A DNA stretch of 64,000 nt from Oryzias latipes (Eukaryota > Chordata > Actinopteri > Beloniformes > Adrianichthyidae): positions 10,445,261 through 10,509,260 of the forward strand of contig NC_019866.2 in assembly GCF_002234675.1 (NCBI RefSeq). Direction: 5' to 3'. A model generated the notes under the pieces. That model was not told the origin of the DNA, ran no database searches, and worked only from the letters and a program-made list of their open reading frames with translations. Shown here piece by piece: positions 1 through 64,000 of this stretch; positions within the stretch are counted from its first letter, which is position 1; each line of letters begins with the position of its first letter. The position numbers and the translations under genes were made by a program.

Positions 1-589
1 CTAAAACCCAGTGAGAGCCGCAAAGTTCCAATTTACCATTTAGCAAATATGCTTATTTATGATTAAATCATTCGTTTATAAAGTAGAGATTTCTTTAAAT
101 ACTGACAATAATATAATTACAGTAATAAATAAATATAGTGATAAAGTGACATCTTTTTATATATATAACAATTTTGATTTCTGTCATATTTCACAGTAGT
201 TCCTTTCAAAATAAAATGACATTAAATGACCTCTTTGAGTCAAATGGGACACAGATCTCCTGTAGCAGATTTACAGTTTACAGATTTAAAAAATTAGAAA
301 TGCAAGAAAACCAAGTCAAACGTGACATTTCCTATCAATATATGAATTTTTTTGCAACATCCTTTTTTCCTTTTATTATTAAACATAAGCACGACAACAG
401 CAATCATTTACTTCAGAAATGTTGCCTCTGGACAGCAACTAGACACTGTTGTATAGCAAGAAGATAAGAATGTGTGCTTTATGTGCATTAAACATATTAA
501 AAATTTAAAAGCAGATGACAATTTAACTAAAAAAAATATTACTCCAAACCACAAAAGCCCTTTTTATTCAAATTGTAAGCATTTTTCTT

Positions 590-651
590 CAGAGCCAGAG
601 AGCCACAATAGAGAGATAAAAGAGAGGGAGCCTCGGGTTGCAGACCCCCGG
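590..651. repeat. Possible hAT-type transposon terminus
   Basis: The end GCCTCGGGTTGCAGACCCCC (630-649), read on the minus strand, resembles the start of common fish hAT-type repeats (a GGGGTCTGCAACC-like end followed by GGCTC). The neighbouring AGAGCCAGAGAGCCACA (about 591-607) also fits that family. I could not find the partner inverted repeat, so this is a likely fragment only. Confidence 0.3.
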
Positions 652-3600
652 CTACACCTGCATTTTAATTATAGTCATTCAATCATATTTATAACTGCTC
701 AATGAATCAAGTTTGAGGAAGTTAGACTTAAAGCTGTCACCTGAAAAGAGATTTGAAAGAAATATTTAGTATATCCTGACATTTGTAAATTACAGGTTTT
801 TATTTGTATTTTTTAAAGGTTTTGACAGGTTTTTGCTGTTTTCCACAGGAGGGTAAAGATAAAATGTTCCTAATCTCACGGCTGCAAGATCTTACTGAGC
901 ACTGAACTCGTGGAGATCAGGTGTGAGTTTGTCATGGACTGCAGAAGCTTTTTCTAATTCTTTTGTATGGAATATTTATTTTAAAAAGATGACATGTGGT
1001 TTAAGTTAGCTCTTCTCTCAGACAAAATGACAACAAAAGCAGTGCTTTTTGTGTTTATTTCTTCTTTTTTTTCATTTGTTGTAAATAGTTTTGGGCAATT
1101 TGAACCCCGTATTTCCTTAATAATGAACTTTGTTTTTTTATGTATTTTATGACGATGTCAACATAAACATGACTGTTTTCTTTATTTCCTAAGAATTATT
1201 TTCAAGTGTAACTATATTGCTCATGGTGCTGAAATAAAAAACAACAATAAATTCGAAAGTAAGATTGTCTGATTTCACACTGTCATTATGTTTAAAAAAG
1301 TCGGCTTTTTTAATGAATTATAACAACCAAAATCTAGTCTTGTAGCAGTGAAACAAAACAAAAAAAAATCAACAACATAACATTATAATAAACTGTGTTT
1401 ACATACACGCTTTTTAAAATTTGTTTTAATACATTTTGATTGCCATAGCTTTGTGACACAACTTTTTAAGTTCTCCAAAAATGTATGATGTTTGAACATT
1501 TATTTGTTCTAAAAATATAAAAAAAAGAATGACATTTATGGTAGACATGTATAAAGAAATGCCTTTTCTTGTGGTACAACCCTAAAAGTGGTCAATTCAA
1601 ATTAGTTTGAAAGGAAGAGGAAATTGTTAAATGGAGGAAATCCCCCAATATATTTTTGAATTTAGAGTATGCAAATAGGAAGAATGCAGACCGGAACAGG
1701 CGAATGCATCCGGCTTGTGAAAAAAGCTTATGCAATTATGAAACATTTATTTTTTAAATACATGTTTTAAAATAAATAATCATCCATGTGATTTTTTTAA
1801 ATCTTCATGAAAGTGAGTGACAGTTATACAGTTTAGCCTTAAATCATCATTTCCTACTTCATATCTTCAAAATCTTTTTTAAAAATTTTCTTTTCAGATA
1901 TTTATTATGATTGATGCCTTCTTTTTTTGCGTATAAATTTTAAACCTGTACAAACATTTTGAAGACATTTTTAGGTGTCATTTCTAATAAGCTGTTAGTT
2001 TTTCCTGGCTTCAGTCCAGGAAAAGCTCTTCCACTGAAATACTGAATCTGTCAGTGCTACATTTGCAGGGTTCTCATTCCTAAAATGATGATTGCTGTCA
2101 TCAGTATGCAGTACGCAGATGAGGTCATACAGGAAATGCGCTGCAGGTGAAAGGTTCTTATGTTTGGAGTTCAGCTGAAGTGTGTCAACTGGACTGTAAT
2201 GATGTATTTTTAGATCAATCTGATCTGCAGTCAGAGTTCCAACTTGCTAAGAATACAAAAGCTGATGGCTTCACTTGTCAAGCCTCACTGTATGGACATT
2301 GACTGAGGCTGCAGTCAGCCTCTATAACCCTGTGATGGAGTTATGCAGCACTAGTACGAGGGTTCTGAAGGTTTTTGGGTTGTCTGGGCCCGTGGAGGCT
2401 CGTAGACAGGGGCGGCTGCCTCTTAAGGGGAGCGCAGGTGTGTCTTGCAGTTCCTTTGAGGCTCAAACTGCCAACTTAAGGGACATCAGGATAATAAAAT
2501 ATACACACGTTGTACATGTGGTAAATGTATTTTTAAGGCAAATGGAAGTTGCACACACTTATGATGATGTCGTACACCACACTGTCGTTGCTATACGGTT
2601 ATACAGTGACCCTGCATGAATGCTGCGCCGGTAAGATGCACAGAGACTGCAATCTGATTATCCAATTTCCTAAATTGCAATAGTCAGGCTGCACCACAAG
2701 GAGCCCACACTTAACACACAAATAGCCCAAATGACCCCCTGTGCAGTCCACAGGATTTTGGGGATTGAAAAAAATGAAAAATTTGCATGTGTCTCATCCT
2801 TACTTTATCATTGCTTGTTATGTATAAATGTTTGCTACAACCTGTCACTCTCAACAACATATTCACTCTACTGGTTCACTGAGCAGTCTACTACCTTGAT
2901 ATTTCATGCAGGTTACCTGCATGCCCCATAAAGGTCTCTCTATTGTTTCCACGCAGATAGCCACTATCTACCCATAGGGCAGTTATTTATCCTTTTTGTC
3001 CCTTTATCCTTTTTTTAAGTGTGGCATTGCATTTAAAGCATTCTCCTTGGTTGATTCATAGTGACCCTTTGAGGGTGTAAAAGTTGTGCCCTTGTGTCCC
3101 CGTTTGAAACCTGTAAAGCCTTTGCAACTGTATAGAAGAAACAACAAAAACCCAACAAGCTACAACCATACAATGAGGCTGCACATCTGCAGCGTTCACC
3201 AAACACTGTAGTCCAAAAGTTGTTTCGATGTCTGCTCCATGATGATGGCAGAAGACCTTTAATGCCCCTAATTAGGGATTATGGGTAAAAGCTGTGCAGG
3301 CCTGAGAGAGGGAACACAGATCTGCTAAGGCTTTTCAATGGATTAGGCTGACTTCTTGTCTGTTTTAATGCTTATTTGCCATCTTTTTGATACAACCCAT
3401 CAGAAAAATGCAAGCAGAGGTTTTTTTATTTTATCTTTGTGAGCTGTGTTCAAGGAACAGGCCTTTCATTGTGGACTGCTAAAAAAAGGCCTCAGAGTCA
3501 GAAAAGACTTAAGAAAGCTTCTGCTCAAACAGGTTGCACAACAAACACAGCAGGAAGGTGAGAGATGATAAATGGGATTTAGTTTCTGTTATTTGTTTCC

Positions 3601-4769
3601 TTGTTGCAGTTGTGGACTCTTCAGAAGAAGGAATCTGCATAAGGGTTTTTTTTTTCTTCAGAAATACACCTGAGCATTTTATCAGTCAGCTGTTATCTCA
3701 CCAGTGCCAGTCAAAGCCAGAATGAGAGCGAAAGCCTGAACTGACTCATGGAAAGGGTTCATGACGTTTTTCAATTGTAGGACTCACAGATTCAAGTAGT
3801 GGATTATTGAAAATTATTCATGTTGGTAATTTTGCTATTTGCTAGAAAAGGGATTGTTTTTTTTTTGTCTAAGTCTTACAAAAAAAAACTGGTTTGTGAC
3901 AGCGTTGTTTCCATTTTCTGTCATGACCTCATATTCAAAACTTGCAAAAAGCCATGTTGAAGCTTTTGTTGTTAACTAATAACATTTTTACATTTGTTTA
4001 AAAATATCAATAAATGTAAAAAGAATTGAAAACCAAATTGTTTAAAAAAATGTACATTATTCTAAATTTACTTTGTAACATAATCCTGATAAAAATGCAT
4101 TTTCTCTCTCCCCCCCCCTTTAGTTTTATAGCACAAAAGGGATTTATTTTATAGAAAAGATGTTAAAATGTGTCCAAACACTATGAAGCATTTTTTAATG
4201 TTGCCAAAAGAGGTAATATTCCTAGTCTTCAGTTAAAATATGTTCTTTTTTTAACGCCTTGATCTCCACACAACCCTTTTAAAATGAAAAGAATTTCAAT
4301 GATTAATGTTTGTGTTGTGATAAGACACGTTTCTAAAAGGCTAAAAGCCCAAACAAACAATAGCATGCATGTCAGCAGCGCATTCTGACAGCGTAAGCAG
4401 CTTATTTCAGAATAAAACTTCATCTAAAACTGTATTTGTCAGCACATGAAATTACATTTGTATTTTGACTGAAAGGAAGGACAATAACAATCACAGCAGA
4501 TGTTCAGTCATGCAGCAAAGGTTAAGTTAAATGAAACTATTTTATCTTTGTTGATTTAAATGAGGTCATAGGAATACGTGTGAGCTCGTGTCAAGAAACG
4601 AAAATACTAATTGATTTAAATGACATGTAGACTTTATTTATGTCAACAGGAGGAATGACCGACAAAAACCTTCAAGACGAAAGCAGGAGAACCTGTTTTT
4701 GAATAGAAAAAATTTAGTTTATTTCCTTTCTAAGCCGTGTGTTTTCGGGGAAACTACAGTTTAACAATT

Positions 4770-4812
4770 CTGAAGAAGAAGAAGAAGAAGCAGAAGCAGA
4801 AGAAGAAAAAGA
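4770..4812. repeat. GAA/GCA trinucleotide microsatellite
   Basis: A purine-rich run of GAA units with two GCA interruptions. It lies in non-coding DNA and no open frame with other support uses it. Confidence 0.85.
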
Positions 4813-6819
4813 CATTTTGGAGTCATATGGTTGTTTGTCACTAGAAGACAACTAAGCCAAACTGATCATTTTACTTGGATGAGCATGTGGTGTCATATTA
4901 ATGCAAAGTGGACTTATGATGAATTTAGTCACATTATGCAATTAAAAAAACTTTTGCTTAAAAAAAAAAGTCCGCCTCAGAACCAAATTATAAGGCCTAA
5001 AATAATGATGACTGTAATTGATAGTAACACACATAAATAAAAAGTTTATCAACACAAATAATCTTCAATTAAACATGATATTTATTCTACTGATGATTTA
5101 ATCTTTTTATCTGGATGCTTTTGTGGTGTTACATTCTTACACAACCAGGCATGCATTTCCAATGTGGTAGTGCTGGACTCTAAACAGAAATGTCTAGAGA
5201 GGAAAACCATATCTTCTGATTGATTGATCATTTTATTGATTGACAGTCCATATTTAGTCTTTTTTTCTGCCCAGAGACCTTTTTTGAACTCAGTTCTTGG
5301 TAAACCTGTGGTAGTTATTGATGATAAACTGATTCTGGTTCAGGAATGATGTATAGTGTCAAGAACAGACTGACTTGATCAACAATAAAATCAGTGACAG
5401 AGTTTGCCTTTCTTATTTTTGCTTATATTCAAATTCTTAAAAACACTGATGCCCAACATTTTAGGCATGTGCTCTAGTCAATGATTAGTTTTTATTTTAT
5501 TAACATAAAATCATATTTCGGGAATAAAATGAATAACTTTGAAACATTTGAGTAACTAAGCTCATATTTAGCTGAAAGTGATGAAAAACCTACAAAACCT
5601 GAATCAGTGACGAAAGGAAAAGCACATAATTATTTGGTCTATGTTATGAGTAGAGGAGGTGCTAACTAAATGTATTTCTAAATTTGTAATTTGTGTGTCT
5701 GCACCCGTCCTTTATAACAGACAGGAAACGTGCCTTCAGACTGTCTGTCAGCTGATAACCAAGACCACCAAAACATACTTTCATTTCAAAAAAGAGACCT
5801 TATCATGGTAAAATGTATTAATGGTTCCAAATGACTGGATATGAATAAAAAAAAAATCAAAATTATTCTGAAAAAATGTATTGGCACAGGAAATCCCGGC
5901 AAAACACAATTGAAATTAACAGGAAGAAATGAACATGTAAATAGTTTTTACTACTTTAGCTGAAACTTGTGACTCAGAAGTCATCAGCAGCTTCAAATAA
6001 GGAAACAGAACTTTAACTGTTGTGAATTATGAAGAATATTTTTTTAGTAAATATTTTTTGCAGATCTACTTTGGATAGGAAGACAGGGACGATGGCCTCT
6101 GCAAACTCTGACCAACAAAGACAATGGACAGATTCATCAAATACATTTGAGATGATGAAATATTTCCTCTTATAGAACATGTCATGAAAGGCTGACAGAA
6201 AAAAAGAAACAAAAGAAAAACTACACTTATGCCCACAATGAATATATTACACACTTGCGGCAATTTGTTGCTGCACATTTGTGATGCAAATCTCTTTGTG
6301 TACCACATTCCAAGGTGCTGTGGTGGAAGTACATCTAATGATTAAAGGTTTTTATGTTTAAAACCTCACTGTCCGAAATAATGAACTGGTCACCAAGGTT
6401 TTGTCATCTTCCTTAAAAACACAAAACGTCTCTCTGCTGCTGTAAACGTATGTTCTTTTGTATGCTTTCTCTTCTTTACCACAAAATATTTTAATGTCAA
6501 ATAGGCTAACATTTTTCAAAAGAATGTATGTGTATTTTCTCTTTTATACAATTAAAAGTCAATTATTCAAATGCTGTTATATCTGTTAGGAAAAATATTT
6601 GTTGCAAGGAAAATGTGAACAAGTGTGCAAAACAAACATTTGACAACATTTTTGGCATTCCTTTAACTGCCAGTTTCCAACAAATTGCAAACTTTTTTTA
6701 CTATTAGATTTCTCTTGTGAGAGAAAACAAGTTTGGTTGCTTTGACATTCTAAAAAAATGTATTCCAGTTAACTTTGACATAAGACATAAAAACAGATGG
6801 GAGGGGCTTACTGTATGTG

Positions 6820-6827
6820 TATAAAAG
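6820..6827 (+). promoter_or_regulatory. TATA box of the RRM gene
   Basis: TATAAAAG lies 60 bases before the start codon at 6880. A start site about 30 bases downstream would give a 5' leader of roughly 30 bases. A strong TATA box is more typical of a gene with restricted or stage-specific expression than of a housekeeping gene; that last point is inference. Confidence 0.75.
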
Positions 6828-6879
6828 CGTACTACCTTCCATTTGTGAGAACGGAGTTACTCACATCTACGTCTCAGAC

Positions 6880-7802
6880 ATGGAAGTTGGTAAGTAAAAC
6901 TTCTTTAAAATACAATTACTCGACAGCAGAATTATCATCCCTGAGCTACAAATAATTTTTCCAAATGTTGTCTCATATGTGTCTGTCAGTAAACAAAAAG
7001 GCAGTGCCAAAAAAGGAAGTGTTGTTGTGTGGTGTGCCAAAATCACTCAAGTTGGTTCTTTCACGGGATTATGAGTTGGTGAGTTGCTTTTACAATAAAT
7101 AAAATTACCTATTACTCCAAAGCTTAAAATAGATTAAACAAAATACACATTTTGTAAGATAAGGTTCTTAAAATGACAGATATTTTGTCCTTTGACAGAG
7201 CCATGGATTATTTGTAACTGGCTTGAGTTCCTACATGAATGACGGATACATCAAAGCCTACTTTCAACAATGGGGAAATGTCATATCATGCAAGGTAACA
7301 GTTGGAACGTTGTATTCTTGTTAGCCTCTCTTATTTGGAATATTTTTACAGTATTTTTTATCTAAATGTGTATTCTGTTTTTGTCTGATAAATTTGATCT
7401 AGGTAAAGAAGATTCCAAATTGTGGGAAAAATAGCGCAGTGGCCTTGGTGAAGTATTCCTCTGAGGATGAAGCAGATAAAGCACACTGGTTTGGTACTCA
7501 CGTCATCGGAGGTTTGGAAGTGGTACTAAAACAGTTTGTCTGTCAAAAAGTGAGTAAAAAAATCAATGCCAGAAAATATTAACCAATCATCAAGGAGGAT
7601 TAATTCTGTTTAGCTACGCTGTCATTGGCTCATATTGAATTATGTTTTGCAGACTGAGGAGGATTTCGTGGATGAGACTGCAGCCTCTGAGAAACCTCGA
7701 CCGATGCGTTCAATGGGTCTGGGGTATATCCTGGAAGACCCCCAGTGGTTAGAGAATGAAGACGATCAGATGGAGACAGCAGCAATGAAAACAGCAACAT
7801 AG
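6880..7802 (+). CDS. Small single-RRM protein, hnRNP A/B-like (five exons)
   Basis: Exons 6880-6889, 6990-7078, 7199-7294, 7403-7549 and 7653-7802 join with consistent phase at GT/AG sites to give 163 residues. All four introns are only about 100-120 bases. The start has G at -3 and +4. Residues ~37-110 form one RRM. RNP2 is canonical (LFVTGL, 37-42), and YFQQWG matches the hnRNP A/B pattern. The RNP1 position reads SAVALVKY (76-83): the two aromatic residues that normally stack on RNA are V and L, so RNA binding may be weak or altered. The N-terminus is basic; the C-terminus (~115-163) is acidic, without RGG or second RRM. A role in binding RNA or protein is inferred from the fold. I cannot name the gene. 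It is followed head-to-tail by cenpx. Confidence 0.82.
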
Positions 7803-8020
7803 CTAAACAAATCAGAAACAACCCTGTGTTTTATCTATGCTTATAATGAATGTTTACTTTTCATTTTCTGGAAAAACTATGGGAAATTATGAATTCTGTG
7901 GAATTTTAAATACATTTTTCTCATGCTACTACCCATGTTGTATTTTTTGTCTAAAGTTTCCAACCTTGTGGTGTGTTAAAGACTATTTATCTATTATTTT
8001 GCTTGTTTTAAATGAGTAAA

Positions 8021-8026
8021 AATAAA
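8021..8026 (+). terminator. Poly-A signal of the RRM gene
   Basis: AATAAA 219 bases after the stop codon, followed by a T-rich stretch (8046-8076) suitable as a downstream element. It lies about 285 bases before the cenpx start codon. Confidence 0.65.
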
Positions 8027-8245
8027 CAAAGCAATGATTTCTGACTATTTTTTCTTGTTTTGTTGATATTTTTTCAGAATTCGATTTGTAATGAACAACA
8101 TAGAAAAATTAAATTATTTACGTTTTTTAGTGTTTTAAATATCATGGATAGTTTAAGAAAGAATAATAATATTAACAATAATAATAACATCAAATTTGTT
8201 TGATCCAATTCTGAATTTGGTTGTTTACTTACGCAAACGTGCGTG

Positions 8246-8271
8246 TGACGTAGAATATCTCAGCAGCCAAT
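8246..8271 (+). promoter_or_regulatory. cenpx: Proximal promoter of cenpx: CRE-like site and CCAAT box
   Basis: TGACGTA (8246-8252) is a CRE/ATF-type core and CCAAT (8267-8271) lies 41 bases before the start codon. The 60 bases around them are richer in CpG than the flanks and there is no TATA box. This pattern suits a broadly expressed cell-cycle or DNA-repair gene. The transcript start is not visible in the sequence. Confidence 0.5.
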
Positions 8272-8311
8272 CACGTAGCAGAGCGCCAAGATTCACCCGA
8301 AACTTAAAAAC

Positions 8312-9917
8312 ATGGCGGACAAAGACGAAGAAATTTGCTTTAGAAAGGTATTGGAAAACAAAAACCTTTTTGTCGCACCTTTGCTTCTTTATTCTTACAA
8401 AAACACGCAGAATGTTTATTTAAATCGTGCGTTCTTGTTTCTGTTACCCGTCTTGTGTTTTCTGATAACTCGTTCTTTTTTTGTCGTCCCCTGTGTGGCA
8501 ACTATATGGCTTCCTTACTATGACCCCGTTTAAACGGTTAGTTCTCTTCATATACATGAAGATAAACGTCGAATTTACACAAAATAAAACCAATTTATTC
8601 GTTGAGAAACATTACAATGAAATTGCTTCTCACAAGTCAAATATCTTCCGTAAACAGATCAGCGTAGAAGACAGATTTTCAAAATAAAAGTATGACAATC
8701 ATTTGTAAATCGTCATTTTACCCATAAGATGTCCTTGTTTTTTGTTCAATTAACAGATACATACCTATTTAATAAGTGGTTATTTCTACAGCTTATTTCA
8801 TAAAATTGTCTTTTAAGTTTGTCAAAAGTGTTTTACTGTCATTTGCTTTGACAAACAGGAAACGATAAGCAAACTCCTGACTAGTTTCTTTAAGGAGGAT
8901 AAAACCAAACGTGAGTTAATTTTGTTGTTGTTGTTGATTGTTTGTGATTGTGTTAGTGACTACTTATCCTGTCATGCTTTACAGTTAGCAGTGAGGCTGC
9001 TCTGCTTATGGCAGAGATGTTAAAGATTTTTGTACAAGGTACTGCACTTTTCCTAAACTATTGTATTATAATATTTGCCATTATGTGGCTCCATACTGAT
9101 AATAGTACACTTTTTGTTTTCCCAGAGGCTGCTATAAGATCACAGAAACAAGCTGAATCTGAGGACTGTGACAAAGTGGATATTGAGCATTTTGAAAAGA
9201 TCTTACCACAGCTGGTATGAAGCATAACACACTCGAGTGTGTTAACTCTCAGAATGCAGAAATGGGGCTAAAATACGGTGGCCCTGAAGGGCAAATCACA
9301 CCAACAAAACACCTAAGGAAAAAACATACTAAAGATCCAAACAGCAATTAAAATAGCAACACAAATAAGAAAACAGCATTACATTCTGGAAACCTTTTTT
9401 GTTTTTTTTTTAGAAAAAAATACATATTTTGGAAGACAAAAGTAATTTATTTTGGTGGACTTTTTAGAATTGTATTTGGTTTCTGTATTTTTCCTTTTCT
9501 AAAATGTAATGTTTTTGTTATTTTTTGTTTTTGCTTTTTTTATTGCCACTGTGATCTTTAATATTTTTTGCAGTGATTGTACTGTTGGTGTGATTTGCAC
9601 TTCAGGGCCACCATACAAACAACCTACATAACCCCAGCAGCAACACATACTTGAGAAAAGAGGGTCATTGGCAGGAAAGCAAATTTAAATTTAAAAGGAT
9701 AAAAAAGCTTTATTGATTCTAAAATATTATGAGCTAAATGAAAAAAAACAACCCACAGAAAATAAATGTTAAAAAGATTACAAAACCACAAATAGTTTAC
9801 TAAACTAGTGTCTTACAGTTGTCACTTTTGTTTAGTTGTTTTAAAGTTTATTATTTAAAAAAGCTGGCCTTCCTTTAACTTTTTTATTTTTTCTTCCTGC
9901 AGCTTTTGGATTTCTAA
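8312..9917 (+). CDS. cenpx: Centromere protein X (MHF2/STRA13), five exons
   Basis: Exons 8312-8347, 8859-8910, 8985-9038, 9126-9214 and 9903-9917 join in phase to give 81 residues, the same length as the human protein. The family pattern is clear: CFRKETISKLLTSFFKEDKTK, then LMAEMLKIFVQEAAIR, then VDIEHFEKILPQLLLDF; the last exon encodes only LLDF and stop. CENPX is a small histone-fold protein that pairs with CENPS. The pair binds DNA and stimulates FANCM at stalled replication forks, and joins CENPT and CENPW in the constitutive centromere complex. The start ATG has A at -3 and G at +4. Intron 4 (9215-9902) carries a transposon of 336 bases. Reading straight through exon 4 would end after one extra codon, so an unspliced form would lose LLDF. 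Confidence 0.96.
9277..9612. mobile_element. Short inverted-repeat transposon (MITE) inside cenpx intron 4
   Basis: The ends 9277-9306 and 9583-9612 are inverted copies of 30 bases with one mismatch (outer part GGTGGCCCTGAAG). The element is flanked by identical ATAC at 9273-9276 and 9613-9616, read as a 4-base target duplication. The interior is AT-rich with no coding capacity, so it must have been moved by a transposase in trans. The 4-base duplication does not fit Tc1 (TA), hAT (8) or piggyBac (TTAA); superfamily unassigned. Confidence 0.85.
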
Positions 9918-12900
9918 AGTAACCACAAGAGGGAGCTAGAGTTCCACAGACATGTTCCCACATTTTATTTTATGCCTCCTTTTTTTTCAGTGTACCTGTA
10001 ATTTCATAATTACCAAAATTTGAGATGTAACATCTTCTGTGTTTATTTTTTACGTTTAGTCGTTTTTTAAGTACAGAGTGCACTCGCGGCTTCGCCACTT
10101 TCACCAACAAGGGCCACCTGTGCTCCTTTGCGCAACAACAGGTGCTTCCAGCATGCTCCATGGCGCCCTTCATCAAAGCCTTCAGGAGCAGTTGGAAGCA
10201 ATTAGAGTAATAAGGAGAGCAGCCAGTCCCTTAGATGATGACAAGTGCCAGGAAAAAAGGAGTACCCCCTCCGGCCACTTTGAAGTTCCCTTTTGCTGTC
10301 CTGGGATGTTTGGTTAGGGGGTAGGGGGAAGGGCAAAAGGGGACCTCTGGCACAGGGGGAAAGTTGAAGGGGAGTGTGTTTGCACGTATGTGTGCATGTG
10401 TTCGCCAAACATTGCAGGGGACCACACGCGTAGATATTCTGTTTGAAAGGAAACATAACAAAACACGTTGGAACATGGTCCAAGAGGAGCAGGGTGTAAT
10501 TCTGAAGGTAAATAAACAAAAAAAAAAACGGCCAGTAGTAGAGGCTCTCTTTCTACTTTTCATGGCAGCTGAAGAGGGAGCTGGGCCTGCAAAGAAGAGG
10601 CTAATCTGGGGTTTCCCAACCCGAGTGGCTTTGATGGTTTTCCACCGGCAATGCTTTTTGACCAGCGCCTTTCGGTATGAGTGAGCATAGCTGCACAACA
10701 CCTCACACTATTTATTTGTGTGGCTCGTGAGTGACTCACTGTGCTCGCATTGAAGTGGAAGCAATGGAGAGTCAAGAATCCAGGCGCCTGGAATTTGTGT
10801 CAGCAACTTATTTTAGAACAGTCCCCAAAAAATATTAGGCCACAAATTCTATTGATAATTAAACAAATGTTCCAAATCAGCGTTGATCTACTGTATAAAA
10901 TGTGTGCAAGTGAAATAAAAATGTGTTGCTACCATTACCGAAATGTGTTGTGGTGAATCAGAACACTGATGCATGACTTTCCGATGCGTCTTAATGGAAC
11001 AAATGACATCTGAAGGTAGTATTATTAAACATGCGAAAGCAGTTTTGACAAAAATTCTCCTAATTGAAAGTGACGTGTCGACAGGCCGTCCAGACTCTTT
11101 CAGAAAGCTTTGGAGTGAGGAGCTGTTCCTCGGAGGAGCAGCCTCTTCTGTCTCCAACCTCCTGTCCAATGTGGAGCCAGGACGTTTGCATCACTACATA
11201 TCTGCTTTACTGCACCGATTCATAGCAACGCCGGGGCAATTGTTGCTGTCAAAATCCTTTTTTGATTTGCTACTGCAATTTATATCATGAAAAAAAAAAA
11301 GAAACTCAGAAATCTGGACTCTACAGATCCAATCCCAACTGAATTTACAAAATAAAATAGAAATCTTCTAAACTGTGAAGTGTTTTACAGAAATGTTTGT
11401 TTTTTGGCTGAGTCTTCTTAGGATTTTATTTGGATTTTTGTTTCTAAAATGTACTGTGTACAAAATAACATATTTCCATCTTTAATCTCAAAATATTCTC
11501 TTAAAGTCAAACTACATGTTGTTTTAAAAAAGAATTTTTTTTACGTGAAATGTTTATCTTTTATTATTACAGCCCAAACCTTTATTACCTAACACATTTC
11601 CGTTCAAGGCACTGAAAATTTCCACTTAACATAGTAAACATTTTTTACAATATCTATATATTAAAATGACATTTTTAATGTCATGAATCTTTTTTTGACT
11701 GTTATGCTGGATGTGAGGCTGTGGTGCATTACTGCACAGTAGACAAGAGGCCCTTGTGGCCCCCCTCATGGGCATAACTAAGGAGAGGTTGTGGGGGACA
11801 CAGATATAGTGCATTCCTCTAAGATGCTCGGTGTGTAACTCAATATGAAACGTGGCTAACCCTTTGAAACAACAAAGAAAACTGCAGGTTTACTTGAAGT
11901 TTGCGTGTTTGTGGAGAGAATACAAATAAAGACAGCATCTTTGCTGACTGTGGACTGCTGTGACGTGGATTTCTGGGAGGCCTCTGGCCTCTGGAAAGGC
12001 CCTGGGGTTGTTGAGCTAAGCTTTGTCAAGGAGCCACGAGGCCCATGCTGGGGATGATTAGAACATACCTGGCAGTTCTCGCCACTTCGACTCTCTCCTG
12101 GAATCACATATTATTATCATATCATCATATTAGCTTTCAGTTTGAGGCTGGAGATGGCCTGCCGCTGCGCCCTGTGTATCGGCTGGAGCGCCGCGAGCCA
12201 GAGGGGGCGGAAAGGATTTTTCCGGAACCAGCGAGGTGGATGATAGGGTCACAGACCTTGGCACGCAGCTGAAGAGGTAAATGGGGAACAAGAGAGATGT
12301 CCAATTAGGCCTGCAGCTGGGTTATTTCTGGACCACAGTACGACCTTAACTGATTTACCCTTCTACCTCAACTTCCCTCCGCTCTCCACCTCCCTCCTTT
12401 GTGTGTTGGCCTACATTGTCTGTAAAAACAGGCTAATCTCCTTACATAACACCCTGCAAACTCAATGAAATCATTTGATGTCTAATAATAAAATCAAAGT
12501 TTATTCGAGGTGACGTCAAAAGAAGTCCAGAGGTCTAAGGTCGGCAAAGTGGCTCTATTTTTAGGCGCCGCTTAAGGAATTGATGTAAATTCTTGCAGGA
12601 TTTGTCAGTCAAGGTTGGAGAAACTGTGCACATATTAGAAATGATGAAAGGCTCCGTGTTTGGTGATATTTAAAAATGAGTCAAGTAATGACCAAAATCT
12701 CTTTAGCTGGTAGCAGGAGGCACAGTGTGACGCTGGCCTTTGAGAGACTTGTTGAAGGACCTTTCTGGACGCCATGTGAAGGCGGAAATTCTCTGCATTG
12801 GGCAAATATGAGTGAAAATGTATGTATCGTCTGTACCTCTTGATCTCAAATAACTGAGAAAAGACAAAGTTAGATTTTTAGCATCATAAAATAACAAATA

Positions 12901-15900
12901 ATCTCGCACCCATAAGCAGCTAAGACTAGCAGAAGTTGCTTTCAGGGCTTGTCTTGTGTTTCGTCCAGAGTGTTTGTCATCTCTCCTCACAGTGGCCGGG
13001 AGCGTTAAATTAGCCAAGAGGACGGCTTTCATATAGACGAGGCCTCATGCCAGATTGCAGGAGAGGTCAGGATGTGAGGGTCATAGGTTAAGATGCGGCA
13101 TTGAACTGCTTCCTCTGCATTATGTTGTGCAAACATGAGCTTTAATCCTTTTTGGTGCAGTTCAAAGTGAAGAGATTTTCTCTGAAATGGCTCCTAGCCC
13201 AGCGTGTACTGGGACACTCAAGATACATTGGAGAGGCTGCTGAGTGAAAGGAGGACATACCTGGAGAGTTAGATTGAAGAAGTGACACAGCAAGAAAATT
13301 AACTAGGGGGAAAAATTATAATATTGTGTTTTATTGATATATTGGAAAGCAAACCAGATCTGCAGGAATCACCTTTCATATCAGATGATCGTCAAAGCTC
13401 AGCTCCACGTCACTCAGCTGAACCCTCAGTGATGCATAGATACTACCACAGAGGACAACCTAGATACCTGCAAATCAAACCCTGCTTTCTTCTGTGACAA
13501 TTTTTATTTCGGAGGCGCCAAAACAAGCAACCTCTGACCTTCTAAGGCAGTTGAAGTGCAAATCTCTTTCCCAGAATAGTTCCACCTTTATTTGACACAG
13601 GAAAAAGGTTTTCAGAATGCAAACTGTCTCCAAAAACAGCAAAAGGAGTAGATCCACTCCCGATGAAGTTGTAATTTAAAAAAAGAAAAGAAAAGTCTTT
13701 CCTGGAGAAAACAACAATAAATTTGAAAGGGCTTCAAAGGGGCCGCTCACTTCTCTGAGCATAAAACATAGTACAGGCTTGTAAGAAAACCACTCAATCG
13801 CTCAAACTTTGATGAAACACGAGTCCAACAATACAGAGATGAAAAAAGGCTGCTTTGAAAATAACTTGCAATATAAACGTTTTTATGGTTGCAGCTTAAA
13901 AGTTTATCTTTTTTTTCAAGGATTTTTCCTCAGCTTTTCCATATCATGAGGTGTTTTCCTCCCAAGTGGCCCCAGTTTGTCAGCAAATATGCTTTAAGAT
14001 GTTAAGTCGGAAATCTAATCTCCCATTATATAAAGCACAGACTGTTGCAAGCAAATATCCTGGTGGAGCTGTTGGATGCTTTGACACTAAACAGGCTGGG
14101 GAGCTTCAGGACGCACATCAGTGGAAGGGCAATATCCTGTATCCTGACTCTAACAGGAGGCACAAGCGTAACATGTGTGAGCGCCCAAAGAGAAAAGACC
14201 AGGTGTCCCCCCTGATCTTTTTTCCATTCCCTCCCGCTCCCGATCTAAGGTTGATCTTTCTAACGAACAGCACCAGAGAGCTGCCACCCCTGCCACAGGA
14301 ACCTGAATCACTGAGCTGTGGAGCCGAGTGGAAATGAGGACTTAGCTGACTTACAATTGCTGGCTAACTGAAGAGATCAAAAGAGGAAACAGGTGATTTA
14401 CTGAGGCGTTTCAGTGTTTCAGCGGTGCGGTTATATCCAACGGTGCAGCCACACAAAGCATCTCACTGTCCTCATGGAGTCTGCATCCAAATATTCAACA
14501 TTTGAGCTGACAACTCTCCGACAATTCAACGCGTGTACTTTTAGCAGTTCTCTGAAATAACTTCTGGTTGTTACTCAGTTGGATTAAAAATATCTGACCT
14601 GCAGTCGCTTAAAATTACAAAAAGAAAGCTAAAATTTAAGCAAAAATGTACATCTTTTTTACATATTTTCATCCTTTATGTTACAATCACAATTGGACTA
14701 GAATGTGACCAGGAAGTACCTCAAAAGACAACCAGGGGCAGGTTGCAAAATCGATCTATTTTCAAAGCGTTCCCAGTGGTCTTTTCATTATGACCATGCT
14801 GCTTTTTTGCCAAACAAACAAACAAAGAAAACGTGTAGTTTTCTAAGACATAGTTTGTGCAAAGCGGCAGTAGTTCATCAGAAATGGATGATTGGCGCAG
14901 AACAAGCCCGCCCCCACTTCCTATCACCCATCTGTTGATATATTCATATATTTGTCTTCCATCATCAGAAAAAATCCACATGAATACGTTAAAGAAAACA
15001 CAAAAAAACAGGATTTTCAGCTGAGTGGGTCTGTTACATCAAATGCAAACATATTTAGAGTTTAAAGCGCATTTTACTTTATATAAAGCTTTTACGGCCA
15101 TCATATTTTTTAATTAATTTTTTGCTTTAGTTTTTCTCAAATTTCAAAAGTACTTATTCTCAAGGGAATAGTTTTTGTATAATCACATTTATTGTCTTGC
15201 GCAATTCTTGTGAGCTCTAGATGGGTGGAACAAACTATCAATGTGCGCTGCTCCTTTTAGGGGTTAAATTACAGAAATCAATAGGAAACCAGAGAATTAT
15301 TCTATTATAAGTCTATATTTTAGAAGCTAATTTTGAAATAGCAGCTAAAAAGGAGGACCAGACTATGAAAACAAGAAAAATCGTATAAACTATTTTTTTG
15401 TATGCTAAGACTTTTTGTTATAAGTGTGGAAATGTCTATAACTCCAATACATTGAACACGTTTGACTTTATCATGGTTAAAAAGCAAGGAAAGACATGTG
15501 AGGCTAAGTCGGATTCACAAACAATGTTTCATTTATTATGACAAATCAAAGTGAAGCACACATGGCACTCTTTTTTTGTGTTACATACATATGCAGCTTA
15601 AAGTCACAAATATTAGTAGTAATTGTATGAACTGGGATCCAGGGTGCTGAGCTAGAATTAAAAAAAATACTTCCTGAAGTGCACTGAGGTTATGTAAGCC
15701 TGTATTTGCTGACAGCTTCCACATTCCCTTCCTTCTTCTTTCTTAGTTGAAGAAATATTGTTTTAGTGTCAAAAGGAAGGTCAAATGCTCAACAGTGTTA
15801 TAAAAAAATACCTTTTTTGTCTTCTCTGCATCTCTGTCACCTGAAGGGGAAGTGGATCTTGTTCATCCACAGCTGAGTAAACTACTTAAGTCTCTCTCGT

Positions 15901-16812
15901 ACGGTTACAGGCATCATGTTTGAAACGGAAAAACCCTACAAATGTGGCAATGATAGAAGCAGACAAACACGGCCATGCTTGATTGCCAGACTTCCTTTTG
16001 TTATTTCACAGTGTGTTTGAAGTCTTCAGTAAGTGTCTTCGATTTCTGCACATTTCCCTGAATCAAAAACAAACAATAATATGCACCGGACAAGATTCAC
16101 ACAAGCGTGTAAGGCAACCAAACACAAGCTAGAGCAGCGAGGAGCCTTTTTTCCTCTCAGACCAGCCGTTTTAAACCTCACCACAATAAGTTGTGGGCCT
16201 GTTTACTGCACTGACTATAAATACGGGCTAATTATTTCACAGCGTTAGCGAGACAGATGTTTTAGTTGCATCCCTCCATCTCACCCAGGCACATATTGAT
16301 GGCTCACAGACTGTTTATGCTCTTTTTATTCATCTGTGCTGTGACCTCTTCCAGCTGTAGGAATTTGCCAAACCTGGTGGTTCATAAAGTGTAGCCCCTC
16401 CAGCATGTGGAGCCCATGCCTTGTTTTGTGCATGCGCACGAGCAAATAAATAAACAAGAAAAAAAAAAAAAGGGGGAAGATGTATGTTCAATAGTAATCC
16501 ATAGAGGAGCGGGCCTTGCGGTTATATGATCTAAACAGACTCTGATGACTGTGTATACATGGGGTGAGTTAAACAAGTGACACAGAACATTATGCTTTGA
16601 TCTGCTAATTACAGTGGAAAACAACCTGGCAACAAAAGCGCTCTGCTCAGATTGGCCGCATTACCTGTGCTTTCCACTTTGCACGCAACAAAATGCTCGA
16701 GACACGAAAGTGAGTGTTTTTTTTCACTTTACAAAGAAATCCCACAGAGAAAAAACAACTGATTAAAGCATCCATTATTTGATCAAAAATCATCAAATGA
16801 AAAAAAAATCAA
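9918..16812. other. Intergenic region downstream of cenpx, no gene seen
   Basis: I find no spliced or intact gene. The stretch 10310-10370 is G-rich on the + strand. Stretches at 10080-10700 and 11900-12300 are less AT-rich than the rest but translate only to frames without domain character. Single TCF-type motifs occur at 13807 (CTTTGATG) and 16594 (GCTTTGATC). No poly-A signal for cenpx is clear nearby. Confidence 0.5.
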
Positions 16813-17066
16813 TGATATTCCCCCCTCTCTAATATCCCTCTCTCTTCTTCCCTTCTTTCCTTTTCTGTCCGGTCCAACATAAAAGATTTTCAAACATGAT
16901 TGAAATGAATAAAGTCTGGCCTCGATTACAAAAGGGGTTTATTCAGACATACCTCTGTTTTGTCAGAAGATTCATAACCCCTGTTGTTAAAGTAAAATAT
17001 GTCCATCACAAGAGGCCTTCAGCTCTCATCTGTTTGCCTAGCTGTTGGACAGGACAAGTTAAAAAA
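16813..17066 (+). mobile_element. Poly-A retroelement, copy 1 (5'-truncated)
   Basis: This is the 3' end of the family also present at 34673-35263 and, inverted, at 59704-61219. It shares TTTCCTTTTCTGTCCGGTCC, the GGGGTTTATTCAGACATACC segment and the end GACAAGTT plus an A run. The candidate target duplication is AAAAATCAA (16804-16812 and 17067-17075), so the insertion starts in the pyrimidine-rich tract. It has no coding capacity. The poly-A end and variable 5' start point to LINE-type target-primed insertion. Confidence 0.75.
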
Positions 17067-17075
17067 AAAAATCAA

Positions 17076-20000
17076 ATGCCCCAAACGAGACATAGCTATT
17101 GAAAAATGCCAAAAAAATGTACACAGTGAAAATTCCAGAAATTCCAGAGTTGTATTGTAGTTAAATGACAGATTCAATTACATTTACATGGTAAACTGAA
17201 TAACACATAGGTTAAACAAAGGGGAAAAACATTGATTTCAGTGCAGAATGCCAACTTTATGTGAAACAAAGATCTTTATGTTGTTTTAGAGTTGATTTAA
17301 TGCTTTTTTTGCTCAGTGCTGTTCTTATTTCTGGGCATGTTTCTACAGACAGATTCATAATTTTTCAAAAGGTTGTGATACAAGATTTCCAATTTGTGCA
17401 CATCCTTTGCAAGTAACTTTTACCTTTGATTTACAAGAAAACCCTAAAGGAAAATGATTAAATAAATAAAACTGAAGAAACGTCCAATGTTTACTTCTTT
17501 TTATTGTTTTTCGTCACTTCTGGAGCCTTATTGTGTTACTCCTGAGCATTAGGTGATTTAAAACTACACAGCCAGTTCTTGTTTTGTCATCCTTTTAATG
17601 ACAGAAAACTTTCACCCACAGTTAGGATTTTATTTTTATCTCCCAAAGCTCTTCAAATACATGAATAGCTGCACCTTGGTGCTGCCTTTAATTGCCACAA
17701 TTGCCATTTAGCAATAAGCTGGTTAAAAAAAGGAAAGAAAAACAGTCTCAGGGCATGTTGTCAGGTTTAATAAGGTCCTTGTTGAAAGGGGACTGCTGTG
17801 TCGGCACCACCAAAGACTGCTGCCTGAAGTGGCCTCCAGTGGACCAGAAGGTCCCTGCAGGGTTTTGATGAGCCGAGGGAGCACAGATTGTCTCTCCCCC
17901 ACTGTGGGGGTGTGAAGGGCTGCAGTGGCATCAGCACTCCTTGCTGTGCGTGGCTAAGCCGACAGAAAGCGTGGAGAGGAAGAGGTCACAATCACAGCGC
18001 CGCAGAAGGAAGATGTATGGCATTGCTGACACTGGAAAAGCCAGACGGCGGTGACACGCTTTTACAGAGAACAAACTTTTACAGGCCCAGAAGCAGCAGG
18101 CTGTCTTTCACATCGCTTTGGTGAATTAAGGAAAGTGTGGATCTTTTGTGAGATATACCAACAAGCAAACAAAGGCCGGAAAAAAATGTTGAGTTTTATG
18201 AAAAATCTTGTATTTTATTTTTTGTTTTTAAGGTTTGTGTAAGTCCTCACAGAGAAAGCATAAAAACGGATAAACAATATCATGCTAAATAAAAATCTAA
18301 AAGACTTTACTCAACTGCTTTTCAATTTATAAAGATTTAATCTGTATTGAAATATCTTGGATTCTTCAACATTTTCTTAAATTCTCATACAGGAGTGACA
18401 TAACTGAGTCACATTTACATCGTTGTTTACTTGCTTTCTGTTGTCAACAAAGCAACAAGCTAGATCAAGCGCAACATGCAGGCAAAGATTTTGTTGAAAA
18501 GATGATAAAAAAGGACAAGAAAATAAAAAATAAACCAACATCCCAATTAAAAAGTTGAAATTTTAAAAAAGGAAAAATAATCTAAAAATGAATTCATGAT
18601 AAAGAGAAATAGTGGAAGTTTTTATCATTTAAATAATGACGCGGACAACATTATTTTTGAAGATGTTTATTGTTTTAAAAGTCATGAGTTTTAAGAATAT
18701 TCTTCCATCAAAATATACTTAATTAACTTTAATTGATTAGGTTTAGTATATGTTGCTCTAATAAAGGAACAAAAAATACAATTTCACAGTTTTGGAAGAT
18801 AATAAAGACAAGTGATCATGGACTTTATCATTTTTAATCATACAAAATGTAGATATTTTTGCATTTTTCCAAGCTGGTATTTAAGTTTTGGAAAATTAAG
18901 AGGGCAATCGAAGCAACATTTCCCAATGATAAAGTATTGTAACATAAAAATCCAAACATTGAAATACTTGGTGACACATTTACTGACCGTGATACGTTCC
19001 ACAGGAGAACATGTATAAACAAAAAAGAAGAAAGAAAAGAAATGCAGTGACAACTGTGAACTCCAGGTCCATGTTTTATAGAGCTGTGTTGTTCACATTC
19101 TCACATTGAGCCCTCCACCTTCAGGCCCCCTTCCAGTTACTTTGATTCTTTATTCACCAGTCCCCTCTACTAACCCTCGCCACCCCATCCTTAAGTCCAG
19201 CTGATGGAGGCTCCTTTGTCAACCGGCACCCCGGCAACAGCTTCAAAGAGCTGCTGGGTGTAAATGCAGAGCGCCTGAAAAACAAAACAAAAACTGAAAA
19301 ATAAAGAAGTCCTAGAGGGCTTTGGAGATATTCACCGAAGAATCCCAGAAAGGGCGGGAAAACATTCAGCTTTTTTGTAAAAAAGAAAAAGAAAGAGAGA
19401 AACACAATTTGCTTAGAAGCAGCTATTTGTCAAACAAGCATCATCATTTACTAAATACACAAAGGTGCGGATTGGGTCATTCTTAGTGTAATGGCAATAA
19501 TAAACACATGAAAAAACGACACTAGACTTTGCATGGGACCATTATATCTGTGTCTTTGTGCTGCATCATCAAAGCCCATTAGGAGACCGTGAAAGCCTCC
19601 ATTGCTCTTCGTGACCACTTCCTCATTTAGTGATAGCTGAATTGGAGGACAGCTAGATTGTTGTGCAAGACAATGTCATGCTTTTGGACTGAGTGCTGTG
19701 CTTTGATCTCATGTGACACCCTCAAAGCTTTGTCAATGGCTGATATGTTAACAACCAGTCTACTTATTCTAGCTCTGTTCTCCACCTACTGCCCTGTCAA
19801 TCAGAGCTCTGCAGGGTAGGAGAGGTTAGGAGGGAGGGGTAAAAGGGGATGTAGAAAAAAAAGTCTTTCATCTCTGCCCCACATTGGACTCCAGCAGATT
19901 TGTGCTTGGCGTGGCAACGCGCCTCGCCTTATACCCACAAAGTGCATGCCAATGACACAGTGACTCCAGAGCTTGGCACCAGGTCTCCAGCCAGTGAACC

Positions 20001-23000
20001 CTCTATTCATCACGATGGAGGAAACACAACTGCATCAGGGCCACAGCTTATAATTAAAAGTCCTAAGCCTCAAAGAGCAAAGCATCTTCATTTTAATGTT
20101 AGGCTTCCATCTGGTTTAATTCTTGCTCTGTGTCCCATCAGATAGGCATGTGGACACAGAAGCAAGAGACACATCAGGACTACAAAGAACATGTGTCTAA
20201 TCAAGGATTAGAGGTTTGCTCTTTCTTCAGTGGCCTAATTATCGGATTGGTCAGATCAAAACCACTTCATTGAGATCAAGGATGGTGTCTTTCGCTTGTC
20301 CCGCTCCTCTGTTGCACAATACCTCACCAAAGCAGCGACAAACCCAGGGGGAGACCAGAAGTCGTGGAGCGAAAATGAATGTACTTCATGTTTGGAGAGC
20401 ATGTTGTGTGATTAAGGGGAGCCCACATCAAATGCTGTGGTTTAGGAAAACCACCAGTTGAAAAACAAGATGCGTCTTCGGTGGAGAGCAGCACAGACTG
20501 GAGATGGTGTTGTTCAGAAGTCAGCCCAGCCCAAAGCTATCCCGCCTGTCTGTCTTTGGGGACAAACAGTGAAATAAGAGACCGCAGAGATCGGAAAAGC
20601 ACTTGGAAGTTGCTCTCAATGAGAGAGCACGATGAGCATCAAACTGTTATTCAAAGTCAAATATTAAAGCACGGAATCAAAACACTTCAGATTTGGGACA
20701 AAAAAACTGCCTTGCTTTGTAACTTATGCAAGGGCATGACTTAGATCAAAGACTTGTGAGAAAACAGAAAGGCAAGATGATGTAAAAACTGGCAACTCTC
20801 TGCATTATTGGGCATTATTGTAAGTGCTTTTAATACGTGAGCATTTGAGCAGATTAAGAACAAAACCCACTTCCGTCTGCTCCAACAGACATCTGTGGGA
20901 AGTGCTGAATGAAAATGGAGGGATAATACCCCCTTTTTCCCACAGAGAGAACTCCTCTGGACAGAAGGATCGCAATGTTGCTGCCACATGTGTGAGCTTG
21001 TTTACTTGTGCTTCACTTTTAACTAAAGGAATCTCATGATTCAAACAACAAAACAAACTAAATTATTAGCATGTTACGGCATTACACGCTCTTTCTCCGT
21101 GACCTGAGCAACAGGAGAGTGCATGTGTTGTTATTTTCCTCCCCGAATCTCTTCAGTTAAGATAGAAAAAGGGCCTTTCCTCAACTGTAATTATTGATAT
21201 CTCCCCTTTGAATGAGACACATCCAGTGATAGGGTGATGGACTGATGAAAATCGAGGTGGAAATGGTGCCAGTTGATCGAGGGAAGGTGCAGAGGGTCGG
21301 TCAACTAACAGCAGAGCCCCTGATTACATTGTTGCATAAATAAACAGGCCCTCTGCGGGCTCCCTAGAGTCCAGTTGCAGTGCAGGAGAGGAAGGCTTTC
21401 ATTTCAGGGGCCTGAGGTCACACCAAGCTGGTGATGAGATGTGGCTTAGCTGTCTACTCACTCTGTTTCTCGACATCTCCATCAACAAGCCAGTGAACAT
21501 GAGAGAGGTACAACATCTCAGTGAGAAGCTCATTGATTATGTGCCACTTCCTGCAATCACAAACTGTGTAGAAAGACCATCAGTGTGCAGATTAATAACT
21601 GTCAGTCTCTGAGAGGAGCAGCACAAGTTGAAAGGGAAGAAGAAAGGATGTTGCATTGCTGGGCTTTTTGATGATGATGAGGGGACATCTGGATGGGTAA
21701 GATAAGTGTTGGAGGAAAGAGGCTGTGAGAGACAAGGTTCAGATGCTTTTGAGCCACATCTGTAATCGTCCTTCCTTCACCTCCGACCATAACAGCGCCC
21801 CGGCCCTCTCTTCTTTCCGTGTCCTGCAGCTATCAAGGCCAACATCAAGGCATGTCCCTGCTAAATACAGGCCCCCTTATTAAGAACCCATCATCAGATA
21901 AACAAGATAAACAAATCCTATTCCTGGCAGGACTGATCAAAGGGCTTTGTGTGAACCCCATGGCCAGTTTCAAGAAGGCAAAAATCAAAGGCAGCTGACA
22001 GTCACATAGAAACGCAGAAATGTAGTCTATTGTCCCTGTATGGGCAAAAACAGCAAATGGGGCCGTGAAGAGGGTTGACTGAGGACTGCAATCCACCACT
22101 AGCTGCACTCTTGGTCTTCTAGTGAAAGGTCGAGTGGTGGTTGGCACCTGCCCATCAGAACACATCAAGCTGAATTCTGACCATATTAAGGAAAGAAGCG
22201 TGATTCCTCAGTCCTGATGGTCGCGCAAAGGGACAAAGTCATGAAACTCAACTCGGATTCCAATTTATTGAGCATTTTTTAATACTCATTGTTTTATTCC
22301 TTTTCTAGTCTTCTTATGTCACCTCTTTTTAGTTCATCTGTTCTTTCAATTCCTTTCCAGTCACTCAAACAGCTCAGAAGTCTTTTCATTGTATTTATTA
22401 TTAGTGTAGATAAATCCACACTGTCATCAAAGGAAACACCAGAAGCTTCTAGGTGCTTAATGAAGATGTCTGATCTTTTGTTCACTTGATCAATTCACTC
22501 ACACAGGTTCTCCCAGCAGGCCTACATGGAACTGTTATCAAAAGATTATCCCAAAATAGTCACACGGCGTCTTCATTGGACCACCCACAGAGAAGAAAGA
22601 AACGTCTGAGGGATTATTGTACAGATCTTGCAGGGATATTGAATCCAGAAGGACACAAGGTTTTTGTCACAACTCCAAAAAAATCTCTTTTATGAATTAT
22701 GTTAGTTTGAATCTGTGATTTTTTTTAACCTAGTTTGACACTTTTACTACTTTATATACCTGATCGTTCCTTTTTATTTATTTTTTCTTGCATTGGTTTG
22801 ATCCCACCCCAGAATGTGCTCTAAAGTGTGCTGCACATCTAAAACGCAGGAACAAATGTTTACCAGTGAACAGTTGGAAGTTGATGAATCAAAACCCAAA
22901 AGTTTATAGGTTCAGCAGTGAAACAGTATCTTCCAATTAATTGATTATATCGATACATTTGAATTTGTTAAGAAGTTTTATTTTGGGGGGAAAATCGGAA

Positions 23001-23379
23001 TCCCAGCACTCTTTAGCAACTAGCAAAGAGGAGCTTGATCCCAAAACTGGAAGAGTTTCTTCAGTTCTATGGCACTGCTTCCATTTTGTGACTTTAAAGC
23101 AACAAATCGCAAGCTGCAAAATCGATTTAAATGCTGTTGTTACCAAAAATGGGAGTCTGACAGATTTGTTTTAACACCTGAAACAGAGGCAGTCTGTTGA
23201 GTTCGAGAGATTTGTTTCTCTTTATGGGATGCTCAAGCTAGAGGCAACTCACAAAACACCTGCCGCATTGTTTTATACAGTTTACAGCTTAGCAGTATTT
23301 AGTTTAACTTTGTGTTCAGGCCAACATCCAAATGAGATGTTAGAATAAAATAGTTTTGTTAAATATATTCTGTTGTTGT
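17076..23379. other. Intergenic region with scattered TCF/LEF-type motifs
   Basis: No gene is supported. Motifs matching (C/G)ATCAAAG on either strand occur at 19567, 19700, 20744, 21935 and 22425, and a weaker AATCAAAGG at 21983. Blocks with less extreme base composition (17640-18130, 19560-22200) could be conserved non-coding DNA; that needs alignment to other fish. Confidence 0.4.
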
Positions 23380-23640
23380 TCACCTTTTGGCATAGCCCTT
23401 AAGGGGTCGCCACAGCGAATCAGCTTTCACTGATTCGCACAGGTGTTTGGCAGAGATTTTTATGCACAATGCTCTTCCTGATACAACACTGTATTTTCAT
23501 CCGGGCTGGGGACCGGCACAGGGAGACCCGGACCTGAGCCTCCTTGTGGCAGTAGTGTCATGGGTCTTCACAGTGGATGAAGCTCATCGTGTCCCCTGAG
23601 AAATGAACCCTGATTTCCTATGTGCCAGTCTGGCGCTTAA
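23380..23640 (-). repeat. RTE-related 3'-end repeat, antisense, degraded
   Basis: On the minus strand this reads TGCCGGTCCCCAGCCCGG, then a degraded TCAGGAAGAGCAT, then GATTCGCTGTGGCGACCCCT. The same blocks occur in the RTE-type pieces at 28037-28140 and 43735-43860. It has no coding capacity. Confidence 0.6.
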
Positions 23641-26440
23641 CAAAAATGGAGGGAGAAAAAAAATCAATAACAATCTGAAATCAAATTTGGTATGAACAAG
23701 GCTGAGGATTTTTTTAGCCAAATCACCAAGGCTTACTTCCAATTTTTTATTATTGTTTTCTGAAATTTGATTTTTTTTTTCATTTCTAACTGATTTTTGA
23801 CTGCCATGGCCAAAAGCAGAGACAACTTAAATAAATCTTAAAGTTCACAGAACTTATATGGTTTCAAAGCCAGTTTCTATATGATTGGTAAATAAAGGTA
23901 AATAAATCCTAGCTCATCCAGATTCTGATCAAAGAGATATAAAGGCCTACTTCTCTCATTTAAATGACTGATTTCTGTTATTAATTCTTAAGTGCCTTTG
24001 AAGAGTCTTGCAGACCATCCTTCAGGAAGAAATAACGTCTGCAGCACAAAATAACAAAGGCACGAGAGAGCAAAGCAGCTTTAGCTCAGTGGCTCCAATG
24101 AATCAGTACTTCCACGAAAATATCAAACCCTGTCTTATTTTATCACTATTATTTTTCCTTCCATGGGATTTCTCTTGCAAAACATCCACATCTGATGTCA
24201 GTGCATCGCAGAGCGATGGTTACTGACTGAGTTCTGAAACTGCCTTGGAGCTGTACTTTGAGGACAAAACCACAGAACCACAGATAATGCTTTGCAGTCC
24301 ACTAGTACTGAGTGCTGTCATCAGATCTTCACTTTTTAAGATGTTTGACAAAGATTGTCATCCCAAGTTTCTGAAGAGAAAATGTCAATTGTGTCATTTT
24401 TAGGCCACAAATAAAAAAAAGTTAGTTTTGTTTTTAATGATGAGACCAGTTCACGTCTAGGCAAACACAAATTATAAATAGCCTCGGATGGACAAACATC
24501 TCTGGCATTGTCGTTACTGTCATCTAAAGAAAACAACACACAATGGGAATGAAAGCATCTCAGATGACCAGCTTAAGACCAGGAACGCACCAAAGACAAG
24601 TTCAAACACCAGTCTAGTTTTTTTTTTTAACCCGGATAAAGGATCTTTTAGGAGACAGGAGGAGGACATCTCCCTTTCATCCTCCACCACAGACAAACAT
24701 AGACATATAAAAACATCCTCGTTGAGAAGTAGCAATAGTTCTTTCAATTCCAGACAAACCCAGCTTGAAGAACTTAATTACAGAACGGGGGCAACCCAGC
24801 CCTTTTTGAAAATTACACTTACAGTAAGACCTTTGAAGCAAGTACATCCTTTATCCTATTCTTTCTTTTGTGAAGTGTTTTGTGTCTTGTAAAACATGCC
24901 ATTGACTACTGTGGTTTTTAGTGGGTTTCTGTCTTTTTCCAACTTTGTTGTTTGTAAAAAAAAAAAAAGGCGTATCTTTTCGACTAAGCGAGACGGGCTT
25001 AAGTCTCTTTGGTTTTAATTATTTCCATGTACACTTTTTGCATATTTTATATGAGAAGATTGTTGAAACTTCTTTTGCAATACATATAAATCTATATTTA
25101 TTTAAAAAAAAAAGGTTAGACACTTGCATGTTTATTCTTTGACTTTGATATTAGACAGTGAAAAGAGATAAAAAAGACATTTTCTGTTTTGCAAATGAAG
25201 ATTGCGCTGCAACCATTTAACAAATTTATCATTTATTCGTCCTGACTTCTGAACAGATTGCTGCAGTGCTATCCAACCCTAAAAAAAACCGGGGGATCCT
25301 TTTAAAATCTTTCCAAGTTGCCACCTGCCAGCAAAAGTAAAACAATCATCCATCCACTACTTAAACAACACAGACATGTGGAGAGCAACTCCTCTGCACT
25401 CAGGTAAAATAGCTTCAAAGGTGAAGTGTGATCCCATGACATAATGCCCCCAAATTAAAAACAGACTTTTCCATCTTATTTCACAAGAATGCTATTAATC
25501 CTGCGCTTTTGTACATAAATGTCTCATATAATTTTAAGCTTTTTTCGGCGTCAGCTCATTAGTTCTTCCCATGAAAGATAGAGCAGAAGGCTCCATGTTT
25601 GGATAACTCCGAAAGATCTGGCACCAAAGCCGAATCTGTTTTAAAATGGCCTTGATGGAGGTCACTTTTCTACAGTAGGTGTTGTTCTGCCAGGTTCAAG
25701 CTCAAGTGTTGGATTCACCAATAAAAGCAGTTTGATCTTCGGTGATTCAACGTTTTTATCTTTTTGCATTCCCAGCACTTTCTTGTAGGCTCATAAAAGG
25801 TTGATTTTTGCAATCTAAATAAAGCCAAGCCTCCCATCAGACAGAATTGATTTTTGCATTTTTGGTCCAGATCTCCAAAGAAATCATCATAATTTTCCAT
25901 GATGTCATTTTGAAAAAAGACAAAGCGAGAGTTTGGACAGCAGATTTTTTTGTAATCATTTTAAGCCACAGAAATTTAAAAGTAAAACACTAACGTGGCA
26001 GGAAGAATGCATGAAACACCTTTGTGGAAGACCCATAAAAAAGTCTAAATCTACAGCAGCTCAGAAGAACAGAGACGAACATCAAAGTGAAACGATAGGC
26101 TGCTTGATCACCCCAAGATTTCCCTCTCTTTAACATCACTCCGGCCTGTTTATACTCTGGACTCCATTATCCCGCTAAGCTCTGAAATTATCTAAAATAT
26201 ATCAAGAGCTGAAGTGAGATGATGAAAAGCAGATTTCTTGATATAGAATAAAAGAGAAGAAAAAATCTGTCGGATTCTTTATCTTAGACATGACATTTTC
26301 CAGTCTCTGTCACTTCATCTCCCACCACGGGACACATCTTCCTTCAGAACACCACAAGAGAGCACGGTCATGAACAAGCTTACTGAAGAAGAATAAAGCC
26401 TTTGGAATGACCTATAGAAGTGTGCATGTGGGGCTTAGTT
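23641..26440. other. Intergenic region, nothing recognised
   Basis: AT-rich, with simple A/T runs such as 24957-24968. Open frames here are short and lack splice support. One GATCAAAG motif lies at 23927. Confidence 0.45.
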
Positions 26441-26441
26441 A

Positions 26442-26483
26442 ATGTTACACCCCTGTCTAGGGGTTTGTAAATGGGTGTAACAT
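26442..26483. repeat. Short perfect inverted repeat (hairpin)
   Basis: ATGTTACACCC (26442-26452) is followed 20 bases later by its exact complement GGGTGTAACAT (26473-26483). It could be the core of a small palindromic mobile element or a chance hairpin. No poly-T run or gene end adjoins it. Confidence 0.6.
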
Positions 26484-27329
26484 AAAGGTAAAAAGGAAAA
26501 ACTAAATTAACAGTTAACACTGGTTAATTCCAGTAAAGCAGCTGTATGCCCCAGTATATCATTTGGAATAAAAAATGAAAAAGACTATAGTGTGACCAAA
26601 AGAAATCTGCTTCCACTAAGTATGGTTGGAGAAATCAGCAAAAGCTTTGCAAAGACTGCACTCCTGGGTCAGGTTTTCAGTTAATTTAGCTTACTTAGCT
26701 TTAGTTACAACAGATAGAAAATGGGGAAAAATGGGCAAACCTGTACACTAGCATTGTATTTTTGGATCATAGACCACTCTGTGAGTCAGTAGAGCATGTA
26801 GAGTTGAAATGATTAGTGCGTTCTCCGTGCTTGCAGCCTGACTGTCAGGAATTAGGAAAGAAGACAATCAGAGTATAGTTTGTGTGGGCATATAGGTGTC
26901 CCATGGGCACTTACATATCACATGCAAACCCTGTGTATGCAGGATTTATGCGGAGTCAGTAAGGAGCAAGTGGGCACACCTCATCAACGACTAGAGTGGC
27001 ACCGTACGACAGCATCAATCATATGTCATAGGTCCAAGAAACTTTGCCTCAAAAAACCTACAAACCCTTAAAAAATACTCCACAATACACCACACATTTG
27101 CAGGTTCCATTTTCATCCCTTCCCTTAAGGTGGCCGCACACGCCACAAGGAACCCGCAAGACTCACCTGCATGCGGCCACACCTGTCTACGATCCTTCAC
27201 AGGCTTGGACAATCCAAAATCGCACAACATGCAGATGGGTCAACCTCCCATAGGCACGCAGGTGACTAAGGCAACACTGACATTAAGACTTTATTGGAAC
27301 CAATGGACTCTTACTGTAAGAAATACCTC
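26484..27329. other. Intergenic region, possible unclassified repeat at 26860-27300
   Basis: No gene is seen. The part from about 26860 to 27300 is less AT-rich and contains GGTGGCCGCACACGCC and GCATGCGGCCACACC, which look like partly inverted related blocks. I could not define ends or a family. Confidence 0.3.
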
Positions 27330-27940
27330 ACTTTTTCTTCTTCTTTCTCTTTCGGCTTTTCCCATCAGGGGTCGCCACAGCGAATCATCCTTTTCCACCT
27401 CACTTTATCATGAACATCTTCTACCCTAACGTTAGCCAACTTCATGTCCTCTGTTAAGACATCCATGTATCTCCTCTTTGGCCGTCCTCTTGCCCTCCTG
27501 CCAGGCAGCTCCATCTCCAACATCCTTCTACCAATATATCCACTATCCCTCCTCTGAACATGTCCAAACCATCTCAGTCTGGCTTCTCTGACTTTGTCGC
27601 TAACACAGGCAACATGAGCCGTCCCTCTGATGTACTCGTTCCTTATCCTGTCTAACCTGGTCACTCCTAAGGAGAACCTCAACATCTTCATCTCTGCTAC
27701 CTCCATCTCAGCCTCTTGTCTCTGTCTCACTGCTACCGTCTCTAACCCATAGAGCAGAGCTGGTCTCACCACTGTCTTGTACACCTTTCCTTTGAGTCTT
27801 GCTGGCACTTTTCTGTCACACAACACTCCTGACACTTTCCTCCAACCGCTCCAACCTGCCTGCACTCGCCTCTTCACCTCTTTTCCACACTCCCCATCAC
27901 ACTGAACTGTTGACCCCAAGTACTTAAACTCCTTATAATC
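27330..27940 (-). pseudogene. RTE-type LINE ORF2, C-terminal fragment
   Basis: The minus-strand frame translates to the end of a non-LTR retrotransposon reverse-transcriptase polyprotein. Visible blocks are EFKYLGSTV, RPALLYGLETVAVR, LRFSLGVTRLDRIRNEYIRG, RLRWFGHVQRR and GRRARGRPKRRYMDV, ending CGDP. These are characteristic of the RTE clade downstream of the polymerase domain. Endonuclease and polymerase core are absent, so this is a 5'-truncated, inactive copy. The 3' end GTGGCGACCCCTGATGGGAA lies at 27357-27376. The frame runs on into the minisatellite at 27941-28036, which supplies its apparent N-terminus. Confidence 0.85.
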
Positions 27941-28036
27941 TAGCCACAGGGGTTGCAATCTAGCCACAGGGGTTGAATCTAGCCACAGGGGTTGCAATCT
28001 AGCCACAGGGGTTGAATCTAGCCACAGGGGTTGCAA
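27941..28036. repeat. Minisatellite, alternating 20/19-base units
   Basis: Five units of TAGCCACAGGGGTTG followed alternately by CAATC (20 bases) or AATC (19 bases), so the higher-order period is 39 bases. Because 39 is divisible by three, the minus-strand frame reads a 13-residue repeat (QPLWLDSTPVARL). It abuts the truncated LINE fragment, suggesting expansion at the 5' junction of the insertion. Confidence 0.9.
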
Positions 28037-28140
28037 GCCAGTAACTTCTGTGCCGGTCCCAAGCCCGGATAAATAGAGAGGGTTGCGTCAGGAAGGGCAT
28101 CCGGCGTAAAAATTGCCAAAATAACCATGCGAATCATCCA
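28037..28140 (+). repeat. RTE-related 3'-end fragment, sense orientation
   Basis: TGCCGGTCCCAAGCCCGG followed by GTTGCGTCAGGAAGGGCATC and CGGCGTAAAAAT is the block that precedes the GTGGCGACCCC end in RTE-related fish repeats. It runs on the + strand, opposite to the LINE fragment at 27330-27940, so the two are separate or rearranged pieces. Confidence 0.65.
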
Positions 28141-28645
28141 CAACACTTTTTGAGACACATAAATCAATATTTCACTTTTTTAATCTATGCAAATAATTAT
28201 CTTCTGTGACTTTTCATCAATCTCCTCTTTCCCTCAAACAGGTAAAAATGATTTTGTGAAGTGCACACATTCACACAGACAAGTAAACTTAGATTTCAGG
28301 AAATGAATAAATCTTTTTCAATGACTGCTGGCTTTATCTTGAAATAGAGCCAGATCCTTGTAACTTTGAGCAGATCACCAGGGAGAAGTTTAAGTAATCT
28401 AAAGCCATCCAGGTAAAGAAAATAATTTGATTTTGAAAATGTCTGAACGTACCCTCTATGGTCCAAATCCAGAACTCAGCCAAACAAAAATGTTGTGTTG
28501 AAAACATCAGAGATCAGTAGTAAAAGCCTCAAAATCTCAATGAACCAGACCAGAAACCAAAAATGTGTAAAAATTCTTCTACAATAATCTGAGAAACAAA
28601 TAACTTTGGGAATAAAGCAAAATAGATCTACAAGCTGTTTAGACA
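28141..28645. other. Intergenic spacer, nothing recognised
   Basis: AT-rich DNA between the RTE pieces and the Tc1 element. No motif or frame is supported. Confidence 0.5.
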
Positions 28646-28647
28646 TA

Positions 28648-30145
28648 CAGTACAGACCAAAAGTTTGGACACACCTTCTCATTCAAAGAGTTTTCTTTAT
28701 TTTCAGGACTATGAAAATTTTAGATTTACACTTAAGGCATCAAAACTATGAATTAACACACGCGAAATTATATACATAACATAAAAGTTTGAAACAACTG
28801 AAACATATTTCATTTTGTAGGTTCTTCATAGTAGCCACCTTTTGATTTGATTACTGCTTTGCACAGTCTTGGCATTCTCTTGATGATCTTCAAGAGATAG
28901 TCACCTGAAATGTTTTTCACTTCACAGGTGTGCCCTGTCACGTTTAACAAGTGTGATTTCTTGTCTTATAAATGGGGCTGGGACCATCATTTGTATTGTG
29001 CAGAAGTCAGGTGGATACACAGCTGATAGTCTGTGAACGTGTCCCCAAGTGCAGTCACAAAAACCATCAAGTGCTACAAAGAAACTGGCTCACATGCTTA
29101 CCGCCCCAGGAAAGAAAGACCAAGAGTCACCTCTGCTGTGGAGGATAAGTTCATCCGAGTCACCAGCCTCAGAAATGGCAGGTTAACAGCAGCTCTGATT
29201 AGAGAGCAGGTCAATGGCACACAGAGTTCTAGCAGCAGACACATCTCTACATAACTGTTCAAAGGAGACTGTGCGAATCAGGCCTTCATGGTAGAATATC
29301 TGCTAGGAAACCATTGCTAAAGAAAGGCAACAAGCAGAAGAGACTTGTTTGGGATCAATAAGACAAGGAATGAACATTAGACCAGTGGAAATCTGTGCGT
29401 TGGTCTGATGAGTCCAAATTTGAGATTTTTGGTTCCAACCACCGTGTCTTTGTGCGACGCAGAAAAGGTGAACGGATGGACTCTACATGCCTGGTTCCCA
29501 CCGTGAAGCATGGGGGAGGAGATCTGATGGTGTGGGGTGCTTTGCTGGTGAGACTGTTGGGGATTTATTCCAAATTGAAGGCATACTGAACCAGCATGGC
29601 TACCACAGCATCTTGCAGCAGCATGCTATTCCATCCAATTTGCGTTTAGTTGGACCATCATTTATTTTTCAACAGGACAATGACCCCAAACACACCTCCA
29701 GGCTGTGTAAGGGCTGTTTAACCAAGAAGGAGAGTGATGGGGTGCTGCACCAGATGAGCTGGCCTCCACAGTTACCGGACCTAAACCCAGTCGAGATGGT
29801 TTGGGGTGAGCTGGACCGCAGAGTCAAGGCAAAACAAGTGCTAAGAATCTCAGGGAACTCCTCCAAGACTGTTGGAAGACCATTTCAGATCACTACCTCT
29901 AGAAGATCATCAAGAGAAAGCCAAGAGTGTGCAAAGCAGTAATCAAAGCAAATGGTGGCTACTATGAAGAACCTACAATATGACATATTTTCAGTAGTTT
30001 CACACTTTTTTGTTATGTATATAATTCCACGTGTGTTAATTCATAGTTTTGATATATTCAGTGTGAATCTACAATTTTTATAGTCATGAAAATAAAGAAA
30101 AACTCTTTGAATGAGAAGATGTGTCCAAACTTTTGGTCTGTACTG
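28648..30145 (+). mobile_element. Tc1-like DNA transposon with long inverted repeats
   Basis: The ends 28648-28864 and 29929-30145 are inverted copies of about 217 bases, starting CAGTACAGACCAAAAGTTTG. TA dinucleotides flank both ends (28646-28647, 30146-30147), the standard Tc1/mariner target duplication. The total is 1,498 bases, a normal Tc1 size, so the DNA is full length although the transposase is broken. The two inverted repeats remain similar with scattered differences, implying moderate age. Confidence 0.92.
29015..29942 (+). pseudogene. Tc1-like transposase, inactivated
   Basis: The remains of the coding region lie in three frames. The DNA-binding part is seen at 29033-29254 (VTKTIKCYKETGSH, RPRVTS). 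The catalytic part is seen at 29395-29589 (RWSDESKFEIFGSNHRVFVR) and 29487-29942 (FQQDNDPKHTS, WPPQLPDLNPVEMVWGELDR). The last carries the second D and the E of the DDE triad. At least two frameshifts and several stops separate them, so no active enzyme can be made. Its last codons overlap the right inverted repeat, as is usual in this group. Confidence 0.9.
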
Positions 30146-30208
30146 TATTTAGTATTAAAGGAAAGAAGAAAGCTCTCTTCTGTTGTTTGGAGGCTAAAAT
30201 ACTGTGGG

Positions 30209-30231
30209 TTTTTTTTTTTTTTTTTTTTTTT
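30209..30231. repeat. Run of 23 T
   Basis: An uninterrupted T run just beyond the Tc1 element. It could be a retroelement tail on the minus strand, but no matching body or target duplication is visible. Confidence 0.8.
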
Positions 30232-33200
30232 GCTACAAACCTCCATTAACAGAAGGAATACTACTGTTTCTCAAAAACAAAAATTAAAAAAATCCTAAAA
30301 GAGCAATAAAACGTTGTACGTTAATACATAAGGAACCTATCTGCTTCGTCCTTCAGAATAAAACTATGCGCTATGCGATCTATTTTAAAGATGGTCCCAG
30401 CATTCTGACGAATTGCCCACACGGGCGAGGACTCAACAAACATTTATGTTACAGGTCATTTAGTGTAACATTTTCAAAGCAAACATTAAAGGATTCCCAA
30501 AACTCCAGCAGGATTTCTCTTTGTGCCTAAAACTGAGCGTGCCTCAGATGTGCATGAGCGTAATTTTGTGTTTTTCCGCCATGGGGTGTTTCCAAATGTG
30601 CATGTACAAAGCCTCAAAGAGACAAGGCCACTTGTGCCTATGGCGTCTAGTGCTGCTCGTGACTGAGTCTGTTTAACTTCACTAACAGTGCGCCCGTCCA
30701 CAAAGCCAATCACGCAACCCACAGATGTCCCACAGAACAGACAGGACTGCGCTGCAAACCCAGAAGAGGCAGTAATAACACCCCCCCATGCACACACACA
30801 CACCCACACAGGCCAGGAAAGACAAACACTTCCACACGAGACCTAAAGAAAAACATCTCCACAACAAGAATTTCAAAACTCCCTGGACAAAGATTTTTAT
30901 GGTGTTAGAAAGTAGTGTTGGACTAAAGCAGGACTAATGCTTCTTTGGATTTATACCCTTTTACTCTACATTCCCATCACAGACTCAGATTTTCCTGTCA
31001 ACGTCTTCAGTGTCCGTGGGTCAGAATGTAAAGTGTCTCTTCATTGATTCCAAACTTTTCTAGTTCACATTTCAAAGTCCCCTTAAGCAGAATATGAAAT
31101 CCACATTGTCTCCTAATGTCATCCTCACTTGAGAGTCCTTATGAATAAAAACCTCTAAATAAACGTTTTGTTCTTGGGTTTTTCTACATATGTGGGAAAT
31201 TCAAACTAGCAGAAGTTGGAATTTTGAAGATTTTCTTTTCACTATGTCTTTGATGAAGTAAAACAAACTAAAACATTGTGACAATAGAATGTTGTTCTAA
31301 ATACTGTCCTGTCAAAGACTTGATCGATCCCAAACATCCAAGCTTGTAGCTGCAGTGTCTCCCTAAAGCTTTTGCTGTATATTTTAGTTACTTTTGACAC
31401 TGTAAGGTCCTCAAGTACTTTGAAAGTTTGTAACATGTTTAAACCAGGATGCTTTGCGCTATGTTGTAGTCTTTGAGGACATGTTTTTTTTTCAGCTTTT
31501 AAGCTGTTTTTTTGGGAGGGACTTGGATTAAACTTGAAGCACCAGACTATAAAAGAATGGGTTTAAAACATTTGAACTCTTCCACAAAAAAAGTGTTTAT
31601 TGTGTCCGCTTCACAATTCATGTGCTGTCCACTCCACTTGTTGGATTTGTTTATTGTTTTTAGTATTACTATTTGGTGTGAGTCAGAAAAATGGACAGAA
31701 CAGGGTGAGATGGATATGGATGATTTGCTGTTGCCATTGCTAAAGGTAGAGTCAATGGTTAAAGACTGAAAAAAAGTTTTTTTTTGTGTATGCGTTCTAC
31801 TTTTTCTTTTACTTTTTACTTTTAAAATTAAATGAAGAATTTAAAAGGTCTTACAATTTTAAGGTATTCTGACACACTGTACATTCTTAAAAACAATTGA
31901 GTCATTTCTTTAACCTGGTTTTTGGGTTAATCATGTTTGAATATCTTTTTGGGTTACATTTTGGAGCAAGACTACTTTTTTGGGATATAGTGACTTTATT
32001 TTGATCCAATTTATGTTTTTTCTTGAGTTTTTTTCTTTTTCTTTCCAGCTTAAAAATAACCAGGAAATATAAGTGGGTCCCTTTTTGACCTTGGAGCTGG
32101 GTCAAAAATAACCCAACTTGATTAATTTTACATATAAAGTTCTAATGTGTAAGTAATAAGCATTTCACCTTTGTTATTTGATATTATTAGTAGTTATGGA
32201 TACGATAAATAATCTGCATTTGGACTGGTAAAATATAACTTTAAATATAAGTTATGAACCAAGTCAGGATGTAAAAAAAGTTTAGTAAGTAAAGTAAAGC
32301 ATAATAGAGATAGGTTTATATAAGTTCACTTCCTCCCACTCCTTTTCAAGGAATTGATTAAATCCTTTTTGGCAAACTTCACATCTAACAGATTCAAAAT
32401 GTCATGTTCTGCATGACAAATATGTCAATTAATTATAATTGCATCATTTACATGTGCATGCTGTTTCTGGAAGTTATTTCACTTTTTAATTTGAATTTAT
32501 TTTTAATCAAGTTATGACAATTCATCCCAAGTTTGACATTCTACAGTATATTCCTTTTGTTTGTCTTCTTTTTTATGTAATCATTTTGTTTTGCTTGCTT
32601 GAAATAAATAGAATCCAGTCCAGTTTATTTAACATAAGCATAAAAGCTACAGAAAAAACAAGCCAACTATTCATCACCCATATTTTTCCCTTTTCATAAA
32701 CAAGTTTTTAAATCAAATTAAAGAAATAATTTTTTCATTCCACCTTATATGATAGGTTGAGCATTTTGGGAAACAGGCACGAGTGGGGAAACATGTTAGT
32801 TCTCAAAGTCAGAGGTGAGACAAAGATTATTATGCTATCTATATACTCACAGTTAGACTCTTTTTAGGGGTTGCCTGACATGCAACACAGACTCTGACTT
32901 CAAAGCCTCCAAAATAAATATATAAATGCAAAACCATTAGCCAGCTTGTTTTCTTTAGTTGACATTTCAAACACGCTGCAGAGTGGATCGTGTTTTCAGT
33001 CCCTCTGCCTGTAACTTGAACGCTGTTGTTGTTTTTGCTGATGGTCCTGTAGAGCCACAGCAGGAGAGTCTGCAGTAACCTTTAAAAAAAATTGCTGCAA
33101 AATACACCAAAGGCGAGCAGAACACAACTTCCTTGAGCTGGGCTGAGCCTCCCTGCCAGCAGCCCTACAAGAAGCAATTTATATTTGTTCCTTTAGCACA

Positions 33201-34662
33201 GCGGAGCGACACCACAGGGTTCAATATCAAGTCAAACATGCACACACGTGAATCCCAGAGGTGGTGGCCACACACAGGATAAAAAATAGTTAAAACACCA
33301 GAAACATCACTACATATGACAAAAAATAAAAGGAGTAAAATATATAGATTTTTTTTAGGGTGACAAATTTGAGGAAGCTTCTCTTTGTGACAGCCTACCA
33401 CTTCATTACAGAACAGAAGACCTCAAACAGTAACAAGCTTTTGGGCATGAACACCACAGACAGAACTACCAGGATCCTCAAGCCACATAAGAGAACAAGG
33501 TTCCAATTCCAAACATTTATTGGAAGGAAATCAGAAAAATGTCAGTCCTTTTGTCTTTCCTTCTTTTTCCCCGTCCACAAAATTACATTTGACCCATAAT
33601 GTTGTTTATGTGTTAGGTGAACAGACATTCTGCACTATTTTTGAAGCCTGGAAAGAAAAACATGTAAAGACACACAAAATCATTGAAAATAATGTGCAGA
33701 GGGAAAATGAAGGATTCCACTCTCTAAAAGTCATTGTAAAGGACGTGTGTGACTGGCGTGCGAGTTTGACCAGAATGTGCCATAAAAACATAAAGAAGCA
33801 GCGGGCTCAGCGGCGTCAGGGCAAGCATTCAAAATCTGTCAAAGGAAGGAAAGAAGATGTGGTCTCATCTTAGCCCTCATGTAGATTTTGTTCAAAGAAA
33901 ACATTGATTTCAGTACAAAGTCATCTCAATTATGTCTCCAGGATAGTACAGTAAATACAAATACTTAAAAAAATATTTGTTGACACTTTAACTGATGTCA
34001 GTGCTTTAACATCAACCCCTTAACTTCAGCCAACAATTTAACAAAAAGGTGTCCATGTCTCCTAGGAAATGCTACCATCATGTCCTTCTACTTTACGTAT
34101 CTGCAGAGAAGGAGAACCCAGAAGGTCATTCATAATAATGCTTTTGAGTCTGCAACTCACAGCTGTTTGCAAAAGACTGCTCAGCATTGAGGATAAATGA
34201 ATCCAAGACCAAGCCCTGGCAAAATATGAAAAACGGTGTGCATTTGTTTTAAAAGATTTGGGTCTTTAATTGTTAACTTTTTTACCTGCACTGTGATTAT
34301 ACACATCAGAAGAACAGTCACTTTTTAAACATTAGTTTAAAACCAAATTGATTATTGAAAATCACTGTGGTGATGACAAACATCAGACTAACTTTTAAGA
34401 AAAAACTTTACATTTTTACTGAGTGCTCCTGTCCATCATAACAAAATTTAAAAGAAAGAAAATAGATCTAAAATGATTCCTTGAAAGACCCACTCCACTA
34501 ACAATAGTGTTTTTGGTGTTTATAACATAAATATAATTGAACAAATTGAACATGTTCTTATGGTATTTTTCTCAAGAAGGATGACATACATAGAGAAATT
34601 GAGCTCAATAAAGCATTTTTGAGTATTTCTTTATGCAAATTCTTGTGAATCAGGAGCGGGCA
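30232..34662. other. Intergenic region, nothing recognised as a gene
   Basis: Contains a short CA run (30793-30812) and AT-rich DNA. The stretch 31890-32120 has several GGGTTA/TAACCC-like words (GGGTTAATC, AAATAACCCAACTT) that may be an old palindromic element; ends are not definable. A CTTTGATG motif lies at about 31248. Confidence 0.4.
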
Positions 34663-34672
34663 AAAAATGCAG

Positions 34673-35263
34673 GTGCTCGTCTGGAGCCGTGGGCGCTCTT
34701 CTGGGACGGGGCCTTGTGCTGGGCCCTCCTGGCGAGGCACAAATTTTTTGCACGATTGAATGAAATATTTCACACAGTTGGTTTGAAGGCATAAGTATGC
34801 GTATTGTGTACATGTTGACATGTGAACATTTTTGGAGCCAACAGGTATGTTATAACATTTGAGTGTGTGTGTGGACAGGCCCCGCCCTTATAGACTTGTA
34901 GTGCATCTGAACCTCACCGTAATGAGTATAACCATCCAGAAACTTGTTGCCTTATGCTGCTTCATGGTTTTTCCCCCCCCCCCCCCTTCTTTTTATAATC
35001 ACCCTTCCATCACCCCCTCTCACATCCCCCCCCCCCCTCCTTTCCTTTTCTGTCCGGTCCAACACAAAAGATATTCAAATATGATTAAAATGAATAAAAT
35101 TTGGCCTCGATTACAAAAGGGGTTTATTCAGACATACCTCTGGTTTGTCTGAAGATTCATAACCCCTGTTGTTAAAGTAAAATATGTCCAACAAAAGAGG
35201 CCTTCAGCTCTCATCTGTTTGCCCAGATGTTGGACAGGACAAGTTAAAAAAAATAAAAAAAAT
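34673..35263 (+). mobile_element. Poly-A retroelement, copy 2 (5'-truncated, internally deleted)
   Basis: The copy is flanked by AAAAATGCAG at 34663-34672 and 35264-35273, a 10-base target duplication. It begins GTGCTCGTCTGGAGCC, matching the inside of copy 3 near 60590 (inverted), lacks the several hundred bases that follow there, and then matches from the GATTGAATGAAATATTTCAC block to the end GACAAGTT plus an A-rich tail. Poly-C runs at about 34974-34986 and 35027-35037 are part of the element. No coding capacity. Confidence 0.85.
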
Positions 35264-35273
35264 AAAAATGCAG

Positions 35274-37119
35274 TTTATAAAAGCTTGTAGGTGTAACGTA
35301 GAAGCACTACGGCAAGCCATAAGTTCCCTGCTCTGCTTCATTCTGATGCATTCGCTTGTAGATGAATAGATCCATGTACTGGTATGTCTTTGTTTTCCTC
35401 GTCTGGGCTGCCAAATGGCTTAAAACTGTATAGCTGATAGCTCCAATATTGCTCGCCACTTTTGATGCAATGGCAACTGGGGTTGTAAGCTAGTGGGGGA
35501 GCACGTAAACAGATGGTTGATGGGAAGGGGGGATTAGGTTGATCCACGCCAGCAGTCCTGCTCACAACTCAGAGATGAATTTCTGACGAACTACTGCAGC
35601 TCTGCAGAAACTATGACTAAATATTGTATAATTATAATTAAATGGTTGTCAATTGATTTGCAATTCAATATTTTATACAGGAGTAAAATTTGACGTGTAC
35701 AAGTTTTATGTATTTTCTGTCAATAGATCAAACAATCACACCTTTGAGACACTCAGTGCATGAGAATCAGCAAATCTTCATTGTATTTGCATCATCCCTC
35801 CTGCTGGAACATTCATGTGTTTCTGAAAATCCCACACATGGTTGAAAATAAGAAACATGTTTCCGAAGCTCCTTTTTTTTTCCCCTTTCTAATAAAAATT
35901 AAGAGCATCTTTAACTGTTAGAGTAAGCTTTATAGGGACAGAAACATCAACAGCACACCAAAGTTGGTAAAACACCTGTTGAAGAAGAAGAAAAAATAAA
36001 GAGTATTTGATGGGATCCAATCACAGAGGATAAATGAGCCGGCAGCGGTGCAGAGAAACCACTGCGGAGGAAAAGCAGAGCAGTTCTCACTTCAAAGAGC
36101 CAAGGGGATGCTTTTAAAAATCACACCAGCAATAAACTACAACCGAAGTTCATCGCTTTTCCACAACATGAAAGGGGTTTTGAACGTTACGTCCCCTTGA
36201 GTGGTCCCCTCTCTTTGACCTGATTCTACTCCTAAACAAAGTTCGTATCAGTGGAGGGCCTGTGGCGCTGAGGCTATTTACATGGGAGGTGTAACCATGG
36301 GAGCGGTCAGATTATTTACATTTCAAAGACAGAACACAACACACCACTGTTTAAGGAAGGAGGAAAAAGTAGGCCTTAATTTGAAATGTTGCTACTTATA
36401 AATCACTGAAACAACCTAATATAATCTCTATGAATGAGGGTCTGACTTTTTAGGTGTCTTTCATCCTGCTACACTTGAAGTGAAATGACACAAGTTAAAA
36501 TGACACATATACCACGGACACACTGGAGTTTATCCTGGTTTGGGCGTAAATTAGGATCTCAGAGGTAGCAGCTGAAAACCTCTTCTCTCACATGTCTAAT
36601 CGCAAAATAAATAGTAAATACGGAAACAACATGAAAGAGCTGCAGAGCTGTCAGCCAGGAAAAAGCAGAAAATCCACTCTTCAGGATGGACAAAAGTGAG
36701 GAGGAATAAAAGGAAAGGTCTGCAACAAACTGACACCATCAGTTGTCTCCTGACAGGAGTCGTTCAGTTGTCACCTTTCACCGCACAAAGAAACAGCAGA
36801 GATGACCCAGGCAGGCCTGCTGTCACTAGTCGAGACAGAAGCAGAATCCTGAGCAGTTGCAGCTCCCTCCTGAGGTGGTTGTTTGAAACAGCAGACTGCA
36901 TGGCACACCTCCTTTTGAGGCAGGGCAATCATGGAAGGTTAGAAACAAATGGTAGGAACTTGCTTTGATTCATTGAAACAAACACAGATTGTTTTATACA
37001 TCTGGTTTGGCCTATTTTACTATCAGGTGAAATTAAAATGCATTTGCTCAAAAACCCTTGAATAAAAGTTAAAATGTAACTGATTTGACGGTTAAAGGTT
37101 TGATACCGCCAGCCTGAAG
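35274..37119. other. Intergenic region, nothing recognised
   Basis: No gene, RNA or repeat could be supported. The DNA is AT-rich with short A and T runs. Confidence 0.45.
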
Positions 37120-37121
37120 TA

Positions 37122-39085
37122 CAGTGGGACAGAAAAGTATTTGGTAGTCACCAATTCTGCAAGGTGTCCCTCTTAAAAAGATGAGAGAGACGTATATTGT
37201 TCATCGTAGAGGAACTAAACGTGAGAGGCAGAATGCAACCCTGGTTGTCAATGAAAGAGGTCAAACTTTTCCTGTAGGTCTTCAGCCGGTTTACACACAC
37301 TGTAGCTACTATTTTGGCCCATTCTTCCATGCAGATCTTCTCCAGAGCTGTGATGTTTTGGGGCTGTTGCTGGTGTGGCAGCACGAGACAACGGGTTGAC
37401 AACGCCACCTGGGGCTGCTGAGCCCCAGGAAAATATTTTGAAGTAAGGCAGGTGCAGGTCCTGCTCTAAACCAAGGCAGAGGCTGTGGTTTTGTTTTAAA
37501 ATATAATTTATTAGGATTCAGTTAAAAACAATGTTAAGAAACCTTTTAATAAAACAATCCTTGATAAAGGTCAGTTAAAAATGTTCTGGAGGAGGAGCTT
37601 ACCGAGGTGGCTAAAAACAGCGTAAAGACAATGCAAACACCCTTTTGTGAACCACTGCACACGTGAGGGAAACCACACAGCACACTGGGACCCACCACCA
37701 GACACAGCAGTCCACCACCTCGGCCTCCTACCTCCTGAAACAAGAATAAAATTGGCAATATCAATAAAAGACACACAATTAAAAATAAAGATTAAAAAGA
37801 TGATTAGTGTTCCGGGGCGCTGGTAAGCCGCCCAACCACCGCCGATCAGCTGGTGGGAGCCGTCCACAGTCTGGTGAGATGCCGCAGCAACGAGGTCTCC
37901 GTGAGCTGGGCGTTCGCTCCAACCGGTTCCGTCGTGGCGGGGGTGGGACCCGGACAGAGAAATCACCGCAAAAACGATAAAAGCAAAGCAGCAGCAGCGG
38001 GCTCCACCAATCACCCTGTGGAGGCAAACCAGAAAACAGGCAGCAGGGCATTACCTCTGCAACCAGAGGACATGCAGGGCGAAGAGGCACACATACCAGT
38101 CAGTGGGGGATATCACCAGGAACCGGAGCGATGCGCTCCGTTCCCATTTCGCCTCCACCCCAGTCACAAGCCCACCGGCTGTACGACCTGGAGTGGTGAC
38201 ATCCACGGCACTGCACTTCCAGGTGCAGGAACCCAGGGAGGCAGTCTCAGGCAGGAATGAGCAGAAGCCAGCTCCGTCCCGCTATATAGGTGGCCTGGTG
38301 CTAATTAGCAGCACCAGGACTGGAGTGCCTACACCTGGGAGCCCAATTAACTCATCCTGCTACACTGGGAAACACAGATACCACACATTCTCTTCCAGTC
38401 ATGTTTCTGTCTCAATGCTCACAGTGATGGAAAGAGATTTTTGATCAAAATCTCACCACACACAGCTCTATTTATTCTAAAAATAGATCAGTCACCCTGT
38501 CCCCTTTGGAGAAAAGTACCCTGAAAGCATGACGTTTCCACCCCCGTGCTTCACAGTGGATATGGTCTTCTTGAGATGTATTTTAGCACGACTTCTCTCC
38601 TGCAAGAGCACACAGCAAGTGGCCTTTTTACCAAAGCATCTTTGGTCTCATCTGACCACATGATTGTCTTACAATGCTCCTCTAGATCGTGCAGATGGTC
38701 TCTGACAAACAGGCCTGGATGTGCCCTGGTTTAAGCAAGGGGACCTTTGGAGCTCTGCGGGATTTTGCAGTGTGTTACAAATAGTAACCTTTGTTGCTGT
38801 GGAACCCAGTACTCTTCATGTCAATGCAGTTCTGGGCTGTTTCATCACTGTTCTCAAGAACGTTTGCACCTTTCGTGGTGTGATCTCTCCTAGAGCTCCA
38901 GGTTGAGGGAGATTGTCAGTGATTTTGTATTTCTTTCATTTACTAATAAGTTGATGCCTTCTCATCAAGCTGCTTCCTGTGGTAGATTGGTTCATTCCAG
39001 TCTTGTTCATGTGAACAATCTTGTTCCTGATGTCCTTCGAAAACTCCTTGGTCTTGGTTACAACTAAATATGTATTTGATTGTTG
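37122..39085 (-). mobile_element. Second Tc1-like transposon relic, split by an insert
   Basis: The left end CAGTGGGACAGAAAAGTATT follows a TA (37120-37121) and belongs to a widespread Tc1 family. The transposase lies on the minus strand and is heavily decayed. The block at 38530-38560 reads KHGGGNVM, a Tc1 catalytic-domain signature, and WSDET is readable near 38645-38660. Family-like sequence continues to about 39065 (GTCCTTCGAAAACTCCTTGG), but the right inverted repeat is missing. About 1 kb of unrelated DNA (37395-38396) replaces part of the catalytic region. Confidence 0.75.
37395..38396. mobile_element. Unclassified insert within the Tc1 relic
   Basis: Less AT-rich than its host and not part of the Tc1 family. 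A perfect 9-base-stem hairpin lies near each end: CCTGGGGCT/AGCCCCAGG at 37408-37429 and CCTGGTGCT/AGCACCAGG at 38294-38318. On the minus strand there is a TATA-like CTATATAG near 38280-38290 and AATAAA near 37510, a spacing compatible with an LTR or transcription unit on that strand. No target duplication, TG..CA ends or protein was found. The open frames inside (for example 37853-38260) show no domain. Boundaries are approximate. Confidence 0.4.
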
Positions 39086-40265
39086 TGGTAACAAAAACAA
39101 ACAAGCTCAGTGGATATTTGATATAAGTTACTACTGAACATCTTTTTGTCGGATGTAAACTACATTGTATGCAACTTTTGTTTAACCCTTTACTCCCTCA
39201 CTTATCTTTTTTTTACACTTTATGTAGAATTCCTTCTGTTCTGAAAAGGCAAGAAATGATTTAAATTGTTATAAGAAAGAAGTCTGGACATTACAGCACC
39301 ACATCCTCCAGTGTAGCAGAGTGGTAGTATTCTCATTATCTCACAAAATAAACCAACTGACTACAAGTGCATAAAAAAGATCAAATGAAGACAATGAAGA
39401 CAAAGGAGAATAACTGGGTCCTGATGAAGAACTTACATTAATTTATGCTCGCATGTACCTCAAAAAGAGAAAACAGTCAGGTCTTGTTTCGTGGAGCATG
39501 TCTACAGTCATTCCAGATATAAATGCTTGAGTCAGTGTTGGAGTCAGTCTGATGTTCTCAGAAGTTTAAAATTCACTCAGTCAAGCCGATGTTAGTGGTT
39601 CATAACTTTCCTGAAACTGCAGAACAACTCTTTACGGTTAATCAACACTGACGGCTGTTCTGGCTCATGAGCAGAAGTCTGCTTTACGATTTTCAGCTGT
39701 TTACATTTGAATGCCTATAAGAATGCATCCCATCCACTCACTCTTTCAGATGCAATTAAAGTCCACCATCTGGACACATATGTCAATGAACTGTGATGCT
39801 ACAATAAAATAGATTTCAAAATAAAATTGTTGGAACTAAGGCATTCACTCATCATCTCACTACTCATTTGTGGGGCGGTTTGATCTTTAAAAAATTGAAT
39901 ACTTTGATTAATCCCCTAAACTTTTAATAGAACTCAACAGTTTTAATCTGCTGTCCATCTGACCACAAACTGAATTTGATCCCCCCCCCCCTCCTGCAGT
40001 TAAAAAACAACTTAAGGGAGCCAACATGACAACTGGACCCATAAAGAAATAAATGTACAGCAGAAAAACTGTTTCCTGCACAGATATAAGTTATTTGCTA
40101 ACCCCAATGTAAATGAAAGGAATAGAATTTAAAAAGTTACATCAATTACCGGTAGTTTGAAAGATCTCATTACTTAGGATTGGAATTTATGAATCAGTTT
40201 CTGTATTAAGCCAGCAACATTTAAAACATTTCCACTCTGAAAAAAAGTTTCTTGAAACTTTTTGT
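39086..40265. other. Intergenic spacer, nothing recognised
   Basis: AT-rich DNA with a run of C at 39981-39990. No gene or element is supported. Confidence 0.45.
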
Positions 40266-40274
40266 AAAGAAAAT

Positions 40275-40640
40275 TTGCACGATGGTGCAGTGGTTAGCGC
40301 TTTTGCAGGAAGGCCCCCAGTTAAGTTCTTGGCTGGGGGACCTGAAACAGAACACCAATGGGGGACCTTTATGTGTGGAGTTTGCATGTTCTCCCCGTAC
40401 ATGTGAGGGTTTCTCTGGCTTTGGCTTCCTCCCACCATCCAAAAAAAATGCTACACAGGTTAATTGATTACTGTAAATGTTTCCGTGGGTCTGAATTTAA
40501 GTGTGCGTGGGTGTGTGATTTGTGGCCCTGCAACAGACTGGCCACCTGTCCAGGATGTCCCCTGCCTTCGCCCACAAGTGGCCAGGATAGGCTCTAGCAG
40601 CCCTGTGATCACGAAATGGGTTTAGAAGATGAACGAACAA
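40275..40640 (+). repeat. L2/SINE-like interspersed repeat
   Basis: It starts GATGGTGCAGTGGTTAGCGC, like the tRNA-derived head of many fish SINEs. It continues with GTGTGGAGTTTGCATGTTCT, GGTTAATTGATTACTGTAAA, a degraded GGCCACCTGTCCAGGATG and GGATAGGCTCTAGCAGCC, and ends GATGAACGAAC. These blocks, in this order, are standard in fish L2-tailed repeats. The internal B box is degraded, so transcription is unlikely. Confidence 0.75.
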
Positions 40641-40870
40641 ATAAAATTAAGAATAAAAATTCTTTTTTTATCCCTCAAAATCGAAATTCAGCTGAAAGTA
40701 AAAACAACTTTCAGATTTTCTGTGTTGATATATAGGTGGCTGTTTTGGGTTGTAAGCAGTTTAGTTTTGTAGGAGTTTATGGCTCAAATCTGTAACAATT
40801 ATGTGATGGAAAAGTCAATACTGAACATTTAGAAATGAAACAGAGAAAAAATACAACAAAAAACAAAAAT

Positions 40871-42000
40871 GATCAAAGGAAAAAGAAATAAAAGCTAAGA
40901 GATATTTTAAGAATTACAAAATGTCCTTCTGAAAGTGATTATTTCAGTTACCAGACTGAACAACATGACAAGAAACCAAAGAAAACTTTTGGTCACTAAA
41001 TCTGTGCCTATATGCTTAATTTAAAAAACCAAACAGCAAAATCACAGATCAAAGTCATTTAGAAGGCATTCATTCAAAAGTTAAGTGTTCATTAACCTAA
41101 ACTGACACCACTAATTTCATTTAATACGCTAATTTTCCTTATTGCCCTAATCAGAGCCTGTCTGATTTTGTCTCATTGTGGTGTGGCTTTGATCAGGAAG
41201 TCTAACCCTTTTTCTTTGCCACTGCCACATGGTGCCTTGTCTGTGCAACTGTCCACATATGCTGAGATGCCTGGGCATCAGTGTTTTTCCCCTTAAGGCT
41301 CTCCCTCCCGTTCTCTCAAAGATATCAAAGGCCTGCATTTACAGTTATCTCTGCTTGGTTGTACCACGGAAGTAAGCACTGCAGGTCAGGGGTCAGAGCT
41401 GTGGCTCAAGATAGAAACAAATCGGACTGACATGGACTTCAAAGGAAAGCGATCCTCTGACAGACTGTTGTTTTAGCCTGTAACTCTTGGTATCATAATG
41501 AGGAAGGTGGACATTAGGAGGAGAGAGCAAAGGAGTATTCCAAGGGATGGGCGTGGGAGACTTAGTTTTCTGAAGAGAAGTTCTACCGTTGAATAATTGG
41601 AGCCAACAAGATCAAAGAAAAAGCTGAAGTTTGGTCTGCTTAACCTCTGTAGCACAAAAATGGAGCACAACAAAACGGCGTCGTTTTATTCTGTCCTGTT
41701 GTTCTTCCTTTGCTTGGCGAAACCCAAAACCATGTTAAACATAATGGAAAATATTTGAGGTCTTCTTTTATTAACCAAGAACGGCTTTGATGTTTGACTT
41801 CTTTATTTGTTTTTAGAAGAAGAAAGGAGCAATATGGCATGCAAGTGATCTTCTTTTGGAGAGAACACATACGAAAATAAGGGGGAGGAATGAATGATAC
41901 GAGACCAAACCAAGCTTGTTCATGCTACATAATCAATTAAACATCATTATTGGCCCTTTCAAGAGTACTGAGATCAAAGACCTGCAGGAAATGATCAAAG
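40871..42000. promoter_or_regulatory. Cluster of TCF/LEF-type binding motifs, candidate Wnt enhancer
   Basis: Seven matches to (C/G)ATCAAAG on either strand lie in 1,130 bases: 40871 (GATCAAAGG), 41047, 41186 (GCTTTGATC), 41610, 41784 (GCTTTGATG), 41972 and 41993. A related TATCAAAGG is at 41323. Elsewhere in the window the motif appears roughly one to three times per 10 kb. The core matches the optimum for TCF/LEF HMG domains, which carry the beta-catenin output of Wnt signalling. The nearest likely target is notum, 11.5-12.7 kb downstream and known as a Wnt-induced feedback inhibitor. Binding and enhancer activity are inference. Confidence 0.5.
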
Positions 42001-43700
42001 TGACAGCATTTTGTTTGAGCGCTAGGCCTTTTCCAGTTCTGTGTCCCAGCCCTGAGTGAGTGATCCTGCTGCAGAGATCACGATAAACAAACAAAAAAAG
42101 TGATTTATTGGGTGAGGTTTTCTTTTATGTATACGACTGTTCTAAAGTTTTGTGAATTTGTTCTCATTTTAAAATCCCAAAAAACACTGAACATGTTGGA
42201 CAATGCTGACTGAAAAGTGAGCCAAGTTGTGGGAAAGACTAGCAGCAACATGGTTGGTGTTCTGCTGTGATTTCCTAGAAGTTACTTCATCATTTGTGTC
42301 TATATATTTCTAGATTTGGGAAATAATCTGGTTTCAGAGTAGCAGCTAAGTAAGAAAAAGTATTCCATATATTAAAGGCCAAAACCAGGGACACTCTCAA
42401 GAGAATGTTCAGCAACAGGACACTTCAAACAAAAAACAGCCTATTCAGCTTAATGGACGTAAAAACGGGAGGAGGGTTTCATTGACATCCTGTAAAGAGG
42501 GAACATCCAGGGTGGAGCAGCATTGCAGCCACCTAGGAGAAAGTCAGCAATTCAGGGTGGCCAGAGTGCCGGAGATCAGAGGAAGGTTGTCGTAGTTCCC
42601 CTTTATTCACTGCATCTCTGCAAGCCTTAAGTTTTTGAAAGACAGAAGGTCTTCAATACCCATGATAACTCTCATCCAACCATTTCAGCTCATTCTACAT
42701 AAAGAGAAGAGTAGATTTGACCCTTGAGTGGGTCTTTGTTAAATCAATTTCCAATAAAAGGAATCAAACTCCAAAATCTGTCCACTTGTCTCCAAAAACC
42801 TCCATGAAGGAAAAAAAAGTGGACCAGTTGTGGTAGTGATACTGACTACTTGCATTTGCAACACCTCAAATATTTTTTCCTGCAGTGCACTTTTACTGTG
42901 GAGTGCTGTTTAGTCTGGAGTTTGCTTCCTCAGATAGTCTGTTTTGTTTGGCGTGTGTGTGTGGTGTGAAGCTTTCCTAGTCTGCCTGTAGACGAAAATT
43001 TTGGTTCATTTGCAGGTGAACAGTGGTGTGATTCACTTACATTCTGAAAGCACACGGGCTATTGTGAGGATTGTGCTCTTGTTTGGGTTTTTTCAGTTTT
43101 ATTTCATTGGTTCTTGTGATGTTCTGTTTTCCATTTTACCCACTGTCAGTCATACCAGATGTCTTCATTTCAGTTAAATGCCCTGAGTGCACATGAGTCT
43201 CTGGTTTTCAATGTCAAGTCATCTGATTTGTCACTTTTTTGTTTCTTTGTGGGTGGTGTCATGTTTAGGTTTGTTTGTTAGATCTTTGAATTTCTGCCAC
43301 AAGTCTGATTTCCCTCATTTTTGTTCTTATACTAGCAGCTCCTGACCAAGGAGTAAACCAAAGAAAGTAAAGGGCCATTCTCTCTGAAGTGTTTTTTTTT
43401 CCTCGGATAGCTTGCTTTGTCAAGACAAAGCTCATGTGAACTCCATTGTAGACCATACAAAGAAACTTAGGTCAAAATAAAGTATGGGGTTTACATGCAC
43501 AAAAACCCTGGTATGGTTGACCTTTGTTTTGACTTTACATGAACTATGCCTTACAGTGATTTAGAAGTGAATCAAACAGTTAAGAAGATAAGTACAGTGC
43601 ATAACACAAAAAATCACAGCCTGATCCTGGATTCTGGTCCGATGGCTTCAGCCAAACAAACAAGCAGCTATTGTCTGGAGAATATTTCATGGCAGGTTTT
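42001..43700. other. Intergenic region, nothing recognised
   Basis: No gene or repeat is supported. Short TG runs occur near 42950. Confidence 0.45.
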
Positions 43701-43734
43701 TCTGCTCAGTTGTTTACCTCTTGGATCATCCAGT

Positions 43735-44115
43735 TAAGGGTAGCCACAGCAAATCATCTTTCACTGGTATGAACAGGTTTGGCAGAGAGTTTTACACCAG
43801 ATCCCCTTCAAGACACAACCCTGTATTGGGTTGGGGACCAGCACAGGGGGACCCAGACTGAGCAGTTTTTTTCTGCTCAAATATGGACATGCCCAGAGCT
43901 CCTCCCCAGAGAGGCATCCAGGAGGCCCAAGCCCCCTTTAAGTGACTCCTCTCGATGTGGAGGAGTAGCGGCTCTATTCCGAGCTTTCTCCGGGTGACAG
44001 AGCTTCACACCCTATCTCAAAGGGAGCCACCCTATGGAGGAAGCTCAGTTTGGTTTCTTGTATTCAGGAACCTTGTCTTTCAACCGGTAAATTGATAGCT
44101 TTGAAGACCTTAAAA
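43735..44115. repeat. Composite of two degraded interspersed repeats
   Basis: 43735-43860 is an antisense RTE-related 3' end (GGGTAGCCACAGCAAATCAT, then GTTGGGGACCAGCACAGGGG), like 23380-23640. 43890-44115 is a different family, recognisable by GATGTGGAGGAGTAGCGGCT, GCCACCCTATGGAGGAAGCT and AACCGGTAAATTGATAGC, which I know as common fish interspersed sequence but cannot name. Neither part can code. Confidence 0.55.
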
Positions 44116-45460
44116 CAAGGAGTTGCTAGAATTGTAGGACATTTCTAGGTGGCTTGGTCAGCTCCTCTGCTACCTTAATGACGCGAACATGGACCAAACC
44201 AAATCAAGATGTGATCATTTTACTCCGTTCTCTTTCATTCATATCTACCTTCCATCTCTTGAAGTCAATGTACACCACAGGTTTTGACTTGCATCATCCA
44301 GTTACTTTGAAGTCGCTCTTAGTCTAAAAGGTTCTACTATATTTTGAAATAACCTAAAAGAGGGGATATCCAACATAAAGCTCAAGTGGTGGTATGTTTT
44401 GTCGGTAGCATTTACACACGTATACATACGTTCACTCTAATGGCCAATAATGCTGAATCATCCCTAAAAGATTATTTGATCCGCGTCATCCGGGAGAGGT
44501 GACGTCTCATCCGACAGGATTCACACGCTCCCTGCTCTTCGGCACAAAAGGGCAGAACAACAATATTATGATATCCACTGAGTGCCTACCCCCCAATAAA
44601 AACATCACTGTGAGAGTGGGCTTGACCTGCCTCTTTTCTTGTATAAAAACACAAAGCGGAGTGTATTCCGACAGCTGCTGCCCGGGTGCCCTGCAGAGAA
44701 CAGGAGGAGAGCTTTGAAGATCTTGACCTTGTGAAACAATAAAACGCCATCATCAAACACTCTCCTGAGACAGACTGCTGACCCACAGATCCATGTGTCT
44801 GCGCTGCGTAATTTTTATTAAACTGTAGGGATCAGAGTGTGTTTGATGCCTGCAGACCTTCACAAGCTGTAGAGCTAAAGCTATCTGATCTGATGACATG
44901 TACAGTGGAGTTTGGCTATCTTGAACCTGAGCTCTCTGGTCTGTTCATGTGTTGACATAGTTTTTGGAGTTAGATCATCCTGGAGTGTCTTGTCTGCCAT
45001 GGGTTTAACATTGCTCATTGGTCCACATGTCACAGCTCTTTATCACACAACATGGAAGGCAGTGTGACTAAAACTCAGCAGAGACTCACATCAAGACACC
45101 AAGAATTTTGAACACTGATCAGATTTCACAATACCAATACTGCAGGAAAATTCTAGGACATCTCTTTATTGACCATGAAAATGTATGCTGTATGAGTAAA
45201 TAGAATGAATCCAAAATACATTTTTAAAGATTTTGACTTGTAGAGGTATTATGAAAAGTTGTGTGAAGCTGAAAACATCTTATTTTGAAAGCTTTGCCAA
45301 GACAATTCAAAATGTGGTTGTTTTTGGCTGTAAATGATTGATGTTACCTCAAACAAAATCATTTTCCATTGGTGTCTCAGTTTTGAAATATTTGAAATAT
45401 TTGTTGATAAACATGGGATTTGAAATTTTAGATTTAATTTTAGCTATTATTTTGCATCGT
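44116..45460. other. Intergenic region, nothing recognised
   Basis: No gene, RNA or repeat could be supported. Confidence 0.45.
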
Positions 45461-45461
45461 T

Positions 45462-46310
45462 TTAATATTAAATTCCACTTTATTTATATAGCCCAATACT
45501 ACAACAATAGTTTGTGTCAATGGACTTCATACTGGTAATTGTATAATAAACAGGAAATCATGAAGAACATGAAGTCCTAGAATTCAACAGGTGATGGGTA
45601 AACTAAACTAAAATGAATATGCTATACTAGACACCCCTGCCCTTAGACCCTAAAAACAACAACAACAAAAAAACACATTTCAGAAAAAAAAGAAGAAACC
45701 ACAGGCATGTCCACATGAAGGAGGGGTCCTTTACCAGGACGGACAGGCGATGTACCAGAACTCTTAGAGAAGAATTAGCTTATCTAACTCTACGACTACA
45801 GGATTAAATAGTCCACCAGATGGGTTTCATCCAGATGGAATTGAGGGATGGCTGGGGGCGCAAGATGAGCCAGAGGCAGGGTCCACAGCCAAGCGTTGGA
45901 GCAGGAGCAGAGACGAGCCAACGGTGAGGACCACAGCCAAGTACAGGAGCAGAGACGAGGCAACTGGAATCTGGAATCACCCCCGCTCCCCAGAAGGGGG
46001 GTGGGAAAGAGGGACAATAAAGGAATCCCACTGCACCAAAAACCGGCTTGGAGAACTAAATGATAAATTATTGATTGAGAATAGAGGGCTGGAGAAGTAG
46101 ATGAAAATAGACGACAGAACCCCAGTGCACCATACTTTTCTCAGCTTCTAACTTCTAGCAGCTACTAGCAACTAATTATTATTGTTATTCAATTTAATTC
46201 AAACAAAACAACAGTAAGTTAAATATTCTCTGATTACTAGCTAGCCTGGCAATAAGCCAGTCCAAAAAGAAATCTTTTAAGCCTAACTTTGAATGTAGAT
46301 ACTGTGTCGC
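45462..46310. repeat. Fish interspersed repeat with CTTTATTTATATAGCCCAAT head
   Basis: The opening TTCCACTTTATTTATATAGC is a well-known start of a high-copy fish repeat. The body continues with CCCTTAGACCC, an A-rich part, GAAACCACAGG and GGGGTCCTTTACCAGGACGG. Two imperfect tandem copies of a unit with CCACAGCCAAG and GCAGAGACGAG lie at about 45885-45962. The far end is uncertain (TACTGTGTCGCCCTCTCTTA near 46310). Minus-strand frames here follow the tandem repeat and are not genes. Confidence 0.5.
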
Positions 46311-46526
46311 CCTCTCTTACAGAAGCTGTCATTCTGTCATTTTCAAGGACATAGTTTCTGCAGAGTAGCAGTAATTCAAACCCTGAACCCCCTTCCTCTC
46401 CCCATTGCTGTTAGCTCTCTGTTTACATCTCTCTTCTGCTAACTTACAACCCTTCACACCCCCACCTTAACGTTACCAGTGCAACAAAAATGGTAATCAA
46501 TATCAGAGCTATCCAGCCATACAGTT

Positions 46527-46690
46527 TTGAGCCTTCAGTGGTCGCCACAGTGAATCATTTTCCTCTATCTAACCCTGTCTTCTGCATCTTATACTCTAAC
46601 ACTAGCTACCTTCATGTCTCTGTTCACTGCATCTATTAAACTCATCTTTGGTCTTCCTGTAGACCTCTTGCCTGGGAGCCAGGTATCAGG
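46527..46690 (-). pseudogene. RTE-type LINE 3' fragment, degraded
   Basis: On the + strand GTGGTCGCCACAGTGAATCA, then CTAGCTACCTTCATGTCTCT, then TTTGGTCTTCCTGTAGACCT match in order the antisense RTE fragment at 27370-27500. It is therefore a shorter, older copy of the same element on the minus strand, without an open frame. Confidence 0.7.
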
Positions 46691-49600
46691 GCAGATGAGG
46701 AAAAACAAAGGCGGACATCATCTGCAAGCGGATCTATCAGAATGGAGGGGAGCAGGGAGCTTGTGGCCTGCCATGCATATTTTCTCCATCCAAATACAAT
46801 CCTTTTTCAAAAAGCATTTTTTTTGTCTGCACCTGAGTCACAATAATTTTAATAAAGCCATGCTCAGAAATGCAATTTTAAGCTTAATTTTCTTTATATG
46901 TGCCTCCTGTTATAAATAAAATGCCACAAGAACATGTTAAAAACATCAAAAATATAATTTTCACCGGAGTGGATCTTTGAGGTAACTCATTTTTAAAGCA
47001 TGTTTGACTTTATTTGAAGTCCGTCTTGCAAATCCAACCAAATTCTGGCTTCCATAGTATAAATTGAACAGTATTTTTGGTAGATGTAGATAGTTCCAGA
47101 CACAACCAGTCAACATTTAGTTTGAACATAATCTGTATTTACCTCATCGTGGTATGAAAATAAAAAGCAGCAAAGTGTTGCAAAAAGTCATTTCTTCCTC
47201 TTAAGTCCAGTTAATGAAACCACAGAACACATATTAGGTTGTGGTTAGTTGATAACAGGTGACTCCAAATGCCTTTCAGCACAGGATAAAACACATCACC
47301 CCAGTGATATCTGAACTGAGGGAAAGATCAGAGAATGTAAAGGGAAGCGTGGCTCCTATGAGTGCCCTCCAAATCTAACGTTGTGTGGCTTCAAGGTCAA
47401 AGCAGACCTCCTTCTCTTTGATGACACTGTAAATAAAAAAAGTGAAAAAAACTGCTATTTTCCACCTTATGAGTTAGGTAATGCGCCTCTGAGTGCCAAG
47501 TAGTTTCAAAACATAAAAGCAGAGGCACTCATAAAGTCTTTTATGATGAGAAATCAATGTCGGATTTCAGATCTGGCCCTGGCAAAGTGTCCATGAGCTA
47601 ATGCTGCTGTTTTACTCACAAGGCCTCAGTTAAAAAATAGATTTTAAAAAGACTTTGATCTTATATAACCCCTCATTTGCATAATTGGCAAAAGGTAGTG
47701 CAGAGCAGAGATGCCAGCTGGGTCCACTTGCTGGTTGAGTCGAGGCCCAGAGACCTTCTGTCTGTGTCCACATGTTAAATTTTACAGGCTACTCAAGGAA
47801 GTGGTGTTGACAGCCTAGATTTGAGGTCAAGAGGAGGCCAAGGGTCAAGCACGCCCTGCTGACATGAAAGCACATCCAAGCTCACCTTGTTCTTGGTATC
47901 TGTTGTCGGCCCCTCGGACCATCTGTACTTACACAATCTGGGGCTCATCGGGCCCAAACAAAAGCCATGTGTTAATTACCTTTGAAGGTGTAATGACTTC
48001 AGGGCTGCAGCCGATCTTCATCTGGTTTCAAAGTGAGGGCCAGATAGCAGGTTATGCTTCACGCACATTACGCTTGTCCTCTTGCAGCGCTACCTGCCAC
48101 TCATTCTGAGCCGGAACCATGACTTCTGTCACACCTCCCCGGATCAGATCCATCAGAACCGATTCACTTTTTGCGGACCCTTAAATTTGTATTTTAACGA
48201 TACATCTAAGAAACAACAGAGACTGAGCAACACCTGTCCTCCAGATGTAACAGTCTTCATTTTGAGGGAATTCATGTTGTTCTCCTGATGTTTTCTGTTA
48301 TTTTGAAGTCTTTTTCTTTAACGACAACTCAGCTCGGCTCTTTTATGTGCATTCATAGTTGTGCCATAAAAAACAACAAATAAAATAGAGTAATTAGCAA
48401 TCTAAAAAGGATATGAATCTCTTTTATAGTCTTATGCCCTGTTTTCACTGACTTTAAAAAGAATCCTCATCCTCAGATTCCAGGACAAAAGGTGCCGGTT
48501 GGCTTGTTAGTCATCACAAAACAACAAAACATGTCCTTGATTTTACTTTTTTTTTATTTTTTTTACTTCTGCTTCTAATGGGTTAAGTTTGACTAACACT
48601 TTCTTCTACCCACAAAACCACTGTTTCCTGACACAGGAAGGTTTAGGTTATTGGGATACTCCCAAACAGATAAGTTCTATTTTGAAAGAATGTGTCTACA
48701 AGCCAACCACAGGTGACCTCAAGACCACAGAGATCTTTTGCGGATGATGCATTTAAACTGCTCAGATGACTAAGATCTCAACCGTTGGTTGACTTATTTG
48801 TTGTTTTTTATGACAATACCTGACCAGGAAATCCGTCTTCACACCCGACTACATCAAAGAGAAGTTCATACTTAGAAACCATGACTTATGTAAAGCTTAT
48901 CCCACTTCAGCTACTAAAAACACGGTCATTTTCTACATCCTCTCGGCTGAGAATAAATAAACACTGCTTCCAGTCCCCCTGAAATGATTTTTTTTTTGCC
49001 TTAAAAAAGTTCTATAGTCTTCATTCACAGGACGAGCAGACTTCCTTCTTTATCCTCGGGGCATCAGTGCAGAATTCCGTGTGATGTGGGAAGCACGAAG
49101 CAGCTCTGCTACAGACCTGCAGGTTACAGTCGCCTTGTGAAGCTGATGCTGGGCAGGGAGGCAAAGAGGGAGAAAGTGGTTATAAATATCCACCCCAACG
49201 CAGCAGTTCCCTTCTGCAAAAGCAAACACTTTAGATGCTACCTTGTAATTTATCAGTGCTGTTTTACCCCACTGAGGAAAAGCTCCAAGGGAATGTTGAA
49301 ACGTTTTCTTTATTTTCTGTTCTAAAGAGTGTTTTCTCCTTAAAGCTTTTCAACAAAAACATGCTTTATTCCTCCCAGCAAGCCAAAAAATACAAAACAA
49401 AAGATGGTATTCTGATAATGCTTGATTTGTCCCTGCATTCATGCCACACATAAAGTCTCTGAAGTGTCTTTCATTTTGGAATTAAGGGTGTGAAAGAAAG
49501 AAAGAGAAAGATTTTGGATTCCTGTGGGAAAATTCCCAGGCTTCTCAGAGCCAAAAGAAAGTAATCAAATAGTAAAGTGATGTCATTGGGATGCATGAAA

Positions 49601-52600
49601 GACAGCTGGTGACTGTCAGGGCTCTTTGGCACGATTGCAACCATTTATTAAAGTGTCAGACACAAAACTGAACCGAATCACACCAAGTTCCAGGCCTTTC
49701 TTAGTATTATTATTGTTATTTTGGGGGGGAAATATTTTCATTTTGCTCTAAATCTTGGGGAAATTTAAGTCTTTTTAGGTTTTTGTCGCTTCTTTTTTTT
49801 TTATTTGGAGAGGCAGGGTTATGACTTCAATATAGTCTTTATCTAAAAAAAAACATCTTTAAATACAATTCCTGCATAATTGAATAATGAGCATGTTTTA
49901 CAGCAGGGTGTGGACTTCAAAAGACCTTCCCTGCGGAGACTGTCAGGTTAAAGGACAGAAAGAGAATAATATGTTGAGGCGCTGCTCTGATGACCTGTAA
50001 TGAGGGCCTTTCCGTGTCCTCTGGAATATCTGTGGCATAAGCCAGCATTTCTGACTAAATCGCCCGGTTCTTCCTCTGTCTCAGTGGAGATGGGAATAGG
50101 CACGGGGCAGGAGGGCTGCCGCCTCTCTGATGATAATAATAGCAGGTTCTGAAAGGTAATTGGTCTCGGTTCCTTCCTCTGTCTCTACCTGGTGGAGATC
50201 ATTGCCTCGCGACGATTCAAGCACCAGACATAAATGGAAAGCTCCTGGAGGACGTCTGCATGCGCGCTCACGCACCAGCACCTCCAACACAGCCTGCTCC
50301 ACCTCAATCATCCTCCAGTGAACCAACACATTCCAGCACACCCTGACACAAACATGCATCCATCTTACTTAGCATGAATGATGTGACAGGAGGGCTCACA
50401 GGCAGCAGCAGCTACTTTGTGACCATCAACGACAAACAGCTGAGCTGTCAGCTGAACTTTCTGATAAGTGCCAAACCGACCCCTATTGCAAGCTGTCCTA
50501 CTGTATCTTTAAAGGTTTCATTTATATCAAACAGGACATCATCTGAAACCAATAGACATGCTCCTCTTGCAAAACCGAGAGCCTGCTCGACAGATGTCTC
50601 ATGCCTCCTCTGCGCTCCTTCACTCCCCGTTTACATCCACATCTTAGATGGCACCTCTTGACTTCAGTCAGGATCAAGGTTGTTTACTGATTCTCCGGGT
50701 AAGATCAGGAACATATGGCGAGGGCACATGAAAGGAGCTCGACAGTGTTTTAACACCAAAAAGTCATCGTACAAGTTTGTTTTGGCTTTTAAAGAAAGGC
50801 TTCCATATGAAATTAAGGCTATCTACCTACAAAGGTTTGCCTCAAGGTAACACAAAACAGGAGCTCAAGCTCTAAATGTTTCCACTGGGCTGATACCCTC
50901 AAATGACAAAGCTTTCTAAAATGACAGCCAGCTACTGAATAAAACCTCTTGATGATAACCAGTAAATTAAAAATAAAAAAAAGTTTTTTTTGATAATAAA
51001 TAGAGAAACTTCAAGTAATCTCTGACCCCTGGATTGCCCCGCATACATTTTCTCCTGGCTTAGTCCTTGGTTTAGTCCTTGGTTTTAAGAGATTTTCACT
51101 TATAAACACGTTGTGGAACTTAGTCCAAGGCTTTTTTGGAGTGACCTTCATGAGATATCATACTGAAACTTCATTCCAAAATAATCCGCTGCTGCTATTA
51201 TGTTTCTACATCCAGCCTGGCAGAAAAATGCAACTTAAATTTGAGTTAGAAGAAAGTTGTCTATGGAAAACAACTTTTTATAGTTGGCAATCTCTACTTT
51301 GTTCTCACAGACAGGACCTCCACCTGTTTCTGATGATGTGAGCCAGAGCTTGTCCCTTTCAAGAGGCTGATCCCTCCTGATCTCTTTGATGTAACCTGAC
51401 CTAACAGTTCCACTACCAGGATTTGACGATCAAGAGTGGACTCTCAACAACAGCATGTGAAAATCAGAGCCTGACGGTCTTGAGGAGATGGACGATGGGC
51501 ACATGCCAGCGGAGCTGCTGGTCTGGATAGACGGAGACGGGGCTAGCAGGGCTGCGATGTGTCTGCGTGCCTGGCAGGCAGTGGTCACATGATCAATGCT
51601 GCCAGCCCAGACTTAAGCAGTAAAACCTGTGGATCTGTGAGGGCACATGCAACTGATCGGAGATGAAAGACAGGCTTTGACTTTCACAGGAGGCCTGGAA
51701 TTGGGGTGGGGGCTCTGGGGGCACTTCTGAGGGACTGCCATCAGAACAGCTGGGTCATTTTCAAATGACCTAATTTTAGGATTAATCCATTCAGACTTTG
51801 CATGGTTAAATTTGCATCTGTGCGGCACAAAAAAGGATGGCGGACAAAGAAAACAAGGGGAAAGAGAATTACCGCCAAAAGCCAGAAAGGCTTAGTGCTT
51901 GGAGTTCAAACAAGGTGCACAGAACAGAGCGAGGGAGGGAAGAAAACACTTTTCACACAACAGTAGCAGAAGAGGCAAGTGTTTCAAACTTAAACCCTGT
52001 TAAGAATCCATATCCTACACATTCGGATGCCTTAGTTTGCCAGCATCTGCTGTTCAAACATTTCCCAGCCGGGGCATCTTCATGGTAGTGAATGTGTCAG
52101 AGGCCAGCGTCCATCTGTGAGTGATTTCAGGGTTACATTTTTGAAGATGACGTGTGATAAAACAGAGAGGTATGGGTCAAAGTGACTAGACTCAATCTGT
52201 GACAAAGCTTCTCCTCCTGGGCCGTACCACATGTTTTAATCTACACAAGCATGTGTTTGAAGTTCCCAATGAATACCATCAGTCCTGCGGGTTCTTTCAG
52301 ATCCATCCTACCTGGCTCACAACCGTTTGGAGCCTGTTTAGGAAAACCTAGATGGTGCAGTGATGAAGAGGATGTTTTATGACAGGACTGTGCTGCACTC
52401 TACTGTTTTTGGTATTTTCTGGATCTGATCTGTCTGTACTCTGCAAGTCAAAAGTATTTGATGTTAAAAATTGGGAATTTTATCATACTTTATCGCTTTA
52501 TAATCACACAAATGACACAGAGCTTTATCAGAATTGGTCCTTCCATGATATAAAGCTCAGAAAACTCAAATCAAATAATACAATCAACTGTAATATTTGT

Positions 52601-53230
52601 TTTCCATTACTAGAAAAGCAAACATTTCATTAGGCCAATAAAATATGAACTACCATCATGAAAGCATCACCTTAGCAAATGATCAGTTAAATATAAAGGT
52701 TGAATTTTGCCTTAAATGTGTCATTGAATGAGAGGCTGTTGGAGGGAAGTCTTCTTCAATCACAATGAAGCAATTCTGTTTGAAATGGATGCTCTGCTTC
52801 ACTTAAAATACATAGAGGAGGAAAAATGGGATGGATGAAGCTAAAAATGAGTGGGAGTTAATAGTTGCTTTGATCTTCGGAGGCTCAAATTTCTTTTTTG
52901 TTTCTTTTTGGCTTGTTTTTAACAGTAATAATCACAAAATGATTAGGAAATTGTTGTTTTTTTAAGTCACAAAAAGAAGGACTTCTCAAATTGATTAAAT
53001 CTCGCGTTTTTTTTAACAATATTGTCAGATATTGTAGGTTTCTTCTCAGACAAGTGTGTAACAAGATGGGTATTCTGACTTCATAAATTTATGGTGGAAT
53101 GGGAAATGGGCATTTGAAGGCAAATAAAAGCCACCACATCAAATAAAACATCGTGGATCAAAAGGACCAACGTATGGAATTTTTTCCCCTAGTCTGCCAC
53201 GCTTGATCATACCCCGAGCCCAGCCCCGCT
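46691..53230. other. Intergenic region upstream of notum, no gene seen
   Basis: No coding gene is supported. Blocks of less extreme composition at 47300-48300, 49900-50700 and 51300-52100 may be conserved non-coding DNA. An octamer ATTTGCAT (47675-47682), the POU-factor site, lies 15 bases after CTTTGATC (47653-47660). Further TCF-type motifs lie at 47416 and 51384. Confidence 0.4.
52867..52875 (+). promoter_or_regulatory. notum: TCF/LEF-type motif upstream of notum
   Basis: GCTTTGATC is a full match to the (C/G)CTTTGAT(C/G) optimum and lies 661 bases before the notum start codon. NOTUM is known as a direct Wnt/beta-catenin target, so a proximal site is plausible; a single 9-base motif is weak evidence. 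Confidence 0.4.
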
Positions 53231-53236
53231 CTTCTT

Positions 53237-53278
53237 ATTGGCTGGGCAGACACACAAGGGGGGAAAGTTTGAATAAAA
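53237..53278 (+). promoter_or_regulatory. notum: Probable notum core promoter: inverted CCAAT and TATA-like box
   Basis: ATTGG (53237-53241, inverted CCAAT) is followed by the TATA-like AATAAAATAC at about 53272. A transcript starting near 53300 would have a 5' leader of about 235 bases. An upstream ATG at 53288 opens a 40-codon frame ending at 53410; whether it is in the mRNA depends on the true start. Confidence 0.45.
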
Positions 53279-53535
53279 TACAAGCGCATGGCACAACAGT
53301 TGTCGTTCAAGCTTGTGCGCTTGGTCCAGTCAGTCTTTTTAAAGGCAGGGAGAAGAGAGAAGTGTGCGCACTTTTTTAAAAATTTCTACTTTTTAAGGAA
53401 ACTTAATTAGTGACGTTCGATTTGGCACAATTGAAAATATACAAGTGTTTTTGCGTCCTCAATCTAGTGCGTAATTGTTAAAAGTTCTTCAGGAAAAGTT
53501 CCTTTCATTGGAAGAAAAAGTGTCTACCGTCTAAT

Positions 53536-56500
53536 ATGAGAGCGACCAGAATGGTTTCATCTGTTCTTCTGCTGGTGCTGATGCAGTCCGGCGCTCTGTG
53601 CGCACGGCGGTTCCGGGGTGGCCGCAACCCACAACCAAGGCGCGCACCCCCTTCTCCCACTCATCGAGCGGACCGGGGCGACACCACGGAAAGCTTCCCG
53701 TTGGATTTCACGGCAGTGGAGGAAAACATGGATAACTTCATGACACAAGTGAAAAACCTCGCGCAGTCGCTCTATCCGTGCTCCGCGCAAAAGCTTGACA
53801 ACGACATGAAGCTGAACTTTTTGAAGAACACATCTGTCACCTGCAACGACGGTAGTCCTGCGGGGTAGGTACCAATTTATGAGATTTGTTTCAAAACTAT
53901 AGAGTGATGGAGTAGTACACGGAAGGCACGGGTCAGAGCAGGGTCATCTGTGCCGTGTGCGTTCTGTGGTTATTTGCGCCTTTTACGCAGCGGCCTCGCG
54001 GTACTTCAGCAATTTCAAAAAAAGGAAGAGCTGGTCTGCCAGGATTTGGACACCCATAAAAAGCAATGTGAACAGTTCCGAAGGTGACAGGACTTGAGTT
54101 CAGGCAAGAAGTTGGACAGCTGCTTTGCGTCAGCAAAGCGTGAAATTTGTGGAGAGCCACATGAACTGAGCTTCATTTCCTTCGCTCCAAATTAGAATGC
54201 AGGAATTGCTCTGCTGAAAGTTTAGATTGAAGTTTTCAGACCCCGCCCATTGCCTTTTTTTTCCACTCCCCAACTCTCTTTGAAGATTGCAGGCACAAAC
54301 ACATGTTGCTGTAAGTAGTGTACCTGATTTTAAATTTTCTATTTAATTCGTATTTATTTCAAATACACATTTTTCCAACAATAATTCAGGGCAACAGGCT
54401 GTAACACCCCAGCAAAGGTGTACGAAGCCTAACCCAAACTACAAAGCTCAGCACTTGAGTTCTGAGCAACGTTTAAAGGACAGAAATCATATTAAAGGCA
54501 ATAAAAGTAGACAACAAAAGTACAATTACTACATTTACATCAGAGGACCAGCAATATTATTTATTGCAGACAGAAATCTGTCCTTTTTGAAAAGAAAAAA
54601 AAATAGTATTGGTCTACTTTAACTTAAATTGATATAATTTTTAACATAGAACTCACAATGAAATACCTCCTTCAAAGTAATATTTGTATTTTAAGGTGAA
54701 ATATGTTCCCGGTGTGTGTAAAAATTGTTATTTTTCTACTTAATTTTGACCCAACTAAAGTTTATTATTGTTAAGAAATGTTTTATTTTAAGTTGTTAAA
54801 ATGATAATTGTGTGGGAAAGTGAAGGATCACATATGGACTGCGCTTTAGACAGATGCTATGTGTTCTTTTATGAGTTTGGAATTGTGTCTAATTTACATT
54901 AAACTTCAAAGTGTAATTCAGAAAGAGCTGTCTCCTGGTGCAGTAAATCTCTCAGGTCTTTAGGGACACAGCATGAGGAGGCAAAGTGAGTTATCATGTC
55001 AGTCTGTCTTTCCCATCAGTTCAGATACGGATCCATTTGTCAACATTTTTGGATTAAAAAGTTCCAAAGACGTGCCCCTAAATGAAAAAAATAAAAAAAA
55101 GTTGCAATTCATTTCTTGGATTTATACCTTTGTAACAACACCTTTCTGACTTGACATATTTACGTTGCTATGGATGCCTCCACTTTGTTATGTGGGAGGA
55201 GGCTGCCTGCATCATAATCTGAAGCCCACAGTAGTAAAGCAAAAACATCAAGTGGAGCCAAAGCATGACTCAGAGTTTGACCGAGTGATACAGAAGTTCA
55301 GCCAAGTCAGTTTGTACCATAACTGAGGTATTTGGCAATCTTTGGAACGGCTTATTGGAACGCATTTCATAGTGAGAGAAAATAATATAAACATTTGCAA
55401 ATAAATGTGTGCAAAATTACTTCCAATTGGTCCTGTGGTTCATAAGAATCCTCCATTTGCTACAGTTTTCTGAAATTTAAGCACAACTAGATGTTTTTAC
55501 AGGCAAAATGATATATTTAGGGATTAAATAGGATTCTAACTGTGCAACACGTTAGAACTAAAGTTTGACGAGCTTGAGGACAAGATGATGATACGTGACC
55601 TGTTCCAACAAACCCCATTCTGCAGTGTACAAACATCATAGGGGACAGCTTGATGTCTATCGCCTGTTGATCACTCCAACAGTCTCCAGAGTGTAAGGAA
55701 ACACACAAGCTCATTGTTCTCATCGGCGGATTTATATTTGCTATTTTCTGCTACCTTTCCCAGATAGCAATCAGCCAAATAAGAGGGCATCTTTGTTTAT
55801 ATGAAAGCAATGATCTCATACATGCTGCTTTTGTCATCTCTCATGCAGAAATAGTGAGGGTTTAACCTGTCAGTGTCATTTCAAACAAACTGAGTGTCGA
55901 TACTTTTGTATGCAAGCAGTAAAAAAAAAAAATCTAAATCATATTTATATATCTTTAACATTTTTGAAGTATTCAGTCGGTCCTGAAATGTCAACAATAT
56001 GATGATTTTGCAATTATTCTTTTTGCAGATACTACCTGAAAGAGTCTCGGGGAAGCAGACGGTGGCTTATATTCCTTGAAGGTCAGTAGTTTGGACTGAG
56101 TTTGATTCCATTTCTAACCTAAGCACCATTTAGGAATGCTATATAACTTGAGAGGGGGAGAAAGATGCATTCTGTTATGTTGTTTTTCATCTCTTATCCA
56201 GGCGGCTGGTACTGTTTCAACAAGGAAAACTGCGACACTCGATACGAGACCATGAGGAGGTTTATGAGCTCATCCAAGTGGCCACACACAAAAACAGGTG
56301 AGTCAAATTGTGCATGGTAATTCCTACCTGGGGCCCATCTCACACGCACAAAAAACAGAGGTCACTTTAATGTCTTGACAATTAAAAAAGATGGGATGTC
56401 TTCAAGCTCATTTACAGACACACAGTCGTAAAGTTGCCGCAGAAAAGGGCTACCTGGCGCCCTCTGCTATAGGAACAGAGAGGCCTCCATCAATCATTTG

Positions 56501-58230
56501 ACTGTAATAACTGTAATTTATCTGATGAATATGAGGAGACTGTGTCTAGAGGGGAAGTCAGTTCGGCTAATGATACACGTTGTTCTGTCTCTGCAGGCAC
56601 AGGGATCCTGTCGCCACTGCCTGAGGAAAACCCTCATTGGTGGAATGCAAACATGGTGTAGGTTTGACGTGTGTTTGTGAGCCTACCGATGCTTGAAATC
56701 ACAGGGCAGGCGGCTTTAACTTTATGTTGTTTGTGCAGATTCATTCCATACTGCTCCAGTGACGTGTGGAGCGGCGCTACAGCAAAAACAGAGCAAAGTA
56801 TGACATTAGGAGATACACACATTCAGGACAACCACCAAAGAGATAGGTTTTTTGTTTTGTTTTTTAACATCTTTGCTTCTTTGTTTTGACCAGATTTTTA
56901 TGCCTTCATGGGCTCACTGATCATTCAGGAGGTTGTGAAAGATCTTCTGAACAAAGGTCTGGATAACGCCAAAGTCCTCCTATTAGCAGGAAGCAGGTAT
57001 GCTGGTATTTCTGTGTCAGAAATCTTGCATGTTTTTTTTTGTGAAAGTACTGATCAGAATGGGTTATGTTTCTGTGGAAAAAGTGCTGGCGGCACAGGGG
57101 TTCTGCTGAATGTGGATGGCGTCGCTGAGCTGCTGGAGGGTTTGGGCCACACGGGGATCCAAGTGCGAGGCCTCTCTGATTCTGGCTGGTTCCTGGACAA
57201 CAAGCAGTACCAGTGCACAGACTGTGGAGACACTGCCTCCTGCGCCCCCACCGAGACCATCAAAAGAGGCTTTAAGTAGGAAATCTTTGCAAAACAACAT
57301 TATATTTAGTTTTTTAGAAGAAATCAAGAAACTAATGTGTCCCATCTATCAGATACTGGGGAGCAGTGGTGCCAGAGAGGTGCAGACAAACCCACGAAGG
57401 AGAAGAATGGAACTGCTTCTTTGGATATAGAGTCTTCCCTTCAATTAAAAGTGAGGCTGAGAGCATGATTGCTCAATTATGTGATTTTTTTATGAGCCTA
57501 AGCCGTCTAGGTGATAATTTTACACCATATATTCTACATTTCTCTCTGCACAGGCCCAGTGTTTGTGGTTCAGTGGCTCTTTGATGAGGCCCAGTTGACT
57601 GTCGACAATATCCAGCTGACAGGGCAACCTGTGCAGGAGGGCCAGTGGCGCTACATCCAGAATCTAGGCACTGAGCTGAGAAACACACTGAAGGATGTCC
57701 CGTAAGACCATTATTCTCTATACATTTCTCATTCAAGAAAAAATAGTTCATTGATTTTTGTATCAACATTTATCCATCAGGGCCATGTTTGCTCCAGCAT
57801 GCCTGTCCCATGAAGTTATCACCAGAAAGTGAGTAGGATTTAAGTTTGAAACCACTTTGGTTCTAACAGGGAGATTTCAGTCTTTCTCCCTTTAAGCTGA
57901 CAGCGCCCTCTTGTGTTGCACACTAGCTACTGGATCGATGTGCAGGTTAAAGGCACTTCATTACCCAGAGCCCTTCACTGCTGGGACCGCAGCCTCCAGG
58001 ACAACAGGAACAACAAGGCTCCACCCAAAGCCTGCCCAGTACATCTGATCGACAGCTGCCCATGGCCTCACTGCAACCCCACCTGCCCCACAATCCGAGA
58101 CCAGTTCACAGGGCAAGAGATGAACGTTTTTCAGTTCCTCATGCACATGGGCTTTGATGTGCAAAAGATGGCCCAGCAGCAGGGCATGGACCCCAGTAAA
58201 CTACTGGGCATGCTCAGTAGCGGCAGCTAA
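53536..58230 (+). CDS. notum: Notum, palmitoleoyl-protein carboxylesterase (11 exons)
   Basis: Exons 53536-53864, 56029-56081, 56202-56297, 56597-56657, 56739-56797, 56894-56996, 57084-57275, 57353-57450, 57554-57701, 57781-57828 and 57927-58230 join in phase to give 496 residues, the human length. Notum is a secreted alpha/beta hydrolase that removes the palmitoleate from Wnt proteins and so blocks Wnt signalling outside the cell. A signal peptide covers about residues 1-23, followed by a basic proline-rich stretch and a glycosylation site N98-T-S. The nucleophile is S234 in GSSAGG, with D341 (WLFDEAQ) and H390 (CLSHE) completing the triad. The substrate-pocket region FLEGGWYCFN and the cysteine-rich C-terminus are intact. 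Codon 234 is split by intron 6. Fish have several notum paralogues; which one this is cannot be settled here. The enzyme looks functional. Confidence 0.97.
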
Positions 58231-58643
58231 ATTGTGTCTCTCACACAAGCACATAAGCTAAAGCCAAGCAGAGCTGGCCGGTGTTACCGGTTGGTCTCCC
58301 ATGACTTTTACCTCCAAACGTTTTTCACAAACTTAATGCTTTTCATCCTTTTCAATTCATTTAACTCCAGGCAAAACCTCACAGGATCCTAACACTTTGA
58401 TTCTCCCAACTACATTTAAATTGACATCCTGACAAAGCACAAGTAACTGCTACTCTTAATTTTTACAATTTTTCTTTTACAAAAAAATAAGTCCATCTGT
58501 TAGGTTGATGACTGACCATCATCCTTCCTTTTACATTAAAATGTAGTTGAGAAAAAGGTAAAAACAAGGAGTGAAGTAAGAATCATGTTTCTGTATGTAG
58601 TAAATACAGAAACCTTTGACAGAACTATTTGGTCTAAGTACTT

Positions 58644-58649
58644 AATAAA
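58644..58649 (+). terminator. notum: Candidate poly-A signal of notum
   Basis: AATAAA 414 bases after the stop codon. AT-rich DNA continues to 59700, so a longer 3' UTR is possible. Confidence 0.5.
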
Positions 58650-59691
58650 AGATAATTAAATAGATTTTTATCCTGTGCCAAAAAAAGATTGTTAAAAGAA
58701 AAATTTTAAATCGGGAGGATAACTGAAAACAAAAAGCAAGAAAAAATCTTGTTTGAAGATAAAACATTTAAAGTAAAGAAGTCAAATTCCTAACATTTTT
58801 TTTTACCTTAATCTACCCAGAGTTTTGCTTACTCAATTGAAACCCTTTTTTTGTCTGATTTAAATATAGAATTACATTAATTTTTGTCGTATTTTCTTAT
58901 GGAGCTGAAGTGTATCTACAAACATTTTGCATATAGATACACTAAAGGCCATAAAAGCCCCTTTTAGCTTCTTATTAAAGGACTGCTCACACCTTTCCAC
59001 AGGAAAAGCATTCATTTTAGGTCACCTCAGTCATTCAGCTGTCTTCAAACTCAATGCAACGAACATTTAAAGGGAGACAAAAAATGTGTATTGTATATTT
59101 TTGAGTATTTGTATAGGTTCTTCTAAGTGCTCGCTCTTCTAACTCCCTCATATTTCATGATAGAGATGTTTTTAATATAATGACGATGCTGTATGTAATG
59201 TCTTTATATATGGTGTTTTAAAGGACTTCTATTTCGCTTCACACACAAAATGGAGAAGTATTACTAATTGTAATTTTATTCTGTAACATATTTTTTAACA
59301 GAAAGATAAAACTCAACCTACATTGGTAATTTACATATTTATTTTGTTATGTAAATCATATTTATAAGTGCTATTTTCACAGAGAAGTGATTCTTTGTAA
59401 ATTGTAAATACAGTGGTGTTGTTTTCTTTGTGTTGATTGCATGTCTTTGTATCAGATAAAAAAAAGACATTACATACACTACAAAGTAAAACTTTTGCAG
59501 CTTTATTTTGTACCAAAATTGTTTTTCTTGACAAAATTATGATTTTAATGGCACTTGAAATACAAAAACTACTACAAAATGGCTTTGATTTGTGTCTGTG
59601 AGTAAATATGTTTAGAAGAAAAAGGATATAAAACAAAAAATGCATTTTTTAAGTCAATATAAATGACTATATGTTATATAAAGAGATGATG
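58650..59691. other. AT-rich 3' flank of notum
   Basis: No gene is seen. The DNA is very AT-rich and may include an extended notum 3' UTR. Confidence 0.45.
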
Positions 59692-59703
59692 TGGTGTACG
59701 CAT

Positions 59704-61219
59704 TTTTTTTAAAAAATTTTTTTAACTTGTTCTGTCCAACAGCTGGGCAGGCAGATGAGAACTGAGGGCCTCTTGCGTTGGCCATATTTTACTTTAACAA
59801 GAGGGGTTAATAATCTTCAGACCAACCAAAGGTATGTCTGAATAAACCCCTTTTGTAATTGAGGCCAAACTTTAATAATTTCAATCATGTTTGAAAATCT
59901 TTGGTGTTGGACCGGAGGAAAAGGAAAGAAGGGAAGAAGAGAGAGGGATGTTAGAGAGAAAGGGGGGGGGTGATAATAGGAGGGGGGGATAAGACCATGA
60001 AGCAGCATAGAGCAGCAAGTTTACTGGTTTATCATTACGGTAAGGTTCAAATGTAGTACAAAAAGGGCGGGGCCTGTCCACACACACTCAAATGTTATCA
60101 ACACACCTGTTAGCTGCAAAAATTGTCAACATGTACACAAAACAGATAGTGTTCACACATGCATACTTATGCCTTTAAACCAACTAGTGTGAAATATTTC
60201 ATTCATTCAATCATGCAAACTATTAGTGCAAAGGTGAGCTAACATTTGTGCTTAGGTGAGTGTTTATGTTCTTCTAAAATGGATGGTGGAATGTGAGGGA
60301 GAGTGCCCAGCCATCCCCACACCAAGACCCCCGCCGCAGCGGCAGCCGGAACCCCCCAACGCCACACAGCAGCAGGCAGGGAACAACCGCCCCCCCGGGC
60401 AACCAAATCCGCCACCCAGGCTAGGGCCAGCAGGACCGCCACGATACCCCCAGAGCCAGAGAGCAGGGAGGCATGGGGGGAAAGAGAGCGCCGCCCCAGC
60501 CCAACCAGGAGAGCAGCCCCCCTGCCGCGCCAGGAGAGCCTAACGCAGGGCACCACCTGAGAAGGGCGCCCAAAGCCCCAGACGAGCACCCCATCACCAC
60601 CCAGGAGTTCTGGGCATCCCCCCGCCCCAACCCCAGGTACGAGCCAGGACCCCCCAAGGGAGACCCGCTCCGCACTCCAGGCAGCCACCCACACGGCCCA
60701 CGGTTGGTCCAGGTAGGGGCCATCCGCCCACGCCCAGGAGGGGAGCACCCCGGGAAAAAAGGGGGCCCACAAGGGGTGTTGTAAACATGGCCCGGGGAAA
60801 TTTGGAAATTTGGCGGGGCCCAGCGCTCAGGGGCAAGGACCAGGACCCACCCCCCCAGGGACACGTACACCCCCGGCTCAGGTGTAATGTGAACCCCCTT
60901 CCCGCGCGGAGAGAGCACCACCGGGCCCAGGAAACCGGCACCCAGGGGACACGGCCGCCGTTGCCAAGGGCCCCGTACACCACACCAGGGAAGGGGTAAG
61001 GAACAGATGCTCCTAGGTCCCACCTTCCTTGCAAAATGTGTGTGCGTGTGTGTGTGTTTGTGAGGGTGTGTGTGTGCATGTGTGTGTGTTTATGTTGGAA
61101 TGTATATTTTGAGGGGGGAGGGGTGTGTGTACCAAGGGGTTGCAGTTAAAATTGATGGGTAGGGCACTGAGGGGACATCTCCTGATTACTCACAGTGATG
61201 TCCCCCTCACCCTCCCCTG
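59704..61219 (-). mobile_element. Poly-A retroelement, copy 3 (longest)
   Basis: The copy is flanked by TGGTGTACGCAT at 59692-59703 and 61220-61231, a 12-base target duplication. On the minus strand it runs from 61219 to an A-rich tail at 59704-59724 preceded by CAAGTT, the same 3' end as copies 1 and 2. The part 60290-61000 is strikingly GC-rich and gives long frames on both strands with only low-complexity G, P, R and W content. I read this as non-coding body or 3' UTR of a longer, L1-like LINE, 5'-truncated on insertion; no reverse transcriptase is present. The poly-A tail and long target duplications support LINE machinery. Confidence 0.85.
61036..61092. repeat. TG microsatellite
   Basis: Interrupted TG runs inside retroelement copy 3. 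Confidence 0.85.
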
Positions 61220-61231
61220 GTGTACGCATCT

Positions 61232-61974
61232 AAACAACCAAAATTAGTTTTGATTCTCAGCCCACTCCAATTTTTTTTAAGAAACTCGAGCATCTTAGAT
61301 TGGAAAAATGTTCAGAAAAAAAGGAACCAAATGTATATAAGTATAGAAAATAGGCCTAAAATGACATAAAGAGTCTAAAAAACAAGTTTCAAATCAAATT
61401 TGACGTGTGCTACCACATTGTCTGTATAGTCTATGTTTTAATCAAAGTCTTTGGAACAGCAAGCTTCCACATTTTCCTGATAGCATAGTTCGGTTTCTGA
61501 TGACCTGTGAAGACATTGTTTTAGTTTTTATGCCTGAATTTCATTGTTTGAATTTGCTCATTGAAATCCAGCCTCACTGTTTACTACATAAAATCAGAAC
61601 TAATTAGAATTAAGAACAAAGTTGGGTGTCAAACTGCAGCCTGGAGAAAAGAAAAGTCATTGAATAAAAGACCATAAACTAAAATAAAAACAGATTTGAA
61701 AAAAGAAAAAAACAGCTATATTAACTGTAAGTTGGCTGTTACCTGAAGGTTTAAAACAATAAATGATGCTAGACCAGAAATTTATATGACATAAAGGTAA
61801 TTCTGGCCCTTCAAGAATGAAATATTACCCATCATGTGGCCAACAAAATGAGAGCTCATATAGATTTCTTAAAAATGTGACAATACTTCTGGTGGAGTCA
61901 TTGTTTGCAACATCAAGTGAGGCAACTTTCTTCCCCTAGGAAACAAAAAAAAAAAAAAAAACTACATTTGAAAT
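61232..61974. other. Intergenic spacer, nothing recognised
   Basis: AT-rich DNA ending in an A run at about 61946-61962. No gene is supported. Confidence 0.45.
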
Positions 61975-61975
61975 A

Positions 61976-62205
61976 TCCATCCATCCATTTTCTATATCCA
62001 ATTATTCCTGTTTGGGGTCACGAGGATGCTGGAGTTTAGTGAGCTACTATCGGATTAATGTGCTACACCCTGGACAGTTCCCCAATCCATAGCATGTAAA
62101 GACAGACAAGTCTACATACTCCCACCCAAGGGACAGTTTGAAGTCACTAATTTACCTGTTAAGCATATTTTTGGACTGGGGGAGTAAGCTGGAGGGCGTG
62201 CAAAG
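61976..62205 (-). repeat. L2/SINE-like repeat 3' region, antisense
   Basis: CCATCCATCCATTTTCTATA, then GGGGTCACGAGGATGCTGGA, ACCCTGGACAGTTCCCCAAT and TTTTTGGACTGGGGGAGTAA, are the inverted tail blocks of the fish L2-type repeat, the same class as 40275-40640. Degraded, without coding capacity. Confidence 0.75.
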
Positions 62206-63338
62206 GATTGCCAAAAGAAAATGATTTCAAGTTCAGTAAAATATGCACAAATTTTTTACCTCAAATGTTTTTAAATGTTTGTAGAATTTGAATTTAAAAG
62301 TGTTATCTAAACTTGTCAAGACCTCAGCATCCGCTTTTCTTTGGGATGACATGTGGGAGTCACCTTGACCCCTGTAATTCAGGAACACAGCATCTTAAAA
62401 CCCCCCGCTAAAAGTTTCCTAAGGAACTGCTAATTCCTTTTTATCTCGCTTGCACATATAAAGCAAAATCCTTCATCACTTGTGTATAATCAACGCTCTC
62501 AACCTGAATGTAATTTATGTCTCTAATGGGAGTCTTAACGTCCCTCTCTGTCATTACAGTGTGTAAATGCCACTTTCTTTCTGACTCAGCCTCTCTGTGA
62601 GCTCTCAAGAAATACGACTCCCATCTTGCCAGCCGCATGCAGCCTCCCACCCCTCTGTGGAATATAGACCCCCTATTTATAGTGCTGGCAAGGCCCTTAA
62701 CCCTGGCCTCATCACAGACTTTTTTCTTAAATATCCACCCATGGCAGAGCGCACTGACGCGAGCAGGAGGAGTAGGATGTGCTTGTTCGAGTAGAGAAGA
62801 GGGAAGCCATGTCCAGAAGCCAAAAAGAAGGAGAAGGAGCAAGACAAAGAGCAATCTGAATCTGAAGGACCAAAAGTGAAGAAGAGGCATGTGAATTTGA
62901 CTGACAGGACTACAACATCGTCCACCTGTTGGAAAGAAAAGCTTCAGCTGGAAGATTCAAGATCGCTTTAGACATAGAAAGGAAAAAAGGGCCTGGAGGT
63001 CATTTTGACTGGATCGCAGAAGGTGCAGAGTAAGCAATGGAAATTTTTAATTTGAAAGAAAACATACACCAATGTTAAACTATGTCAAGGTGATACATTT
63101 TGAGACAAGGATTTAAGAAGCATTTTATATGAAATGTTTCAGAAATAGATCCCATACTTGGATACTTAAAGACTGAAAAATTCAGTTTTTTTTTAGTTTT
63201 GACTGTATTTTTCAAGCTTCTGTGCAGTTTTTCTCCACTGCTGTGTATAAATGTAGCTTGGTCCTAACCACAAGGCTCTAATTACAAATCAAGCTTGGAA
63301 AAAAAAAGTTTCAGACCTTCATAATTATAAGGGCCATC
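62206..63338. other. Upstream flank of myadml2
   Basis: No coding gene is supported. The block 62590-63000 stands out by composition and holds the MEF2-like site. A non-coding first exon ending near 63020 (GCAGAAGGTGCAG) cannot be excluded. Confidence 0.4.
62673..62682 (+). promoter_or_regulatory. Candidate MEF2 site upstream of myadml2
   Basis: CTATTTATAG is a perfect match to the MEF2 consensus YTAWWWWTAR, 764 bases before the myadml2 start codon. It sits in a less AT-rich block (62590-62900) that could be an enhancer or an alternative upstream promoter. Muscle expression of this gene would make MEF2 control plausible; that is inference. Confidence 0.35.
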
Positions 63339-63346
63339 TATAAAAG
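63339..63346 (+). promoter_or_regulatory. myadml2: TATA box of myadml2
   Basis: TATAAAAG lies 98 bases before the start codon; a start near 63369 gives a leader of about 68 bases. An ATG followed directly by TGA (63371-63376) lies at or near the predicted transcript start and could act as a minimal upstream frame if included. Confidence 0.55.
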
Positions 63347-63436
63347 GAAACCAAGTAAAGGGCGAGGTCCATGTGATAGAAAAGAGTAGGTGGCAAGAAC
63401 TCAAACAGAAAGAATCTCACTCAGAAAAGACAAACT

Positions 63437-64000
63437 ATGGATCCTCATGGAGGACATTACCTCAACAAAGACGCTGTGCTGTCACCTTTGGGAGCAGCCC
63501 GAATGTGTCAACTACTTCTTGGCTGCACCATAATGGCCCTTGTGTCCCACGGCGCGGGCTACAGTGCCAGCTATGGAACCTTCTGCATGTTTGTCTGGTG
63601 CTTCTGCTTTGCAGTCACGCTGGTTGTATTCACCCTGGACATCACCCGTCTCCACAACTGTATGCCGATCTCCTGGGATAACTTCACAGTGGCTTTTGCC
63701 ATGCTAGCAACACTCATGTACATCACCGCCTCAGTTGTCTACCCAGTCTACTTCCTCCAAGTTGAGTGGCCCGATGAAGAATGGGAGGTCCAAATCTATC
63801 GCATCGCAGTCACGGTTTGTTCCAGCATCTGCTGCTTTCCGTACGGCGTGGAGGTTTTCCTGACGCAAGCAAAACCTGGAGCTGTGGTGGGCTACATGGC
63901 CACTGTGTCTGGTCTGCTGAAGGTGGTACAGGCTTTTGTGGCCTGCATTATTTTTGGGGCCCTGGCCAACGATAGTGAATACAACAACTACATTGCCACG
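63437..64000 (+). CDS. myadml2: Myeloid-associated differentiation marker-like protein 2, 5' part
   Basis: An open frame runs from ATG 63437 (A at -3, G at +4) to the window edge without a stop: 188 codons of a protein that is about 300 residues in the family. It has the MARVEL-domain pattern of hydrophobic helices at about residues 22-42, 47-67, 83-107, 121-141 and 152-176. Family-typical blocks are GTFCMFVWCFCFAV (47-60), DNFTVAFAMLATLMY (81-95), and YMATVSGLLKVVQAFVACII (153-172) followed by FGAL. The last closely matches MYADM/MYADML2. It is a multipass membrane protein of poorly known function; relatives associate with membrane rafts. The position downstream of notum on the same strand agrees with human MYADML2. 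The coding part appears uninterrupted so far, as in mammals. Confidence 0.9.
   Translation, partial: MDPHGGHYLNKDAVLSPLGAARMCQLLLGCTIMALVSHGAGYSASYGTFCMFVWCFCFAVTLVVFTLDITRLHNCMPISWDNFTVAFAMLATLMYITASVVYPVYFLQVEWPDEEWEVQIYRIAVTVCSSICCFPYGVEVFLTQAKPGAVVGYMATVSGLLKVVQAFVACIIFGALANDSEYNNYIAT

Follow-up and report, generated by a model that had tools for sequence, protein, structure and literature searches.

Eight ATCAAAG cores lie within positions 40871-42000 of the window (the whole stretch of fish DNA that was analysed, 64,000 bases, searched on both strands). The notum gene is located on the plus strand, which puts the cluster upstream of it, at 11.5 to 12.7 kb from the start codon; notum is the nearest gene identified. 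We regard this homotypic TCF/LEF cluster as a candidate distal Wnt-responsive element of notum (probability about 0.48), that is, a plausible and ordinary Wnt-responsive element at roughly even odds. The confidence attached to this reading and to the three other readings weighed below is a matter of judgement and was not computed.

Cores of the cluster and the notum gene

Seven of the eight cores have the form (C/G)ATCAAAG (SATCAAAG), and six of these seven are GATCAAAG (Table 1). The latter occurs 13 times in the whole window, with 6 of the 13 copies inside the cluster. The motif search returned exactly the coordinates and counts of the earlier note, which had described seven (C/G)ATCAAAG motifs and one further site in 1,130 bases. 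Neighbouring sites are spaced at intervals of 176, 140, 136, 287, 175, 187 and 21 bases. All but one of the seven intervals measure 136 bases or more (P-value = 0.003), and variation among them is low (P-value = 0.04), both being post hoc values that were excluded as evidence.

Related HMG cores do not share the excess, which is specific for the TCF core. The cluster contains nine WTCAAAG (eight ATCAAAG and one TTCAAAG), whereas AACAAAG, TACAAAG and ACAAAG are all absent from it (1.4 copies expected for ACAAAG), and the reversed control GAAACTA is also absent (0.16 expected). The hexamers most enriched in the stretch compared with the rest of the window were TCAAAG (10 vs. 1.7), GATCAA (6 vs. 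0.9) and ATCAAA (8 vs. 1.8), an enrichment that is partly circular because the motif itself guided the choice of the stretch. The C-clamp helper motif GCCGCC was not found in the cluster, which is uninformative since only 0.14 copies were expected.

The assignment of the gene as notum, already made in the earlier note, was confirmed by two frames matching human NOTUM structures with the E-values listed in Table 1, and the distance of 11.5-12.7 kb given there agrees with a notum start codon at 53536.

Table 1. Coordinates of the TCF/LEF sites and of the notum coding frames in the window.
Feature	Coordinates	Strand	Core start	Evidence
Candidate Wnt-responsive element with eight ATCAAAG cores	40871..42000	.		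Motif counts and scan statistics
Site 1, GATCAAAG, followed by G	40871..40878	+	40872	Motif search
Site 2, GATCAAAG, preceded by A	41047..41054	+	41048	Motif search
Site 3, GATCAAAG	41187..41194	-	41187	Motif search
Site 4, TATCAAAGG, the sole core without the SATCAAAG form	41323..41331	+	41324	Motif search
Site 5, GATCAAAG, preceded by A	41610..41617	+	41611	Motif search
Site 6, CATCAAAG	41785..41792	-	41785	Motif search
Site 7, GATCAAAG, preceded by A	41972..41979	+	41973	Motif search
Site 8, GATCAAAG	41993..42000	+	41994	Motif search
Isolated GATCAAAG, start codon of notum about 0.66 kb downstream; alone within chance	52868..52875	-		Motif search
First coding exon of notum, putative target gene	53536..53865	+		Human NOTUM structure 4uyz_A, E 2e-26
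Open frame with notum exon (PAE domain)	56890..57276	+		NOTUM structures, E 3.4e-37; PF03283, E 3.1e-19
Open frame, probably a further notum exon	57511..57702	+		PF03283, E 1.4e-4, 21.6 bits, under the curated cut-off of 26.6

Strength of the excess and competing explanations

With the motif fixed, multiple consensus TCF/LEF sites are present beyond chance. ATCAAAG occurs 40 times on both strands of the window (100 dinucleotide shuffles gave a mean of 20.0 and a largest value of 37), and SATCAAAG occurs 27 times (shuffle mean 8.9, largest value 16), 7 of the 27 being in the cluster. According to the local dinucleotide composition, 0.37 ATCAAAG and 0.17 SATCAAAG are expected per 1,130 bases, so that the earlier estimate of about 0.1 was right in order of magnitude. 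The background of 1-3 motifs per 10 kb given at the same time was slightly low, as 20 SATCAAAG were found in the 62.9 kb outside the cluster (about 3.2 per 10 kb); ATCAAAG locally reaches up to 10 per 10 kb (at 10001-20000). The second-densest 1.1-kb stretch of the window contains 3 ATCAAAG cores, compared with 8 in the cluster. In Markov simulations of orders 1, 3 and 5, the observed maximum was reached in 0 of 300 runs at each order, the top ATCAAAG maximum being 6. Under uniform placement with the span as observed, P-value = 2e-4 for ATCAAAG, 1.6e-4 for SATCAAAG and 4e-5 for GATCAAAG; after adjustment for the span, which was chosen post hoc, P-value = 0.0009 and 0.0005 for the first two, and for GATCAAAG the observed clustering was reached in 0 of 20,000 placements. 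The scan count of ATCAAAG ranks top among the 210 words with its letters, and also among 1,344 7-mers with two G/C (8, while the next reaches 6).

Without a fixed motif the cluster is not unique, and it might have arisen by chance and have no function, an AT-rich motif with a doubled core number having been picked from the many words and stretches open to view. After masking of tandem repeats, ATCAAAG ranked 10th among the 5,919 7-mers present at least 3 times and GATCAAAG ranked 2nd among 8,957 8-mers (before masking, 26th of 7,578 7-mers and 16th of 21,763 8-mers), and such ranks are consistent with the tail expected by chance as long as no motif is favoured beforehand. Seven other 7-mers of the 7,578, all A/T-rich and with at most one C, reach raw counts of 8 or 9 within 1,130 bases. 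The twofold excess of the core across the window (40 vs. 20) weakens the specificity of the cluster, and a second rich stretch, with 7 cores in 3.3 kb, starts from 19140. Furthermore, a span-adjusted P-value of about 1e-3 per 64 kb would imply several such clusters in a genome of several hundred megabases. However, the simulations failed to reach the observed maximum at every Markov order, the concentration of nearly half of all GATCAAAG copies in one stretch was not reproduced by random placement, the word that clusters is an established motif, and the nearest identified gene is a known Wnt target. In 64 kb some word nearly always shows clustering of this degree; the case therefore rests on a known motif together with a pathway-responsive gene and not on statistics alone. 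We treat a functionless chance cluster as a serious possibility, somewhat short of even odds.

The cluster might also be a real TCF-bound Wnt element that serves a different gene, such as one lying past the left edge of the window. Enhancers can skip genes, and no host gene was recognised to the left of notum in the scanned frames. However, notum has the nearest identified promoter and no other known Wnt target was recognised in the window, and we find such a different target distinctly unlikely. Less probable again, and in our view very unlikely, is that another HMG-box factor (SOX) uses the sites, or that they are part of a motif-carrying repeat. A repeat-like stretch does lie close by (about 40265-40650), but the cluster has neither a second copy in the window nor a tandem repeat, and it lacks the SOX-type words noted above. 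A SOX-bound element as the main reading was rejected because the ACAAAG core is absent from the cluster (1.41 expected; ACAATG occurs once, with 0.65 expected). A repeat-borne array of motifs was likewise rejected within the 64-kb window: a search with 2.4 kb around the cluster returned the self match and nothing else in the window at an E-value of 0.01, and inspection of the site flanks by eye revealed no evident common repeat unit. The window's own list of repeats may be incomplete in its all-against-all part, which does not affect the cluster search.

Several other word clusters were observed in the window. The sole 8-mer ranking above GATCAAAG after tandem-repeat masking is ATGATAAA, five copies of which are found in 432 bases at 18502-18926. 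The looser group of seven ATCAAAG cores extends over 19140-22432, which places it upstream of notum, some 31 to 34 kb from the start codon. A tandem array at 27937-28036 (a 20-base unit repeated 5.1 times or a 39-base unit repeated 2.6 times, 100%) gives rise to the strongest word clusters in the window; it sits in a reverse-transcriptase-like frame on the minus strand.

Regulatory interpretation and known Wnt-responsive elements

If the cluster acts on notum as a distal Wnt-responsive element, beta-catenin stabilised by Wnt would be recruited by TCF/LEF sitting on the eight cores. Through the element, transcription of notum, 11.5 kb away, would then increase, and secreted Notum would inactivate Wnt, closing a negative feedback loop. 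In the general model, TLE/Groucho occupies TCF sites when Wnt is absent, and these repressors would be held at the same eight sites. The earlier note had proposed a Wnt feedback enhancer of notum; the gene, the distance and the specificity for the TCF core held up, whereas TCF binding, enhancer activity, the choice of notum as target and the feedback itself are inferred.

A bolder form of this reading, which we hold unlikely, would make the cluster a strong and sequence-simple distal Wnt switch, in which six GATCAAAG and two close variants are separated by roughly nucleosome-like gaps and the Wnt dose is read by the number of TCF-bound sites. Such a switch would be a functional, not a sequence, counterpart of the mouse Notum distal element. 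Notum restrains Wnt outside the cell, and as a candidate the element is of an ordinary kind. If the notum reading is true, a compact element of eight near-identical sites would provide a clean system for studying how site number and spacing affect the response of a feedback gene, and for testing whether a distal Notum element is common to fish and mammals.

In the excerpt of a mouse liver ChIP-seq study considered here, two beta-catenin/TCF4 sites were reported at Notum, of which one lies in the promoter and the other about 30 kb upstream (PMC4790944). The fish arrangement is similar in that it lies upstream of the same gene and combines a distal site with one in the promoter region, each linked to TCF, but the mouse sites are defined by occupancy in liver at about 30 kb, whereas the fish sites are motifs at 11.5-12.7 kb. 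The same excerpt describes a knock-down of Notum in HuH7 cells that did not raise beta-catenin activity, and it questions the role of NOTUM in the pathway in liver (PMC4790944), which counts against the feedback step. In SW480 cells NOTUM is reported as a confirmed CTNNB1 target and is placed among potential feedback regulators (PMC3961325), and in HeLa cells Wnt signalling is reported to activate Notum strongly (PMC11460698). According to the cited part of a review, TCF sites are degenerate, not all consensus sites are functional, and many bound ones have no detectable function (PMC5464219). As in the TopFlash reporter with its six TCF sites (PMC11460698), several high-affinity TCF sites are combined in one element; unlike the synthetic reporter, the fish cluster has its sites scattered across 1.1 kb, at intervals ranging from 21 to 287 bases. 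The Axin2 Wnt-responsive elements (CREAX, PMC11460698) are a further parallel, since there too a negative-feedback gene is concerned for which control through TCF sites is proposed, but those elements drive reporters in cells, while the fish cluster is known from sequence. The excerpt of a planarian paper (PMC9849279) has no bearing on a vertebrate notum element, and the titles and abstract starts of the matches listed contain no mention of an enhancer of notum in fish.

Surroundings of the cluster

The 1.1-kb stretch is apparently non-coding. The Pfam scan covered 62 frames of the window, including the 34 open frames of at least 70 amino acids between 40161 and 53385; none of these 34 reached a curated cut-off, a result that shorter exons or genes without Pfam domains would escape. 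Four of the 34 frames matched Pfam at E-values of 0.03 to 0.085, far under the curated cut-offs, and the other 30 had no match. By codon-usage ranking, the best frame in 42-53 kb (45857-45964) scored 14.7, below the notum frames, which ranged from 16.0 to 40.4, although the ranking favours notum and myadml2 because it was trained on their slices from the same window. A structured RNA or tRNA was also considered and rejected, as there was no Rfam match at the gathering score and no tRNA predicted by ARAGORN (bacterial settings) in the window.

Downstream of notum, a frame with a MARVEL domain starts at 63437 (63437-64000; PF01284, E-value = 4.8e-16) and is cut by the end of the window. We take the gene to be probably myadml2, the neighbour of NOTUM in mammals. 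To the left of notum, transposon relics were all that was recognised among the selected frames scanned in 1-40 kb, and since selected frames alone were scanned there, a gene with short exons is possible in this region.

The repeat-like stretch at 40265-40650 ends about 0.2 kb short of the first TCF site and has no second copy in the window; we presume from its appearance that it resembles a dispersed fish repeat. A relic of a DDE transposase was found at 29472-29942 (Pfam DDE_3, E-value = 1.8e-5, under its curated cut-off). The reverse-transcriptase-like frame that contains the tandem array was recognised by eye at 27365-28087 and has no Pfam match. Additionally, one element is present at 34737-35263 and, in inverted orientation relative to it, at 59702-60229; the two copies are 79% alike across 553 columns, and a further related copy is located near 16825-17071.
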